Origin: Piscinibacter sp. HJYY11
GTDB taxonomy: Bacteria > Pseudomonadota > Gammaproteobacteria > Burkholderiales > Burkholderiaceae_C
DNA: 64,000 bases
Assembly: GCF_016735515.1 (NCBI RefSeq)
Contig: NZ_JAERQZ010000001.1
Span: 3,646,746-3,710,745, forward strand
Direction: 5' to 3'
Shown: in pieces, positions 1 through 64,000 of the stretch
How positions within the stretch are numbered: the stretch's first letter is position 1
Layout: each line of letters opens with the position of its first letter
Program-made: the position numbers and the translations under genes
Notes under the pieces: model-generated
What the model saw: the letters and a program-made list of their open reading frames with translations, nothing else
What the model was told of the DNA's origin: nothing
Database searches by the model: none

Positions 1-134
1 AGTACAGCGGGAAAGGTGCCTACTAGGCGACATGCCGTGGATTGGTGTTGTGTCTGCTTTGTCGAAGTGACAGAACACTGCTGTCGCCCAAGGGCGCAGA
101 CGAAGTCTCGGCCTTAGCCGCGAGCCCCGGTACG

Positions 135-570
135 TTGCGGCGCTGGCGAACGTATTTATCTCACCACCAACTTCAAGGAAAAGAACCAGGTCAAAGCCCT
201 GGGGCGCGCGGGGATCCGGCCGCGTCCAACTGGTACGTGCCCGAGGGCAAACCATTTGAACCGTTTGCAGCGTGGTTTGCCGATGCACTGCCCGCAACGA
301 CGTCGCCTAAAGAGATTGGCGAGACCGGCAAAGGAGTACCTTTGTCACGCCTGCTGAACGGCGTTGCCACGCGCATCGCGCGGACATTCGCCGAAAGCGA
401 ATGGGTGTCAGGCGAAGTGGTGCGCGCCTCGGTAAGCCGCGGCCATTACTACCTGGAGCTTTCCGAGCGCAGCGAGGCTGCCGAAGTCATTGCTCTGGCC
501 CGGTCCGTGTGTTCCTTCCGGCGTATTTCCGGGATTTGCCATTGAAACGGAAAGCTGCGCGCCTCAGTCA
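135..570 (+). pseudogene. DUF5710 / exonuclease VII large-subunit-like (XseA OB-fold) remnant, several frameshifts
   Basis: Conceptual translation in different frames gives pieces of one protein. TYL, then (shifted frame, about 153-197) LTTNFKEKNQVKALG, then (first frame) DPAASNWYVPEGKP together make a DUF5710 domain. After a linker, LSRLLNGVATRI and WVSGEVVRAS plus GHYYLELSER match the N-terminal OB-fold of XseA. The continuation LLWPGPCV and FLPAYFRDLPLK lies in two other frames. At least three or four indels are needed to join them, so the gene is decayed. The rest of an XseA-like protein is missing; an XRE gene lies on the opposite strand downstream. Confidence 0.6.
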
Positions 571-606
571 AACGCCGCGGACCCCGGCGTTACCTCGCCT
601 GGGGGA

Positions 607-855
607 TCAGTCCAGGCCTCTGAATTTGTCCGGATCGACGAGATCTCGAAGGGGTACGTTGAGCGCGTTGGCCAAGAGCCCCATGTTGTCGACGGAGACG
701 TTGCGCTCGCCGAGCTCAATGCTGCTCACATAGGCTCGACTTAGGCCCGCCTCGAGCCCTAGCTGCTCCTGGGACAGGTCCTTCAAGCGCCGCGCCCGGC
801 GTAGGTTTCTCGCAAAGACCTCTCGCGCGGACAGCTCCTTCGTTGCCTTTCCCAT
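607..855 (-). CDS. XRE-family HTH transcriptional regulator
   Basis: An 82-residue protein that is almost entirely one Cro/C1-type helix-turn-helix: RNLRRARRLKDLSQEQLGL, then the recognition helix region GLSRAYVSSIELGERNVSV, then a conserved leucine-rich end. Short solitary proteins of this type usually repress their own promoter or a neighbouring mobile-element gene. An inverted repeat, TACAG-6-CTGTA, lies 34-49 bases upstream of the start and is a candidate operator. No partner toxin is obvious. The genes on either side are a decayed gene and a divergent lipoprotein. Confidence 0.85.
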   Translation of the reverse strand: MGKATKELSAREVFARNLRRARRLKDLSQEQLGLEAGLSRAYVSSIELGERNVSVDNMGLLANALNVPLRDLVDPDKFRGLD

Positions 856-888
856 GCGGGAAGGATCAAGCCGATGTCTGTGTTTTGC

Positions 889-904
889 TACAGCCTTTGC
901 TGTA
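889..904. promoter_or_regulatory. Inverted repeat, possible XRE operator
   Basis: TACAG (889-893), spacer CCTTTG, CTGTA (900-904) sits between the divergent XRE gene and the lipoprotein gene. It shares the GCTACAG core with the palindromes at 47787-47820 in front of the other XRE gene of the island. Binding is inferred only. Confidence 0.35.
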
Positions 905-1023
905 CGTCTTGCTAACTTTGAGTATCTTTAAGACACTGAAAGGCAAGTTGCGACGACTTTGATGGTCTTTTGGACCGCCAAACAAGGCACAAGGGTCGGG
1001 CAGCCTCATGCAAGGGAGCAGAC

Positions 1024-1884
1024 ATGGTGAAGATGAGAGAGAGCTCGCCTCGTCGAGCTCTCCTGAGTGCGCTCGTCGGCCTCGTAGTCGCTGTGCTCAT
1101 GGGATGCGCGAACGTCGCTTCACGAACTCCGGAAGAGGTGGTCGCCGGCGTTGCCAAGAACAGTGACTTGCGAATCACCTGGCTTGGCCCCGAAAGCGAG
1201 AACGAGTTGTTCGGCTTTCCTGTCATCGAGCGCCAGCTCGAACCGATCTACGAGAAGTGCCGCCAACAGCAGGGCAACTTATTTCCGGTGCGGAACGCTG
1301 TGCGTTTTGCGGGGCCGTCCGTGATGCGGGATCACCGGCCAGAGTTCGTTCGCACGGTCACCACTGAAATCCGGTGTACGAAAGGCGAGCTCTATCTCTG
1401 GATTGCCAGGATCAACTACAACGATCACCGGTTCTACCAGGACATCCAGAACCGCGATCGCATCCAACTCACCTTGCGAACTTCGTTTGTGGCAGGTGAA
1501 ACACTCAATCCGCCACAGGACGAGGAGAGCAAGCGCCGGCGTGCCGAAGCGGCCGCGGCCGCTGAGAAGCGATATGCGGAGGAGGCCGCTCAGCGCGAAC
1601 GGGAGCGGCAAGCCTCAAGAGAAGCGCTGGCGGAAAGGGAGCGAGCCGCAGCCGAACAGCGAAGAGCAGAGCTCCCGGCTTTCAGGGCGCGACTCAAGCC
1701 GGGTGACCGCGTCCGCGTCCTGCATCCTCAATTCCGATCCGTGTCTGCAATTGGCTTGGTCATCGATGTGAAGCCCGGATTGGCACAGGTTCAGTTCAGG
1801 GCCGCGCCAAGCATCCTGAACCCTGACCCCAAGACCGAAACGCTGTGGTTTCAGCTGGAGCAGCTGGTTCAGCCGGATCGGTGA
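1024..1884 (+). CDS. Putative lipoprotein with Glu/Arg-rich coiled coil, unknown function
   Basis: The ATG at 1024 is preferred because AAGGGAGC lies just upstream and the product (286 aa) then begins with a positively charged segment, a hydrophobic stretch and a lipobox (VLMGC), predicting a lipid-anchored envelope protein. Residues about 170-235 are an Ala/Glu/Arg-rich coiled coil with repeated RERxR patterns. The C-terminal 60 residues (FRARLKPGDRVRVL onward) look like a small beta-barrel, SH3- or KOW-like. I do not recognise the family. It stands alone between two HTH-type genes, and no operon partner is evident. Confidence 0.75.
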   Translation: MVKMRESSPRRALLSALVGLVVAVLMGCANVASRTPEEVVAGVAKNSDLRITWLGPESENELFGFPVIERQLEPIYEKCRQQQGNLFPVRNAVRFAGPSVMRDHRPEFVRTVTTEIRCTKGELYLWIARINYNDHRFYQDIQNRDRIQLTLRTSFVAGETLNPPQDEESKRRRAEAAAAAEKRYAEEAAQRERERQASREALAERERAAAEQRRAELPAFRARLKPGDRVRVLHPQFRSVSAIGLVIDVKPGLAQVQFRAAPSILNPDPKTETLWFQLEQLVQPDR

Positions 1885-1916
1885 GCCGGCCACCGAAGTA
1901 GAGTTGCGAGGTGCAC

Positions 1917-2057
1917 ATGAAGCGACGCCATGGCGTAGATCAAATTGCCCGCGAACTGATCCAGAGGATCGGTAACGCGATTCGCGAACCTGGCATCTCC
2001 CGAGAGGCGGTGTTCGGTCGAAAACCGAACACAAACGTGGTCGCCTACTGGCTATAA
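1917..2057 (+). CDS. Possible small ORF, 46 aa, unknown
   Basis: ATG at 1917 opens a 46-codon frame beginning MKRRHGVDQIARELIQRI and ending AYWL, preceded by GCGAGGTG, a weak ribosome-binding site. The composition is basic and helix-like, resembling the start of a small DNA-binding or regulatory protein. It could equally be a fragment of a longer decayed gene or non-coding. Confidence 0.3.
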   Translation: MKRRHGVDQIARELIQRIGNAIREPGISREAVFGRKPNTNVVAYWL

Positions 2058-2163
2058 CGCAGCGACGTGACGAGGATCGCGCGTATCGGCCGATGGAACC
2101 AAGACGGTTGGCCGAATGACGCGAGAGAGTTTTCGGGCCATTCGCTAAAAGTGAGGAGTCGAC

Positions 2164-2388
2164 ATGCGCTTTGCTTGGCTCAAGAATCTGTCCGCGGTCG
2201 TGAACTTGGCCCGACTACGACCTGAGGGGGTAGTCGCTGTCCTCGACAGTGGCGCGTTAGATGAAGAGGTGCTCCGGCGTGCTGCTGTAGAGAAACCTGC
2301 TGCCGTTGAGCGTTTCGATCAGGTGCAGCCTTTCTCTTTCGAGACGTGGTTGAACCGAACGCGAGGGGCTGACTGTGACCGGCGGTGA
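2164..2388 (+). CDS. Small hypothetical protein, 74 aa
   Basis: ATG 2164 follows GTGAGGAG, a good ribosome-binding site. The product is 74 residues, acidic/amphipathic, with a central segment rich in Ala, Val and Leu followed by EEVLRRAAVEKPAAVERF. No family recognised. Its end overlaps the GTG start of the next gene by 14 bases, which indicates translational coupling and a two-gene operon. A pair in which the second gene carries an MbcA/ParS-like fold could be a toxin-antitoxin or regulatory pair, but neither half is a recognised toxin. Confidence 0.6.
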   Translation: MRFAWLKNLSAVVNLARLRPEGVVAVLDSGALDEEVLRRAAVEKPAAVERFDQVQPFSFETWLNRTRGADCDRR

Positions 2389-2818
2389 AGGTGTGGCCGT
2401 CGACCTGCTCGCGTCGGAGCAGCTCACGCTTGAAGAGATGGCCGCTTACTTGGGCGTCAGCACTGCAGAAGTGCAGCGCAGAGAGCAAGCAGGTGAGCTC
2501 TTCTCCTTTTTCCGGGAGCGCCGTGGCAGTGAGCGTCTCTATCCCTTTTATCAGCTCGCCCCAGAGGTCTATCCCAGCTTGATTCAACGAACGAGGGCTG
2601 CGTTCGATCCGGATCTGGTGCAGGTGCACTACTTCTTCACCCGACGAGACCCAGACCTAGGACGTCTCAGTGTGCGCGAGCTTCTGGCGGGGCGGCCGCA
2701 CGAGAGTTTCGAGCTGGACAGCGTCGGAGAGTGGCTGCTCTCTCTCCCCTTCGCAAGGCGACTCGACGCCGCCTTGGCCGCCTTGGAGCGTGAGCGTAAC
2801 CACTGCCAAGCTTGTTAA
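2375..2818 (+). CDS. MbcA/ParS/Xre-antitoxin-like protein with N-terminal HTH-like segment
   Basis: GTG at 2375 gives 147 residues. Residues about 12-45 (LASEQLTLEEMAAYLGVSTAEVQRREQ) look like a small HTH or excisionase-type helix pair. Residues 50-115 have the layout of the MbcA/ParS/Xre toxin-binding domain: LYPFYQLAPEVYPSLI, then a helix, then HYFFTRRDPDLGRLSVRELLAGRPHE. Family members usually neutralise a RES or related toxin, but none is encoded nearby; the partner in the operon is the unknown 74-aa protein. The assignment rests on pattern similarity only. Confidence 0.5.
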   Translation: MTGGEGVAVDLLASEQLTLEEMAAYLGVSTAEVQRREQAGELFSFFRERRGSERLYPFYQLAPEVYPSLIQRTRAAFDPDLVQVHYFFTRRDPDLGRLSVRELLAGRPHESFELDSVGEWLLSLPFARRLDAALAALERERNHCQAC

Positions 2819-3037
2819 GGGCCCTCCAGCAGGGCAAACGGTGCGCGAGAAGCCTTTGTTCAGTGTCTGCTCAGCAGCGAAAGCGGCCATGACGCCTGCC
2901 TGGCGCTCCGCTGAGTCCTAACGTGCCATCTGGCCAAGATACTGCTGTCGCCTCGAGCAAAGCGAGGGCTGCCTCTTATGGACAAAAAAGGTGCATTGCG
3001 GAAGATTGCCTACGTCAATAGAAGAGGGAGGACGCAC

Positions 3038-5083
3038 ATGTCAGCGATTTCTCTGCCAAAGAATGCGCTTGAACGCGTGCAATTGGGTCAAGCATTCGCA
3101 GAATACGATCTCATCCGTCACGACCCACAGTTATTTGTGTCGACCCCTTCGGCCTTAGCCGCTCTGGCGGAGGACGGCAACTACTGCTTCTTTGTCGGAC
3201 GTCGAGGCGCCGGCAAGACCGCAATCGTTTATGAGATTCAGCGGAAGCTCAAACGATCGATTTCGATTACGCCGCACATATTCGACCTGCTTGTACTTCC
3301 GCTGGAGTGCGAGGAGTTTCACGATACCCGTCAAAGACCGTTCAAATCTTTAATGCACACAATGGAGCGGGCGCTCCTGGACGAGGTGGTCCGCGCTTGG
3401 GGGTATGCAAAGCTCTTTCAGTTCAAGAACGCGCCGGCGACGATAGCTAAGGAGCGCAACCTCATCGAAGACTGTGAGTTTGATCACCGCATCATCAATC
3501 TCACCAAGGAAATCTTTGATGCATACGCGCTCAATCAGGACAAGCTCTGGCTTCGACAGATTAATCGCAGCAAGGAACTTGTTGATGAAGTGAATGCGCT
3601 TGCCGTTGACGGCCAGTTCCGGTTCACCATTCTTATCGACAGGCTTGATGAGTCATGGGATGGCTCCCCTTCAGCACTCATTTGCCTGATGGCTTTGATG
3701 CACGCGGCGGTTCGCCTACGCGCTTCTACTCCGTGCATCCGGCCGTACATATTCATTAGAGAGAACATTTATGACCGCATTCGTGCGATGGACAACGAAT
3801 TCTCTCGTCTTGAAACGTCGGTGATCTTCCTCGAATGGACAGAAAGAAAGCTGCAGGAACTCGTAGAGCGACGCCTGGTTAGACCCTTCAACACAAAGCC
3901 GAAGCTCGGCGGAGAGGCATGGAACTGTTTCTTCGATGAGGTCGACGGACGTTCGAGTGCAGGGCTTGTAATGGAGCTTTGTCAGAGGCGCCCGAGAGAT
4001 GTCCTGATGCTGACAACTTACGCTATCAGTTCTGCTCTTGCAAACGGCAATGTCAAAGTGACCAAAGCCGATCTGGAGGACGCCGGACGACGCTACAGCA
4101 CGAGCCGCCTCAAGGACCTGGGTGACGAGTTCTCGGAGAACTACCCAAACATCAGCGTCATCCTCGAGCACTTCTATGGCCTTGGGAGCGAGTTTTCGAT
4201 TCTTGCGATCGAGGACTTCATCGGTAAGCTACTAGTCAACGAAAAAATCTCAAAGTACTGCGGCTCATGGTTCTTCGACTACACGGTGCCTTTTAGGTTT
4301 GTCGAGCTCCTGTTCGGGATTGGTTTCTTTGGGCTCCAGAACAAGGGGCGTGTTCAGTACAAGGAACCTGGAAAAGACGCCAACGCAAAGCTCGCGATTG
4401 ATTCGATTTCTGAGATCGTGATTCATCCGACCTACCGCGCTGCGCTAAATACGCGCCCGATTTTGATGCAGCGCCTCACGGAGGCCACCCAGCTTAGAAA
4501 CGAGGGCCTGCTTGAGGACTTGCCGGAAAACTATGCCTTTGATGCCTATAAGGCCGCGCTCGAACAAGCACTAGCCGACCTTCGCACGACACCTCTAGGC
4601 CATGAGGGAGCCGCAAAGTTTGAAGATCTCGTGGGTGACATCATCAAACTTTGCTTCTATCGATCCCTCACTAACGTTCAAGCCAAGGCCCGCACGTCTG
4701 ACAACACGACTATCAGAGATTGGGTGGCGTCAAATCGAGCTACTGGTGGATTCTGGGAGGTCGTTCGCAATAAGCATGGCGCGACGCAAGTAGTGTGGGA
4801 GTGCAAGAACTACGAGGATCTGGCAGCGGACGACTTCCATCAAGTCCAGTACTACTTCAGCAACTCATTTGGACGCTTCGGACTCATTGTCTTCAGGGGC
4901 GGAGAAATAAAGGAAAGTTATCTGCGGCACATCGCGAACGTTGCGAACAAGAACCAGGCCGGGCAGATCGTTCTGCTGACTCAGCGAGATTTAGAAGTGT
5001 TCCTTCGGCAGGCGATTAATGGTGTATTTCGTGAGGCGCACATCCAAGATCGATATGACTTCTTCGTCAGAGCGATTTCTTAG
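3038..5083 (+). CDS. Sll1717-type P-loop ATPase with C-terminal restriction-endonuclease-like domain
   Basis: The ATG at 3038 is chosen over the ATG at 2978 because GAGGGAGG stands 7 bases before it; the product is 681 aa. Walker A GRRGAGKT is at residues 54-61, and a Walker-B-like strand (FTILIDRLDESWDG) is near 210. This matches the P-loop ATPases of the Sll1717 type, STAND/KAP-like NTPases often found in defence islands. The last 130 residues contain KFEDLVGDIIKLCF and WECKN with the E-x-K pair at 588-590, as in PD-(D/E)XK nucleases of the Mrr kind. An NTP-controlled nuclease acting on phage or plasmid DNA is the likely role (inference). Codon use is more A/T-rich than in the core genes at the right of the window, which suggests recent transfer. 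It appears monocistronic. Confidence 0.75.
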   Translation: MSAISLPKNALERVQLGQAFAEYDLIRHDPQLFVSTPSALAALAEDGNYCFFVGRRGAGKTAIVYEIQRKLKRSISITPHIFDLLVLPLECEEFHDTRQRPFKSLMHTMERALLDEVVRAWGYAKLFQFKNAPATIAKERNLIEDCEFDHRIINLTKEIFDAYALNQDKLWLRQINRSKELVDEVNALAVDGQFRFTILIDRLDESWDGSPSALICLMALMHAAVRLRASTPCIRPYIFIRENIYDRIRAMDNEFSRLETSVIFLEWTERKLQELVERRLVRPFNTKPKLGGEAWNCFFDEVDGRSSAGLVMELCQRRPRDVLMLTTYAISSALANGNVKVTKADLEDAGRRYSTSRLKDLGDEFSENYPNISVILEHFYGLGSEFSILAIEDFIGKLLVNEKISKYCGSWFFDYTVPFRFVELLFGIGFFGLQNKGRVQYKEPGKDANAKLAIDSISEIVIHPTYRAALNTRPILMQRLTEATQLRNEGLLEDLPENYAFDAYKAALEQALADLRTTPLGHEGAAKFEDLVGDIIKLCFYRSLTNVQAKARTSDNTTIRDWVASNRATGGFWEVVRNKHGATQVVWECKNYEDLAADDFHQVQYYFSNSFGRFGLIVFRGGEIKESYLRHIANVANKNQAGQIVLLTQRDLEVFLRQAINGVFREAHIQDRYDFFVRAIS

Positions 5084-5498
5084 CTCATTGCAAATCCGTT
5101 GGAATGCCTGCCTCTGTTAACCAATGTCATGGGCAACAGTTAGGTCCGCTACCAGTCTGAAGTGGACTGTCCCCAGTGCAAGCCGCCAATAGCACTTGAT
5201 CTTTAATCTCGCCAAAAAGTCGCCAAACGTACGAGCAGCGTCGCGTCGTCAATTTAATGTGCCGCCATGAGGTTGCCGCTCTAGTGATTTCGCAGACGGG
5301 CCTGTCATCAAGGCGGCCACGAGCAGCCCCTGCGACGCTTTCGACGAAGGCCAAAGGAGCCAACTTAACGACGGACTCCCTCGAAGTTGTCCGACGCATC
5401 GAAGATGCGTCTCAGGTCGCTTTGGTTGTAGGTCAAATTCAGCCGGTTGACGTTTGGGGTGTTTTGATCAAGTACGGTGAAAGGGGAGTGAGTTCAAA
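5084..5498. other. Intergenic stretch without a convincing gene
   Basis: About 415 bases between the ATPase-nuclease gene and the lone ietA-like gene. Short open frames exist on both strands, but none has a plausible start, ribosome-binding site or recognisable sequence. No RNA gene or strong terminator was seen. The promoter of the next gene presumably lies here. Confidence 0.6.
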
Positions 5499-6497
5499 AT
5501 GGCCAAGATGGTGACTGGCGCCCAACTTAAAGCACTGCTGCGCTCCCACGCAGAGGGCGACGATCGCCATTTCTATTCCGTCGCCATGCAGATGGCCGCG
5601 CATGAGGCCAAGCAGGGGCACGGCAAGCTCGCCGAAGAGCTGCGCGAGCTAATCGATGCCGCCAAGTCGCGCCGGCACGGTGCGCCGCTCGAAGGCGCGG
5701 CGATCCCCATCACCCGGCCCAAGGGCGAGCTCGCCTCCCTTCTAAGCGTCACATACCCTTCGCGGCGGCTGTCGGACATGGTGCTGGCGCCACCGGTGCT
5801 CGAGAGCCTGCAGCAGGTCCTCAAGGAACAGCGGCACTTGAGCAAGCTGCGCAGCCACGGCCTGCAGCCCCGCCGCAAGCTGCTACTGGTCGGCCCGTCC
5901 GGCACGGGGAAGACGATGACGGCGGCCGCGCTTGCCGGCGAGCTGGGCATCCCGTTATTCGTGGTCCGCCTGGACTCGCTGATCACCAAGTTCATGGGTG
6001 AGACCGCGGCCAAGCTGCGCCAGGTCTTCGACGCTGTCGCTTCGACGCGCGGCGTGTACCTGTTCGACGAGTTCGATGCCATCGGCAGCCAGCGCGGCAT
6101 GGCCAATGACGTGGGCGAGATCCGCCGCATCTTGAACAGCTTCCTGCTGATGATCGAGCAGGACGAGTCCAGCAGCGTGATCGTCGCCGCCACCAACCAC
6201 CCCGACATCCTCGATGAGGCGCTCTTCCGGCGCTTCGACGATGTGGTGCAGTACCACGTGCCGTCGGCGGACGAGGTCAAGGCCTTGCTTCGCATGCGCC
6301 TGGCCAACTACCTCAAGTCGCCCAAGGCGCTTGCTGAGCTCGCCGAGGTGGCCACCGGGCTCAGCCATGCGGAGGTCGCCAGGGCGGTCAGCGACGCGAT
6401 CAAGGAAGCCGTGATGCGCGACCAGGACACCGTCGCGGTCGACGCGGTTTGCAGCCTCCTGCAGCAGCGCAGGGCAGTGCTGCGCGTCGACCGGTAG
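5499..6497 (+). CDS. AAA+ ATPase, lone IetA-type paralogue
   Basis: A 332-aa single-domain AAA+ protein. An N-terminal helical segment (HFYSVAMQMAAHEAKQGH) is followed by LLVGPSGTGKT (Walker A, 132-139), VYLFDEFD (Walker B), a sensor-1 stretch ending in ATNH, and RRFDD (arginine finger region). It closely resembles the IetA protein encoded at 46753-47739, including the whole N-terminal segment, so the two are paralogues within one island. IetA normally works with the subtilisin-like protease IetS; no protease gene is adjacent here. Start: AGGGGAG about 10 bases before ATG 5499. Downstream genes on the same strand encode a 79-aa protein and an HTH protein, which may be its partners. Confidence 0.85.
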   Translation: MAKMVTGAQLKALLRSHAEGDDRHFYSVAMQMAAHEAKQGHGKLAEELRELIDAAKSRRHGAPLEGAAIPITRPKGELASLLSVTYPSRRLSDMVLAPPVLESLQQVLKEQRHLSKLRSHGLQPRRKLLLVGPSGTGKTMTAAALAGELGIPLFVVRLDSLITKFMGETAAKLRQVFDAVASTRGVYLFDEFDAIGSQRGMANDVGEIRRILNSFLLMIEQDESSSVIVAATNHPDILDEALFRRFDDVVQYHVPSADEVKALLRMRLANYLKSPKALAELAEVATGLSHAEVARAVSDAIKEAVMRDQDTVAVDAVCSLLQQRRAVLRVDR

Positions 6498-6602
6498 GAC
6501 ATTTCGAGCTTGCACTCCCTCCATTGGGGGCTCACGCTCTGGAGGGTTGTCGACGCGACATCTTCTCCTCCATGATCGCTCTCAACAACAAGGGAGGAAT
6601 CA

Positions 6603-6842
6603 ATGACAGGGGTTGATGTTCAAGAGATCTCACTCGACGACCAGTACAGACTGGCGTTGGCGCATGACAACGTGAAGAAGCACTTTGCGGCTGCCATAGA
6701 GCACTTCGACGAAGAATTCGGCCCCGGTGCAGTGCTGGAGAAGCCAGAGCTGCTGGCAGTCTTCGTCAAGGCAGCTGCCATGGAATCCTTGGCTGCTGCG
6801 ATTACAGGTGCCAAGTTGGTGAAAGACACTTCGGCACACTAG
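6603..6842 (+). CDS. Small hypothetical acidic protein, 79 aa
   Basis: A strong ribosome-binding site (AAGGGAGGAA) precedes ATG 6603. The protein is acidic and helical, with HDNVKKHFAAAIEHFDEEFG and a second Ala/Leu-rich helix. Not recognised. It lies 105 bases after the lone ietA-like gene and 18 bases before the coiled-coil HTH gene on the same strand, so it is probably part of the same transcription unit. A role as an adaptor or antitoxin is possible but unsupported. Confidence 0.65.
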   Translation: MTGVDVQEISLDDQYRLALAHDNVKKHFAAAIEHFDEEFGPGAVLEKPELLAVFVKAAAMESLAAAITGAKLVKDTSAH

Positions 6843-6860
6843 GCTGCGACAGAATCAGGG

Positions 6861-7295
6861 ATGACCAACATCGCATCCCTCCTCAAGAGCGAGATCATCC
6901 GACTCGCGCGCAAAGAAGTCCGTGCAGAAATCCAGTCGCTCAAAAAGGGGCTGGCGGGGCACCGATCGGAGATCGGGGCACTGAAGAAAGAAGTGCGCTC
7001 TCTGCAGAATCAGCTCAAGCGCGCATCGAAGGGGGCAAAGCCTCCAGCCGCCGAGGGGGCTCGCGACGAAACCCAGGTCCGCTTCAGTACGGCGGGGATG
7101 AAGGCGCATCGCAAGAAGCTGAAGCTTTCTGCGAAAGACTATGGTTTGCTGATTGGTGCGTCCATGCTCTCCGTCTACAAATGGGAGGACGGCAAGGTCA
7201 AACCTCGAACTAGCGCGCTGGCCAGGATTGCCCGGGTCCGCACCATCGGCAAACGGGAGGCAGATCGGCGGCTTGCTGAACTCAAGGGCGCATAG
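6861..7295 (+). CDS. HTH protein with N-terminal coiled coil
   Basis: 144 residues. Positions 1-55 are a heptad-rich coiled coil (EIIRLARKEVRAEIQSLKK and onward), then a Pro/Ala linker. Residues 80-130 form a Cro/C1-type HTH: MKAHRKKLKLSAKDYGLLIG, then SMLSVYKWEDGKVKPRT. The arrangement resembles short phage and defence-island regulators in which the coiled coil gives oligomerisation. It follows the 79-aa gene closely and could be the autoregulator of the ietA-like operon. Confidence 0.75.
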   Translation: MTNIASLLKSEIIRLARKEVRAEIQSLKKGLAGHRSEIGALKKEVRSLQNQLKRASKGAKPPAAEGARDETQVRFSTAGMKAHRKKLKLSAKDYGLLIGASMLSVYKWEDGKVKPRTSALARIARVRTIGKREADRRLAELKGA

Positions 7296-7380
7296 AGGTG
7301 CACCGCTTCTGTGGTGTCAGGTCAAGATCACCTCAGCAAAGCGCATCGACGAAAGCTACAACGCTGCGTCGAAGGGTGGA

Positions 7381-7551
7381 ATGTTCTCTTCCTTCCGCAT
7401 GGAACGGGTACTGGATTTCACTGAATACCTAACCGGCCTTGAGCACGACCACTTCGCATCGGATAAACGCACGCTGTGGGGCCTCTCCCTTCGAGACTAC
7501 GTGCGTACGTTGCAGGCCAACGATCGTTGGCAGCTGATGGCTAAACCTTAG
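7381..7551 (+). CDS. Possible small protein or gene remnant, 56 aa
   Basis: ATG 7381 opens a 56-codon frame beginning MFSSFRMERVLDFTEYL, with later LGLSLRDYVRTLQ-like sequence (GLSLRDYVRTLQAND). Its amino-acid balance is protein-like rather than Arg/Pro-rich as in shadow frames. The same frame is open upstream to about 7300 without an ATG or GTG, so it may be the C-terminal piece of a truncated gene. Not recognised. Confidence 0.35.
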   Translation: MFSSFRMERVLDFTEYLTGLEHDHFASDKRTLWGLSLRDYVRTLQANDRWQLMAKP

Positions 7552-8046
7552 TCGTTCGTTCTGGCTACAGACTCATGAGTCCTGTAGGTGTTGGGATGCC
7601 TGCGCGCTTTGCGACATCCGCGTTTACCGCGTCCCTTGTGAACGAGCCCCAAAGCGTAGGCAGCTTGTCTGCGACAAGCAGTCGTTGGCCCCGATTCTCT
7701 GGATCAGCTCTCGATGAGGCTCCCTGGCTCCGCGGTACTTGAGGATCGGATCGATTCGTGCAGCTCGGAGAAATCCGCACTGGCAAGCGCGATCAGCCCA
7801 CTGCAGGAAGTTCGTTCGAACACCTCAGAGATGCTACGGACAAGCTGCAGGCAATCTTCACAACTTCGTAGAAGGAGATTTCTTCTCCCTTGGGCACGGG
7901 GGCCGGCTCGCCCCGTTTGATGTAGCGGTGGCATGCCCCAACGCCATCCGATTCGTTCCGCGCCGGCAACAGTCATCTTCCAGCGGACGGCTTTCTGAGA
8001 ATGACCCGCTTTCCTAGAGTGACTCCACCCCACCACAGGAGCACTC
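7552..8046. other. Gene-free junction
   Basis: About 495 bases with only shadow-type frames and no ribosome-binding site in front of any of them. It separates the defence-like left block from the oxidoreductase/exporter block and may be a recombination junction. A hairpin-like GGAGATTTCTTCTCC occurs near 7872. No gene or RNA recognised. Confidence 0.5.
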
Positions 8047-9126
8047 ATGCGAGACCTTCTCTTCACCCCCTTGCAGGCCGGCGCGCTTTCGTTGCCAAAC
8101 CGCGTCGTGATGGCCCCCATGACGCGGTCGCGTGCACTGGATGACGGCACCGTGCCTTCGATGACAGCCGACTACTACGCCCAGCGAGCATCGGCCGGGC
8201 TCATCCTCACCGAGGGCCTTTTCCCCGAGGCGATGGGCAAAGGCTACGTGCGCACGCCCGGCCTCGCGAACGACGAGCAGGCCGCCTCTTGGGCCCGCGT
8301 GACGCGTGCCGTGCATGCTGCAGGCGGGCGCATCGCGGCGCAGCTCATGCACGTGGGCCGTATCAGCGACCCACTCTTCCTGCCGCACGGCTCGACGCCT
8401 GTCGCTCCTTCGGCAGTGCGGCCTCACGGCAGCTCGTACACCGACGTCGGGCCGCGCCCGCACATCACGCCGCGTGCACTGGAACGCGCCGAGATCAAGC
8501 GCATCGTGAACGCCTTCGCGGCCGCCACGGAGCGTGCGCTGGAGGCCGGTTTCGATGCCGTCGAGCTGCACGCCGGCTCTGGCTACCTGCCCATGCAGTT
8601 CCTGAGCAGCCGCACCAACCACCGGCTCGACGAATACGGCGGCGACGCGCTGGCCCGATCGCGCTTCCTTCTCGAGGTGCTCGACGCGATGGTGGCCATC
8701 GCCGATGCTGGACGGGTGGGCCTGAAGCTCACACCCGAGCTGCCCTTCAACGACATCGCGGACGACACGCCCGAACACACCTACACCACGCTGATGCGAG
8801 AGGTGGCAAAGCGTGACATCGCTTTCGTCGAGGTCGTGTCGACAGGGCCAGTCGACTGGCATTCGCTGCTGAGGCCGCTGTTCAAGGGCGCCTACTTCCT
8901 CGGGGGTGGCCAGACCGGGGATAGCGCCTTGGAGCACGTGCAGGCCGGCCGCGCCGATGCGGCGGTCTTCGGTCAGGCCTTCATCGCCAACCCTGATCTG
9001 CCGCTGCGTTTGCTCGCCGGCGCACCGCTCGCAAGCGCCGACCGCGACACCTTCTACAGCCCCGGCCCGCAGGGATATGTGGACTACCCGGTTTGGGCCA
9101 ACGCCGACGCGTTGGCCCTGGCCTGA
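8047..9126 (+). CDS. Old Yellow Enzyme-type ene-reductase (NADH:flavin oxidoreductase)
   Basis: A 359-aa FMN-dependent TIM-barrel protein of the N-ethylmaleimide/12-oxophytodienoate reductase kind. It begins LFTPLQAGALSLPNRVVMAPMTRSRA and continues with LMHVGRIS and the NHRLDEYGG phosphate/FMN region. These enzymes reduce activated C=C bonds or nitro compounds with NAD(P)H in the cytoplasm. The substrate-anion pair, normally His-x-x-His or His-x-x-Asn, reads H175-A-G-S178 here, so the second residue is Ser. Twelve bases downstream is an EamA exporter, then a pirin and a LysR regulator, all on the plus strand: a compact detoxification-like operon. Confidence 0.9.
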   Translation: MRDLLFTPLQAGALSLPNRVVMAPMTRSRALDDGTVPSMTADYYAQRASAGLILTEGLFPEAMGKGYVRTPGLANDEQAASWARVTRAVHAAGGRIAAQLMHVGRISDPLFLPHGSTPVAPSAVRPHGSSYTDVGPRPHITPRALERAEIKRIVNAFAAATERALEAGFDAVELHAGSGYLPMQFLSSRTNHRLDEYGGDALARSRFLLEVLDAMVAIADAGRVGLKLTPELPFNDIADDTPEHTYTTLMREVAKRDIAFVEVVSTGPVDWHSLLRPLFKGAYFLGGGQTGDSALEHVQAGRADAAVFGQAFIANPDLPLRLLAGAPLASADRDTFYSPGPQGYVDYPVWANADALALA

Positions 9127-9138
9127 GGAGGACGTGCC

Positions 9139-10038
9139 ATGGCATCCGCACGCAATGTGCTGCCACTGCTCGTCGCCACCGGTGTGGCGCTCGGGTTGGG
9201 CATCCCGCTTGCCAAGCTTGCCGCGTTGCACGACGTGCAGCCGCTCCCCTTCGCCACCTGGCCCACCTGGATCGCAGGGCTCGTGCTCACGGCTCTGGGC
9301 GCTGGGCGGCAGGGTCGGCCACCGCGTATGCGGCAGCTCGCGCGCTTCGGCATCGTGGCCGGACTCTTCGGGCATGCCGCACCCATGACAGCGCTCTACT
9401 GGCTCACCCGCGAGACCGGCGCCGGCTTCGCAGCGCTCGCGTTCACACTGCCGCCTGTGTTCACGCTGGCCTTCGCGCTGGCTCTTCGCTTGCAGACGCT
9501 GACCGCGATCCGTCTGATGGCGGTGGCGACGGGGCTCGCCGGTGCGCTGCTGCTCGTGGTCGGCCGTGGGGCGCACGGCGGCGGCGGCTGGCTGCCCCTG
9601 CTCGCGGTAATCGCCATTCCTGCCTCGATGGGCGGTGCCAATGTCTACCGATCGTTGCACCTTCCTCGCGACGCAGGCGGCGAATGGCTCTCGGCGGCCA
9701 CCTTGCTGGGCTCGGCCGCGCTGCTCACGCTTTACGGAGCTGCGACCGGGGCGCTGGAGATCCCCTGGACGGTCGAGGCCTTCGGCGTGCTGGCGGGCCA
9801 GGCGGTGGTTCTCGTCACGGGCTACCTGCTTTACTTTGCATTGCAGCGCCGGGCGGAACCGGTGACCTTCAGCTTCATGGGCTACGTGTCGATGCTGACC
9901 GGAGTTCTGGCGGGCGTGCTCGTCTTCAGCGAGGTGCTGCACTGGACGACGCTGCCAGCGCTCGCGCTGATCGTGCTTTCGCTCAAGCTCTTGGTGAGCG
10001 CGCAGGGGCGTCCGGCCTCTGCTGGAGCGGCACGGTGA
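9139..10038 (+). CDS. EamA/DMT-family transporter
   Basis: 299 residues with about ten hydrophobic segments, in two repeats of five, as in drug/metabolite transporters of the EamA family. The segments GLVLTALGAGRQG, LFGHAAPMTALYWLT and AVVLVTGYLLYFAL fit the pattern. ATG 9139 follows GAGGAGG at a good distance. It is an inner-membrane exporter or importer of small metabolites; the substrate is unknown. The stop overlaps the GTG start of the pirin gene (GTGA), which indicates translational coupling. Confidence 0.85.
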   Translation: MASARNVLPLLVATGVALGLGIPLAKLAALHDVQPLPFATWPTWIAGLVLTALGAGRQGRPPRMRQLARFGIVAGLFGHAAPMTALYWLTRETGAGFAALAFTLPPVFTLAFALALRLQTLTAIRLMAVATGLAGALLLVVGRGAHGGGGWLPLLAVIAIPASMGGANVYRSLHLPRDAGGEWLSAATLLGSAALLTLYGAATGALEIPWTVEAFGVLAGQAVVLVTGYLLYFALQRRAEPVTFSFMGYVSMLTGVLAGVLVFSEVLHWTTLPALALIVLSLKLLVSAQGRPASAGAAR

Positions 10039-10826
10039 GCGCGGCACGTCGAAGCTGGCAAGTTCGCCGCGCCGCTGAGCGCGGGCATCTGGCTCTCCAT
10101 TGGCTCGACGCGCGTTTCAGCTTCTCGTTCGGTGAGTGGCGCGATGCCGACTGGCCGCGCTTCGGTCCGCTGATCGCCCTCAACGAAGACCAAGTACAGC
10201 CACGTACCGGCTTCAATATGCACCCGCACCGCGACCTCGAGATCCTGATGCTGCCGCTCGAGGGCGCCGTCGAGCACCGGGATGACCGCGGAGGTCGTGC
10301 GATCGTGAGACCGGGCGAGCTTCAGTTCATGCACGCCGGACGCGGCATCCGACACAGCCAGCACAACCCGCTGCACGACACGGTCGATCGGCACCTGCAA
10401 GTCTGGATCGCGCCGCGCGAGAGTGGCCTGGCACCCGAGGTGGCGCATGTGCGCCTGCCTGCGCGATCACGCGGCTGGACGAGACTTGCCGCCGTCTCGG
10501 CAGCGCCGGTCATCGTGGCGGCGGACGTCGAAGTGGCTCTCGGTGACGCGGACATCGGCGATGAGCTGCTGCGCAGCGCGAGTCCCGGCCGAGCGCACTA
10601 TCTGCACGTCATCGACGGCACCTGGCGCGCAGAACTCGGCCCGGCCAGCGAGACCATTTCCCTCTTGCCGGGCGACGCACTCGTGCTGCTCGACGATGCG
10701 CTCGACGCACGGCTGCTCGTCGAAGGCAACGCGCCCGGGCGGCTGATCGCCTTCGATGCTGCGCTGGCCGATGTGCTCGCCACACGCCCCGCGTCGGCCG
10801 CAAAATCCGGCCAACAGGGAGGGTAG
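10035..10826 (+). CDS. Pirin-family cupin protein
   Basis: GTG 10035 overlaps the stop of the transporter gene; the frame stays open upstream but that part is a shadow. The 263-aa product has the bicupin layout of pirin/YhhW quercetinase-like proteins. The metal site is seen in FNMHPHRDLEI and HAGRGIRHSQ (His, His, His, Glu-type ligands), and W-FSFGEW occurs near the start. YhhW-type members are iron dioxygenases or redox-sensitive regulators. It is coupled to the ene-reductase/exporter operon, so a role in electrophile or aromatic stress is plausible. Confidence 0.88.
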   Translation: MSAARRSWQVRRAAERGHLALHWLDARFSFSFGEWRDADWPRFGPLIALNEDQVQPRTGFNMHPHRDLEILMLPLEGAVEHRDDRGGRAIVRPGELQFMHAGRGIRHSQHNPLHDTVDRHLQVWIAPRESGLAPEVAHVRLPARSRGWTRLAAVSAAPVIVAADVEVALGDADIGDELLRSASPGRAHYLHVIDGTWRAELGPASETISLLPGDALVLLDDALDARLLVEGNAPGRLIAFDAALADVLATRPASAAKSGQQGG

Positions 10827-10828
10827 GC

Positions 10829-11716
10829 ATGGATCAACTTGACGCAATGCGAAGCTACTGCCGGGTGGTCGAGGCTGGAAGCTTCGCGGCCGCCGCCAGA
10901 CTGCTCGACACCTCACCGTCGGCCATGACGAAGGTCGTGCAGTCACTCGAGACATGGACCGGCTGCCGACTGTTGTCGCGCACCACGCGGAGCATGACGC
11001 TTACCGAGGCCGGGCGCCGCTTCTATGAACACTGCGTGGCCATGGTGGCTGAGACGGATCGCGTGCTCGAGGAGTTGCGAGCGTCGGACCGTGGCCCCAG
11101 CGGCCGCCTGGTGATCAGCGCGCCTGTGTCGATGACGCTCGGTGTCCTCGCGCCTCACTTCCATGCCTTCCAGGAACGTTACCCTGCCGTCGAGCTCGAA
11201 GTGCGCCTCAACGATCGGCCGGCCGATCTGGTGCGCGAAGGTGTCGATGTCGCGCTGCGCGGCCGCGCCGTGCTTGAGGACTCGACCTTGGTGGCCGTGC
11301 CGCTCATGCATTTTGAGCGGGTGCTGTGTGCGTCACCCGCTTACTGGGCTCGCAAGGGCATGCCGTCGGAACCACAGGACCTGTCGGCCCACGACTGCCT
11401 CGCCTACCTGCTAGGCACTGACGCCACGCGATGGCGGTTCGAGCGCGAAGGCGACGTTCAGGAGGTGGAGGTCGCCGGCTCGATGCGCAGCGACAACTCC
11501 TTGCTGCTGCTCGACGCCCTTCGAGTCGGCCGCGGGGTGGGTGTCGTGCCGCGGCCTCTGGCTGAAGCCGACTTGCGCGAAGGCCGACTCGTCTCCGCTC
11601 TCGCGGACTGGCGGCTCGAGCCGCGTCAGTTGCATGCCGTCTACGCGACCCGGGACTTCCTGCCGCAGCGCGTCCGTGCGTTCGTGGATTTCATGAAAGT
11701 ACGAATGGCGATCTGA
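10829..11716 (+). CDS. LysR-family transcriptional regulator
   Basis: 295 aa. The N-terminal winged HTH reads MDQLDAMRSYCRVVEAGSFAAAARLLDTSPSAMTK (written here in parts: residues 1-35), followed by the type-2 periplasmic-binding-like effector domain. The sequence TEAGRRFYEH is typical. ATG 10829 sits two bases after the pirin stop, with GGGAGG inside the pirin end as ribosome-binding site. Unlike most LysR regulators it is co-directional and last in the operon it probably controls. Confidence 0.9.
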   Translation: MDQLDAMRSYCRVVEAGSFAAAARLLDTSPSAMTKVVQSLETWTGCRLLSRTTRSMTLTEAGRRFYEHCVAMVAETDRVLEELRASDRGPSGRLVISAPVSMTLGVLAPHFHAFQERYPAVELEVRLNDRPADLVREGVDVALRGRAVLEDSTLVAVPLMHFERVLCASPAYWARKGMPSEPQDLSAHDCLAYLLGTDATRWRFEREGDVQEVEVAGSMRSDNSLLLLDALRVGRGVGVVPRPLAEADLREGRLVSALADWRLEPRQLHAVYATRDFLPQRVRAFVDFMKVRMAI

Positions 11717-11844
11717 TCCCACGCAGGACCTTGCGCAATATTCTCTGGCACAGCCGGCTTCGTTTCGTTCGTCAAGGCATCGCCACGTGCGTGAACAGAT
11801 TGGAGAATCCAGTGGACGCACTGTGAAGCGGGAGCTCGAACGCG

Positions 11845-13269
11845 ATGACCATGCTAGTGTCCAAAGACAACGAACGCATCTTGGCAAACGACTTCAGCCT
11901 TGAGTTTCTGGAGGCCAAGTTGACCCAGAAGGCGGCGATAGCTCCAGTCGTCTACACAGGACCCGCCGGTCTGGTGGTCGGCGATGACGGCGTCCTCATG
12001 CTGAAGCTGTACCACCGGTTCCAAGACGCCGACGAGTTCAAACGCGAGATCGAGTCCGCATTTGGGCCTGGGCACGAGGCGGGCCGATTGATCGGCGACG
12101 AGCACTACTTCGACTTCACAGGCACGGACATGCACGGGACGGTGTGGACCTCGTCGAAGATCTGGGTCACCGGCGACGTCAGCCTTCCTGCCAGCGGCAG
12201 GGTGGTCCAGGCCAAGCTTCGGTCGATCGAAAGCGATTTGTCGTACGGCATCGGACCCGTCGGGGCCGCGCCCAGGGCCCTGGTGATCGTGCGTGGTGAC
12301 TTTGCCATACCCTGGAACGCGCTCGAGACACACGATGGCACGACGAGCCGCTCCGTATGTGAACTGACGGTCGCCGGGAGGCGCTGTAGCTTGTTCAAGA
12401 GAGAAGGCCACACGGAAGTTCGAATCGACCTGGCAGAAGCCGAATCGGCTGAGAACGACATTGAACGAATACTCGAAGGGCTCAGCATCTGTCTCGGAAA
12501 GCGTCTGCGTCCGAAGGTCGTGAAGATCATCAAACCCGAGAGCCATGTTCAGCGCGTCCATTCAGATTCGTCCGACAAGGAGCACGGAACTCTGTCCCTG
12601 ATCGCGCCGATCCCGACCAAGCGTGCCGATGGCGCCAGTTCGATACAGCACTTCCTCGACCGCTACATGGCTGCGAATCCGTTGCCCTATTCAGCGCTGT
12701 TCGGCTTCTGGCATCGCGTGTTGACGGCGTCATCGTCCGGCGTTGAGAACCACGCCCTGGTGCTGACGACCTCGATCGAAGGCCTCCTTAAGACATACTT
12801 CTCCGAGCTTGGAAAGCCGGAGGCAGCCTTCATCAAGGAGGTGGAAGAAGCGATACCGGTCCTTCGGGCGTTGAGCGTTGGGGAGCGGGCGAAGAGTCGG
12901 GCCATGGCATCCCTGCAAAGCGCGAAGGGGCCGGCAGCCAAGACGGCCCTGTACGCATTGAGAGACCGCAGCATCATCTCTGACCAGCATGCGGCGTTAT
13001 GGAGCCGACTGCGCAACAAGTCGGCGCATGCCGACGAATTGGGGCTCTCCGAAGGGGAACTCCAAACCTATCTCGACGAGCTGCACGGTTGTCTGGAACT
13101 CTTCTATCGTCTGATCTTCGCGCACTTGGACTACCGCGGGCCCATGTTTGCGCACTCACAACCTCGCTGGCCAGAGATCAATTTCGATGGGCAGTTGAAA
13201 AGGGCCAGTGTCGAGCACACGGTCTCCGACTCGACTGCGATTCAGGTGACCACCACGAAGGGCGGCTAG
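11845..13269 (+). CDS. Hypothetical protein with HEPN-like C-terminal domain, defence candidate
   Basis: 474 aa, start ATG 11845 behind GGGAG. The first 240 residues are a beta-rich domain with no motif I can name. The C-terminal half (from about 265) is helical, with FGFWHRVLTAS, LVLTTSIEGLLKTYF and, at 390-395, RNKSAH, which fits the R-x4-6-H motif of HEPN RNases (R390, H395). The architecture of a large N-terminal sensor and a terminal HEPN recalls ApeA-type abortive-infection proteins. Function is inferred. It converges on and overlaps the next gene by 4 bases. Confidence 0.6.
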   Translation: MTMLVSKDNERILANDFSLEFLEAKLTQKAAIAPVVYTGPAGLVVGDDGVLMLKLYHRFQDADEFKREIESAFGPGHEAGRLIGDEHYFDFTGTDMHGTVWTSSKIWVTGDVSLPASGRVVQAKLRSIESDLSYGIGPVGAAPRALVIVRGDFAIPWNALETHDGTTSRSVCELTVAGRRCSLFKREGHTEVRIDLAEAESAENDIERILEGLSICLGKRLRPKVVKIIKPESHVQRVHSDSSDKEHGTLSLIAPIPTKRADGASSIQHFLDRYMAANPLPYSALFGFWHRVLTASSSGVENHALVLTTSIEGLLKTYFSELGKPEAAFIKEVEEAIPVLRALSVGERAKSRAMASLQSAKGPAAKTALYALRDRSIISDQHAALWSRLRNKSAHADELGLSEGELQTYLDELHGCLELFYRLIFAHLDYRGPMFAHSQPRWPEINFDGQLKRASVEHTVSDSTAIQVTTTKGG

Positions 13270-14078
13270 GCGCTGCGGGCTTTCCCAGCATCCGCGAGGG
13301 CATGGTCCATGCGCTCAGTCACTTCGAGCTGCCATCTGGCGTCCGACTCCTCCTTAAGGAAGGCCGCCAGCCAGCCGGTGACTAGCGCAATGAGGCCGGC
13401 CAAAGGTTCATGCACTTGGCTTGGAGTAGTGTCTGTACACGCTTGTCGAAGCCAATTGGCGAAGATGCAAAGCAGGAAGAAGCTGCCAAAGCCCAGCGCG
13501 ATCCGAGCACGACTGCCGAGGTAGAAGGCCGGCAGCTTTCCCTGTAGGACGAGACTTCTGCGCTCGAGCACCTCGATCCTCTTCCTGTCAGATTCGGACG
13601 GTGCCAACAACGCGCTTGATACGCGTGCGTAAGTCATGAAGTCGCGAACCAGGTCCACGACCGTCGACGCCTTGATGGTCATCGGCTCGTCGGTCAGCTC
13701 CCAAACCAAGTGCGGGACATTTCTGCGCTGGAGGGATGACTCGTACGGGTACAGCAGGATGATGACGCTGCCCATGTGGTTCTGCGATATTGCTACTGTT
13801 GCGCCATGTTCGGCTGTCAGCGATCCGTCCGACTCTCGCTTCACCGGATGCGTGCCCATGTGCATCTGAACGATTCTTAGATCGTTGTTTCGCAGGACGT
13901 ACAGGTTGTCGAACCATTTGCCGGCCGCCGCGGCCTTCTCCGCCTGGTTGAAGTGCCGCACAGCAAGATCGGCAAGATGATTCCACGCGGCCAAGCGCCT
14001 CAGTCGCGTCGTTGCCGCAACTGTGTTCGCCTGGACCTGTTGCTCGACGACTTGCTCGTAGGCGTTCTTCAGCGACAT
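13266..14078 (-). CDS. Hypothetical protein with two C-terminal membrane segments
   Basis: 270 aa. The first 190 residues are soluble (SLKNAYEQVVEQQVQ helix, then a mixed alpha/beta part with LRNNDLRIVQMHMG). Two hydrophobic segments follow, at about 193-210 (IALGFGSFFLLCIFANWL) and 228-242 (LAGLIALVTGWLAAFL), then a charged tail. The N-terminal part is probably cytoplasmic. It converges tail to tail with the HEPN-like gene. Family not recognised; a membrane effector is possible. Confidence 0.65.
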   Translation of the reverse strand: MSLKNAYEQVVEQQVQANTVAATTRLRRLAAWNHLADLAVRHFNQAEKAAAAGKWFDNLYVLRNNDLRIVQMHMGTHPVKRESDGSLTAEHGATVAISQNHMGSVIILLYPYESSLQRRNVPHLVWELTDEPMTIKASTVVDLVRDFMTYARVSSALLAPSESDRKRIEVLERRSLVLQGKLPAFYLGSRARIALGFGSFFLLCIFANWLRQACTDTTPSQVHEPLAGLIALVTGWLAAFLKEESDARWQLEVTERMDHALADAGKARSA

Positions 14079-14287
14079 GGTTCCATCCCCCTTTTGCTGG
14101 ACTGTATCCCTGTCGACTAGCGGTTATCAAAGTGACCCCTGCCACGCCGGGACCGAAAGCCACTTGAAAGCCTTGGCGGCGTACTGTTCGCCAACGCGAC
14201 GCCCTCGCCGCGATCGAGTCGGTCGATCTTCTCTTTTCCGCATCGAACGCCTGAGGGCGTGTTCACTTGCACACGTCCAGTTCACCT

Positions 14288-15322
14288 ATGTCACAGCAGA
14301 GATGCGCCCTTATCCCGGCAACCTTGATTCCAGGTGACGGTGTTGGCCCCGAGATCGTCGATGCCACATTGTTCGTTCTGGAGGCACTGCGCGCACCTTT
14401 CGAATGGGACCACCAGACCGCAGGATTGGCCGGCGTTCGCGACCATGGAGATCCGCTGCCTCCGCCCGCGCTGGAAAGCATCCGTCGGACTCAACTGGCG
14501 CTGAAGGGTCCGCTGGAAACGCCTTCAGGCGGCGGCTTCCGTTCGTCGAACGTACGGTTGCGAGAAGAGTTCGAGCTGTTCGCGAACGTGAGACCTGCTC
14601 GCACGATTGTTCTGGGCGGCCGTTATGACGACGTGGACCTGGTGGTGGTGCGCGAGAACCTCGAAGGTCTCTACATCGGCCATGAGCACTATGTCGCAAT
14701 TGACGACGATCCCCACGCAGTGGCGATGGCAACCGGGATCAACACCCGCCATGGATGCCGGCGCGTTTTGGAATATGCCTTTGACTATGCCGTCGCCAAT
14801 GGACGAAAGAAGGTCACGATCGTCCACAAGGCCAACATCCTCAAAGCGCTCACCGGCCTGTTCCTGGAGACCGGAAGCGAACTGCACGAAAGGAAATACA
14901 AAGGGCAGGTCGAACTCGAGACGTTGATCGTCGACGCATGCGCGATGAAGCTGGTCCTGAACCCCTGGCAATTCGACGTCGTCGTCACGACCAATCTCTT
15001 CGGCGATGTGCTGTCCGATCTTGTCGCGGGACTCGTAGGAGGGCTTGGCATGGCGCCGGGGGCTAACCTTGGCAAGAAGGCCGCCATCTTCGAGGCGGTG
15101 CACGGCACCGCACCAGACATCGCCGGTCAGGGCCGAGCCAACCCAGTGGCGCTCATGCTCGCCGCCGCGATGATGCTGGAGCACGTCGGCCTTCCGGATC
15201 TCGCGCTGCGGCTGCGCTTGGCGATCAACGACACGCTGAACGTCGACAAGGTGCGCACACGAGATCTCGGTGGGAGGGCCTCCACGGCCGAATTCGCGCG
15301 GGCTGTCTCCTTGCGCGTCTAG
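14288..15322 (+). CDS. Isocitrate/isopropylmalate-family dehydrogenase, NAD-isocitrate-dehydrogenase-like
   Basis: About 344 aa from ATG 14288; a TTG at 14267 is a weaker alternative. Family markers in order: PGDGVGPEI, the substrate loop TPSGGGFRSSNVRLREE, FANVRPART, VVVRENLEGLYIGHEH, the Lys of VTIVHKANILK, TTNLFGDVLSDL with metal-binding Asp, and the NAD loop EAVHGTAPDIAGQGRANP. The Ser/Asn/Arg arrangement in the substrate loop is that of isocitrate dehydrogenases rather than isopropylmalate dehydrogenases. It oxidatively decarboxylates a 2-hydroxy-tricarboxylate with NAD. Position just before the tct genes suggests work on an imported tricarboxylate. Confidence 0.85.
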   Translation: MSQQRCALIPATLIPGDGVGPEIVDATLFVLEALRAPFEWDHQTAGLAGVRDHGDPLPPPALESIRRTQLALKGPLETPSGGGFRSSNVRLREEFELFANVRPARTIVLGGRYDDVDLVVVRENLEGLYIGHEHYVAIDDDPHAVAMATGINTRHGCRRVLEYAFDYAVANGRKKVTIVHKANILKALTGLFLETGSELHERKYKGQVELETLIVDACAMKLVLNPWQFDVVVTTNLFGDVLSDLVAGLVGGLGMAPGANLGKKAAIFEAVHGTAPDIAGQGRANPVALMLAAAMMLEHVGLPDLALRLRLAINDTLNVDKVRTRDLGGRASTAEFARAVSLRV

Positions 15323-16107
15323 TCTCCTAGTCCAAAGCCGCCCGGCATCGTGGCGCTGCGATTGGACGCATCTTCGTCCCAGCTGCTGTGAATGGGCATC
15401 GCCCGCAGCAGGACCGTGAACGAGCTGCCAGAGCCCACGACACTGCTCACCTCGATGCTGCCCCCCATACCTTTGGCGAGCTCTCGGGTGATCACGAGGC
15501 CGATGCCTGTGCCTTCGACGGCGGTGGCGGCAGCGCCCAGTCGATTGAAGGGCTCGAAGAGACGTGCGACCTGACTGCTTTCGAGCCCCGCGCCAACGTC
15601 ATTGACGCTGAGGCGCACCCACCTGTCGCCATCAGCCCCTGCGTCGACTGACCAGGACAATGTCACACGACCCTTGCCGTACTTGATGGCATTGGTAATC
15701 AGGTTGAGCAAGATCTGGCGTAGCCAAAGGCGGTCCGCCTCAACCCGACATCCGTCCTCGCAGACGCCGAAGTGCAGCGTGGTTCCAGAGTTGTAGAGCA
15801 GCGGGACGAGAATGTCATGCGCTTCGTTGACGACGTCACGGATGTTGGTCGGTTCCAGACACGGCGCATCGAAGGCCACGCCGCTGAGCAACTCGACGGA
15901 CTCGACCACACCGCACAGATGGCGTGCGGCGAGGTAGAGCTGGTTCAGGTATCGCTCACGCACCTCATGCGATGTGCCATCTGGCGAGCGAAGCAGCTGC
16001 GCAAAGCCCATCACGGCATTGAGGGGCGTCCTGATCTCGTGAGACAGCCGGCGCAGCGCGCCCAGACTGTGCGTCACCGGGGCAGTTGTAGTTCCTTGGT
16101 TCACCAT
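15319..16107 (-). CDS. Soluble sensor histidine kinase without input domain
   Basis: 262 aa: HisKA with H-box LSHEIRTPLNAVMG (His23), then HATPase_c with N-box LITNAIKYGKG, G1 NDVGAGL and G2 GTGIGLVI. No transmembrane or recognised sensory domain precedes the kinase core, so it must take its signal from a partner or act as an accessory kinase. AGGAG precedes the start. It is divergent from tctC and converges on the dehydrogenase gene with 4 overlapping bases. No response regulator is paired with it directly; the nearest is TctD. Confidence 0.88.
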   Translation of the reverse strand: MVNQGTTTAPVTHSLGALRRLSHEIRTPLNAVMGFAQLLRSPDGTSHEVRERYLNQLYLAARHLCGVVESVELLSGVAFDAPCLEPTNIRDVVNEAHDILVPLLYNSGTTLHFGVCEDGCRVEADRLWLRQILLNLITNAIKYGKGRVTLSWSVDAGADGDRWVRLSVNDVGAGLESSQVARLFEPFNRLGAAATAVEGTGIGLVITRELAKGMGGSIEVSSVVGSGSSFTVLLRAMPIHSSWDEDASNRSATMPGGFGLGD

Positions 16108-16236
16108 GGCAATTACTCCTCACAGCGAGCGACAACTGCTTGGTTAGTACTGTTGACAACGCCGCCGAGTAGAGCAATCTTTGGCAGTCCGCCTTTCGAT
16201 GCGCTGTCGAAAGTCGATTGCATTTCCCTAGAAGCT

Positions 16237-16253
16237 GACAGCACTTCGACAGG
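16237..16253 (+). promoter_or_regulatory. Direct repeat GACAGC-5-GACAGG, candidate TctD box
   Basis: GACAGC (16237-16242), five bases, GACAGG (16248-16253), 42 bases before the tctC start. The half-site and the 11-base period match the two motifs at 19420 and 29204. An 11-base period is usual for OmpR/PhoB-type regulators such as TctD. Binding is inferred. Confidence 0.45.
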
Positions 16254-16295
16254 CTCAACGCTTATGTTGGTGCAACGAAACTACCGGACGGCCCG

Positions 16296-17285
16296 ATGCA
16301 ACTGTTCGCCATCTCACTGCGACGCGTGTTTGCAGCGGCGAGCGTCGTTCTGGCCAGCGCGGCGTGCGCAACACCCTCGCCGGAATTCGAGTGCATCGCC
16401 GGCGCTCAGCCCGGTGGCGGATTCGACCGGACCTGCAAACTCCTGCGCACGGCCTTCGCCGACGACCCGTCACTGAACCGCCACTTCCGTATCCGACACA
16501 TGCCTGGGGGCATCGGAGCGGTCGCCTGGCATACCGTCACCTCCCAGCGGCGGGCCGAGCCCAACACGCTCGTGGCCTTTTCGACTGGTTCCGTGCTCAA
16601 CATCGTGCTGGGCCGGTTCGGCAAGGGCACCGTCAACGACGTTCGCTGGATTGCAACCGTCGGGGCGGACCACGGCGCCGTGGCGGTGCGGGCCGATGCA
16701 CCGTACGCCGACCTTCCGTCCTTGCTGGCACACCTGAAGGCTAAGCCCTCCAGCGTGATCTTCGGCGGCGGCGGGCGTCTGGGAAGCCAGGACTGGATGA
16801 AGTCGGCTTTGGTGGCGCGCGCTGCAGGGGTTCCTCACAAGGCGATGCGCTATGTCGCCTTTGAAGGCGGCGGGGAGTCGCTGACGGCGCTGATCAGCGG
16901 CCACATCCACGTCTACGCCGGCGACGCCTCGGAAATCGCCCCCTTTGTGAAGAGCGGTGAGGTGCGACTGTTGACCGTCCTGGCGGCTGCTCGACTGCCA
17001 GGCGTTCTGAGCAATGTTCCAACACCACGTGAATTGGGGGTCAGCATCGAGGAATGGACGACTGTCCGAGGGGTCTATGCCGGACCAGACGTGCCTCCTG
17101 CCGATGTGGAACGGCTGACTCGCATCTTCGAGCGGATCTCCCGTTCGGAAAGCTTCGTCAAGGCGCGCGATGACCTTGGGATGACCCCCTTCAATCTGCG
17201 AGGTGAAGCGCTGACAACGTACGTCAAGAAGGACGCGCAGCGCCTGAAGAAGCTTGCCAGCGATTTCGGGCTTGGCTCTCCCTGA
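16296..17285 (+). CDS. tctC: Tripartite tricarboxylate transporter substrate-binding protein (TctC/Bug)
   Basis: 329 aa with an N-terminal signal peptide ending near ASAACATPS. The mature part starts FECIAGAQPGGGFDRTCK, the TctC version of the Bug fold, and continues with HMPGGIGAVAWH and FGGGGRLGSQDWMKSA. It binds a tricarboxylate in the periplasm and delivers it to TctAB in the membrane. It closely resembles the TctC encoded at 25864 on the opposite strand. The stop is followed after two bases by tctD, so tctC-tctD-tctE form one operon; tctA and tctB are only present in the second cluster. Confidence 0.9.
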   Translation: MQLFAISLRRVFAAASVVLASAACATPSPEFECIAGAQPGGGFDRTCKLLRTAFADDPSLNRHFRIRHMPGGIGAVAWHTVTSQRRAEPNTLVAFSTGSVLNIVLGRFGKGTVNDVRWIATVGADHGAVAVRADAPYADLPSLLAHLKAKPSSVIFGGGGRLGSQDWMKSALVARAAGVPHKAMRYVAFEGGGESLTALISGHIHVYAGDASEIAPFVKSGEVRLLTVLAAARLPGVLSNVPTPRELGVSIEEWTTVRGVYAGPDVPPADVERLTRIFERISRSESFVKARDDLGMTPFNLRGEALTTYVKKDAQRLKKLASDFGLGSP

Positions 17286-17287
17286 CG

Positions 17288-17953
17288 ATGAATCTCCTCC
17301 TCATCGAAGACCATCCGGAGCTGTCGCTCTGGCTCGGCCGCGCGCTCAAACAATCGGGCCACGACATCACCTTCGCGCTGGATGGTGAAGACGGCGAGAA
17401 TAAGTTGCGCCAAGGCGGCTTCGACCTGGTCGTACTTGATCTGAACCTTCCACTGCGTCCTGGCCTCGATCTGCTGTCGGGCATGCGCGCTCGCGGCGAC
17501 ACGACACCGGTGCTCGTGCTGACAGCGCTGGCGGACGTCTCCGACCGTGTTCGAGGGCTGAAAGCCGGTGCAGACGACTACCTGCCCAAGCCGTTCGATG
17601 TCAACGAGTTCGAGGCACGCGTGCAGGCCCTGTTGAGACGACCGAAGGATCTTCGGCCCGAAGAGCGACGCGTTGGACGGCTGCTGCTGGACTACAAGCA
17701 GAACGCCTTCTACCTGGACGGCGAGCCAGTGCTGCTCTCCAAACGCGAGCATGCCCTCCTGCGCGTTCTCTTTGAACGCGAAGGACGTGCCGTGAGCAAG
17801 GAGTTCTTGCTTGAGGCGGTCTTCGCCGGTGAAACCAACGCGGACGCCGTAGAAGTGGTGGTGTACCGGCTGCGCAAACGCCTGGAGAACTGCGGATTGC
17901 AGATCAACACGCTTCGGGGGTTGGGGTACATGCTCGAAAGGCAGCATGCCTAA
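17288..17953 (+). CDS. tctD: Two-component response regulator TctD
   Basis: 221 aa, OmpR type. The receiver has IEDHPE, phospho-acceptor Asp51 in VVLDLNLP and the conserved KPF, and the winged HTH C-terminus ends YRLRKRLENCGLQINTLRGLGYML. In this family the regulator activates tripartite tricarboxylate transport genes when its kinase senses the substrate. It overlaps tctE by 8 bases. Candidate binding sites are the GACAGG repeats at 16237, 19420 and 29204. Confidence 0.92.
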   Translation: MNLLLIEDHPELSLWLGRALKQSGHDITFALDGEDGENKLRQGGFDLVVLDLNLPLRPGLDLLSGMRARGDTTPVLVLTALADVSDRVRGLKAGADDYLPKPFDVNEFEARVQALLRRPKDLRPEERRVGRLLLDYKQNAFYLDGEPVLLSKREHALLRVLFEREGRAVSKEFLLEAVFAGETNADAVEVVVYRLRKRLENCGLQINTLRGLGYMLERQHA

Positions 17954-19361
17954 GGGCCAGAACTCGCTGCGAGGGACCCTTCTCCTGTGGCTGCTGGTTC
18001 CCACCGTGGTGCTTCTGCCACTGAATGCGTTCTGGACTTACTTCGGCGGGATCACGGTCGCCAACACCGCCTACGACAGATCCTTGCTCGTGTCCGCGCG
18101 AACGATTGCAGAGCGTATCCAGCTCGATGAAAAGAAACTGAGCCTGGAGCTGCCCTATGCCGCGCTCGACATGAGCGACAACGATCTGGGCGGGGACTTC
18201 TACTTCCGCGTGACCGGTCTGAAGCGCGAGCACGTCGCCGGGTTTGATGACTTCCCCAGCCTGCCTCCCAACGTCCCACTGTCGAAGGCCTATCCCGCAC
18301 TCGTTCACTTCTACGACGCCGAGTACCGCGGGCGTCCCGTGCGAGTGGCCGCGCTGCATCAGCCGGTGAGTGGTGACGCGATCACCGGGGTCGCGCTCAT
18401 CCAAGTGGCGGAGACGCTCGAATCACGCTCGGCATTGACACATCGACTGCTCATCGAGACGCTGGTCCAGCAAGGTCTACTGCTGGCCCTTTCGGTCTTG
18501 GTCATTCTGTTCGCAGTGGGGCGCGGCTTGCGTCCGCTCGAGCGCGTGCGCGTCGATCTCGAGCGACGCGACGTACAGGACCTGACACCGCTGGACGAAG
18601 CTGCGGTGCCGTCCGAGACGCGAGCATTCGTCGCGGCTCTGAATCGGTATGTGGTGCGACTGTCGAAGATGGTCGAGCTTCGCAAAAGCTTCATCGCGAA
18701 CGCTGCGCATCAGTTGCGCACGCCTATCGCGGTTCTGAAGACGCAGATTGGCGTGGCGAAGCGAGAGAAGGATCCTGGCGCGCTGGGTGACGTGCTGGCC
18801 GCGATCGATGACACCACCCAGTCGGCCGCGCGGCTCGCGAATCAGTTGCTGTCGCTCACGCGTGCAGAGCACGGTCTTGACACGGGTGCGAGCGTGGCGA
18901 GCATCGATCTACTCGCGATGGCACGCCATGTGGGCCTGGAGGCCGTCCCTCGGGCCATGGAATCCGAAGTCGACATCGGGCTCGACGAGACGTCCGACAA
19001 ACCGGTTTGGATCTATGGCGACGCAGTGTTGCTGCAGGAGTTGCTGATCAATCTAGTTGACAACGCGATCAAGTACGCAGGGCCCGGCTCCCGCGTCACG
19101 ATTCGCGCATTACTCGAGCCGCCAGGTCGCGCGGTGCTGGAGGTGGAAGACAACGGACCCGGCATTCCGCCGCACGAACGTGAGCACGTGTGCAAGCGCT
19201 TCTACCGGGTTGCAGGGCAGACAGTGGCAGGTTCAGGGCTGGGGCTAGCCATCGTTCAGGAAATCGTCTCGCGTCACAACGGGCGACTCGAACTGCTCGA
19301 CGCGAGCACCGGCAAGGGTTTGCGTGTACGAGTGGAGCTGCCGGTCAGTCCACATGTATGA
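17946..19361 (+). CDS. tctE: Sensor histidine kinase TctE
   Basis: 471 aa. TM1 lies at about 10-30, a periplasmic sensor of the 2CSK_N/TctE type follows (TAYDRSLLVSARTIAERI onward), and TM2 is at 175-195. The HisKA H-box is NAAHQLRTPIAV (His255) and the ATPase domain shows INLVDNAIKYAG, EDNGPGIPP and GSGLGLAIVQE. The kinase senses periplasmic tricarboxylate or loaded TctC and phosphorylates TctD. The 8-base overlap with tctD repeats exactly in the second, inverted tctDE pair, which supports a duplication origin. Confidence 0.92.
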   Translation: MPKGQNSLRGTLLLWLLVPTVVLLPLNAFWTYFGGITVANTAYDRSLLVSARTIAERIQLDEKKLSLELPYAALDMSDNDLGGDFYFRVTGLKREHVAGFDDFPSLPPNVPLSKAYPALVHFYDAEYRGRPVRVAALHQPVSGDAITGVALIQVAETLESRSALTHRLLIETLVQQGLLLALSVLVILFAVGRGLRPLERVRVDLERRDVQDLTPLDEAAVPSETRAFVAALNRYVVRLSKMVELRKSFIANAAHQLRTPIAVLKTQIGVAKREKDPGALGDVLAAIDDTTQSAARLANQLLSLTRAEHGLDTGASVASIDLLAMARHVGLEAVPRAMESEVDIGLDETSDKPVWIYGDAVLLQELLINLVDNAIKYAGPGSRVTIRALLEPPGRAVLEVEDNGPGIPPHEREHVCKRFYRVAGQTVAGSGLGLAIVQEIVSRHNGRLELLDASTGKGLRVRVELPVSPHV

Positions 19362-19419
19362 CTCTTTTGGCAAGTTGTTGTTGCGCAGCCACCCATGAAC
19401 GAGATGAAACCCTTTCGGC

Positions 19420-19438
19420 GACAGGCGATTGACAGGTG
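19420..19438 (+). promoter_or_regulatory. GACAGG direct repeat, candidate TctD box before porin
   Basis: GACAGGCGATTGACAGGTG, 49 bases before the porin start. The identical 19 bases occur at 29204-29222 before another periplasmic-binding-protein gene. It includes TTGACA, the ideal -35 hexamer, although no good -10 was found at the usual spacing, so an activator-dependent promoter is possible. Confidence 0.5.
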
Positions 19439-19486
19439 GTGAAACAAAGAATCTCTGGGCATTTCCACCAACGAGGAGACCTTGCC

Positions 19487-20497
19487 TTGAAGATTCAAAC
19501 CCTTGCTGCAGCAGCAGCCACACTCGCCGGCTTCGCTGGCAACGCATTCGCCCAGTCCACTGTGACGCTCTTTGGCATCGTCGATGCCGGCGTCTCGCAA
19601 ATCAAGAACGGCAGTGAGTCGCGCAAGTTGCAAAGCGTCGACGGCCTGTCGTCCAGCCGCCTCGGGTTCCGCGGCATCGAGGACCTCGGCGGAGGCCTGA
19701 GCGCTGGCTTCCACCTGGAAGGTGCACTCGTGCCGGACACCGGCAATCCTTCCGGCTACAACTTCCAGCGTCGCTCGACGGTGAGCCTGATGCACAAGAG
19801 CGTCGGTGAGCTACGTCTTGGCCGCGACTACGTCCCCACCTTCTGGAACCTGAGTGCCTTCAGCCCCTTCGGCACCAACGGAGTCGGCGCTTCAGGGCTT
19901 CTGTTCTACGGCTTCGGCGGCAGCTCTTCCACGGCGCCGACGATCGTGCGTTCCAACAACTCCATCGGCTACTTCCTCCCACGAGACCTGGGCGGCGTGT
20001 ACGGCCAAGCGATGGTTGCCGCAGCTGAAGGCGCGGCCACGGGCAAGTACGTCGGTGCCCGAGTTGGCTTTGCCACCGGTCCGTTCGATGCAGCTGTCGC
20101 CGCGTCCGAGGTGACGAACAACGCGGCCGGCGACAAGTTCAAGTCGTTCAACGCCGGTACCTCGTACAACTTCGGCTTCCTGAAGCTCATGGCGCTGTAC
20201 TCGACCAGCAAGCAGACCACGACCGAACAGGTGACCTGGCTCCTCGGCGTGACCGCGCCGGTGGGGTCCGGCGAGATCCGTGCGGTCTACATGGACGCCG
20301 ATCGCAAGAACTCCGGCAACGACGGCACCCTGATGGCCCTCGGCTACGTGCATAACCTGTCCAAGCGCACGGCGCTGTACGGACAGGCCGGCCGCATCAA
20401 GAACGAGGGCGGCGCAACGTTCTCGTACGGCGGCCCGACGCAACCTGCCGGTCGTCCGTCCACCGCCATCGAAGCGGGTATCCGTCACTCATTCTGA
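19487..20497 (+). CDS. Gram-negative porin (Burkholderiales general-porin type)
   Basis: The start is taken as TTG 19487, because GAGGAG stands about 10 bases before it and the product (336 aa) then begins directly with a signal peptide, KIQTLAAAAATLAGFAGNAFA, cleaved before QSTVTLFGIVDAG (19-residue hydrophobic region, cut after AFA). The mature sequence has the alternating pattern of a 16-strand trimeric porin, an SSRLGFRGIEDLG signature, and ends in Phe (GIRHSF) as outer-membrane barrels do. It probably admits tricarboxylates into the periplasm. It follows tctE and carries its own candidate TctD box. Confidence 0.9.
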   Translation: MKIQTLAAAAATLAGFAGNAFAQSTVTLFGIVDAGVSQIKNGSESRKLQSVDGLSSSRLGFRGIEDLGGGLSAGFHLEGALVPDTGNPSGYNFQRRSTVSLMHKSVGELRLGRDYVPTFWNLSAFSPFGTNGVGASGLLFYGFGGSSSTAPTIVRSNNSIGYFLPRDLGGVYGQAMVAAAEGAATGKYVGARVGFATGPFDAAVAASEVTNNAAGDKFKSFNAGTSYNFGFLKLMALYSTSKQTTTEQVTWLLGVTAPVGSGEIRAVYMDADRKNSGNDGTLMALGYVHNLSKRTALYGQAGRIKNEGGATFSYGGPTQPAGRPSTAIEAGIRHSF

Positions 20498-20577
20498 GAT
20501 CCCGGGCTGCCCACACGCGCAGCCTTTTTCATCGTGCCAGTCACTGGTGCGAACCTTGCATTTCTGGAGGTACCGCA

Positions 20578-21564
20578 ATGCCCACGTTCTCTCTCAGTCG
20601 TCGACAAGCAGTGGCCGCAGGTGCCTTGACCGCAGCTGGCATCACTCCGCTGATCTCACGCGCTCAAGCCTGGCCCTCGAAGCCCATCCGCCTGGTGGTT
20701 CCATTCGCTCCGGGCGGCAGCTCGGAGATCATCGCCAGAGCGACAGCAGTGGAGCTCGGCAAGAACCTTGGCGGGTCGGTCTTCGTGGACAACAAGCCGG
20801 GTGGCGGCGGAAACATCGCGATGGCCGAAGTGGCCAACGCCGACGACCAGCACACGCTCATCCTGGGGCACATCGGCACGCTGGCCGTGAACCCGTACAT
20901 CTTCGACAAGCTGCCCTACGACGTCAGCCGTGATTTCAGGCCGATCTCCTTGCTGGCGAAGGTCCCCAGCCTCTACGTCGTCAAGCCCGACCTGCCGGTC
21001 AAGAACCTGAAAGAGTTCCTTGCCCTGGCGAAGCAGAAGCCCGGACAGCTCAACTACAGCTCCGCCGGCAACGGCAGCGCCGGCCATCTCGCGTTCGAGT
21101 ACCTGAAATCGGCGTCCAACACCTTCATCGTTCACGTGCCGTACCGCGGCACCGGTCCGCAACTGACCGACTTGCTGGCAGGGCGCGTCGATGCAGCTGC
21201 CATCGGTGCGCCTGCCATCCTCCAGTTCATCAAGACGGGCAAGGTTCGTTGCATCGCGACCGGCACTGCTCAGCGCATTCCGCAGCTGCCCGACGTGCCG
21301 ACGGTTGCAGAACAGGGACTCTCTGGCTTTGAGATGACCCAGTGGTATGGGCTCATGGCACCCGCCAAGCTGAACCCTGCCCACGACGCGAAGCTGATGG
21401 CGGCGACGATGAAGTCGCTCAAGGATCCAGGCCTGCTCGAGAAGTTCGCTGCCGATGCTGCGCTCTCGGTAGGCGGCACTGCTGCCGAGTTCGAGAAGTT
21501 CATCGCAGTCGAGCAGCAGCGCTGGAAAGCAGTGATCACCCGCGCCAAGATCAAGCCCGACTGA
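20578..21564 (+). CDS. Bug-family tripartite tricarboxylate transporter binding protein
   Basis: 328 aa. The N-terminus (SRRQAVAAGALTAAGI) looks like a Tat or Sec signal with cleavage after SRA-QA. The mature part starts WPSKPIRLVVPFAPGG, the standard Bug opening, and has VPYRGTGPQLTDLLAGRVD and PDVPTVAEQGL near the end. It differs clearly from the two TctC proteins and belongs to the large expanded Bug group of Burkholderiales with unknown ligands. An AGGTACC-type weak ribosome-binding site precedes ATG 20578. It lies 80 bases behind the porin gene and ends at a strong hairpin. Confidence 0.9.
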   Translation: MPTFSLSRRQAVAAGALTAAGITPLISRAQAWPSKPIRLVVPFAPGGSSEIIARATAVELGKNLGGSVFVDNKPGGGGNIAMAEVANADDQHTLILGHIGTLAVNPYIFDKLPYDVSRDFRPISLLAKVPSLYVVKPDLPVKNLKEFLALAKQKPGQLNYSSAGNGSAGHLAFEYLKSASNTFIVHVPYRGTGPQLTDLLAGRVDAAAIGAPAILQFIKTGKVRCIATGTAQRIPQLPDVPTVAEQGLSGFEMTQWYGLMAPAKLNPAHDAKLMAATMKSLKDPGLLEKFAADAALSVGGTAAEFEKFIAVEQQRWKAVITRAKIKPD

Positions 21565-21580
21565 TCGATCGCTAGACGGG

Positions 21581-21612
21581 CAGCGTGACGATCCGACGGA
21601 ATCGTCACGCTG
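21581..21612. terminator. Long hairpin between convergent genes, likely bidirectional terminator
   Basis: CAGCGTGACGAT (21581-21592), loop of 8, ATCGTCACGCTG (21601-21612): a perfect 12-base-pair stem. The stem includes the stop codon and last codons of the minus-strand chemoreceptor gene. There is no clear T-run, so the terminator role is inferred from position. Confidence 0.6.
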
Positions 21613-23176
21613 TCGCCTCGTCCAGCTGGAATGTTTCCACCAGCTCTGAGAGCCGCCGGGCTTGTTGCTTCAGGCTTTCTGCAGCGGCAGCAGATTGCTC
21701 CACCAATGCCGCGTTCTGCTGTGTCGCCTGCTCCAGCTTGTTGATGGAGCCACTCACCTGTTCGACGCTTCCGGCTTGCTCATGAGACGACTTGCTGATG
21801 TCGGCGATCAGGCGGGTGGTGCTTTCGACGGAGGCCAGCACATCCTTCATCGTGCCCCCAGCCTTGTCCACGAGCGTGCTGCCGGCCATGACTCGGTCGA
21901 CCGAAGTGCCGATCAAGGCCTTGATCTCGTCGGCCGCTTTGGCTGAACGTTGTGCAAGCGTTCGGACCTCGTCGGCGACGACCGCGAACCCGCGACCTTT
22001 GTCACCGGCGCGGGCCGCCTCCACCGCAGCGTTCAGGGCAAGGATGTTGGTCTGGAAGGCAATGCCATCGATCACGCCGATGATGTCGCGAACCTTCATT
22101 GAAGACGAGTTGATCTCGCCCATGGTGGCAACGACGTTGGACACCATCTCACCGCTGCGAGCGGCCACATTGGCAGTCTCCGCAACGTGCACGTTGGCGT
22201 GATGGGCCGACTCAGCGCTCGTGCGCACGGCCTCGCTCAACTGCACGATGGTGCTGGCGGCAGACTGGAGGTTGGCCGCGGCCTGTTCGGTTCGCACGCT
22301 CAAGTCCTGGTTGCCGTGCGCGATCTCGGCGCTGGCATGCGTGATGTCGCTCACCGCCAGGCGAACCTGGCTCACGATGGTGCGCAGGCTGTCCTGCATG
22401 TTGGACAAGGCGCGCATCATGGCGGCGGTTTCATCCTGGCCAACAACGTCAATGGACCCAGAGAGGTCGCCCGCGGCGATGCGGTTGGCGAAGGAGCGAG
22501 CGTTTCCCATCGGAACGCAGATGCTGCGCATGTTGATCAGGGTGAGCGGAACCACGATGGCGACCGCAAGTCCGACGGCGACGGCGAAGGACATCAGGGC
22601 CAGCTGCATCGCATCGTTCATCTCGCCCTTGCCGGCCTTCGCGTCCGTCTTCTGCAGCGCCGCCACCATTGCCACCTTGGCTTCTGCCGCGTCCGCGGCA
22701 TCGTGCGCCTGCCGCATGACGCGCACGACGATCGATGGGCTGTCGTAGGCTGAAGCTTCCAGCTGACCGATCACCGGCAGCAAGGCCGCGGAGTAGGCCG
22801 ACATGTGCACCTGGATCTCGTCAAAGGCCTTGGCACGTTCACCGCTGGCCCTCTTCTTCATTGCATCCAGATCTTTGAGAAGCAGGTCACGGTGCTTGAG
22901 CCAGGCGGCCTTGTCCTTGGCCACGTTGGCCGCCTTCTCGTAGTTGATGATCATGTCCTTCTCGAGTCGGCGCAGGCTCGTCATGTTGTTGCGCAACTCG
23001 AACACGTCCTCGGAGGCAGCGACAGAGCGGTCAAGGTACTCCTGGCTCAGGTCCCTCAGCTTGAACATACCGAAGACGCCTGCGCCGCCCACCAGCGCCA
23101 GCATGATCATCACAACCATGATCAGCACCGTCATCCGTGCCTTGATCGTGAAACGTTGGATCCAGAGAGCTTTCAT
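21605..23176 (-). CDS. Methyl-accepting chemotaxis protein
   Basis: 523 aa. TM1 is at about 15-38 ([17 protein letters not shown]), a four-helix-bundle periplasmic domain follows, and TM2 is at 188-212, then HAMP and a class-typical signalling hairpin whose tip reads [19 protein letters not shown] and [18 protein letters not shown]. No CheR-binding pentapeptide is at the C-terminus. It probably senses a ligand, possibly a tricarboxylate or its TctC complex, and signals to CheA/CheW encoded elsewhere. Its place between the two tct clusters suggests chemotaxis towards the transported substrate. Confidence 0.93.
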
Positions 23177-23303
23177 CGTCGTTCCTCATGGCGCGGCAAC
23201 TGCAACCGCGTTAGGAGTGGTCATCGACGTATGAACAAACCCCTTCAATTCCGTTTGGAGATGGAAGGCGCCACAAGCGGCCGGGCCGCGGAGGAGTACT
23301 CGA

Positions 23304-23777
23304 TCAGGACTGCTGGCCGGTGCTCTGCTCGAGGAACCGCCTCATGTCGCGGCGGGCGACGGCGGCAGCCTGGCGGCGTGCCTCGTCTGGGTTGGACGGT
23401 TGCAGCGGGCGAACCTGGAGTGGACGCCGGTCGTCGTCAACCGCCACCATCGTGAAGAAGCAGCTGTTCACGTGCTTCACTTCGCGGGTGCGGATGGTCT
23501 CGGCCAGCACCTTGATGCCGACTTCCATGGACGAGGTGCCTGTGTAGTTGATGCTGGCGAGGAATGTGACCAACTGCCCGACCTGTATGGGATGCCGGAA
23601 CATCACCTGGTCGACGCTCAGCGTGACCACGTAGCTTCCAGCATAGCGGCTGGCGCAGGCGTAGGCCACCTGGTCCAGCAGTTTGAGGATGGTGCCCCCG
23701 TGGACGTTGCCTGCGAAGTTCGCGGTGTCTGGCGTCATCAGCACCGTCATGGACAGTTGATGGGATGGACCGTTCAC
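23304..23777 (-). CDS. Acyl-CoA thioesterase, hotdog fold (YciA-like)
   Basis: 157 aa. The single hotdog domain has MTPDTANFAGNVHGGTILKLLDQVAY, in which NVHGG and the following Asp are the active-site region, then SVDQVMFRHPIQVGQLV and VNSCFFTMVAVDD. It hydrolyses acyl-CoA esters in the cytoplasm. It follows tctA on the same strand by 76 bases and may be the last gene of the tctD-E-C-B-A unit, although the connection is not obvious. Confidence 0.88.
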   Translation of the reverse strand: MNGPSHQLSMTVLMTPDTANFAGNVHGGTILKLLDQVAYACASRYAGSYVVTLSVDQVMFRHPIQVGQLVTFLASINYTGTSSMEVGIKVLAETIRTREVKHVNSCFFTMVAVDDDRRPLQVRPLQPSNPDEARRQAAAVARRDMRRFLEQSTGQQS

Positions 23778-23853
23778 GGTGGGCTCAGGAAAGAGTTGAT
23801 GGATGCACCGATCCGGCGCGCATGCAATGACTGCACGAGCGCCCGCGGGAGGT

Positions 23854-25362
23854 TCAGGCTGTCGCCGCGACGGGAGCCTTGCGCCGGCAGGCCTTCACCA
23901 GCGGCGGGACCAGCAGCATGGCGACGGCAGCAGCCCAAAGACCCATCGAGATGGGACTTTCGATCAAGACGCGTACGTCGCCGTTGGTGATCGACAGCGC
24001 GCGTCGCAGGTTCTGCTCCATCAGATCGCCGAGTACGAAGCCGAGGATCAGCGGAGCCATCGGAACGCCTTGCTTGCGCAGCAGGTAGCCGATTGCGCCG
24101 AGCGCGGTCATCAGCAGCAGGTCGAACGTTGTCGCATGCACCGCATAGACGCCCAGTGCGCTGACAGCGAGGATGGCAGGTACGAGCATCCAATTCGGCA
24201 CGCGCAGGATGCGGGTGAACAGTCCCACCATCGGAATGTTCATGCACAGCAGCATTGCGTTGGCGATGAAAAACGACGCGATCAGACCCCACACGAGGTT
24301 CGGCTGGTTCGTGAAGAGCGCCGGACCGGGCGTGATGTTGTAGAGGGAGAGTGCCCCCATCATCACCGCCGTGGTTCCCGATCCCGGAACGCCCAAAGTG
24401 AGCATCGGCACGAATGAGCCAGTCGCCGAGGAGTTGTTCGCGGCCTCCGGTGCGGCGACGCCGCGGATGTCGCCCTTGCCGAAGGTGTTGTCCTTGTCGG
24501 TGAGGCGCTTCTCCATTGAGTAGGTCATCGCGCTGGCGATGGTGGCTCCCGCGCCAGGCAGCACGCCGACGAAGAAGCCGACGACGCTCGAGCGGAGCGT
24601 GCCCCACCATGTGTACGCCAGTTCCTTCAGGTTGAACATCGCGCGACCGGTGTTCGTGATGACCCCAGCACTGGTGTGATGCTCCTGAAGCATCAGCAGG
24701 ATCTCGCTGATCGAGAAGACACCGATCACGACGACCACAAACTGAATCCCGTCGGAGAGGTGCACGTCACCGCCGGTGAGACGGTAGACCCCCGAGTTGG
24801 AGTCCAGGCCGACACATGACAGCGACAAGCCGATCACGGCGGCGAGCCCGGCCTTGACGGGAGCGTCACCTAGGAGCCCGGCGATGCAGGCAAACGCGAA
24901 GCACATCAGCGCAAAGTATTCGGCAGGTCCGAAGGAAAGTGCCCAGCTCGCCAGAACTGGGGCGCAGACAACGATGCCGATCGTTGCGGTCAACGAGCCG
25001 ACGAATGAGCTCCACGCCGAAATCGACAAGGCGACCCCGCCAAGTCCCTGCCGTGCCATCGGGTAGCCGTCGAGGGCGGTCATGATGGCGCCAGCATCAC
25101 CCGGAACGTTCAGCAGGATCGACGAGATGCGTCCGCCGTACTCGCAGCCGATGTAGACGGCGGCAAGCAGGATCAGCGACGACTCAGGGGGCAGCTTCAT
25201 CGCATAGGCGAGCGGCATGAGGATCGCCACGCCGTTGATGGGCCCGAGACCGGGCAGCAGCCCGACGACGGTTCCGATGAAGGCGCCAATGGCTGCAATC
25301 ATCAGGTTGGTGGGCGTCATCGCCACGGAGAAGCCCGCGAGCAGGTGTTGCAGGATGTCCAT
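23854..25362 (-). CDS. tctA: Tripartite tricarboxylate transporter large membrane subunit TctA
   Basis: 502 aa with about 11-12 membrane segments. Family motifs are GLLPGLGPINGVAILMPLAY near residue 35 and the repeat GVLPGAGATIASAMTYSMEK near 265, the two pseudo-symmetric gates. It forms the channel through which substrate released by TctC is moved with sodium or protons. It overlaps tctB by one base (TGATG). It is the only TctA in the window, so both TctC proteins may depend on it. Confidence 0.95.
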   Translation of the reverse strand: MDILQHLLAGFSVAMTPTNLMIAAIGAFIGTVVGLLPGLGPINGVAILMPLAYAMKLPPESSLILLAAVYIGCEYGGRISSILLNVPGDAGAIMTALDGYPMARQGLGGVALSISAWSSFVGSLTATIGIVVCAPVLASWALSFGPAEYFALMCFAFACIAGLLGDAPVKAGLAAVIGLSLSCVGLDSNSGVYRLTGGDVHLSDGIQFVVVVIGVFSISEILLMLQEHHTSAGVITNTGRAMFNLKELAYTWWGTLRSSVVGFFVGVLPGAGATIASAMTYSMEKRLTDKDNTFGKGDIRGVAAPEAANNSSATGSFVPMLTLGVPGSGTTAVMMGALSLYNITPGPALFTNQPNLVWGLIASFFIANAMLLCMNIPMVGLFTRILRVPNWMLVPAILAVSALGVYAVHATTFDLLLMTALGAIGYLLRKQGVPMAPLILGFVLGDLMEQNLRRALSITNGDVRVLIESPISMGLWAAAVAMLLVPPLVKACRRKAPVAATA

Positions 25363-25808
25363 CAGCGTCCTCCGAGAAGCCAGGAGAGAACGCCCGTGGG
25401 AAGTACGACGTCCAGCACTTTGTCAAAGATGAAGAAGAGGGCCACGCCAAGGCCGAGGCCCGCGACGAGTGACTGCTTCCAGGTGCCGCCGAATGCCAAG
25501 CCGATGGGCACGGCCATGAGGGCGGTGGCCAGCGCGAACCCCAGCGTCTCGAAGAGCAGCGAATACACCACGATCGCGCCGAGGCACACGAGCGTGTGCT
25601 TGATCGGAACGCCATGGAAGCTGCCGCTTTGAAGCGTGGGGCGAAGCACGAGCCAGATTCCGGCCAGGCCCATCAGGCCGGCGAGCAGCAATGGGAAGGC
25701 ACGCGGGCCGACGGGTTCGTAGGAGATGGCAGCGCCATAGTCCTTGACCGCCCACGCCATGGCAGCGGAGGTCAGGACGCACGCAGCGCCAAGAATGCGA
25801 TCACTCAT
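25362..25808 (-). CDS. tctB: Tripartite tricarboxylate transporter small membrane subunit TctB
   Basis: 148 aa with four hydrophobic segments: ILGAACVLTSAAMAWAV, FPLLLAGLMGLAGIWLVL, the LVCLGAIVVYSLLFETLGF region and the final GLGVALFFIFDKVL segment. Low sequence conservation is normal for this subunit; identification rests on topology and on its position between tctC and tctA. It partners TctA in the inner membrane. Confidence 0.9.
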   Translation of the reverse strand: MSDRILGAACVLTSAAMAWAVKDYGAAISYEPVGPRAFPLLLAGLMGLAGIWLVLRPTLQSGSFHGVPIKHTLVCLGAIVVYSLLFETLGFALATALMAVPIGLAFGGTWKQSLVAGLGLGVALFFIFDKVLDVVLPTGVLSWLLGGR

Positions 25809-25824
25809 GATGTCGAGGGTGAGC

Positions 25825-25845
25825 CGCCCGAGCGAGGCCCGGGCG
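25825..25845 (-). promoter_or_regulatory. Hairpin between tctC and tctB
   Basis: CGCCCG (25825-25830) pairs with CGGGCG (25840-25845) in the tctC-tctB gap. Hairpins here often keep the binding-protein message more abundant than the membrane-subunit message. The effect is inferred. Confidence 0.3.
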
Positions 25846-25863
25846 ACGTACTGCAGAAGGGGT

Positions 25864-26850
25864 TTACTTGGCGGCCGCGACGTTCAGGCCGAACTCGTCA
25901 GCCAGCTTGCGGTAGGCCGCGACTTGTTTCTTCACGTGGGCGTCGGCGTCGGCGCCGGTCAACGCGAGCGGGAACAGTCCGCGCTCGGTGCGCAGCTTGT
26001 CGTACGCTGGGGTCGCCATCATCTTCGCGAAGGTGTCCGACCATGCCCTGAAGTCAGCGTCGCTGACCTTGGGGCCCACGTAAAAGCCGCGCACGATTGG
26101 CCACTCCACGTCGGCCCCTTGCTCCTTCGCGGTCGGCACGTTTGCAAGGTCGCCGGCCAGTCGCTTGTCCGACATTACAGCCAGGATGCGCACCTTCGTC
26201 CCCGCCTTGATCTGCTGCAAGGTCTCGGCGGCATCACCGCTGAAGACATGGATATGGCCGCCCTGCAGCGCCGTGATGGCTTCACCACCTCCTTCGAAGG
26301 CCACGAAGCGCATGGACTTCGGGTTGATGCCAGCGGCGCGCGCGGTGAGCGCGGCCTTCATCCAGTCCTGACTGCCAACGGTGCCACCGGCCCCGAACAC
26401 GACCTTGCTGGGATCTGCCTTGACGGCGGCGAGCACGTCCTTCAGCGACTTGAAGGGGGAACTCTCAGCAACGACGACTGCACCATAGTCGGCACCGATT
26501 ACGGACATCCAGCGCACATCGCTTTCGCCATAGCGGCCGAACTTGCCCTGCGCGAGGTTCAGCAATGAGCCACCCGAGAAGGCGATGATGGTGTTCGCGC
26601 TGTCGGGCCGCTGCGCGATCACCGTGTTGTAGGCCACCGCACCGATGCCCCCAGGCATGTATGTGACGCGCATGGGATCGGCGATGTACTTCCCTTCCAG
26701 CAAGGCGCTCTGCGCGAGCTTGCAGGTGAGGTCAAAGCCACCGCCCGGCTTGGCAGGGGCGATGCACTCCGTCTTGTCGAGGGGCCCGGCCACCGCCAGC
26801 CAACCCACGAGGGACAACGCAGTGCCCAGGAATATTTGCTTCAGCTTCAT
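25864..26850 (-). CDS. tctC: Tripartite tricarboxylate transporter substrate-binding protein (TctC), second copy
   Basis: ATG 26850 is preferred over the upstream ATG at 26895 because GGAG stands before it and the protein (328 aa) then begins with a clean signal peptide, KLKQIFLGTALSLVGWLAVAG. The mature part TECIAPAKPGGGFDLTCKL is close to the TctC at 16296, as are MPGGIGAVAYN and FGAGGTVGSQDWMKAA. It heads the tctC-B-A genes on the minus strand behind tctD-tctE. Confidence 0.92.
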   Translation of the reverse strand: MKLKQIFLGTALSLVGWLAVAGPLDKTECIAPAKPGGGFDLTCKLAQSALLEGKYIADPMRVTYMPGGIGAVAYNTVIAQRPDSANTIIAFSGGSLLNLAQGKFGRYGESDVRWMSVIGADYGAVVVAESSPFKSLKDVLAAVKADPSKVVFGAGGTVGSQDWMKAALTARAAGINPKSMRFVAFEGGGEAITALQGGHIHVFSGDAAETLQQIKAGTKVRILAVMSDKRLAGDLANVPTAKEQGADVEWPIVRGFYVGPKVSDADFRAWSDTFAKMMATPAYDKLRTERGLFPLALTGADADAHVKKQVAAYRKLADEFGLNVAAAK

Positions 26851-26936
26851 GTGAGTCTCCGTCAATGTTGCGCACGCCGACATCAACCGCGTCAACGTTC
26901 GAACGAAGATACGAAGCGAGCACTTTCAGTGAGCTT

Positions 26937-28382
26937 TCACGCCGGCTGATGGGACTCGGGGTTAACCCGCGATCCATTGCGGAGAGGACGGTACGACGGC
27001 AGGAACACACTGACGGACAGTCCGATGCCCTGACGCCCGTGGGTGAGTTCTAGCCGGCCGCCGTGCCGCTCAGCGATTGACTTCACGATGGCCAGCCCCA
27101 GTCCTGATCCCGGCTGACTGGCGTTGCTGCCCCGGAAGAATCGCTCGCCGGCCCGCGCGAGATCTGCGGGGCTGAGGCCGGGTCCAGTATCGATCACGCA
27201 GAGTCGTGCCTCGGTCAGGCCGGCCTGCACCTCCACCACCACTTGGCCTCCTGGTGGTGTGTACCGAATCGCGTTGTGCAATAGGTTCGCCAATGCCTCT
27301 TTGAGCAGTGGCGCGTTGCCAGTCACAAGCACGGAGGCTGACGTCGTTACAAGCTCAAGATCAACTTGGCGCGACCTTGCCTCCGCCCACCACGACCGAG
27401 TGGTCTCCTCTGCCAGAAGCACCAAGCTCAAGGTGGTGGTTTCCATATCGATGCTGTCTGCTCTGGCCAATGCGAGCATCTGGTTGGTCTGGCGAATGGT
27501 CTCGTCGAGCTGGGACTTGACCGCGGCGATTGCGGTCCGCATGTGATCGGCGTGCAACTCGCGCAACGCGAAGGACACTTGCGTGGCCAGCGTCGTCAGC
27601 GGCGTGCGCAGTTGATGTGACGCGTCGTCCACAAACTGCCGCTGGACCCGGCCCAGCTCTCGGGTGCGCTGCACGTGCTGGTTGATGGCCTCTACCAAGG
27701 GGCGCACGTCCCGAGGGATGGCGGAAGTGCTGATGGGGGTGAGGTCCATCGGAAGACGCGACTGCACCTCGTGCCTCAGTCGAGCGAGTGGCCGAAGCGC
27801 CCAACCGATGACGGCCGCCAGGAGGGCGCCGAAGACCAGCATCAGCAACAGGTCTCGGACAAGGGTCTGCACCACCAGGGTCCGCGTGAACCGCTCGCGC
27901 GTCGAGAGTGACTCCGCGACCTGGATCGTGACGCGCTGTGCAGAAGGCTGACCCGCAATGGGACGGCTCAACATGCGGGCATAGCTACCGACGCGCACCG
28001 GCTCCCCGAAATACACCGCGTCGATGTATTGGGGTTGACCGGTAATCAAGGGTTTGGCGGGCGGTGGCAGGTCTGCGTTGCCAATCTCGACCAAGCCATC
28101 CTCGGTCGCGACCCGGTAGTGGACGTGGCCACTCGCTGCCAGCTCGAAAAACTCGAGCATTCGATAGGGCAACTCGACGGCAAGACCTCCGCTCTCGGTA
28201 GAGATGTTCGAGTCGATCGACTTGATGGCTCCCAACAGCGATCGGTCGTAGGCTGCGTTCGAAGCCGCGATCGTCGTGCGCCAGGTAAACCAAAGCTCCA
28301 CGTGGATCACGAGGAGCATGCACGGTAGAAGCACTAGCAGCAGGGTTTGCCGCAGGCTCAACCTGTGCCACGCCTCAAGCAT
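26937..28382 (-). CDS. tctE: Sensor histidine kinase TctE, second copy
   Basis: The start at 28382 gives an 8-base overlap with tctD, the same as in the other pair; 481 aa. TM1 is near 12-32, a TctE-type periplasmic domain follows (AAYDRSLLGAIKSID), and TM2 is near 180. The H-box is DDASHQLRTPLTTL, and the ATPase motifs are NLLHNAIRYTPPGG, DTGPGLSP and GSGLGLAIVKSIAERHGG. It is the partner of the TctD encoded just upstream. Confidence 0.92.
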   Translation of the reverse strand: MLEAWHRLSLRQTLLLVLLPCMLLVIHVELWFTWRTTIAASNAAYDRSLLGAIKSIDSNISTESGGLAVELPYRMLEFFELAASGHVHYRVATEDGLVEIGNADLPPPAKPLITGQPQYIDAVYFGEPVRVGSYARMLSRPIAGQPSAQRVTIQVAESLSTRERFTRTLVVQTLVRDLLLMLVFGALLAAVIGWALRPLARLRHEVQSRLPMDLTPISTSAIPRDVRPLVEAINQHVQRTRELGRVQRQFVDDASHQLRTPLTTLATQVSFALRELHADHMRTAIAAVKSQLDETIRQTNQMLALARADSIDMETTTLSLVLLAEETTRSWWAEARSRQVDLELVTTSASVLVTGNAPLLKEALANLLHNAIRYTPPGGQVVVEVQAGLTEARLCVIDTGPGLSPADLARAGERFFRGSNASQPGSGLGLAIVKSIAERHGGRLELTHGRQGIGLSVSVFLPSYRPLRNGSRVNPESHQPA

Positions 28383-29049
28383 CTGGTGTGCTTTCCAAGA
28401 CGTAGCCAAGGCCACGCACGGTTCGAATGCCGACTGGGGTGTGGCCTAGGCGTTTGCGGATGCGATGGACAAGTACCTCGATCGCGTCGAGTCGTACGTC
28501 CTCGTCGTCACAGAACACTCGGTCGAGGATCTCCTGCTTTGACAACGGCTCGCCGCTTCGCTGGATCAGGGCTCGCAGGACCGCGCTCTCTCGCGGTGTG
28601 AGATTGAGCGTCGTGCCGCCCACGGCGAACTGACGGGTCCCCACGTCGAACACGAGCGGACCACATGTGAAGCGCGGGTGTTCACTGCCTCTTGCTCTGC
28701 GGATCAGCGCCACGAGCCGTGCCTCAAGTTCTTCCACCTCAAATGGTTTGGCCATGAAGTCGTCGGCACCTTCGTGAAGGCTCGTCACGCGCTCACGGAG
28801 AGAGTCGCGCGCAGTCAGTACGAGAACGGGCAAGCGTTGATCGGCAGCGCGCAGGGCTGCGAGAACATCATGGCCGCTCGAACCGGGCAACCCGAGATCG
28901 AGGATCAGTGCGTCGTAGAGCGTCGACTTGATGCTGCGGTGAACCATTCGTCCATCGTTGACCCAATCCACATGGAACTGGCTCTGCGCGAGTGCGCGCA
29001 CGAGCCATGTCGCAAGCTCCTTCTCGTCTTCTGCCAACAAGATGCGCAT
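28375..29049 (-). CDS. tctD: Response regulator TctD, second copy
   Basis: 224 aa OmpR-type regulator: LLAEDEKE, Asp51 in LILDLGLPG, KPF, and a C-terminal winged HTH ending VRGLGYVLEST. First gene of the minus-strand tctD-E-C-B-A order. Two TctD proteins in one region may cross-regulate, since the same box type is found before genes of both orientations. Confidence 0.92.
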   Translation of the reverse strand: MRILLAEDEKELATWLVRALAQSQFHVDWVNDGRMVHRSIKSTLYDALILDLGLPGSSGHDVLAALRAADQRLPVLVLTARDSLRERVTSLHEGADDFMAKPFEVEELEARLVALIRRARGSEHPRFTCGPLVFDVGTRQFAVGGTTLNLTPRESAVLRALIQRSGEPLSKQEILDRVFCDDEDVRLDAIEVLVHRIRKRLGHTPVGIRTVRGLGYVLESTPDA

Positions 29050-29203
29050 GGTGGTCTCGCTGAAAAACGGTGCGCAGTATTCGTCTTTCCGTATTCACAT
29101 CGAATCGCGTTTCTACCTATTCGTTATGTTGGATGAGATCGAGCGTCAGTCGTTCACGAGTGATGACGCTTCGATCAACTCAACCGCAAGACTGTGTCGG
29201 CAT

Positions 29204-29222
29204 GACAGGCGATTGACAGGTG
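29204..29222 (+). promoter_or_regulatory. GACAGG direct repeat, second exact copy of candidate TctD box
   Basis: GACAGGCGATTGACAGGTG, identical over 19 bases to 19420-19438. It lies in the 292-301-base divergent gap between tctD and the LivJ-like gene, about 130 bases before the latter. It could serve either promoter. Confidence 0.5.
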
Positions 29223-29350
29223 CTCTTCCCAGAATGAGTTGACCCGGAATGGTGGGCACAGCAGGTGCACAACGTTGTCATGCCACGTGGTCGTGACGTT
29301 GTGCACGTGATGTGTCTGCCTTGTGATGTCGCTTCAGAAGGATGGCACTC

Positions 29351-30487
29351 ATGGTCACTTCACGGATGGTTCGAGCGGTGTTGGCCGCAGCAATTCTGGT
29401 CAGCGCAAGCGCTGCTATGTCGCAGGAGGGTGTGACACGCACATCAATCCTGCTGGGGCAGTCTGGTGAGTACAGCGGTCAAGGTGTTGCACGAGAAAAC
29501 ATCGACGGAGCGAAGGTGTACTTCGCTGCGGTCAATCGGCGTGGCGGCATTCATGGGCGCACCATCGAACTGAAGACGTACGACGATGGTCGCGACGTGA
29601 AACGCGTCGTTGCCAACACTGAACGCCTGATCACTCAAGACAAGGTCTTCGCGCTCTTCGGCTATCGAAGCACGCCCTCGGTCGAGGCGGCCATTCCGGT
29701 GATCACGCGCGAGAAGGTCCCCATGGTTGCGCCCTTCTCAGGCGCCCAATCGATCCGGTCGCCGCACCACCCGATGGTTTTCCATTTGCGGGCGAGCTAC
29801 CACCAGGAGGCAGTGCGCCTCATCCAGCAACTCACGACGCAAGGCGTAAGCAGGATCGCCGTGATGTACCAGGACGACTCCTTCGGCAAAGACGCACTCG
29901 TCGGCTTCGAGGAGGCACTCAACCAAGCGAAGGTGAAGTCGCTGGCAACGGCGAAGTATGACCGCAAGGACATGGACGTGCGGTCCTCGGTTCTCACCAT
30001 CTCTGCAGTGAAGCCCGATGCGGTCGCGATGGCCTGCTCTCCAAAGGCTTGCATCGATTTCATCAAACAGATGCGAGCCCGTGGCCTGCGCTCCCAGTTC
30101 CTGACGCTGTCCAACGTCAACTCGGATGAGTTCGCCAAGTCACTTGGGCCAGATGGTCGCGGCGTGGTCGTCACGCAGGTCATACCCTACCCTTGGAGTC
30201 CGACGGTGCCCCTGGCACGGGAGTTCCGACAGGCGCTCAAGGACACGGGCATGCAGGTGCCCGTGTCGTACTCCAGCTTTGAAGGCTTCATCGCGGCCAA
30301 GCTCGTGGCGGGCGCGCTTCGATTGGCAGGGCCGGATCTCAACCGAGCGAAGTTCATCACCGCGCTCGAGAGCATGAGCGATCTCGATCTTGGCGGCCTT
30401 CGTGTCGGCTTTTCGCCGACCGATCACGAAGGCTCCAACTATGTAGACCTCAGCCTGATCAGCCGCGAGGGCAAGTACATCCGCTGA
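29351..30487 (+). CDS. LivJ-type ABC transporter substrate-binding protein
   Basis: 378 aa from ATG 29351; AGAAGG lies 8 bases before it, while the ATG at 29342 would touch that site. A signal peptide ends near SAAMS-QEG. The mature part has TSILLGQSGEYSG, NIDGAKVYFAAVNRRGG and ITREKVPMVAPFSG, the type-1 periplasmic fold of branched-chain amino acid and related ligand-binding proteins. No ABC permease or ATPase genes are adjacent, so it either uses a transporter encoded elsewhere or acts as a sensor co-receptor. A candidate TctD box lies upstream. Confidence 0.88.
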   Translation: MVTSRMVRAVLAAAILVSASAAMSQEGVTRTSILLGQSGEYSGQGVARENIDGAKVYFAAVNRRGGIHGRTIELKTYDDGRDVKRVVANTERLITQDKVFALFGYRSTPSVEAAIPVITREKVPMVAPFSGAQSIRSPHHPMVFHLRASYHQEAVRLIQQLTTQGVSRIAVMYQDDSFGKDALVGFEEALNQAKVKSLATAKYDRKDMDVRSSVLTISAVKPDAVAMACSPKACIDFIKQMRARGLRSQFLTLSNVNSDEFAKSLGPDGRGVVVTQVIPYPWSPTVPLAREFRQALKDTGMQVPVSYSSFEGFIAAKLVAGALRLAGPDLNRAKFITALESMSDLDLGGLRVGFSPTDHEGSNYVDLSLISREGKYIR

Positions 30488-30504
30488 GCGACGACCGCCG
30501 AACC

Positions 30505-30780
30505 ATGCAGCTCAGGCAACTCAAGTACTTCGTCGTCGCGATCGAGCTGGGGACGCTTCAGGCGGCGTCGAAGAAGTTGTTCATCGCGCAGTCCGCCATC
30601 AGCAAGCAGATCGCGACGCTGGAGGACGACCTCGGTGTGCAACTGCTCGAGCGAGGCCGCGGCGGGGTGCGTCCGACCCCCATCGGCGAACACTTCTATC
30701 AACACGCCAAGTTTGTGTTGTCGAGCGTCGAGGGCGCTCGCAGGGCAGTCGAAAACTTCAAAGCCGTCAACACCGGCTAG
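30505..30780 (+). pseudogene. LysR-type regulator truncated after its DNA-binding domain
   Basis: 91 residues only: a complete LysR winged HTH (MQLRQLKYFVVAIELGTLQA, then AASKKLFIAQSAISKQIATLE and ERGRGG with TPIGEHFYQHA), ending at the linker helix. The roughly 200-residue effector domain is missing and no continuation is found in any frame downstream, where another gene starts 23 bases later. It may be a decayed gene or a functional HTH-only protein. Confidence 0.75.
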
Positions 30781-30802
30781 ACGATCTGAAGGAGGGAGTC
30801 GA

Positions 30803-31396
30803 TTGAGGGCAAGCGAACTGCCTACCGAGATGCGAGGCTTTGGCACGGTGCTGAGGCCGTTGTCACATGCCGACCACTGCGTGAACGTCCTCTCCGGCTG
30901 GGACGCCACGCTGCTCGCATGTCAGGGGCGGCTCGATCCGCGCAAGTTTGTGGAGGAGGCGCTTCGGGCCAGGGCCGAAGGCCGTCAGCTCGCGCTCGCC
31001 GTGATCAACGTGGGACGTGATGGCCTTGCTGGCGTCACGTCCTTCGACACGGCGAGCGCGCGAGCTCGGCATGCCGTGGTGGGAAGGACCTACCTCCTTG
31101 ATGTCTTCGGCCGGCGCAAGACGCGGCTTGAAGCGAAGTACCTCAAATTGCGATGCGCCTTCGACGAATGGGACTGCGAGGCTGTGACGGTGCGAGCGCC
31201 TTGGCAGGAGCAGCTGAGCTCGTCAGACCCGGGCGACGAAGCGCAGGAAGAAGTGTCCGTGGTTCACCAAATCATGGAAGACACCGGCCGCTTCGGCGAC
31301 ATGAGCGGCTTCGAGATCGCAAGACATGAGTGGCCGATGCTCAAGATCAAGCTGGAGGGCCGCATCGGGCGCCTCATTCAGAGAACGCACCTGTGA
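30803..31396 (+). CDS. GNAT-family N-acetyltransferase-like protein
   Basis: The start is taken as TTG 30803, with GGAGGG 7 bases before it; 197 aa. The arrangement of TVLRPLSHADHCVNV at the N-terminus, GLAGVTSFDTASARARHAVVG, then RTRLEAKYLKLRCAFDEW-like sequence matches RimJ/RimL-type acetyltransferases in which the second strand is followed by a helix leading N-terminal acyl-CoA contacts. The acetyl-CoA loop is not canonical, so activity is uncertain. It is followed after 56 bases by the small Cys-rich gene. Confidence 0.6.
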   Translation: MRASELPTEMRGFGTVLRPLSHADHCVNVLSGWDATLLACQGRLDPRKFVEEALRARAEGRQLALAVINVGRDGLAGVTSFDTASARARHAVVGRTYLLDVFGRRKTRLEAKYLKLRCAFDEWDCEAVTVRAPWQEQLSSSDPGDEAQEEVSVVHQIMEDTGRFGDMSGFEIARHEWPMLKIKLEGRIGRLIQRTHL

Positions 31397-31452
31397 CCAA
31401 TCACCTTCGCGCCCGCAGGGGGCAACTTTTCATCAACCAAGGAGGAGGAACC

Positions 31453-31671
31453 ATGCCCAACTTCATCATCAACAAGAACGCGCAGCCTAACGGCGACCAT
31501 GAGGTTCACAACACCACCACGGGCTGCACCTATATGCCATCTCCCGAAAACCGGATCGATCTCGGCACTCATTGGTCCTGCCAGGAAGCCGTCACCACGG
31601 CGAAATCGCGTTGGCCGCAGAGCAGGATCAACGGCTGCTACTACTGCTGCAATGCCTGCCACACCAGCTGA
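31453..31671 (+). CDS. Small conserved Cys-rich protein, 72 aa
   Basis: The ATG at 31453 has the strongest ribosome-binding site in the region (GGAGGAGGA). The product begins MPNFIINKNAQPNGDHEVHN, contains CTYMP, LGTHWSCQEAVTTAK and ends CYYCCNACHTS. The Cys/His pattern (HEVH, C-x-Y, SC, CxxC, C) suggests a small zinc- or metal-binding fold. I recall similar short proteins across many bacteria of unknown function. It may be cotranscribed with the acetyltransferase gene. Confidence 0.8.
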   Translation: MPNFIINKNAQPNGDHEVHNTTTGCTYMPSPENRIDLGTHWSCQEAVTTAKSRWPQSRINGCYYCCNACHTS

Positions 31672-31819
31672 TCGATGTTGTGCTTCAGATAGCGCTGAAA
31701 AAGTGGTTGGTAGACCGTTGAGAGCGACAGGTGTTTGACAGCTCGACTCTGCAGAATCTCGCGTCGGGTGAGGTGAGGATCTTTGCTTCTTCCAAAGGAG
31801 CTTCGACTGCTGACCACAC

Positions 31820-31944
31820 CTGGGGGCTGAAGCTTGCGACGCTTCAGAACTCGGTTAGCTTTGTCTCCTAGGTGCCGCGTTTGGCCGAAGAGAGCGGACG
31901 AACGGGTCTAGTTCGGGTCCCACTTGTTGGGACCCATTTTTTTG
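31820..31944 (+). ncRNA. Possible structured 3' UTR or small RNA ending in an intrinsic terminator
   Basis: There is no gene between 31672 and 32176. Within it, CTGAAGC pairs with GCTTCAG (about 31829-31851), followed by a strong terminator at 31916-31944. The nearest gene on this strand ended 245 bases earlier. Either the small Cys-rich gene has a long 3' UTR or a small RNA is made here. No known RNA family recognised. Confidence 0.3.
31916..31944 (+). terminator. Intrinsic terminator
   Basis: GGGTCCCA (31916-31923), loop of 5, TGGGACCC (31929-31936), followed by ATTTTTTT. A textbook rho-independent terminator on the plus strand. Confidence 0.85.
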
Positions 31945-32136
31945 GCAGCCGGAGATGCACAGCCCGGAGCCAGATCCGAGCGCCACTCGCTGAGCACCTT
32001 GTTGGATTGCGTAGAGATTGGCGCGCCATGCACCAATCCGCACGTTCCGTCAATTATTTATAGACGCCGATGGCAAAGAGCACCTATACTGCAGTCAGCC
32101 AGCAGCCGCACCTCTATCCGCGCGTTGATGGCATCT

Positions 32137-32164
32137 GCCCCCTGTTCAGGGGGCTTATCTTTTT
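32137..32164 (+). terminator. Terminator-like hairpin directly before a gene (possible attenuator)
   Basis: GCCCCC pairs with GGGGGC around TGTTCA (32137-32154), followed by TTATCTTTTT. It ends 12 bases before the ATG of the NYN gene and after a TATACT-type -10 near 32090, so transcription from that promoter would meet the hairpin before the gene. Confidence 0.6.
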
Positions 32165-32176
32165 CCGGGGTTCGAA

Positions 32177-33094
32177 ATGAACCGATTCGCCGTGATGGTG
32201 GATGCCGGATACCTGCTGTGCCAGGCGGTCGACATCGTGAGCAACCGCAGCAGCAAGAAGCGGCGGGACCTGGAGATCGTCGATCCTGCCGGACTGGTTG
32301 CGCTTCTCATCAGGAAGTCCAAGGAGCTGCTCGCGCTCGATGGCAAAGAGCTGTTGCGCGTCTATTGGTACGACGGCGTGTTCCCGACGGGCATGACGGA
32401 GCAGCAGGCCGCAATGATCAACGTTGACGACCTTGTGCTTCGCGCGGGCACGGTCAACGGCGCAGGCAAGCAAAAAGGCGTCGACTCGTTGATCGTCACG
32501 GAATTGGTGGAGCTGTCTTCACACCACGCGATCTGCGATGCCGTGCTGGTGACGGGCGACAGTGATCTGGCCGTCGGCATCGACCTCGCGCAGCGCAGAG
32601 GTGTTCGCATAGCCGTGCTCGGCGTGCAGGACCTGACACAGGGGGTCATCGACCAACAGAGTGCGGAGATCCGCAATCGCTCCGATCGTGTGGGGCACCT
32701 GTGTCGGGCGGACATCGAGGGTTTGGTGCGCTTCAAGCCGGCGGCGCGAAAGGCTGCGTCGACTGAAGCGCCGGCAAAGCCGTCCGCGCCGCCCTACCAG
32801 CGGGAACTGACCCCGGACGATGACGTCAAGATCGGCGACGCGGTACGCACTTTCATCAACGCCCAGGAAAACCCCGCGCTGCTGCGCAATGCAATCAACG
32901 CGACCACCCAGAAGATCGACGTCAACGTCGACCGCATCCTCATCCACAACATCTTCAGGATGTTGGCTCGTGGCGAACTCACGAACGCCGAGAAGATGCT
33001 TGCGAGAGCCAAGTTCCGGGCGCTCTTGCACGAGCTTGGAACAGACGATGCGGTCGTAAGCGTAGCGCCGGCGAGCGAAGCTCCGAAGACCTGA
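32177..33094 (+). CDS. NYN-domain (PIN-like) RNase, LabA/DUF88 type
   Basis: 305 aa. The NYN domain occupies the first 185 residues, with the acidic residues of the metal site in FAVMVDAGYL, KGVDSLIVTEL and VLVTGDSDLAVGIDLA, as in LabA/YacP-like nucleases. The C-terminal 100 residues (after a Pro/Ala linker) are a helical domain not recognised. NYN proteins cleave RNA or tRNA, often in defence or toxin settings. The ATG 32177 is reached by a short leader that contains a terminator-like hairpin. Confidence 0.85.
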   Translation: MNRFAVMVDAGYLLCQAVDIVSNRSSKKRRDLEIVDPAGLVALLIRKSKELLALDGKELLRVYWYDGVFPTGMTEQQAAMINVDDLVLRAGTVNGAGKQKGVDSLIVTELVELSSHHAICDAVLVTGDSDLAVGIDLAQRRGVRIAVLGVQDLTQGVIDQQSAEIRNRSDRVGHLCRADIEGLVRFKPAARKAASTEAPAKPSAPPYQRELTPDDDVKIGDAVRTFINAQENPALLRNAINATTQKIDVNVDRILIHNIFRMLARGELTNAEKMLARAKFRALLHELGTDDAVVSVAPASEAPKT

Positions 33095-33151
33095 CGCTCC
33101 TAGCGAGGCCCGCGCCGAGGGTGCAAGGTCCCCTTTCACGCACGGCGACGG

Positions 33152-33946
33152 CTACGCTGTCTCCACCGGCCGGATGGATTGCAGGTAATCGTGGAACGCT
33201 TCGGCCATCTGCCGAGCCGTGACCAGGTTTTTGCTCCAGAACGAAGCCAGAACAATCCATTCGGCGCTGAAAAGCTTGGATCGCAGCCAGTAGTGCAAGG
33301 GCGACATGCGAAATGGATTGCCCATCAGCCGCTGGCGCTCACGATCGATCTGCCACTCCAAGAATTTGAGGTTGAACACCTCTCCCCATACCTCGACATC
33401 TCCGCGGCGCAGGCCCATTGCCTCCTCCACGTTGTCGATCGGGTCCAGAAGGCGAGGTTCGCTTCTAAAGTTGGTAATCGGCCTGCTGTTTGCATCGAGC
33501 AGTTCGCGCACTTCGATCATGAGCGACTCGTACGGCTCGTCCGCGCAGTCGCCATGAAACTTCAAGTCGCGAAAGGGCAACCCGATGGGAGCCTGGATCG
33601 GCGTACTGCCGACGCCGTACAGCACGACGGCGATTTGGTGATGCACCTTGCTTCCCGTGCCGGTCACGGTCAGGACGACCTTGGAGAACAAATTGCCGTC
33701 CGTCGCCCTGATCCAGATCTGCGGTGATTGCTGGCGGCGAGCGAGGTAGTACTTGCCGAGGTGAAGGTCGAATTCGAGTCCCTTGGCGAGCCGCATTGGC
33801 CGCAGGCCAAGCCGCTGCCCATGGGAGTTGTAGACCGTCGAGATCAGGTACGCCTCTCGGAACAGAAACCTGCCGAGCGCGGTGAGGGGCTTCTTGAGCA
33901 AGCGTTTGAACAATCCAAAGATTCCCAGCGGAAAATCGAAGCTCAT
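33152..33946 (-). CDS. Hypothetical protein, 264 aa
   Basis: The ATG at 33946 is preferred to the one at 33973. The N-terminus (FDFPLGIFGLFKRLLKKPLTAL) is amphipathic with some membrane affinity; the middle (LEFDLHLGKYYLARRQQSP onward) looks like an all-beta domain similar in layout to immunoglobulin-like folds; the C-terminal third is helical (FLEWQIDRERQRLMGNPFRM). Not recognised. It lies just beyond tniQ on the same strand, 48 bases away, and may be the last gene of the transposition operon or cargo. Confidence 0.6.
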   Translation of the reverse strand: MSFDFPLGIFGLFKRLLKKPLTALGRFLFREAYLISTVYNSHGQRLGLRPMRLAKGLEFDLHLGKYYLARRQQSPQIWIRATDGNLFSKVVLTVTGTGSKVHHQIAVVLYGVGSTPIQAPIGLPFRDLKFHGDCADEPYESLMIEVRELLDANSRPITNFRSEPRLLDPIDNVEEAMGLRRGDVEVWGEVFNLKFLEWQIDRERQRLMGNPFRMSPLHYWLRSKLFSAEWIVLASFWSKNLVTARQMAEAFHDYLQSIRPVETA

Positions 33947-33993
33947 GATGGAAGCGTCGTGGTCGAGGTGCAATCAGCGTAACGACAACCGCG

Positions 33994-35595
33994 TCACTTG
34001 CAATCAACCCAAGGGTTGAGGCGGAACGGGGCGCTGTCGGGTGCCTCGCCGGCCGGCCAGGTGATCCAGTCCTGAAAGGCCGGAATCCGCCTGTCCATGT
34101 AGGCCAATTTCAACGCGTCGTTGTATCGCTTCCCAACCAGGCTCTTCGACATTTGACCCGTGGGGCTACTGCAGAGGAAGAGCCAGGGACTCAAGTCGGC
34201 GAGCCGATGTTTCGCCCGGTCCAGTCGCACATAGCGACGAAGATAGATCTTCAGATCGTCCCCGTCGCGAGGTGTGTCGTCCAACGGCTCATCGTCGATC
34301 TCAGACAAATAGTCCTCGACCTTCATCTCCCGCAGCGCACTCTGTGGCAGTTTGAGCAGCCGAGCGGTGAGGAACATCGTGCGATCCCGGATCAGTTCCT
34401 CACGCACGCGCCCGACCGATGTTGACGCCGCGATGTCGATGCCCGCGAGGAACATGTCGGCATCGTCCTGGGTGATGCGTGGCCTTTCGCGTGCTCGCAA
34501 TCGGCTCAGGTCGCGCCCGAACATCTCATGCGCGAGCGCATGGCTGAACCGCCCGTGATACGCCTCGACGACTGACTCGATGGAGCGGGCCTCATCCGAA
34601 GTGAGGTCTGTCTTGGACCGATTGAGCAGGCTGACCTCTTCGTCCACCCAGAAAGGCCTCACCGGCGAGTGACGCGTGAAATGCGAATAGATGTTGGGCC
34701 TTGAGCTGAAGGTGCTGTGGAAGGTCTTGGGCCAGTCGGCCAAAAGGCGCTGTACGCGGCTTAGAAGCATCGCACGCTGCTCTACGGGCATCTCATCAAA
34801 ACGACCGGCACCCGCAGGCTCTACACCGTCGGGTCCCGGCAAGCGTGCGCTCGCGAGCAACAAGACACGAAGGCCATTGAAGAAGAGCACCGAGTGAAGG
34901 CCGCTACGGCCTGCCACATCCACATGCCCGTCTCGGCGCGCCGTCTCCAACATGCGCTGAAGCGCCAGAACGTCGGGATCGGCTTTGCCGGGGCGGAGCT
35001 TTCGCAGGTCTTCGCCGCAGCACCAACAGGTTGCCATCGACACTTGGTCAGACAGCCAGTTGCGTTCCCGCATGTCGACGCGGTGCGGCTGCAACGTGGC
35101 GCCGCACAGGCAACGGTCAATCAACATCGTGCGGTGCCGAGTGCAACCCGTGACCCAGGACATGCGCCATGCCTTGCGGAAGTACGGTGTTTCATCGTCG
35201 GCGAGACATGTGGTGCAGCACATCAGGCCACCGCGCCGACGCTGGCGGTGGAACACACCAAGCGTCGTCAGCCAGGTCGTGAGTCCGCCGGTGGCCAACT
35301 CTGTGAAGACCGCTCCGACCAAGCTCCGAAGTGCTGTCTCCTCCAGCAGTTCGAGCGGTACGCCGGTTCGACGCGCCAGTTCCTGCGAGAGCTCAGGAGG
35401 TGCCAACCGGTCGATGTCGCGATTCCACAAAGGAAGAGAGTCGCGCCCAAACCAGTGACGATAGAAGCGCTGGACCTTCTTGCCATTGGCATGTGCCAGC
35501 CGAACCATCCAACTCGACAGGAGCTCATCGGGAAGTGGCCTGGGCCGGATCGGCCAAAGCGACAGCTGGTCCTCGTGGAAGGCTGTGACGCCCAT
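33994..35595 (-). CDS. tniQ: TniQ/TnsD-family target-selection protein
   Basis: 533 aa from ATG 35595, which begins one base after the stop of the preceding gene. The TniQ domain is at the N-terminus: LLSSWMVRLAHANG, then MCCTTCLADDETPYFRK with a CxxC, WVTGCTRHRTMLIDRCLCG with CxxH and CxC, and a second cluster CWCCGEDL. TniQ/TnsD proteins recognise the target and recruit the TnsC-type ATPase. As the last gene of a Tn6022-type module it is the likely reader of the comM site. Confidence 0.88.
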   Translation of the reverse strand: MGVTAFHEDQLSLWPIRPRPLPDELLSSWMVRLAHANGKKVQRFYRHWFGRDSLPLWNRDIDRLAPPELSQELARRTGVPLELLEETALRSLVGAVFTELATGGLTTWLTTLGVFHRQRRRGGLMCCTTCLADDETPYFRKAWRMSWVTGCTRHRTMLIDRCLCGATLQPHRVDMRERNWLSDQVSMATCWCCGEDLRKLRPGKADPDVLALQRMLETARRDGHVDVAGRSGLHSVLFFNGLRVLLLASARLPGPDGVEPAGAGRFDEMPVEQRAMLLSRVQRLLADWPKTFHSTFSSRPNIYSHFTRHSPVRPFWVDEEVSLLNRSKTDLTSDEARSIESVVEAYHGRFSHALAHEMFGRDLSRLRARERPRITQDDADMFLAGIDIAASTSVGRVREELIRDRTMFLTARLLKLPQSALREMKVEDYLSEIDDEPLDDTPRDGDDLKIYLRRYVRLDRAKHRLADLSPWLFLCSSPTGQMSKSLVGKRYNDALKLAYMDRRIPAFQDWITWPAGEAPDSAPFRLNPWVDCK

Positions 35596-35596
35596 C

Positions 35597-37327
35597 TCAG
35601 CCCACAAGCAGATCGTGCAGTTCTTGCACCGCGTCGCCCAAGCTCGCCGCATCGAAGCTCGCAGCCGGCGAGAGCCCTATGCGTCGTGGAGGTCCCACTG
35701 CAGGATCGCCGGTGCAGGCCGCAACGACAGCTCGGAGCGCCTCAACCTCGGAGATCGGAATCGACGGCCACACATGCACAACGTTCTGATCGGTAGGCGA
35801 CCAGGGGTGCAATGAGAGCAGTCCCGAGAGCCGTCCTTTCACCTGCAGGTTTGCAAACGATGCGAGCCGGCGGCAGCAGTCTCGGTCCACTGGACTAACC
35901 CGTATCCGCGTTTCTTCCAGCACCTCGCCTTCGTCAGTGACGATCTCGGGAAGCTGTGCCCAGTGGCTTCGAGCCTGACCGGGATGGATGCGCACGAAGC
36001 TCAACTTCTCGACCCAGGGCTCTCCGGCCAGGCGCGTCAACCACTGGAAGAACGGCGCCCAATCCTTGTCGGGGCACCGCAGGGTAGGTAGGCTCGGTCG
36101 GGCGTCAGGCTGCAGCGACAGGTCGAGCGGGCGTCCGGTGCCCCGGCCGGTGCCTTCGCCCGAACCATCCAGCGGTGAGGGCGGAAGCATACGCACCAGC
36201 ATCTGCGCCGGCGTTGCAATGTCGACGCGCCGCGCTGGTTTGTTGACCAGGTCCGGGAAGCGGACGTCTCGACCAAGGTAGACCGTCCGCGAGGCTGAGG
36301 CCTTGGATGGGTCCGCATTGCCAACTTGAGTCGGCTTGCCGCGAGAGCTGGCAACGCTTGGGTTTGCCCTGGCATCGCCAGGTTGCGCACCTTGCCAACC
36401 CGGCGCGGGCTTGGCTTTCGTGGTGCACGAGTAGCGCACGGACTGGAACGGGAACGGCGCCGCGCAGCTGAGAATTTCCTGAACGAGGAAGCGCTTAAGC
36501 CACTCGGGTCCCTGCAGCTCAACCCCTCGGACCCTGAGCGTTGTGCGTCCGGAGAACGGGAGGCGGGTCTGTGCGTATACCGGGTCTTTGCCCTGCGTCG
36601 CCACGGTGCCAGCCACCAGCGAGCGGCCAACCTGGGTGGCGCCTAGCCTGGCCTCCGGAGACAGGAGGATGCGTGCCACATCGTGCGCCGATGCAGCGCC
36701 GAGGTCGTGGGGCAGCCCGATGGTCAGGTGGCCTGCCATGAGGCTTTGCTCGGTCACCAGGCGGTCGGCGTCGAAGTTCGCCGAGAACAAGCGACGCAGC
36801 AAGCCCCCCGACGATCCAAAGTAGAAGCGGATGAGCTCAGTTGATGGAATGACGTAGCAGGTGGTGTCGACCCAGCCCGCCAGGCACGGCGCCTTGGTGT
36901 GCTCACGGTGGAACACGTGCGCTTCGTACGGCAGCATGAAGCCGTCATCGCCGAAGCGGTTCTGTGGCGTTGTGGCACCGGCAACGGTTTGCACGAAGTC
37001 CTTGGCGTCGAAGGATATCTCCCGCTCCTCACCCATCACTTGGTCTGTGACGACCTTGTTTCGCCACAGGGAGCCCACACGCGCGGCACACAGCTGCGAG
37101 ACTGTGAGCCGTATGGTCTCCAGTTCCTTCTCTCTCCCGGGCTCCGCGTTTTGCAGCACCACGCTGATGGTGGGTTGTCGGCTGGTAATGTGCCGCTCGT
37201 GGAAGGCCACGTCGCCCAGCCAGCGTATCCACCAGCTGCCGTTGGGCATGGCCGCGAAGCGGAATCCAGCCACCGGGTCGGGCGGAGCTGTCCGGCCTGG
37301 CGCCGTGTCGTTCGAGATGAACGCCAC
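35597..37327 (-). CDS. Unknown protein of the transposition module (TniD-position), 576 aa
   Basis: Start GTG 37327, two bases after the tniB stop; the open frame upstream is a shadow of tniB. No motif recognised. The first 280 residues are mixed alpha/beta (FRFAAMPNGSWWIRWLGDVAFHER near the start), then a Ser/Gly/Pro-rich linker, then a C-terminal domain. It occupies the place between tniB and tniQ that in Tn6022/AbaR elements, as I recall, holds tniD. Gene spacing of two bases and one base on either side shows strict co-transcription with the transposition genes, so it is probably required for transposition or targeting. Confidence 0.7.
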   Translation of the reverse strand: MAFISNDTAPGRTAPPDPVAGFRFAAMPNGSWWIRWLGDVAFHERHITSRQPTISVVLQNAEPGREKELETIRLTVSQLCAARVGSLWRNKVVTDQVMGEEREISFDAKDFVQTVAGATTPQNRFGDDGFMLPYEAHVFHREHTKAPCLAGWVDTTCYVIPSTELIRFYFGSSGGLLRRLFSANFDADRLVTEQSLMAGHLTIGLPHDLGAASAHDVARILLSPEARLGATQVGRSLVAGTVATQGKDPVYAQTRLPFSGRTTLRVRGVELQGPEWLKRFLVQEILSCAAPFPFQSVRYSCTTKAKPAPGWQGAQPGDARANPSVASSRGKPTQVGNADPSKASASRTVYLGRDVRFPDLVNKPARRVDIATPAQMLVRMLPPSPLDGSGEGTGRGTGRPLDLSLQPDARPSLPTLRCPDKDWAPFFQWLTRLAGEPWVEKLSFVRIHPGQARSHWAQLPEIVTDEGEVLEETRIRVSPVDRDCCRRLASFANLQVKGRLSGLLSLHPWSPTDQNVVHVWPSIPISEVEALRAVVAACTGDPAVGPPRRIGLSPAASFDAASLGDAVQELHDLLVG

Positions 37328-37329
37328 GG

Positions 37330-38211
37330 CTAGGCGCTCCGGCGTGAGTCGAACTTGCTCGACACGCGGTAGTTGCACTTCTCCAGCTCCACCAGCGTGA
37401 TCTTCTCGGTGGCGGTACGAATGGCGTAGGTGGCCGCCGCTTCGACCAGCGCGCAAGCTTCACCCAGGATGCCGCGCGTGCGGTGAAAGATGACGTCGGC
37501 AATCATCTTGTCGTGCAGGCCGGAGGCGTGCCGAAGCGGCAGCGTCTTCTCGATGCTCTTGAGCAGCCCCTGGAACTCCGGGCCTGACTTCCAGCGCGGC
37601 AGCTCGATGGGAACGAAGCGGTTCTCGAGCTGCGGATCGGAGGCGAAGGCGCGTTTCGCTTCCGGCGTGCCGACAGCAACGATCGGAATCTTGGTCTTCG
37701 TGCTGATGTGCTTGAGCGCAACCAGGCACTCGAGCAGCTTGAGTCGTGAGCCTGCGAGAAAGTCGTTGGACTCATCCAAAAGAATCAGCTTGGGCTGGAT
37801 GCGCCGTAGGACGGCGTACAGCTGTTCCCTGCGTTCCTCCGTTGTGTCTTTCGGGTCCACTTTCTCGAAAAGTGCCTCAAGGAGCGTGCGGTACATCGCC
37901 TTCTCGTTTGGCGACGTGACCTCAGCGATCAACACTGGCACCTTGACGCTTGCACCACTCAGATTCTGATCAGGAGGGTGGCGGCGCCCGAAGTGCTCGA
38001 TCAGGCTGCTCTTTCCGTTGTTCGACTCGGAGACGATGAGGCGGCATGGCGGGCGGGTCTTGGTGGGCCAGTTCATCAGCTCCTCGAGTTCATCGAGGAT
38101 GCGTTTGGCGGCCGGGTAGGTCACCCAGCGGTCGCCGCGGATGTGGGCTATGCGGACATCGTTCGCTTCGCCGAGCAGCTTCTCGGCCTTGGGGTCGAGG
38201 TTTCGGTCCAT
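37330..38211 (-). CDS. tniB: TniB/TnsC-type AAA+ ATPase of the transposon
   Basis: 293 aa. The P-loop reads LIVSESNNGKSS, in which the usual first Gly of GxxxxGKS is Ser; this is followed by the Walker B LILLDESNDFL and sensor-like AVGTPEAKRAF. TniB links the TniQ-bound target to the transposase and polymerises on DNA with ATP. It starts three bases after the tniA stop. The Ser at the first P-loop position is unusual but the rest of the loop is intact. Confidence 0.9.
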   Translation of the reverse strand: MDRNLDPKAEKLLGEANDVRIAHIRGDRWVTYPAAKRILDELEELMNWPTKTRPPCRLIVSESNNGKSSLIEHFGRRHPPDQNLSGASVKVPVLIAEVTSPNEKAMYRTLLEALFEKVDPKDTTEERREQLYAVLRRIQPKLILLDESNDFLAGSRLKLLECLVALKHISTKTKIPIVAVGTPEAKRAFASDPQLENRFVPIELPRWKSGPEFQGLLKSIEKTLPLRHASGLHDKMIADVIFHRTRGILGEACALVEAAATYAIRTATEKITLVELEKCNYRVSSKFDSRRSA

Positions 38212-38214
38212 GGA

Positions 38215-40086
38215 TTACATCGTCTCGATGTCGAAGTCCGGCACGTCATCGGCCTTGTCGGCCCAGTCGTTCCCTTGGAGCGACGGATTGGACGGCTGTT
38301 CGGACGGGCTGTGTGGGTCGTGCGCTGGGCGCTGCGAGGCCAGCTTCTGAGCGGTCTTACGCCGGCTACGGTTCTGGCGCTCCTTCGTTGTCGCCTTTGC
38401 GGAGGCATCCTCCCGGTTGCGCATGCGCTCGTAGCCCTCGAAGAGCACCGCCTCGTCGACCTGCCGGTTGGGGTCCAGCTTGAGCTCGCGCTTGACGGCC
38501 TCGAGCTCCCAGATGCTTATGGGCGGCCGCGTTCGGTCGCGATAGGGGATGAAGAAGTGCTCGCGCAAGTCAGGGTCGTAGAAGCGGATGCGGCTGATGT
38601 CGCGCGGGTCACGGGTAAAGATGAACTTGCGGTTCCTCTTTCGATCCTCCGGATCGACCGCGTTCACCCAGGGGCGCAGCACGTTGTCGAAGTAGTGGAT
38701 GCAATCGATCTCGACCCCCATCGGCGAGATCACACGCTCGAAGGGCTGCAGGAAGTCCCAGAGCAGTGTGTCCGCGTTGGGCATCGGCGCTGGCAGTCCA
38801 ATGCCTGGCACTTCATCGTCGCCGAGGATGTAGCGCTGGTAGAGCTTGATCGGCGGATAGCCGGTTTCGGAGTGCAGCTTGTGGTGATAGCGGTACGTGA
38901 TGAAGATGGTGAACCACTCCTCGCATTCCTCGAGGGTCATGATGGCCCGCTTCTTCGAGTCGTACTTCGCCTTCTGGATCGTGTTGGAGAACGTGGTGCC
39001 GGGTATCCGGTGCAGCGCCTGCATGAAGCTGCGGAAGGCTCTCTCGACGTGGCCAGCGTATTGCGGCAAGCCCTTGGGGCGGTTCTCGAGAATGATGTCG
39101 TGCTGCTCGCAGCCACGCTTGAGCGCCGAGCCTCGGAATTCCTTGGCGTTGTCGACGAACACCTTGCGCGGCTTGCCGTGGATCGGCCACGGTTGCGTCA
39201 GGTTGTGCTTCTTGATGAACTCGTCCTTGGGCAGCATGCCGTGAACGAGCGCCAGGGCGCAGTTCAGGTGCCCTGGTTTTTCCATCGTGATGCAAAAGCC
39301 CAGGAGCATGCGGGTGCAGACGTCGATCACGATGGTGAGAATCGGGCGCATCCAAGGCTCGCGGTTCTCGTCGAGGACAATCATGTCCATCGGTGTGTGA
39401 TCGATCTGCACCACCGCCAGTGGGAAATCGGCACCCGGGAAGTGGCCATGGATCGGCTCGTATTTGTGCCGAGCCTCGCGCGTGCCGTAGCGCTTGGCGT
39501 GCATCTTCCGTTTCGATTGCCTGTCCAGAAACTTGACGACGGTCGTCTTGCCCGGCGCCGGCAGGTTTGCCTTCGTGCAGCGGTACTTGATCTCGTCGTA
39601 GGTGGCAGTGGGCGATGGGCGCTCGGCCGTTGCGTAGAAGTCCTGGATCACCTCTTCGAGGATCTTCACAACTGCAGGCATCAGGCGCACGGAGCCTTTG
39701 TCGGTGCGTTCCTTGCGCATGAACGTCGACAGCTTCTCCGACGCCTTCCACTGCGCGATGTAGTTGTAGACCGTCGATCGAGACAGGCCGAGTTGCTTGG
39801 CCACCGCGTCGACATCCGCAGCCGTCTTGCAATGAGATTCCTTTTCCAGCAGGGGGCGAAGCAGCCGGAAGACGTCGACCGCGTCCCGCCACTGATCGGC
39901 GTTCTCGGCATGAATGAAGCGACTCGACTTCGCTTCGGCCACCTGGGTGACCTCGGACACCGGAGCGACGAACTTTTTGGTGCCGGTGTCGCGACGCACG
40001 ATCACCTCATCAAAACCAACGAGGTCTTCGACGACGAAGCGCTTCTTCTTCCAGAACACGAATGAGCCGGGAAGAAGGTTGTGCAT
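38215..40086 (-). CDS. tniA: TniA/TnsB transposase, DDE integrase family
   Basis: 623 aa. An HTH-like region (VAKQLGLSRSTVYNYIAQWK) at 95-114, then the DDE catalytic core: Asp229 (VVQIDHTPMD), Asp312 (KVFVDNAKEF) and Glu348 (GHVERAFRS), then the C-terminal Mu-type domain and a Ser/Gln-rich basic tail that probably contacts TniB. It joins the 3' ends of the element to the target. With a TnsA-type nuclease upstream, cut-and-paste rather than replicative transposition is likely. Confidence 0.93.
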   Translation of the reverse strand: MHNLLPGSFVFWKKKRFVVEDLVGFDEVIVRRDTGTKKFVAPVSEVTQVAEAKSSRFIHAENADQWRDAVDVFRLLRPLLEKESHCKTAADVDAVAKQLGLSRSTVYNYIAQWKASEKLSTFMRKERTDKGSVRLMPAVVKILEEVIQDFYATAERPSPTATYDEIKYRCTKANLPAPGKTTVVKFLDRQSKRKMHAKRYGTREARHKYEPIHGHFPGADFPLAVVQIDHTPMDMIVLDENREPWMRPILTIVIDVCTRMLLGFCITMEKPGHLNCALALVHGMLPKDEFIKKHNLTQPWPIHGKPRKVFVDNAKEFRGSALKRGCEQHDIILENRPKGLPQYAGHVERAFRSFMQALHRIPGTTFSNTIQKAKYDSKKRAIMTLEECEEWFTIFITYRYHHKLHSETGYPPIKLYQRYILGDDEVPGIGLPAPMPNADTLLWDFLQPFERVISPMGVEIDCIHYFDNVLRPWVNAVDPEDRKRNRKFIFTRDPRDISRIRFYDPDLREHFFIPYRDRTRPPISIWELEAVKRELKLDPNRQVDEAVLFEGYERMRNREDASAKATTKERQNRSRRKTAQKLASQRPAHDPHSPSEQPSNPSLQGNDWADKADDVPDFDIETM

Positions 40087-40087
40087 C

Positions 40088-40774
40088 TCAGGCAGCCAGG
40101 CTGATTGGGATGGCCATGTTGATCGGCCTGTCCCAGTCGATCGACAGCTGTCGAAGCGCCAGAAGGCGCCACATCACCGGGATCACCGCAACCGGTTCCA
40201 CACCGCGCGTGGCCGCGGTGGCGACGATGTCTTTGGCGAGGAGCGGGCCAGACCGCAGGGCCTGCAGGATTCGCTTCTCGATGTCCGGCTGGGCAGGCCA
40301 GTGCAGGTAGCCGTGCAGAAACTTGACGGCCTTGAGCTTGGGGACGCGAATGTGCACCTCGGTCAGGACGTAGAAGTCCCAGCCTCGTGCTTCAGCGTAT
40401 GCCTGAGCGGCCCGCAGCTTCGGGCGTAGCTCGCGCCACTGCCGGTCAAACTCTTCGCGATACTTGACTTCGACGAGCCACGGTCTTTCGCTCTTCCAAA
40501 CGATGAAGGCGTCGAGCGTATATGTCTGGCCCTGCCCATAAGGAATGGTGACTGGCTGGTCGTCAAGGCGTTCGTAGTCCGGCTCGTCACGAACCAGCTC
40601 CATCAAGTCACGCTCAAGCGATGACTCGTAGCGCCGCGAATTTGGCATGTTGCCGGTGATGCTTCGGCACTGGATGCCAAACCTCCGTGTCGGGCCGAGT
40701 CGTTTGAGCTCGGTCTTCATCGTTCGGTCTGTACTTGCGCGCGCATTCTTATACGGCGCGCCGTCCAGACTCAT
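40088..40774 (-). CDS. tnsA: TnsA-type endonuclease of the transposon
   Basis: 228 aa (a start at 40720 is an alternative). TnsA N-terminal nuclease fold: SITGNMPNSRRYESSLERDL carries the first Glu, TLDAF the Asp (D88) and LVEVKYREEF the E-x-K pair (E102, K104). The C-terminal 70 residues are a helical/HTH part. It cuts the 5' strands at the element ends and works with TniA. In Tn6022-type elements the matching gene is tniC. First gene of the minus-strand module; an ACCCCTA/TAGGGGT inverted repeat lies just upstream. Confidence 0.88.
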   Translation of the reverse strand: MSLDGAPYKNARASTDRTMKTELKRLGPTRRFGIQCRSITGNMPNSRRYESSLERDLMELVRDEPDYERLDDQPVTIPYGQGQTYTLDAFIVWKSERPWLVEVKYREEFDRQWRELRPKLRAAQAYAEARGWDFYVLTEVHIRVPKLKAVKFLHGYLHWPAQPDIEKRILQALRSGPLLAKDIVATAATRGVEPVAVIPVMWRLLALRQLSIDWDRPINMAIPISLAA

Positions 40775-40783
40775 TCCGCAGCT

Positions 40784-40801
40784 ACCCCTAGGGTTAGGGG
40801 T
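40784..40801. promoter_or_regulatory. Inverted repeat upstream of the transposition operon
   Basis: ACCCCTA (40784-40790), GGGT, TAGGGGT (40795-40801), 10 bases above the tnsA start. It may be an operator or mRNA hairpin limiting transposase expression. Inference. Confidence 0.35.
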
Positions 40802-40917
40802 GCCAAACGTCTAGCCAGTTATCAGCGCGTTGAACGTGGCTTTCTGCCGAGGCCCCGCCAATTTCCGTTGTCTGCCTGTCTTTCCAGCGATACGATGAAC
40901 TGCATAGGGAGGATCCC

Positions 40918-41730
40918 GTGAAGAACGAGAACAACGGGGGTGCCGGCACCGTCGCGGTGTACTGGGACTTCGAGAATCTTCATGCCGGCGTGCTGGAGGC
41001 CCGCTACGGTGAAGGTGCCTACGCCAAACCGGACAATCGCTTCAGGCCCCAAGAGGCCGTCGTGGATGTCCAGGCGCTCGTTGAACTCGCCTCATCCTTC
41101 GGGCCTGTGGCCATCAACCGGGCTTACGGCAACTGGCAGTACTTTGGCCGCTACCGCGACGCTCTCCTCCAAAGCGCGGTCGAACTGATCCAACTCTTCC
41201 CGCCAGGGCCGTCGGCTAAGAACGGAGCAGATATCAAGCTGTGCCTAGATGCGACCGAAGACATTGGCCGCTTTGAGCACGTGAGCACGGTCATCATCAT
41301 TGGCGGTGACAGCGACTTCATGCCAGTGGCGCAGAAGGTGAAAGCAGCTGGACGCACCCTCATCGGGATCGGAAACCGCAAGAACACCAACAAACACTGG
41401 GCCAAGAGCTGCCACGAATTTCGCTACTACGAAAGTGTGGTGGACGCGGAGACCGTTGCCGAAGGGCCTCTCTTCGCTGACAAGACGGCCCCTCCGCCAC
41501 CGCCAGACCCAGCCGCCGAGATCCTGCGACGGGCACTGCATCTGCTATCAGAGTCGAAAGGCGAACCTTGGGTTAACAAGGCCAACGTTTGGCCACTGAT
41601 AAAACGCCTCGATCCGACGTTTGATCCCAAGGACCACGGGCACGCCAGCTTTGCCGAAATGGTCAAGGCGTTCGAGAACCTGGTCGAGGTGAGGAAGGGT
41701 GACAAAGACCACTTTCTGCGATTGCGGTGA
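40918..41730 (+). CDS. NYN nuclease with C-terminal OST-HTH/LOTUS domain
   Basis: GTG 40918 behind GGGAGGA; 270 aa. The NYN part shows VAVYWDFENLH, GADIKLCLDATED and VIIIGGDSDFMPVAQK with the metal-binding Asp residues. The C-terminal 70 residues (ILRRALHLLSESKGEPW to HFLRLR) have the OST-HTH/LOTUS RNA-binding layout, including LIKRLDPTFDPKDHGHASF. The pair of domains makes an RNase guided by its own RNA-binding module. It diverges from tnsA and is the second NYN gene flanking the transposition module. Confidence 0.88.
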   Translation: MKNENNGGAGTVAVYWDFENLHAGVLEARYGEGAYAKPDNRFRPQEAVVDVQALVELASSFGPVAINRAYGNWQYFGRYRDALLQSAVELIQLFPPGPSAKNGADIKLCLDATEDIGRFEHVSTVIIIGGDSDFMPVAQKVKAAGRTLIGIGNRKNTNKHWAKSCHEFRYYESVVDAETVAEGPLFADKTAPPPPPDPAAEILRRALHLLSESKGEPWVNKANVWPLIKRLDPTFDPKDHGHASFAEMVKAFENLVEVRKGDKDHFLRLR

Positions 41731-41787
41731 CAACCATGGGTCGCTGGTGTGAGGCACCTGAGGAATCTCAGCGGAGGGTATGGGGAG

Positions 41788-42228
41788 ATGGCAGAACTCG
41801 ATCCAAAGATCGATATCTTCGACAAGAATTCTTGCGGCCCGATAGTCACAAAGGTGGCTCTGGGTGTGGCGGTATTGCTGTTTGCACTAACCATCGCACT
41901 GACCATCGGCGCTTTCAGATGCGGTGGACCACGTTGGGGAAGCGTCGTCGCGGCGCTTGCCTTGGCTTGGGCGGTCGGCGCACCTGCATGGTTCTGGTTC
42001 GAGTACTTTTTTCTCTATCGCATTTACGGCACACCTGGGAGCTTCGAGCTCTACAAGCACGGTCAGCAATTGTCCGTTGCAGTCTGGGCCGGCTTAGCTC
42101 TTTCCCTCGGAGCCTTCGCAAGCAGTGATCGCTTTAAGCAGCCGGAAACCAATGCAGCCGCCACAGGGGCGGCGGCGCTGCGAGCAGCCTCAGGCGTAGC
42201 AAATGCAAAGCCTCAGGCGTCCAAGTGA
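41788..42228 (+). CDS. Small membrane protein, unknown
   Basis: The ATG at 41788, with GGGGAG before it, gives 146 aa. Hydrophobic segments: VALGVAVLLFALTIALTIGAF, VVAALALAWAVGAPAWFWFEYFF and LSVAVWAGLALSLGAFA, i.e. three membrane spans, followed by an Ala-rich tail. Not recognised. It lies 57 bases after the NYN-OST-HTH gene on the same strand and may form an operon with it. Confidence 0.65.
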   Translation: MAELDPKIDIFDKNSCGPIVTKVALGVAVLLFALTIALTIGAFRCGGPRWGSVVAALALAWAVGAPAWFWFEYFFLYRIYGTPGSFELYKHGQQLSVAVWAGLALSLGAFASSDRFKQPETNAAATGAAALRAASGVANAKPQASK

Positions 42229-42284
42229 TCGCGCAAGCCCGACTCGACTAGTACTAAGCACAGTACCTCCTGGACTACTTCTCT

Positions 42285-42725
42285 ATGACGCTCAGACGGC
42301 TCAAGCTTTCCATGCATCGCGATCACGCTATGGAAGCGACGAGAGTGTCCATTGGCAAGTCAAAGTTGGTTTACGTCCTGGTCGCAGACAAGAAGCTACG
42401 GTATGAATGGGGAAAGTCACGTATTGCCTATATCGGGACGACCAAGAAGGGCACGGCCCGAATAGCTCAAAGCGTCGCGGCCCGAGCGGAAGCGATCCTC
42501 GGCATCCGCGGAGTGCGTTCCTTTCACGCGCGAGTTATCACCTGTCGGCCGCGCCGGAACGTCAAGACTTGGCACCAACTCGAGCGAGCCCTGCTGCTCA
42601 AGTTCAAAGAGATGTTTGGACAGGTCCCGCTGTGTAATACCCAAGGAAAGCGCATGCGTCGCTCGAAGGAGTTCAACTACTTCGCAGAGAACGGTGTGCA
42701 ACTCATGATTGAAGAGCTTTCCTAG
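42285..42725 (+). CDS. GIY-YIG nuclease-like protein
   Basis: 146 aa. KLVYVLVADKK, RIAYIGTTKKG (the VYVL/AYIG pair of a GIY-YIG fold), then a conserved basic stretch, TWHQLERALLLKF with the catalytic-type Glu, and LCNTQGK with Asn. All main positions are present. It would nick or cut DNA at a target set by its partner. The gene stops 29 bases before the next start on the same strand, suggesting an operon with the restriction-endonuclease-like gene. Confidence 0.7.
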   Translation: MTLRRLKLSMHRDHAMEATRVSIGKSKLVYVLVADKKLRYEWGKSRIAYIGTTKKGTARIAQSVAARAEAILGIRGVRSFHARVITCRPRRNVKTWHQLERALLLKFKEMFGQVPLCNTQGKRMRRSKEFNYFAENGVQLMIEELS

Positions 42726-42753
42726 CCGGCCACACCCCTTCGAATTCGAGCGC

Positions 42754-44040
42754 ATGAATCAAGAACTGATTGCTCTCCATGTCAGGAATTTCATCGAAAC
42801 GTATCCCGCCGCGGAGAAAGACGCAGCGTGGCGTGAGTTGACCCAGCGGTTTCGCTGGTTCTGGAAAGGACGCGTCCTCCAAGCGGACGGCCAACCTCTT
42901 TCAGACGCCGAATGCGATGAAGTGATCCGTACGCTGGATCGCAACGCCAAAGGGAACACCAAGGCGAGCGAGGCGGTGGCGAAGGCGATGGTCCCTCAGG
43001 GAGCTTGGCGCCGCATGCTGAACGAGTTCCACACTAACGCGACACTGGGTGGACTGATGGACCGTGTACTCTCTGAAACCGACGCCAGCTCAAAAGCCCG
43101 TCTGATCGACGAGCTGTACATCGCCAACGCCGGGCAGAAAAACAACCTGACCGGTCCCAGCGGAAATGCTATCGGAGCCTACCTTGCTGCGTTCGACCCG
43201 GTCGCAAACCTGTCGATCATTTCGCTTAAGGATCGCCGAGCCATCATCGACTACTTCGGCTTCGTGAACGAGATCGACTGGGATGGCCCATCAATCGGTC
43301 ACCGAATCGTCGAAAGCAACCGCGTGATCATCGAAGGCAGCAAGTCCTTTGGTCTCACAGGATCGGCTCGCACGATTTCGCGCTTCTACTACCAGGCGGA
43401 GGTCAAGGCGCTCTGGCGTGGTGAGCATTCCGTCCGGCTGCCCGGCCGAACCGTGAGTGTTGCAGTACCACCCGTGACTGATGAGCTCGAGGAGGCGCCG
43501 GCAGACTCGGAAGTCGTTCGTGAATCTATGCAGGTGCAGGGGCTGCTCGCGCGCATCGGCACGATGATGAACTTCTCGATCTGGTTGCCGAAGGCGGACA
43601 GAAGCCGTGTGCTGAAGGTGTGGAAGCCTGAGCCTGGCGAGCTGATCGACGAGCTGCCGTTGGGATACGACCCGTCCACGATTAAGACCATCGAGCAGAT
43701 TGACGTGTTGTGGTTGCGCAAGCGGAGCATCGTTCGAGCGTTCGAGGTAGAGCACACCACATCCGTCTATTCCGGTCTGCTACGGATGGCGGACCTGGTG
43801 GCCCTTCAGCCCAACATCAACATCAAGCTTCACATCGTGGCGCCGGCAGATCGCCAAGAGAAGGTGCTGCAGGAGATTCGCCGTCCCGTTTTCTCATTGC
43901 TGGAAGGCCGCGAACTTGCTCAGATGTGCACCTTCCTCTCATACGACAGCATCCGCGAGATCGGTGAGTTGAAGCACCTCGAGCACCTGTCCGACAAGAT
44001 TCTCGAGGAGTACCAGGACATTGCCGGAACGGATCATTAA
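42754..44040 (+). CDS. Restriction-endonuclease-like protein, defence candidate
   Basis: The start at 42754 gives 428 aa; the frame extends upstream to 42709 without need. The first 260 residues are helical (LIDELYIANAGQKNNLTG in the middle). The C-terminal part resembles PD-(D/E)XK-type domains: IDVLWLRKRSIVRAFEVEHTT (D, then E-V-E), SGLLRMADLVALQPN, and KLHIVAPADRQEKVLQE, RPVFSLL. The E-x-K Lys is replaced by Glu, a known kind of variation. Together with the GIY-YIG gene it may make a two-nuclease restriction module. No methyltransferase gene is present. Confidence 0.55.
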   Translation: MNQELIALHVRNFIETYPAAEKDAAWRELTQRFRWFWKGRVLQADGQPLSDAECDEVIRTLDRNAKGNTKASEAVAKAMVPQGAWRRMLNEFHTNATLGGLMDRVLSETDASSKARLIDELYIANAGQKNNLTGPSGNAIGAYLAAFDPVANLSIISLKDRRAIIDYFGFVNEIDWDGPSIGHRIVESNRVIIEGSKSFGLTGSARTISRFYYQAEVKALWRGEHSVRLPGRTVSVAVPPVTDELEEAPADSEVVRESMQVQGLLARIGTMMNFSIWLPKADRSRVLKVWKPEPGELIDELPLGYDPSTIKTIEQIDVLWLRKRSIVRAFEVEHTTSVYSGLLRMADLVALQPNINIKLHIVAPADRQEKVLQEIRRPVFSLLEGRELAQMCTFLSYDSIREIGELKHLEHLSDKILEEYQDIAGTDH

Positions 44041-44090
44041 ACGGTCGCTTCCGGTCCTTCGACCTCTGCGCGGCCGAACCTGTTGCTCAC

Positions 44091-46688
44091 TCACAGCCCA
44101 ACGCTGATTCCGATCTCGTTAGCGATCGGGGTGTAGATGTCGACGTCTGACTCTGCTAGCACGTTCAGTGACAGCACCAGCGCGTATCGGACTTTCCAAT
44201 CAGCTCCAATTCCGTTTCCCATGTCCTTCCACCATCCGCCCACGGGAAACACTGCCAGCTCGGACTTATTTGCCAGGTCAGTTGCGAGTCCAGTCCAGGT
44301 ATCGCAATGCAAGGAACCTCGAGAGCGAACGTTGTAGCGAAGAAGCCAGGCGTCGCTGTCCGGTTCCGGCATTGATTCTTCGACGCCTTCTTCCTCGCGG
44401 TCGATCTTGTTGATTCGTTGATGGAACTGTTGGCTACTTTCCGCTGCGCCTCGGACCGAGAAGCGCAGACCATGGCTTTGATATCTGAACTTGCTCCTCC
44501 ACCCTCGTCGACTGGGGTTGGGCTGCACGAAGTATGAGAGAGTGACTTTCAGCTCAACGGGCATCTCGCCAAGTGCCAGTAGTTGTGCCTTGGGCCACGG
44601 CAACTCGTGGATGTTCACTTTCCCAAGGCGCGTACCGCTGCCGCTCTTGGCCTTGGTGCCGTTGTTCTGTGTGCCATTGGACTTTTTGCTCTGTGCCTTC
44701 GTATAGGCAATCAGTTCTTCCTGCAGGACCAGGGTCGGCCGTTTAAGTGTGGAATTAAGCGAGGCGTCGAGCGACACCTTGCCAAAGCCGAAGCGTCGCA
44801 CCAGAGAGTCGCGTGCCAACTGCTTGGATTGCCTACTGATCCCTTGCATCATCACTGGCGTGTATTGCGCGCCATTGACAACGAGTGCACGGATCGTCTC
44901 TGGCCACAGCTGCGGATACCGGGCATGGACATGGGCGCAGATGCGAGCAACTTCGGCAGCCGCGCCACTTGTATCCCCGGACTCGGTTAGCAGTCCCACA
45001 GCTGGATTGTGCGAGGTCGTGAGCAGTCGAAGGTCCTCGGGTCCACGAACGACTGAGTCGGTCGATCGCGCGTCCCTGCACCCATTGCCACCCTCAGCAA
45101 CCACGTCGGGTTTGTTAGGCCATGACCTCGACCAGCTGACCGACGTCCGAGACGAAGGTGCTAGCCCTCCTTGAGGGGCTATCGCTGTTAGGCCTGGCCA
45201 CTTTCCCTTGTTGAAATCAACTTGCTGCGTGCATGCACCCACCGAAATGGCATTCCAGGCTTGCGCGGGATCTTCGATCGTCTGCAGGTCGTTGTTCTCA
45301 GGGTACTTGTGCCACTGATCCCAGTGGATGTTGCCGGCGGAAAGTACGAAGAGGCGCGGCCTGAGTTGCGGGAAGCCGCTGGCCGATACCGGAGGCAGAT
45401 CGAATTGATTGATGCTGTCGCCCGTCAAACCGAATGCCAGCCTGTCCACTGTTGCCGACCATTCGCTGGGCATACCGGCCGTGGCTCCGTACGCTGTTGT
45501 CATCATCGCGAAGGTGCGGCGGCGCTCAGCATTTGATTCTTCGACTTTCTGCGCAGCTGAGTTCATTACCCAGCCGTATAGCCGGGCGGGATTTGTACCT
45601 TGCGGCGGCCAAATCTTGATCGACTCCAGTCGATGGCCGATTCGGACTACCTCTTTGGAAGAGAGGGGCCCGCGAAGATCTCCATGTATTGCGAGCCCGG
45701 CCATTTCGGTGCCGTGACCGTCGTGGTCATGGCTCTCCCACTCGTCCATCACAGAATGAAGGTCGCTGCTTGCTATTGCGGCGTCGAGTAGGGGGTGGTG
45801 GCGGTTTACGCCTGTGTCGAGCAAGGTGACAAAGGGCGTGCTTTCGCTGAGTTCATCTGCCTCAACGCGCGCCGCTAGATCTTTGACCCAATCCGCCAAT
45901 TCATAGGGCTTTAGTTCGCTGAGGAAGTATTCAGCCGATGGCGAGGTGCCGCGGATCTCTGCAACGTCTTCGAGCAAGTCAAGGGATTGCTGGAGCTGCG
46001 ACCTTGTTGAGTGGACGAGTACGACGACGCGGCCAGGGAAGCACACGTATCCCTCATCAAGAGGAATTTCCAAGCGGGCTGCCTGTTTTGCGAAGGCAGC
46101 GAATGTTTCCTTCGCCGTCCTCGCTCCTTGACGAAGCCAGACTTGAAACGCTTGCTGGTTTTCTGACGCTGGCGCTTCATCTGTCCAGAGTTCATCGAAC
46201 ACGGCACGCTGGAAGGAGATGATCGCGTTGATTAGGTTGGCGTGCTTCGGGCGAGGCGCTTTGCCCGGCTTCGGGATACTGTCTTCTGCGATGTACGCCT
46301 GAACCCTTCGCTGGAAAGCCGTTAGCTTTCCCTGCGGCACATATACGCTGACCAGCTCTGTGTTGCTGGTGGACGGTCGGACACTCAGTACCTCGATGTC
46401 ATCACGTTTCCACTCGAGCGCAGCGAAGTTCAAGCAGCCGGGTGGCGAAACCTCAAGCGTGATCGCGACTCCGCCCGGATCCAGCAAACCAGCCTTGGCC
46501 CTGAGGGCGTGCAAGTTCTGAACCTCAACGCCAAGCTTCTGAAGCTGGGCCATGAGGCGCTTCCCGTGCTGATGCCGGTTTCGATCTGGGGGGAGGGTTG
46601 GCCTAGCGCCCGAGCGCGGTGATTCGAAGTCTTGTGGGTCGGTGTAACCGCGAACGAATAGGTGGTCCAGCTCAAGCGGCATACGCAC
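44091..46688 (-). CDS. ietS: Subtilisin-like S8 protease, IetS
   Basis: 865 aa. The catalytic triad is complete: Asp291 (VTLLDTGVNRHHP), His325 (DHDGHGTEMAGLA) and Ser574 (SGDTSGAAAEVAR), with oxyanion Asn453 (LSAGNIHW). No signal peptide, so it works in the cytoplasm. A 280-residue N-terminal domain and a 250-residue C-terminal domain frame the protease. With the AAA ATPase IetA encoded 64 bases upstream it forms the IetAS pair, reported as a plasmid addiction system and as an antiphage system. Substrate unknown; IetA probably restrains or feeds the protease. Confidence 0.9.
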   Translation of the reverse strand: MRMPLELDHLFVRGYTDPQDFESPRSGARPTLPPDRNRHQHGKRLMAQLQKLGVEVQNLHALRAKAGLLDPGGVAITLEVSPPGCLNFAALEWKRDDIEVLSVRPSTSNTELVSVYVPQGKLTAFQRRVQAYIAEDSIPKPGKAPRPKHANLINAIISFQRAVFDELWTDEAPASENQQAFQVWLRQGARTAKETFAAFAKQAARLEIPLDEGYVCFPGRVVVLVHSTRSQLQQSLDLLEDVAEIRGTSPSAEYFLSELKPYELADWVKDLAARVEADELSESTPFVTLLDTGVNRHHPLLDAAIASSDLHSVMDEWESHDHDGHGTEMAGLAIHGDLRGPLSSKEVVRIGHRLESIKIWPPQGTNPARLYGWVMNSAAQKVEESNAERRRTFAMMTTAYGATAGMPSEWSATVDRLAFGLTGDSINQFDLPPVSASGFPQLRPRLFVLSAGNIHWDQWHKYPENNDLQTIEDPAQAWNAISVGACTQQVDFNKGKWPGLTAIAPQGGLAPSSRTSVSWSRSWPNKPDVVAEGGNGCRDARSTDSVVRGPEDLRLLTTSHNPAVGLLTESGDTSGAAAEVARICAHVHARYPQLWPETIRALVVNGAQYTPVMMQGISRQSKQLARDSLVRRFGFGKVSLDASLNSTLKRPTLVLQEELIAYTKAQSKKSNGTQNNGTKAKSGSGTRLGKVNIHELPWPKAQLLALGEMPVELKVTLSYFVQPNPSRRGWRSKFRYQSHGLRFSVRGAAESSQQFHQRINKIDREEEGVEESMPEPDSDAWLLRYNVRSRGSLHCDTWTGLATDLANKSELAVFPVGGWWKDMGNGIGADWKVRYALVLSLNVLAESDVDIYTPIANEIGISVGL

Positions 46689-46752
46689 GGGTATTTTGTT
46701 AGGACCCGCGCAAACTATCTCAAATGTGGCGCTTCGTCATCAGTGACAGGGA

Positions 46753-47739
46753 TTAGAGGAGCTGCTTTTGACCAGCAGCCCGCTCGTGGAGATGAATGCG
46801 CACTCGCTCCGCATCCACAAAATCACGACCATCCAGCACCGCATCCTTCATTGCGTCAGCGCAAGCCTTGACGATGTCCGAGTGCGACAAGCCGAGGCCC
46901 TCGCGCACGAGGCCGCCGTAGTCAAAACTGGCGGGCGCCAACAGGGACAAGCTGTTCCTCAACAGAAGGCTCACCTGAACCTCGTCTGGCAAGTCGTAGC
47001 GGATCACGTCATCGAATCGCCGAAACAGGGCGCTATCCAGCGCGGCGCCGTGGTTGGTCGCCGCGACGATAAGGCTGTCCGACGAATCCTGCTCGATCAG
47101 CTGCAGGAACATGTTGAGCGTCCGACGCATCTCTGCCACGTCGTGTTGGCTGCCCCGTTGCAGGCCAAGCGAGTCGAACTCGTCGAAGAGGTACACACCG
47201 CGCGTCGACTTAAGCGCGTCGAAAACGAGCCGCAACTTTGAAGCGCTTTCACCCATGAACTTCGTGATCAACGAATCAAAGCGAGCGACGAAAAGAGGCA
47301 GCCGCAACTCGGTGGCCATGACGCTTGCGGTGAGCGTCTTACCGGTACCAGGCGGCCCGACAAGAAGCAGCTTGCGACGTGCGCTCAACCCGTGGCCGAG
47401 CAGCGTTTCGTGATGGCGCTGTTCTTTCAGGACCCGCTCCAGACGGGTCGTGACCGATTCGCCGACCACCATGGCGGATAGATGCTGCTGCGGGTACTGG
47501 ACAGTCAGCAACTCGGCCAATTCGCCTCTAGGCTGAGCCAGTGGAACGGCGCGAGACTTCGCACGGGGAGACGACGGCGTCCGGGCCTTTTCAATGAGGT
47601 CCCGCATCTCAGCGGCCACCTTTACGTGTCCGCGATTTGCCTCGTGAGCCGCTACTTGCAGTGCGACTGCAAGGAAATGCTCGTCTTGGTTGGTGACGAA
47701 TGCGCGCAGCAGTTCGGTGACTTGGGTTGCGCTTGCCAT
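46753..47739 (-). CDS. ietA: AAA+ ATPase, IetA
   Basis: 328 aa. N-terminal helical part HFLAVALQVAAHEANRGHV, then Walker A GPPGTGKT (128-135), Walker B VYLFDEFDSL, sensor 1 ending AATNHG, and RRFDDVI. Partner of IetS. Very similar in full length to the lone ATPase at 5499-6497. The gene starts 47 bases from two palindromic operators shared with the divergent XRE gene. Confidence 0.9.
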   Translation of the reverse strand: MASATQVTELLRAFVTNQDEHFLAVALQVAAHEANRGHVKVAAEMRDLIEKARTPSSPRAKSRAVPLAQPRGELAELLTVQYPQQHLSAMVVGESVTTRLERVLKEQRHHETLLGHGLSARRKLLLVGPPGTGKTLTASVMATELRLPLFVARFDSLITKFMGESASKLRLVFDALKSTRGVYLFDEFDSLGLQRGSQHDVAEMRRTLNMFLQLIEQDSSDSLIVAATNHGAALDSALFRRFDDVIRYDLPDEVQVSLLLRNSLSLLAPASFDYGGLVREGLGLSHSDIVKACADAMKDAVLDGRDFVDAERVRIHLHERAAGQKQLL

Positions 47740-47786
47740 GAATGCCTCTCGCGGATGGTAGGCCGCAACTGGGCCGTTGAAGGGTC

Positions 47787-47820
47787 GTGCTACTGTATCA
47801 CAACCGTGCTACAGTAGCAC
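47787..47820. promoter_or_regulatory. Two palindromic operators between ietA and its XRE regulator
   Basis: GTGCTAC-T-GTATCAC (47787-47801, one mismatch to a perfect palindrome) and GTGCTAC-A-GTAGCAC (47806-47820, perfect) have centres 19 bases apart, about two helical turns. The second ends 5 bases before the XRE start, so the regulator should shut off its own gene and probably ietAS. Confidence 0.75.
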
Positions 47821-47825
47821 GGCAG

Positions 47826-48107
47826 ATGAGATACCCGACGTCCCAAAAAGAGTTGCTGAGCGAGGTGCGGGGAGACCGCACCAAGACTGACTTCGCCGAG
47901 GAGCTGGGCATTGATCGAAGTACTCTGAGCAGGTATGAAAGCGAGGAACTGGGCGCTTCGACCAAGGTCCTGAACTACTGCTTGCGTGCGATAGCAGCAC
48001 GCAGCGGGCAGACTGGCGAGGGTGAGTCTCTGGGCACCGTCGCTCAAGCGCTGAGCCTGACAAAAAGAGCTGTCGGCCTTCTTGAGCAAGCGGCAGCAAA
48101 GAACTAG
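47826..48107 (+). CDS. XRE-family regulator of the ietAS locus
   Basis: ATG 47826 gives 93 aa. Residues 5-60 form a Cro/C1 HTH: KELLSEVRGDRTKTDFAEEL, then GIDRSTLSRYESEELGAS. A short helical tail follows. It is divergent from ietA, and two palindromes lie in the shared promoter. No ribosome-binding site of strength precedes the start, and the operator is almost at it, suggesting tight self-repression. It is the last gene before the element's terminus. Confidence 0.85.
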   Translation: MRYPTSQKELLSEVRGDRTKTDFAEELGIDRSTLSRYESEELGASTKVLNYCLRAIAARSGQTGEGESLGTVAQALSLTKRAVGLLEQAAAKN

Positions 48108-48189
48108 CCCGGAGCACTGAACGAGCAGATTTCCATCAGAAACTGCGTCAGGCAACAGTCTTGTCGAATTGCTTTGAGCGGCATATGAG

Positions 48190-48250
48190 AGTGCCAATCA
48201 GGCACTTTTAAGGCTGATATTCCGGGTTTAAGGCGATCTTCCGGAATACA
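48190..48250 (+). repeat. Right terminus of the Tn7-like element with tandem transposase-binding-type repeats
   Basis: TTTAAGGCTGATATTCCGG (48207-48225) is followed by TTTAAGGCGATCTTCCGG (48227-48244), two near-identical repeats of 19 and 18 bases with a 20-base period, as TnsB-type sites are arranged. A hairpin AGTGCC/GGCACT (48190-48206) precedes them. The terminal AATACA ends at 48250; the opposite strand starts TGTATTCCGG. Confidence 0.7.
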
Positions 48251-48255
48251 GCGAG
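48251..48255. repeat. Predicted 5-base target-site duplication
   Basis: GCGAG directly outside the ACA terminus. Tn7-like elements duplicate 5 bases. The matching copy before the left end lies outside the window, so this is a prediction. Confidence 0.35.
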
Positions 48256-48902
48256 GTCCTTCAGAGATCTCGCTGGCGCACCACGGCGTTCTGTTTCTCG
48301 ACGAGTTGCCCGAGTTCCCGAGGGCCGCGCTCGAGGCTTTGCGCGAACCGATGGAGACCGGCCGCGTCACCATCTCGCGCGCCGCGCGGCAGGCCGAGTA
48401 CCCGGCGGCGTTTCAGCTCCTGGCCGCGATGAATCCGTGCCCCTGTGGCCACCTCGGCAGCCCGCTGAGGGCTTGCCGCTGCTCGCCCGACGTGGTGTTG
48501 CGCTACCAGGGCCGGCTCAGCGGCCCCTTGCTCGACCGCATCGACCTGCAGATCGAAGTGCCCGCCGTCGCACCCGACACTCTCTCATCGGCTCCCGATG
48601 GTGAAGCGAGCGCGCAGGTGGCCGAGCGTGTGCAGTCGGCCCGCGGCGTGGCGCTGTCGCGCCAGGGCTGCGCCAACGCGCGCCTGGCCGGCTCGGCCAT
48701 CGACGAGCATTGCGCGCTGGGCGCCGCGGAGACGCGTTTCCTGCAAGGCGCCTCGGCGCGGCTGGGCTGGTCGGCGCGCAGCTACCACCGGGTGCTGCGG
48801 GTGGCACGCACCGTGGCCGACCTCGCGGCCAGCCGGTCGATCGAGGTGGCGCACCTGGCCGAAGCGATCCAGTACCGGCGGCTCTTCGCCGCGCCGGCCT
48901 GA
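48256..48902 (+). pseudogene. comM: comM/yifB, 3' part (interrupted by the island)
   Basis: The frame gives EISLAHHGVLFLDELPEF (48264 onward; Walker B), REPMETGRVTISRAARQAEY, AAMNPCPCGHLG, LDRIDLQIEVP and the Mg-chelatase-related C-terminal domain with SARSYHRVLRVART, ending AEAIQYRRLFAAPA. This is about the C-terminal 213 residues of a protein that is normally about 500 aa. ComM is a hexameric branch-migration helicase that helps natural transformation. The N-terminal domain and Walker A are missing; sequence left of 48251 is the transposon. The remaining frame has no start of its own, so the gene is broken unless the island excises. Confidence 0.93.
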
Positions 48903-48908
48903 GGCTCG

Positions 48909-50417
48909 TCAGGCCCGCATGAACCCCAGGTCGCGCTGGAAGTTGCGCAGGTTGGGGAACACCGAGTCGAGGTTGCTCTCGGACACGCCGAACCACCGGC
49001 CGATCGTGGCGCCGATCTGGTCGACCGACACCCCGGGCAGGAAGCTGCCGGAGCCCACTTCGTCGTTGTGGTTCAAGCCCACCTGCGGGAAGCGGCCATA
49101 GATCTCCTTGCCGTTGACCGCACCGCCGTAGACGAAGTGGTGCGCGCCCCAGCCGTGGTCGGTGCCGTCGCCGTTGGTGGTGAAGGTGCGGCCGAAGTCT
49201 GAGCCGGTGAAGAGCGTCACGCTCTCGCGCAGGCCCAGCGTGCCGAGCACGGTGTCGAAGTAGCCGATGGCGTGCGACAGCCGCGCCATCAGGTCGGCCT
49301 GGCCGCGGTTCTGGTTGTCGTGGGTGTCGAAGCCGCCCATGCTGACGAAGAACACCTGCCGCTGCACGCCGAGGTTGCCGCGCGACGCGATGATGCGGGC
49401 GACGGCCTGCAGCTGCTGCGCGAGGTTGTTGTTGGCGGCAACGCCGGTGGACGGCGGCACGTACTGCGACGGCGGTGCCACCTGGGCGTTGGCGTTGGTG
49501 AACTCCTGCTGGAACTGCGCCTGGGCGTCGATCGAGCGCTTGGTGATCTGGGTCTGCTCGCGGCCGAGCAGGTGCGACACGGAGTTGGGGTCGCCGTTGG
49601 CCGTGATGAGGTTGCGGTAGGCGGTGGCAGCGGCCGCCGAGCCGAAGAGGTTGCCGGTGATGCCGCCCACCGCCGTGGCGCCGCCGGTGCCGATCTGGTA
49701 CTGGAAGATGTTCTGCCCGGCCATGAACACCGCGTTGCTGTTGACCGAGATGCTCGTGAACACGGTGTTGCTGTTGCTGCTGGCCAGGAGGTCGCCGAAG
49801 CGGCCGCCCCAGCCCACACGCGCACCTTCGGGCCCGAGGGCCTGCCAGGTCGACTGCTGGTCGTTGTGCGAGAAGAGCTTGGCGGGTCGCGGCCGCGAGG
49901 CCGAATTGGCCTGGTACTCGGCCTTGGTCATCGGGAAGATCAGCGGCCCGGCGTTGGCGATGACGGCCAGGCGGCTGCCGGTCGGGGCGTTGAACAGCGC
50001 CTGCATCTCCGTCATCGCCGGGTGCAGTGCGAAGCTGCGGGTGTTGTTGACCGGCGAGGCGGTGAAGTTCGGGCTGAGCGGCAGCACGCCACCGAGCGCC
50101 GCCGGCGAGGCGCGTGCGGCCGTGGGGTCGGGGGCGGTGCCCACCGGGCGCAGGGCGATCGGGTCGGTGCCCGTCGCGCGCACGGTCTGGTAGGCATTCC
50201 ACGACGCGGCGTCGGTGGGCAGCACCATGTTGGCCGAGTCGTTGCCGCCATAGAGGAAGAGGCAGACGATGGCCTTGTAGCCGGGCGCCGTCTGCGCCAC
50301 TGCGGCGTTCATCGTCGCGAGGTTGAGCGCGAAGGGCAGCCCGGCTGGGCCCACCGTGCCCGAGAGGATGGCGGCGCGGCGCAGGAATTCGCGGCGGGAG
50401 GCGTGGTCGTGTCGCAT
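48909..50417 (-). CDS. DUF1501 protein, Tat-exported
   Basis: 502 aa. The N-terminus SRREFLRRAAILSG is a Tat signal, with cleavage near AVAQT. The mature part contains LFLYGGNDSANMVLP, LFSHNDQQSTWQA, GFDTHDNQ and SDFGRTFTTNGDGTDHGWG, all typical for DUF1501, a sulfatase/phosphatase-like periplasmic protein. It is translated from an operon with the DUF1800 protein 14 bases upstream. The pair is common in Burkholderiales; its function is unknown. It converges on comM with a gap of 6 bases. Confidence 0.92.
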   Translation of the reverse strand: MRHDHASRREFLRRAAILSGTVGPAGLPFALNLATMNAAVAQTAPGYKAIVCLFLYGGNDSANMVLPTDAASWNAYQTVRATGTDPIALRPVGTAPDPTAARASPAALGGVLPLSPNFTASPVNNTRSFALHPAMTEMQALFNAPTGSRLAVIANAGPLIFPMTKAEYQANSASRPRPAKLFSHNDQQSTWQALGPEGARVGWGGRFGDLLASSNSNTVFTSISVNSNAVFMAGQNIFQYQIGTGGATAVGGITGNLFGSAAAATAYRNLITANGDPNSVSHLLGREQTQITKRSIDAQAQFQQEFTNANAQVAPPSQYVPPSTGVAANNNLAQQLQAVARIIASRGNLGVQRQVFFVSMGGFDTHDNQNRGQADLMARLSHAIGYFDTVLGTLGLRESVTLFTGSDFGRTFTTNGDGTDHGWGAHHFVYGGAVNGKEIYGRFPQVGLNHNDEVGSGSFLPGVSVDQIGATIGRWFGVSESNLDSVFPNLRNFQRDLGFMRA

Positions 50418-50431
50418 GAATCGGCTCCCTC

Positions 50432-52186
50432 TTATTTCTGGACCAGGTAGTCCGGCGACGCCATCGTCAGCAAGATGGCGATGAAGACCCGCTCGCGGCG
50501 TGCGGTGTCGATGTTGGTCTGGTTGGTGGCCGGGATGCTGCGGCTGGTGACGGCGGCGATCACCTGGTCGCGGTGGGCCGTGGTCATCTGGCCCGACATC
50601 AGGAGCCAGTTCAGCCGGTCGACGAGTGCGGTGGCGTTGTCGGCGATGGCGGTCTCGGCGCTGAAGTCGAGCTGGATGTCGCGGCCGGCGTTCACCGTGA
50701 GCCAGGTTCCGCGCAGGTAGTTGAGGTAGCCGGCCACCGACACTTCATTGGCCAGCTGCAGCTCGGGCGAGACCAGCCCCGCCGCGGCGGCGGCGCTGTT
50801 GGGTGGCGTGAAGCCGGGGCGGTAGAAGTTGAAGACCGAGGGCGAGCGCATGGCCGTCTGGCTGAGGCGGCTGGCCGGGTCATCGGTGTTGTCGATGCCG
50901 GTCCAGTTGCCGGTGGTCGAGCGGGCCTTGAACGCGCGCAGGAAATGCGACAGGCGCAGCAGCGGCTCGCGCACCTTGCCGTAGCTCGGGCTCGACAGGT
51001 CGGGGTTGCGCGCCTCGGGGTCGAGCAGGATGGCGCGCCACACCGCCTTCATGTCGCCGCGCACGCCGCGGCCGTTGTTGTTGAAGGCCGAGGCCACGCG
51101 GCCGACGTAGGCCGGGCTCGGGTTGCTGGTGACGATGCGCTGGATCAGGAGCTTGCCGACGAAGGGGCCGACGTTGGGGTGGTTGAAGATGGTGTCGAGC
51201 GCGAAGCGCAGGTCGGCGTCGGCATCGGCCGTGGTGCTGGCCGGGATCGTGCGGCCGAGGAAGCGTTTCTCGCTGGTCGAGTGGAAGGCGTTGTACGCCT
51301 GCATCGGCTGCCAGTCGCGGTCGGGGTGTGCATCGGCGCCGCCGAAGCGCCGGTTGGTGCGATCGGCAAGGTTGGGGCCGGCGTACCAGCTGAAGCCGGT
51401 GAAGACCTTGGCCAGGCCTTGGATGTCGGCGTGGGTGTAGGTCTCGGTCTCGGTGCCGCCGCGCAGCGTGCCGTCGTTGTTCAGCTCGTACAGGCCGATC
51501 GAGAACAGCTGCATGATCTCGCGCGCAAAGTTCTCGTCGGGCACCCGGCCGGTGGCGAGGTTCTCCTTCTGGTTGCGCATGTGGGTCAGGTAGATGCCCA
51601 TCATCGGGTGCAGGCTCACGCGCTCCAGCAGGTCGCGGTAGTTGCCGAAGGCGTGTTCGGCCAGCATGTCGTAGTACGAGGTCACGCCGCGCGGGTTGTT
51701 GGCCAGCGTGCTGTCGGCGAACGAGATCACGAAGATCTGCGAGAGCGCAAACGCGGCGCGCTGGCGCAGCTGGTCGTCGCGCGACAGCGCCTGGGCCCAG
51801 TAGCTCTCGCGGAACTGCGCTGCGCTCGGGTCCTGCATCGCGGCGACGAGCTCGGCGTTGCGCCGGTCGTAGTGAGCGCGGTGCGGCAGGCGCGGCATGT
51901 TGAACTGCGCTTCGATCCAGGCGGCGAAGTTCGAGCGTGTCAACGCGCTGATCGAGGCCTCGGTGGGGCCGTAGGTGGCTTGCGTCAGGAAACGCGCTGC
52001 CTCGTTGCGCGTGGGCGCCGGGCCGGTGTTCGCGGGCAGTTGCTGCCCGCCTGCGTCGTCGTTCTCCTTGCCGGCGCCGCAGGCGACGACGAGTGCCGCC
52101 ATCACCAGCGCCAGGCCGGTGCGCGTGCCCCGTTTCAGCCAGTCGCCTGCGCTCGGGCGCTTCTTCTCAAGATGAGTGCTGTCCAC
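50432..52186 (-). CDS. DUF1800 lipoprotein
   Basis: 584 aa. Signal peptide with lipobox LVVACG, so a lipid-anchored periplasmic protein. DUF1800 features: AARFLTQATYGPTEASISAL, RESYWAQAL, RVSLHPMMGIYLTHMRNQKEN, PDENFAREIMQLFSIGLYELN and SPSVFNFYRPGFTPPN. It partners the DUF1501 protein. Biochemical role unknown. Confidence 0.92.
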   Translation of the reverse strand: MDSTHLEKKRPSAGDWLKRGTRTGLALVMAALVVACGAGKENDDAGGQQLPANTGPAPTRNEAARFLTQATYGPTEASISALTRSNFAAWIEAQFNMPRLPHRAHYDRRNAELVAAMQDPSAAQFRESYWAQALSRDDQLRQRAAFALSQIFVISFADSTLANNPRGVTSYYDMLAEHAFGNYRDLLERVSLHPMMGIYLTHMRNQKENLATGRVPDENFAREIMQLFSIGLYELNNDGTLRGGTETETYTHADIQGLAKVFTGFSWYAGPNLADRTNRRFGGADAHPDRDWQPMQAYNAFHSTSEKRFLGRTIPASTTADADADLRFALDTIFNHPNVGPFVGKLLIQRIVTSNPSPAYVGRVASAFNNNGRGVRGDMKAVWRAILLDPEARNPDLSSPSYGKVREPLLRLSHFLRAFKARSTTGNWTGIDNTDDPASRLSQTAMRSPSVFNFYRPGFTPPNSAAAAAGLVSPELQLANEVSVAGYLNYLRGTWLTVNAGRDIQLDFSAETAIADNATALVDRLNWLLMSGQMTTAHRDQVIAAVTSRSIPATNQTNIDTARRERVFIAILLTMASPDYLVQK

Positions 52187-52331
52187 GATCCCCTCCGCGT
52201 GTCGTCATGTCTGACGCTTGCCGCGGATTGTTTGGGGCGATCACTCTCGAAAAGCGTGAATTGTTGGCAATCGATGTGCCACTTACCTCTCGCAACAGGG
52301 CAAATGGTGTCGATTCATGCACCCCGTGCGT

Positions 52332-52364
52332 GGGCTTGCATCGTTTGTAAGCGGATGCAAGCCC
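52332..52364 (-). terminator. Hairpin after metH
   Basis: GGGCTTGCATC (52332-52342), loop of 11, GATGCAAGCCC (52354-52364): a perfect 11-base-pair stem 22 bases beyond the metH stop. It lacks a T-run, so it is a terminator or mRNA-end stabiliser by position. Confidence 0.45.
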
Positions 52365-52386
52365 GGTCGTCTGGCGACAACAGCGG

Positions 52387-55125
<2,739 letters not shown>

Positions 55126-55210
55126 GGCGTGGTTCGAAACGGGAACTGCGCATGCGCCAGGGTGCTCACCCGCGGCGCATGCGCTCGATCGGTGGATCCG
55201 GGGGCATGCA

Positions 55211-55296
55211 GGGGGTGAGCGTCGTTGCGAGCTTCCAAGCCTGGCGGCGCTGGCTTCTGGGGGAAGCCGGGCGCCGTCGCAACGCTCCTTGGAAGC
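55211..55296 (-). promoter_or_regulatory. S-adenosylhomocysteine (SAH) riboswitch
   Basis: Reading the minus strand, CTTCCAAGGAGCGTTGCGAC, a variable hairpin, CGCCAGGCTTGGAAG, then GCTCGCAACGACGCTCACCC. The conserved GAGCGTTGCGAC, CAGGCT and GCAACG-CGCTCA blocks and the outer pairing CTTCCAAG/CTTGGAAG match the SAH riboswitch family (Rfam SAH_riboswitch), which switches metH or ahcY on when SAH accumulates. It ends 86 bases before the metH start. Confidence 0.88.
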
Positions 55297-55447
55297 CGCG
55301 GATTTTAGACGCCAGCCACCTTGTGCGATAGCCGCACGGCGAGACTTTCTGGGCACCCGGATCTCGTTACAACCCCGCGCAGCTTCCCTGCAACGCATGG
55401 GGTTACAGGCGCTCCAATCGTCGCTCGTCACCAAAATCGATTCCACC

Positions 55448-56098
55448 ATGACGCCTTCCTGCTCGCCTCCTCGCCTGCTCCAGCTGCTGCTTGCAGCGCT
55501 TGCCACCGGCTCCCTCGCGGGGCTGCTCAGCGGCTGCGGCTCGCCGCCACCCAAGCCCGTGCCCGCGGTGGCCACCTCGGCGCCGGGCTCGGCTGCCGGC
55601 CCGGTCTACGGCAAGGGCACGACCGAGGGCAAGGGCTTCTCGCCGCAAATGGAAGCGGCCGAGCGCCAGCTGAGCAGCGCCTTGAGCGGCACCGGCGCCT
55701 CGGTTGCGCGGACGACCGACGAGCGCATCTGGATCACGCTGCCCGGCGACCTCACCTTCCAGCCCAACCGCTCGGCGCTGAAGCCGGGCGCCACGGCGGT
55801 GCTCGACAAGATCGTGCTGTCGCTGCGGGGCCTGCCCACCGCCGATCTGCGCATCGTCGGCCACACCGACGCCAAGGGCGCCGCCGCCGCCAACGATGCC
55901 CTGTCGCTCGACCGTGCGGCCAGCACCCGCGACTGGCTGGTGGCGCGCGGCATGTCGCCGGTGCGCATCGCGGTCGCCGGGCGCGGCTCGCGCGACCCGC
56001 TGGCCAGCAACGACGACGAGGCCGGGCGTGCGACCAACCGGCGCGTGGAGATCCTGGTCGGCGAAAAGCCGCGCAACAACACGGCCACTGCGAAGTAA
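55448..56098 (+). CDS. OmpA-family lipoprotein
   Basis: 216 aa from ATG 55448. Lipobox LLSGCGS gives a lipid anchor. The C-terminal 110 residues are an OmpA/MotB peptidoglycan-binding domain: [53 protein letters not shown] and [10 protein letters not shown]. It probably tethers the outer membrane to peptidoglycan. It lies on the plus strand between the two minus-strand metH parts. Confidence 0.9.
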
Positions 56099-56186
56099 GC
56101 CGGCTCTCACGCCTCAAGTTGGGCGCGGGCGGGTCGAAAACCCAAACAGGGTGCCCGGTTCGGGCATCCGGTTTTCCACGACCGCC

Positions 56187-57392
56187 ATGCCCGTCATCCA
56201 ACTGCCCCCCGAGATCCTGCGCACCGGCCACCCGGCGCCGGTGTCGGTGCGCGACGCCACCGGCCACCTGCTGCTGGCCAAGGGCGTGATGGTGGCGACC
56301 GAAGCGCAGCGCCAGCGCCTGGTGTCGCGCGCGCTCTACGTCGACGAACTCGAGGGCGACCTGCTCAAGCGGGCGCTGGCCGGCAAGCTCGATTCCATGC
56401 TGCGGCAGAACGCCAAGCTCGGCCACATGGCCCGCGCCGAAGTCGGCGAGGTGGTGATGGCCAGCAGCGGCACCGCGGCCGTGGCCGTCGACCCGGTCAC
56501 CGCCTGGGCGAACCTGCAGATGCGCGGCCGCGCGCTGCTGCAAAGCCCTGCGCCGGCCGACTTCATCGCCAAGCTCGACAAGTACCAGGCCGAAGTGCTG
56601 GCGCTCACCGAGGCCGATGCCGACCTGGCCTTGCTGCTGCTGGTGCAGGCCACCTGCAGCGATGCCCACCACTACAGCGTGACCCACGGGTTGCTGGTGG
56701 CGGTGCTGTGCGAGCTGGCGGCACGCCAGATCCCTTCGTTCACGCCCGACATGCGCCACTCGCTGCGCTGTGCGGCGCTGACGATGAACATCGCGATGAC
56801 CGCGCTGCAGGACCAGCTGGCCCTGCAGGAAGAGCCGCCGGCGCCGCAGCAGCGGGCCTTGATCGACAACCACGCCGAGCGTGCGGTGGCCTGCCTGAGC
56901 CAGGCGGGCGTCGGCGATGCGCTGTGGCTGGAGGCGGTGGAGCACCATCACGACACGACTCCCGGCCCCTTGGCCGGCCAGCGCCCGGGCCTGCAACTGG
57001 CCCGGCTGCTGCAGCGGGCCGACATCTTCTCGGCCCGCCTGAGCATGCGCCGCGCGCGCCCGGCGCTGGCCGCCTCGGCGGCGATCAAGGCCGCCTACCT
57101 CGACGAACACCAGCAGGCCGACGAGGCCGGCAAGGCCATCATCCAGGCGACCGGCATCTACCCGCCGGGCAGCTTCGTGCGCTTGTCGAGCGGTGAGCTC
57201 GCGGTGGTGTTGCGCCACGGCGCGCATGCGAAGGCGCCGAAGGTGGCCAGCATCGTGAGCAAGAGCGGCACGCCGCTCGTGGAGCCGACCGTGCGCGACA
57301 CGCGGCTGCGCCCGCACGACGTGACGGGCGGCGTCGCGCCTCAGGAGGTGAAGGTGCGGCTCAACATGGAAAAGCTGCTGAGCCTGGCTTGA
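56187..57392 (+). CDS. HD-GYP-like protein with degenerate active site
   Basis: 401 aa from ATG 56187. N-terminal domain typical of the HD-GYP proteins of Burkholderiales (LRTGHPAPVSVRDATGHLLL), then an HD-type region: HHYSVTHGLLVAV (His167), but where HD is expected the sequence reads AALTMNIAM (Met200-Asn201). DNHAERAV and AVEHHHDT are kept, and PPGSFVRLSSGELAVVLRHG follows. Loss of the metal-binding HD predicts no c-di-GMP phosphodiesterase activity; it may bind the nucleotide or a partner. Confidence 0.85.
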   Translation: MPVIQLPPEILRTGHPAPVSVRDATGHLLLAKGVMVATEAQRQRLVSRALYVDELEGDLLKRALAGKLDSMLRQNAKLGHMARAEVGEVVMASSGTAAVAVDPVTAWANLQMRGRALLQSPAPADFIAKLDKYQAEVLALTEADADLALLLLVQATCSDAHHYSVTHGLLVAVLCELAARQIPSFTPDMRHSLRCAALTMNIAMTALQDQLALQEEPPAPQQRALIDNHAERAVACLSQAGVGDALWLEAVEHHHDTTPGPLAGQRPGLQLARLLQRADIFSARLSMRRARPALAASAAIKAAYLDEHQQADEAGKAIIQATGIYPPGSFVRLSSGELAVVLRHGAHAKAPKVASIVSKSGTPLVEPTVRDTRLRPHDVTGGVAPQEVKVRLNMEKLLSLA

Positions 57393-58445
57393 TCAGGCGG
57401 CGACCAGCCCGCTGAACAGCGGGTCGTGCTTGGCCCGCGGCCGGTAGGCCGACACCTTCTTCGCGATCTCGGCAATGTGCGCCGGCGTCGTGCCGCAGCA
57501 GCCGCCCGCGATGTTGAGGAAGCCCGACTTCGCGAACTCTTCCAGCAGCCCGCCGGTGATGTCGGGTGTCTCGTCGAAGCCGGTGTCGCTCATCGGGTTG
57601 GGCAGGCCGGCGTTCGGGTAGCAGCTGATGTAGGTGTCGCCAGCCACCTTCGAGAGTTCCTCGATGTACGGCCGCATCAGCGCCGCACCGAGCGCGCAGT
57701 TGAGGCCCACCGCGATCGGCTTGGCGTGGCGCACGCTGTGCCAGAAGGCGGTGACGGTCTGGCCGGACAGGATGCGGCCCGAGGCGTCGGTCACCGTGCC
57801 CGAGATGATCACCGGCAGGCGCTCGCCGGTTTCTTCCATCAGCTCGTCCAGCGCAAACACGGCCGCCTTCGCATTGAGCGTGTCGAAGATGGTCTCGACG
57901 AGGAACAGGTCGACCCCACCCTCGAGCAGCGCACGCGCCTGCTCGAGATAGGCCTCGCGCAGCTCGTCGAAGGTGATGTTGCGGGCACCCGGGTCGTTCA
58001 CGTCGGGGCTGATGCTCGCGGTGCGCGGCATCGGGCCCAGCGCGCCGGCCGCAAAGCGCGGCTTGTCGGGGGTGCTGTACTTGTCGCAGGCCTCGCGGGC
58101 CAGCTTGGCGGCGGCGAGGTTGAGCTCGCGCACCAGGTGGCCGAGCGCGAAGTCGTCTTGTGCCACGGTGGTGGCGCCGAAGGTGTTGGTCTCGATGATG
58201 TCGGCGCCCGCCGCGAGGTACTGCTCGTGGATCTCGCGGATCACCGCCGGCTGCGTGATCACCAGCAGGTCGGAATTGTTCTTCAGGTCCTTGTGGTGGT
58301 CCTTGAAGCGCTCGCCCCGCACCTGCTCCTCGGTGAGCTTGTAGCGCTGGATCATCGTGCCCATCGCGCCGTCGAGGATGGCGATGCGGTGCTTGAGGAT
58401 CTCGGGCAGCGCCTGGGCGCGGGTGTAGGTTGCAGCGGCGTTCAT
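57393..58445 (-). CDS. metH: Methionine synthase, homocysteine-binding part (split MetH)
   Basis: 350 aa. Homocysteine S-methyltransferase barrel: [65 protein letters not shown] (first Zn-binding Cys) and [11 protein letters not shown] (two further Cys). It supplies the homocysteine site that full-length MetH proteins carry at the N-terminus; here the two halves are separated by two genes on the other strand. It should be expressed together with the 52387 part. No riboswitch was seen in its own leader. Confidence 0.95.
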
Positions 58446-58467
58446 GACGCCAATTGTAGAAACCGTG

Positions 58468-60615
58468 TCAAGACCCGGTTTCGTTCGCCGCTTCGGCTGG
58501 CTGGATGGACTGCGGCAACGTGTCGCCGAAGAGCGACGGCCGGAAGTCGAGCGCGCGCGGGCCTTCGTCGTTCATCGCCCACAGCACCAGCGCCTCGGGC
58601 GGCATGGGCTTGGCGAAGAGGTAGCCCTGCAGCTCGTTGCAGCCAAGCTGGCGCAGGATCTCCTGCTGCTGCTCGGTCTCGACGCCTTCGGCCACGACCT
58701 TGAGGCCGAGCGCCTGCGCGAGCTTGACCACGGCGTCGACGATGGCGCGCGCATCGGCGCTCGTCTCCAGGTCGAACACGAAGCTGCGGTCGATCTTGAG
58801 TTCTTCGGCGGCCAGCTGCCGCAGGTAGGACAGCGAGGAATAGCCGGTGCCGAAGTCGTCGATCGACAAATGCACGCCGATCGCCGACAGGCGCTCGATG
58901 ACCTGCAGCGTCACACGCGTGTCGTCCATCGCGGCCGATTCGGTGATCTCGCAGGTGAGCAGCGAGGGGTCGATGTGGTGGCGCTCCAGCGCGTTGAGGA
59001 TGCGCTCCACCAGGTCGGCCTGGCGCAGCTGGTGCACCGAGAGGTTGATCGCGACCCGCATGCGCAGGCCCTTGTCGCGCCAGGCGCGGATCTGCTGGCA
59101 CACCTCTTCGATCAGCCAGTTGCCCAGTGCGTTGATGAGGCCGTAGCGCTCGGCCAGCGGGATGAAGATGTGTGGGCCGACCATGCCGCGCTGCGGGTGC
59201 TTCCAGCGCATCAGCGCCTCGGCGCCGGTGATCTGGCCGCTCGGCGCGTGGATCTTCGGCTGGTAGTGCAGCATCAGCTCGTGGTTGGCGATGGCGCGGC
59301 GCAGGTCCTGCAGCAGCTCCACCTGGTCGCGCGAGCCGGCCACCATGCGCTCTTCGAACATCGCATGGCTCGCGCCGCCGGTGCGCTTGGCATGCCGCAT
59401 GGCGGCGGCGGCGTGGGCGATGAGGCGGGTCGAGGTGCCGTGCTCGGGATAGATCGCCACGCCCACGGTGCACGAGACGGAGATCTCGTGGTCGTCGATG
59501 CGGCAGGGGTCGTTCATGCTGGCGAGGATGCGGTCGACCATGTGCGCCGCGTCCTGCTGCGTGGGGTTGCCTTCCAGCAGCAGCACGAACTCGTCGCCGC
59601 CGGCGCGGGCGATCGCGTCGTTGGCGCTCGCCACCTTGCGCAGCCGCTGGGCCACTTCGCGCAGCACGGCGTCGCCGGTCGACTGGCCGAAGGATTCGTT
59701 GACGGCCTTCAGCCCGTCGACGTTGAGGAAGACCAGCGCCAGCCGGTGCCCCAGGCGGTCGGCGCGCACCGCGGCGACCTGCAGGGCTTCTTCCACCGCC
59801 GATCGGTTGGGCAACTCGGTCAGGCGGTCGGTCTGCGCGGCGCGCTTGACTTCATCGCGGGTGCGCTTGAGCAGCCGGCGAAAGCGCCCTTCGAGCACCG
59901 AGGTCATCAGCAACAGCGCGAGCAGGGCCGGCACGCCGAGGGCGGCGAGCGCCGCCACGGTGGCCGGCGTGGTGCGGCCCACGGCGAGCGACAGGGTGAG
60001 CAGCGGCACCGAGGCGGCGTGGAGCACGGCTGCGTTGCCGATGGCGATGGCGCCGCCCAGGCCCAGGGCCACGCCGACCTGCCACAACAGGCCGAGGTGC
60101 GGGCGGCGCCGACGCCGCTCCGCCACGATGGCAAGGGCCAGGCCGGCGCAGAGGCTCGCCAGCAGGGCGCCGCCGACGAGCAGCGGAATGTTCCAGTGCG
60201 GTGCCGGGCTCAGGCGCAGGGCCAGCAGGCCCAGCATCGGCACGCCGCAGGCGCCGACGCCCAGCGCCACGGCGGCGACCGTCACCCGGCCGAGCCCCAG
60301 GCGCGGGCGCGCACTCAGCTGCACGCCCACCACCGAGCTGACGAGCGCCAGCACCAGCGACGCGAAGACCCAGCTGCCGTGGTAGCCCATCGCGAAGGGC
60401 AGGGGCTCGTTGGCGACGGCAATGAAATGGGCGGCCCAGGTGCCACCGCCCAGTGCGATGGCAGAGGCCAGGCCGGCGCGCAGGGAGGTCGAGGCATGGC
60501 GCGACGACACGCCGCGCGCGAGATCGAGCGCGACGTAGGCGGCAAACATCGCCATCGCCGTGGAGGCAGCCCACAGCTCGGCGCGGAACCTCCACGTCAG
60601 AAAAGCCTCGTCCAT
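58468..60615 (-). CDS. MHYT-GGDEF-EAL cyclic-di-GMP protein
   Basis: 715 aa. The first 240 residues contain seven membrane segments of MHYT type ([20 protein letters not shown]), with the usual MHYT letters changed to AAHF and AMGYH. GGDEF is intact at 339-343 ([14 protein letters not shown]) and EAL at 465-467 ([13 protein letters not shown]), followed by conserved EAL-domain motifs ([10 protein letters not shown] and [15 protein letters not shown]). It may make or degrade c-di-GMP, with metal or gas sensing by the MHYT part. Confidence 0.92.
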
Positions 60616-60734
60616 CAGTTCCTCGGGAACATCGTTGTTCGAGGTTTATCGGCCGGCGGCGCCGAAAGCTTGATGCGAGGCGGCCTGGGCGGGGCGTGAC
60701 GGATGTCTCGCTTCACCCCGGGCCGAGCCCCAAC

Positions 60735-63044
60735 TCAGTGCAGGAAGCCGATTTCGCGGCGCCGCCGCACCTCGGGCTTGACCCGGTGCTCGGCCTCCAG
60801 CTGCGACAGGAACTCGTCGGGCGCAAACGCCACGCCCAGCACGTCGACCTGGCGCTTGACGGCCGCGAAGTCGCCGGGCGTGAGCGCATCGAGCTTGTGC
60901 AGGCGCTCGATCTGCTCGCGCGTGAGCGCCGCTTCGGCGCCGTCCAGCGCCTCGATCACGAACATGCGCTCGCGCTGCTCGGGCTTGAGCGGCAGGAAGC
61001 GGATCTTGAAGCTGAAGCGACGCAGTGCCGCCTCGTCCAGATCGTCGAAGAGGTTGGTGGTGCAGATGAAGACGCCGCCGAAGCGCTCCATGCCCTGCAG
61101 CATCTCGTTGACCTCGGTGACCTCGTAGTTGCGCTCGGCCATGCGCCGGCTGCGCAGGAAGCTGTCGGCCTCGTCGAGCAGCAGCACCGCGTTTTCCGAC
61201 TCGGCCTCCTCGAACATGCGCGCCATGTTGGCCTCGGTCTCGCCGACGTACTTGCTGACGAGGTCGGAGGCCTGGCGCACGAGCAGCGGCCGCTGCAGCT
61301 CCTGGGCGATGTGCTCGGCGAGCGCGGTCTTGCCGGTGCCGGGCGCGCCGTGGAAGCACAGCGTGCCGTGGTTCTTGCGGCGCAGCGCTTCCACGATGCG
61401 CGGCAGCTCGAAGCGCGACTCAGTGTGCACGAGGCCCAGGTCGTACTGCGTGACCACGCGGCGCGCCGGGCGCTGCTGGCCGTGGCTGCCGAGCGCCTTG
61501 TCGGCGTTGCCGAGCTGGCGCTCGATCAGCGTTTCCATCGTCGGGCCATGGGGTGCGTCAGCCGCGAGCTTGGCGAACTTGACCGCGGTGCGCACCTGCG
61601 CCGGCGTGAGCGCGCGGCGCTCGGCCAGGCGCCCGATGAAGTCCTTCGACACGTCGACACCATCGAGTGCCTTGGTCACCAGCGCTTCGCGCGCGCCGGG
61701 CGGGGGGCTCTTCAGCTCGAGGTGGTACTGGAAGCGGCGGCGGAAGGCCGGGTCGATCTGCTCGATGCGGTTGGTGACCCAGATCACCGGCACCGGGTTG
61801 GTCTCGAGGATCTGGTTGACCCAGGCCTTGCCGCTCACGCTGCCCGAGACGGCGCCGTCGCTGGTGTCGAGCCGCGCCATCAGCTGGGCGGCGTCGGTCG
61901 AGATGGGCGGGAACACGTCTTCCACCTCGTCGAAGAGCAGGGCGACCTGCGGGCTGCCCTTGAGGAAGACCTGGCTGATCTGCAGCGAGCGGTAGCGGTC
62001 GCGGCCCGAGAGCGAGTTGCCGTCGCGGTCGGCGTATTCCACTTCGTAGAGCTGCAGGCCGGCGGCCTGCGCGGCCACTTTTGCGAGCTCGGTCTTGCCG
62101 GTGCCGGGCGGGCCGTAGAGCAGCACGTTGACGCCCGCCTCCTTGCGCGCCACCGCATTGCGCAGGAGCGAGGTCAGCACCTGCTGGTCCTCGCCGACGA
62201 AATGGAAGTCGGTCGCGGTGAGCTCGCTCTTGGTGGCGGGGCGGGTGAAGACGGCCATCAGGTCCGACGGGCCTTCGTAGTGGCGCATCAGCACCGGCGG
62301 CAGCTGCTCGCTCACCTTCATCAGGTCGGCGAGGTCGGTGATGTTGTGCTCGGAGATGAGGTTCTCGACCATGCCGGTGCGCTCGAGCCGCGAGCCGGCG
62401 CGCAGCGCCTCGGCCACGTCCTGCTCGTTGACGCCGGCCACCGCGGCGATCGCGGCATAGGCCTCCTGCGCATTCGAGACCTTGAACTCGACCAGCAGGC
62501 CGCGCAGGTCGCGCTGGTAGCGGGCGAGCGTGCCATAAAGCAGCAGCGCGCGCTCGGCCGGGTTGAGCTGCAGCAGGCCGGCGAGCGCATCGATGTTCTT
62601 CTGGACGAGGGTCGACTCCTTCTTCAGGCTGCGGTCGAGCCAGTCGGCCGTCGCGCCCAGCACCGAGAGCAGGTCTTTCGGGGCGTCCTTGATGTATTCG
62701 TCGATGTAGAAGAAGAGCGTGCCCTCTTCGTAGGGGCCGTTCCACGCGCCGTGGCGCTGCATGAAGACGGCATCGGTGAGCGCCTCGTGGCCGTTCCAGT
62801 GTTCGTTGCCCTTGCAGCGCTTGTTGAGGAAGGCGCGCAGGCGCGCGAGCACGGTGGCGGGCCACACCAGGTGCTTGCCGGTGAGCGCGAGCAGCCCGTT
62901 CCAGTCGCGGCGCACGTTGAAGCGGCCGGCATGGCGCACCGTCAGCGTGAGCACGAACTGGGAGCACATGCGGTCCAGCACCGGCGCCTCTTTCAGGCCG
63001 GGTGACAACACCATCCGTGCGTCAGGGTGACTGGACGTCGCCAT
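60735..63044 (-). CDS. Protein with two AAA+ ATPase modules
   Basis: 769 aa. An N-terminal helical domain (1-270), first AAA module with GPPGTGKT (311-318) and LLFDEVEDVFPP, and a second with GAPGTGKT (566-573), LLLDEADSFLRSR and RRFSFKIRFLPL. Family members are ClpX/Cdc48-like ATPases of unknown substrate found in many Burkholderiales. It is monocistronic and belongs to the core region. Confidence 0.88.
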   Translation of the reverse strand: MATSSHPDARMVLSPGLKEAPVLDRMCSQFVLTLTVRHAGRFNVRRDWNGLLALTGKHLVWPATVLARLRAFLNKRCKGNEHWNGHEALTDAVFMQRHGAWNGPYEEGTLFFYIDEYIKDAPKDLLSVLGATADWLDRSLKKESTLVQKNIDALAGLLQLNPAERALLLYGTLARYQRDLRGLLVEFKVSNAQEAYAAIAAVAGVNEQDVAEALRAGSRLERTGMVENLISEHNITDLADLMKVSEQLPPVLMRHYEGPSDLMAVFTRPATKSELTATDFHFVGEDQQVLTSLLRNAVARKEAGVNVLLYGPPGTGKTELAKVAAQAAGLQLYEVEYADRDGNSLSGRDRYRSLQISQVFLKGSPQVALLFDEVEDVFPPISTDAAQLMARLDTSDGAVSGSVSGKAWVNQILETNPVPVIWVTNRIEQIDPAFRRRFQYHLELKSPPPGAREALVTKALDGVDVSKDFIGRLAERRALTPAQVRTAVKFAKLAADAPHGPTMETLIERQLGNADKALGSHGQQRPARRVVTQYDLGLVHTESRFELPRIVEALRRKNHGTLCFHGAPGTGKTALAEHIAQELQRPLLVRQASDLVSKYVGETEANMARMFEEAESENAVLLLDEADSFLRSRRMAERNYEVTEVNEMLQGMERFGGVFICTTNLFDDLDEAALRRFSFKIRFLPLKPEQRERMFVIEALDGAEAALTREQIERLHKLDALTPGDFAAVKRQVDVLGVAFAPDEFLSQLEAEHRVKPEVRRRREIGFLH

Positions 63045-63158
63045 CGACGGAACTCCCGCGGGAAAAGAAAGACTGCGGGGCCATCTTGGCGCAGCGTGCG
63101 CCAGGATGGCAAGTCCTTTTCAACCCAGGGATTCGTCGGGGCGCGGAGTGCGTCTCGC

Positions 63159-63434
63159 TCAGTGCATGACCACGGGATGCTGCATCAGCGAGGTGTAGCG
63201 CGAGATGTAGTCGTCGATCTCTTCTTCCGAAGGCTCGCCGTCTTCGATCAGGGCCTCGACGCCGAGCTTGAAAGTCTCGGCCATCGCCCCCTCGATGAAG
63301 ATCTCCTTGCGTGCGAACTTGTCCACGATCTCGTAGCCGCCGCGCGTGAGGGCGCTGTCGAGGCGCGTGGCGTCGGCGTTGAGCCCGTCGAACTGGAGCA
63401 CGGCGAAGCTGTCGGAGTTGTAGAGCATCTGCAT
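63159..63434 (-). CDS. DUF3567 protein
   Basis: 91 aa, MQMLYNSDSFAVLQF at the start, GGYEIVDKFARKEIFIEG, EEEIDDYISRYTSLMQHPVV at the end. Short conserved protein of Burkholderiales, function unknown. Its ribosome-binding site (AAGGAG) partly overlaps the 3' arm of a hairpin. Confidence 0.9.
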   Translation of the reverse strand: MQMLYNSDSFAVLQFDGLNADATRLDSALTRGGYEIVDKFARKEIFIEGAMAETFKLGVEALIEDGEPSEEEIDDYISRYTSLMQHPVVMH

Positions 63435-63445
63435 GGCGTTTTCTC

Positions 63446-63468
63446 CTTCACCCCACCTCGGGGTGAAG
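63446..63468 (-). promoter_or_regulatory. Hairpin overlapping the ribosome-binding site of the DUF3567 gene
   Basis: CTTCACCCC (63446-63454), loop ACCTC, GGGGTGAAG (63460-63468). On the minus strand the 3' arm runs into GAAGGAG, 10 bases before the ATG. Pairing would partly hide the site; it may instead act as terminator of the preceding DUF3108 gene. Confidence 0.5.
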
Positions 63469-63503
63469 CGTGCCGTTTCAAGCCATGCCGGGATACAGGG
63501 CCC

Positions 63504-64000
63504 TCAGGTCGGCGGGTGTGAGGATTGGAGCCTCAGATCCCAGTGAGAGTTCTCTGTAGTTTGTTTCGCGCGCACCGGCAGGTAATGCAGGCTCGGGGCG
63601 AGCCACACCTCCACACGGGTGTCATGGGGTTTGCGCGGCTCGCGCAGCAGCTTCACCGTTTTCACGGCACCGTCGGGTGTGCTCACTTCCTCGGTGCCGG
63701 TGACCTGGAAGGCCCACACATCGGAGTCACCGCGCGCGCCCACCACGTGCAGCACCACGCGCGAGCCGGTGGCCACGCGCTTGGGTTCGGCCAGCGCGAT
63801 CGCGGCGAGCTGCAGCATCCAGCTCAGCCGGTCCTGGCTGCCCTGCAGCAGCGGGAACTCGGCCGGGTTGCCTGAAAACGTGATCTTGCCGGCCTGGCGC
63901 TGGAAGTTGGCCGCCTGCTCGCCGCGGCCGCGGCGCTGGTCGGTGTAGCGCGTGGGGGCGAGGCCGGCGTTGTCGATGCTGCCCTGGCTTGCCAGCGTGA
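63504..64000 (-). CDS. DUF3108 protein, partial at the window edge
   Basis: The frame is open to the right edge of the window. Visible part (about 164 codons): IDNAGLAPTRYTDQRRGRG, EFPLLQGSQDRLSWMLQLAAI, LHVVGARGDSDVWAFQVTG, KTVKLLREPRKPHDTRVEVWLAPSLHYLPVR, ending DLRLQSSHPPT. This is the DUF3108 domain, found in a family of probably periplasmic proteins in proteobacteria; the last visible residues end a barrel-like region. The signal peptide and N-terminus lie beyond 64000. Confidence 0.88.
   Translation of the reverse strand, partial: TLASQGSIDNAGLAPTRYTDQRRGRGEQAANFQRQAGKITFSGNPAEFPLLQGSQDRLSWMLQLAAIALAEPKRVATGSRVVLHVVGARGDSDVWAFQVTGTEEVSTPDGAVKTVKLLREPRKPHDTRVEVWLAPSLHYLPVRAKQTTENSHWDLRLQSSHPPT

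Follow-up and report, generated by a model that had tools for sequence, protein, structure and literature searches.

The comM gene of Piscinibacter sp. HJYY11 raises two questions: where exactly does the large element that interrupts it begin and end, and which component of this element would recognise comM as a target? A family search of the whole genome returned comM as two complementary ComM fragments, at C1:3640542-3641426 (model positions 1-292) and C1:3694988-3695623 (model positions 283-499). An intact comM was not found in the whole 5.62-Mb genome, the other ComM matches being two weak ones of 21.2 and 20.1 bits; a complete copy elsewhere had been named in the preliminary description as possible counter-evidence, and the 5′ fragment does sit upstream. 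The window, that is, the whole 64,000-bp stretch analysed (C1:3646746-3710745), holds the element from position 1 to 48263, while the left end lies outside at window position -5322 (C1:3641423, equal to L005:2924). The comM 5′ part comprises nt 1-896 and is followed by a 53,586-bp element and then by the 3′ part (48264..48902, plus strand), which resumes with the codons E-I-S-L-A and has no internal stop; both parts are in frame. The abrupt start of comM coding sequence right of the island had been described correctly. Full-length comM was present in 9 of the 11 genus genomes searched (this one included), and the flanks and comM halves of strain HJYY11 align to the intact congener loci.

The junctions were then read against the empty site. 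At the left junction the genome sequence reads ...CGGCCGGGCGAGAT and continues with TGATTGAAACC, at the right one it reads ...CGGAATACAGCGAGGTCCTTCA and continues with GAGATCTCGCTGG, and the empty site in the intact congeners L022 and L025 is CCGGGCGAGATCTCGCT, i.e., GGGCGAG|ATCTCG. An element running TGATTG...CCTTCA from window position -5322 to 48263 (53,586 bp) is flanked on each side by GAGAT, the left copy of this 5-bp target duplication lying at L005:2919-2923 and the right copy, with its letters rechecked, at 48264..48268 (plus strand). TG..CA ends and a 5-bp duplication are both present. The flank spacing was taken between the HH codons and the GVLFLDEL (Walker B) codons, as the sum of both flanks less one duplication; after splicing it amounts to 78 nt and equals that of all four intact congeners measured. 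The GAGAT-flanked TGATTG...CCTTCA element is the sole reading found that leaves no bases over.

The preliminary description had instead drawn an ordinary Tn6022-type insertion with TGT..ACA ends and a GCGAG duplication, which would require later small changes that mask the junctions. It is true that ACA stands at 48248..48250 (plus strand), that GCGAG follows at 48251-48255 and recurs at the same place in comM, and that TGT is found at both ends in 10 of the 13 resolved relatives. However, the left side after GCGAG reads ATTGATTG rather than TGT, so that the predicted GCGAG followed by TGTATTCCGG-like sequence is absent although the leftward extension did recover the 5′ part of comM. Further, because the empty comM reads GGGCGAG|ATCTCG, the ACA boundary leaves 11 surplus bases (GTCCTTCAGAG) at the right before ATCTCG, GCGAGTGT was not found in the element, and ends other than TGT do exist among the relatives: G494 and G310 carry TGG on both sides, and G014 has TGA on the right. 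In contrast, the GAGAT boundaries account for every base and restore the 78-nt spacing. An ACA terminus is thus highly improbable; the predicted boundary range of 48251-48264 does bracket the true 48263/48264 step, but the ACA lies 13 bp inside the element and the actual ends are TGA..TCA. Since the terminal bases vary (TGT, TGG, TGA), boundaries are best set by the restored empty-site spacing.

Within the GAGAT-flanked element, the right end (48206..48263, minus strand, TGAAGGACCTCGCTGTATTCCGGA...) carries two tandem candidate TnsB sites, the 19- and 18-base repeats CGGAATATCAGCCTTAAAA and CGGAAGATCGCCTTAAAC on the minus strand at 48206-48243, as had been noticed ahead of comM from the outset. 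At the left end just weak counterparts of these repeats, CAGAAT and CGGAATAT, were seen. A terminal inverted repeat was sought by local alignment of both ends, but the match was not significant, its score being reached in 70 of 300 shuffles. The dinucleotide GA at nt 23-24 of the ends occurred in 17 of 26 relative ends and is not universal.

Relatives were collected by the transposition genes to place this insertion. Of 250 family genomes, 51 gave TnsB matches, and a search of 399 genomes of the order gave TniQ matches at E 1e-20 in 19, this genome being included in both counts. From these, the strongest 25 of the 50 other TnsB-positive genomes and all 18 other TniQ-positive ones, two of them shared, gave 41 genomes, 18 of which have a 5′ piece of comM that stops at a shared site (model positions 282-288); therefore, Tn7-like insertion into comM is ordinary in the group. 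Of those 18, G224 retains an intact copy of comM as well, and in G219 and G480 the 5′ piece is in two parts. G516 (right side only), G224 (left side only) and G158 (cut elsewhere) were left out before the junctions were counted. A script requiring TG..CA ends and a perfect 5-bp repeat was applied to 17 relatives with both junctions, plus the present element, and resolved 13 of the 17; in the other four (G433, G121, G486 and G480) the left breaks lie at the usual site by eye, and G433 seemingly has TC..GA ends. Most junctions of the relatives lie at the LVGGG codons, GGCGG, GCGGT and GTGGC being examples of their duplications, and the spacing is 78 nt in 12 of the 13 resolved relatives and 84 nt in G596.

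Relative to the commonest position among the 13 resolved relatives, the present insertion is displaced by about 23 bp, or two helical turns, towards the Walker B codons, a shifted position represented by one element only. No second element at this position was found among 10 further genomes: judged by eye, the cut is at the usual Tn7 site in G688 and G691 and more 3′, within the Walker B codons or beyond them, in G648, G243, G030, G125, G751 and G743; G647 ends at contig ends and G062 is uncut in the stretch shown. In five of these genomes (G243, G030, G125, G751 and G743; L146-L155) the split in comM falls within the Walker B/DEL-PE codons, a third location; TTAGGT directly follows the left break in four of the five, and CACCTAATGCCC is found at the right in three, which looks like the work of a different, recombinase-type element. 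In other genomes, further breaks between ComM pieces lie near model positions 59-72 and at about 348. The ComM search was rechecked in 35 genomes, a part of those with weak or multiple matches. Scans with TnsB and TnsE-like alignments over genome contigs, and with the TniQ alignment over viral contigs, gave no confirmed relatives.

The gene content agrees with a Tn7-like element in comM, as the preliminary description had proposed: TnsA, TnsB, TnsC and TniQ are encoded together, as in Tn7-like transposons, between the two comM halves. All lie on the minus strand with the tnsA side facing the comM 3′ part, in the order TnsA endonuclease (40088..40774; PF08722, 1.2e-13), the 623-aa TnsB transposase (38215..40086; Mu-transpos_C, 8.7e-5, above its cut-off), the TnsC/TniB ATPase (37330..38211; PF05621, 6.6e-58), a 576-aa protein (35597..37327) and a 533-aa TniQ (33994..35595). 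Downstream of tniQ follows a 273-aa ORF (33152..33973, minus strand) without a family match in the Pfam search.

The TniQ protein is unusually built. Residues 13-369 form the usual TnsC-adaptor fold (AlphaFold2 model; PF06527), and residues 373-524 resemble a tyrosine-recombinase catalytic domain (CAT), as indicated by an XerD match, hhalign, and an AlphaFold2 model with PDB alignment. This tail looks like a degenerate tyrosine-recombinase remnant. The catalytic residues of tyrosine recombinases include Arg I and the HxxR-H box. The Arg I column holds P in the present TniQ and R in 2 of the 43 sequences of alignment A1; the TniQ tail lacks an HxxRH box, HxLRH or HxFRH occurs in none of the 43 C-termini of that alignment, and the hhalign match ends before the box. 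In a plain Foldseek search with the whole TniQ model, TniQ chains ranked first (best E 9.2e-4) and recombinases followed at E 1.2 to 7.7, while the VIA alignments of those recombinase chains to the TniQ model were stronger than plain Foldseek. Because all start from alignment A1, the three tests of the tail are not independent.

Long TniQ proteins are not confined to this genome. At least 42 relatives of similar length are present among the best of 351 matches, of which 120 were listed and the best 43 taken into alignment A1; named homologues among the matches listed come from Acidovorax, Comamonas, Massilia and Polynucleobacter, which fits the betaproteobacterial host of the preliminary description, and the TniQ proteins P0002-P0004, encoded on metagenome contigs, are 66-80% identical. 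On plasmids, 273 records match, and none of 72,556 covers 80% of TniQ. Among the 399 genomes, G232 is the sole other one of the family in which a long TniQ matches at E 1e-55. Its element (C7:119683-123936, L030) has no comM fragment in the surrounding 40 kb, and the assembly, listed as 100% complete, yields no ComM match at E 1e-15. A TniQ fused to a CAT domain is not described in the accessible portions of the open-licence PMC articles PMC10293859, PMC3384475, PMC11472951, PMC8649781 and PMC8767349.

A separate TnsF was then sought. The single query was the 486-aa tniQ neighbour in G214, named TnsF by its size, place and Cys-rich start rather than by comparison with published TnsF; with it, no TnsF was detected in the element (best E 0.67), and of eight PF00589 matches in the genome none lies inside the element. 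The TniQ tail shows no sequence similarity to this query (hhalign probability 0.1%), by which the tail was rejected as a TnsF by sequence. No TnsF was found either in the stretches read of four long-TniQ comM elements, namely 15 kb each of about 47, 27 and 33 kb in G473, G410 and G494, and 19.1 kb of G379. The stretches read of G300 and G460, comM elements with short TniQs of 350 and 366 aa, also contained none. In G300 (L130), instead of tnsF, three ORFs (397, 404 and 614 aa) come after tniQ; they look like an operon of defence cargo, HerA/NurA-like by eye.

The 576-aa protein may be TnsE-like and so a possible second target selector. It has no Pfam match, and a PDB sequence search gave one irrelevant match (E 0.71); the name is suggested by the position of its homologues in the two comM elements G300 (E 1.2e-9) and G379 (E 4.6e-55), which sit opposite the tns strand as reported for tnsE in Tn6022.

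From this architecture a Tn7-like transposon (TnsA, TnsB, TnsC, TniQ and possibly TnsE) would have entered comM by cut-and-paste just 5′ of the Walker B codons, duplicating GAGAT and splitting the gene, with the target most likely found by its own TniQ. The tail (residues 373-524), though without catalytic residues, would read the conserved Walker B coding region directly and pass the site to TnsC, a single polypeptide doing the work of TniQ plus TnsF in Tn6022. We consider such a cut-and-paste insertion, with the TniQ-borne tail as the most likely target reader, to be probable; the fused domain is predicted to bind comM, and it would most likely replace TnsF as the comM reader. More tentatively, and a little short of an even chance, the element may represent a second, TnsF-independent capture of a tyrosine recombinase as comM reader, with a dead CAT domain on TniQ and a geometry shifted by about two turns in the clade. 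A TniQ that works on its own through a fused dead recombinase domain would mean that site-specific recombinases are drawn on modularly and repeatedly to build target selectors, and would provide a simpler four-protein system for insertion at one conserved chromosomal site, for which the published selector is a separate TnsF.

Two other accounts bear on this reading. The TniQ tail might be just structural and the selector a separate, unrecognised protein: the 576-aa TnsE-like one, the product of the 273-aa ORF or one from the host. The short-TniQ elements G460 and G300 lie in comM and are not explained by the TniQ-tail model; since no TnsF was seen in the stretches read of either, another, unseen reader is possible, and the accessible text of Faure et al. 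(PMC10293859) reports loci whose TniQ is short and in which no selector could be identified. However, neither the 273-aa ORF nor the TnsE-like protein has a match in the 15-kb stretches of the long-TniQ loci L127-L129, where the tail is present, although the fourth long-TniQ comM locus, G379, does have a TnsE-like protein, and TnsE is reported to steer insertion to replication forks; a separate selector is accordingly unlikely. The other account, in which an already interrupted comM arrived by homologous recombination rather than by transposition in its own lineage, draws on sequence divergence, as the comM halves are 82-86% identical to the nearest congeners L022-L024, compared with 88-90% in about 1.47 kb upstream and 92-96% in about 0.87 kb downstream. 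But the intact L022 and L024 are equally divergent from each other in comM (84% and 86%), with the other two pairs at 87-92%, and the ends and duplication are a transposition product wherever the event took place, which makes arrival by recombination quite improbable.

The insertion looks young, as suggested by the open frames of both comM parts and by dN/dS values of 0.09-0.13 against L022-L024. Among those intact congeners the values are 0.04-0.10; being just slightly exceeded, and with no stops in the split gene, they led us to reject relaxed selection on the split comM. The 5′ part would encode a ComM ending after PRPGEID, ahead of Walker B, and the split gene structure implies that ComM function is lost. 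Transformation may thus be impaired in this host; in A. baumannii, the accessible part of PMC11472951 reports an association between low transformation and the loss of comM through such islands.

Tn7-like targeting of comM is already published, and what is unusual here is the TniQ fusion and the shifted insertion point. The insertion noted in the preliminary description is real, but its novelty as a target was overstated, both target and mechanism being given in the accessible text of PMC10293859: Tn6022 targets comM near Walker B via TnsF, a dead relative of tyrosine recombinases (Faure et al., 2023), and a contact is predicted there between the C-terminal helix of TniQ and the partial CAT domain of TnsF. 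Like the Tn6022/AbaR backbone (TnsABC, TniQ, TnsF and TnsE), the present element has TnsA, TnsB, TnsC and TniQ, possibly TnsE, a position in comM near Walker B with a target duplication, and a probable link of target selection to a dead tyrosine-recombinase fold. In contrast to the short TniQ (369 aa) of Tn6022, which is in an operon with TnsF (498 aa), TniQ here is 533 aa with a fused domain and TnsF is undetected; tnsE is on the opposite strand in Tn6022, whereas the TnsE-like gene here is on the tns strand between tnsC and tniQ; the insertion is displaced towards Walker B, and 7.5 kb of cargo separates tnsA from the right end. For AbaR islands, the duplication is ACCGC. This string has no occurrence in the accessible text of PMC8767349, which places AbaR islands often between comM bases 835 and 836.

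Other systems share single features. Tn7 (TnsABC+D or TnsABC+E) has the same core genes and two kinds of selector, but its TnsD tail is multi-HTH and its target is glmS. Tsy, a tyrosine-recombinase transposon with an active TnsF found for example in the betaproteobacterium Zoogloea, likewise inserts into comM through a recombinase-fold protein; unlike the present element, it has no Tn7 genes and needs catalysis and YRec. SCZ64694, the one TniQ-TnsF fusion of Faure et al. (2023), similarly joins TniQ to recombinase-derived sequence, but by its description in the accessible text it lacks the CAT entirely and has an extra CB-like domain, whereas here a CAT-like fold follows the TniQ core directly.

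The large metabolic and defence cargo of the preliminary description was recovered in the gene content, on both sides of the tns genes: about 38 kb lies to their left, and 7.5 kb stands between tnsA and the right end. In the G379 element, too, tnsA and comM are about 3 kb apart. The possibility that a second transposon is nested inside, its right end lying by tnsA, was rejected, as the tnsA-NYN gap (40775-40917) showed no obvious repeat array by eye. The left side carries metabolic, transport and signalling genes (8047..30487): an Old-Yellow-Enzyme-type oxidoreductase, pirin, LysR, the isocitrate/isopropylmalate dehydrogenase family, TctC/TctA transport, two-component systems, a porin, a chemoreceptor and a periplasmic binding protein. 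Between tnsA and the right end lie an NYN nuclease with an OST-HTH/LOTUS domain (40918..41730, plus strand), a restriction-endonuclease-like protein (42709..44040, plus strand; PDLC03534, 1.6e-12; no Pfam match), the S8 subtilase IetS (44091..46688, minus strand; PF00082, 3.2e-50; PDLC02198, 4.1e-32) and its defence partner, the AAA ATPase IetA (46753..47739, minus strand; PDLC02196, 5.2e-67). With a second NYN-domain nuclease at 32177-33094, such nucleases flank the tns genes. A second IetA-like AAA ATPase lies on the other cargo side (window 5499-6497; PDLC02196, 4.6e-74), with no S8 subtilase among its scanned neighbours. Upstream of the iet genes, at the start of a divergent HTH ORF, a near-perfect inverted repeat (window 47786-47821, 16-nt arms, 94%) is probably an operator.
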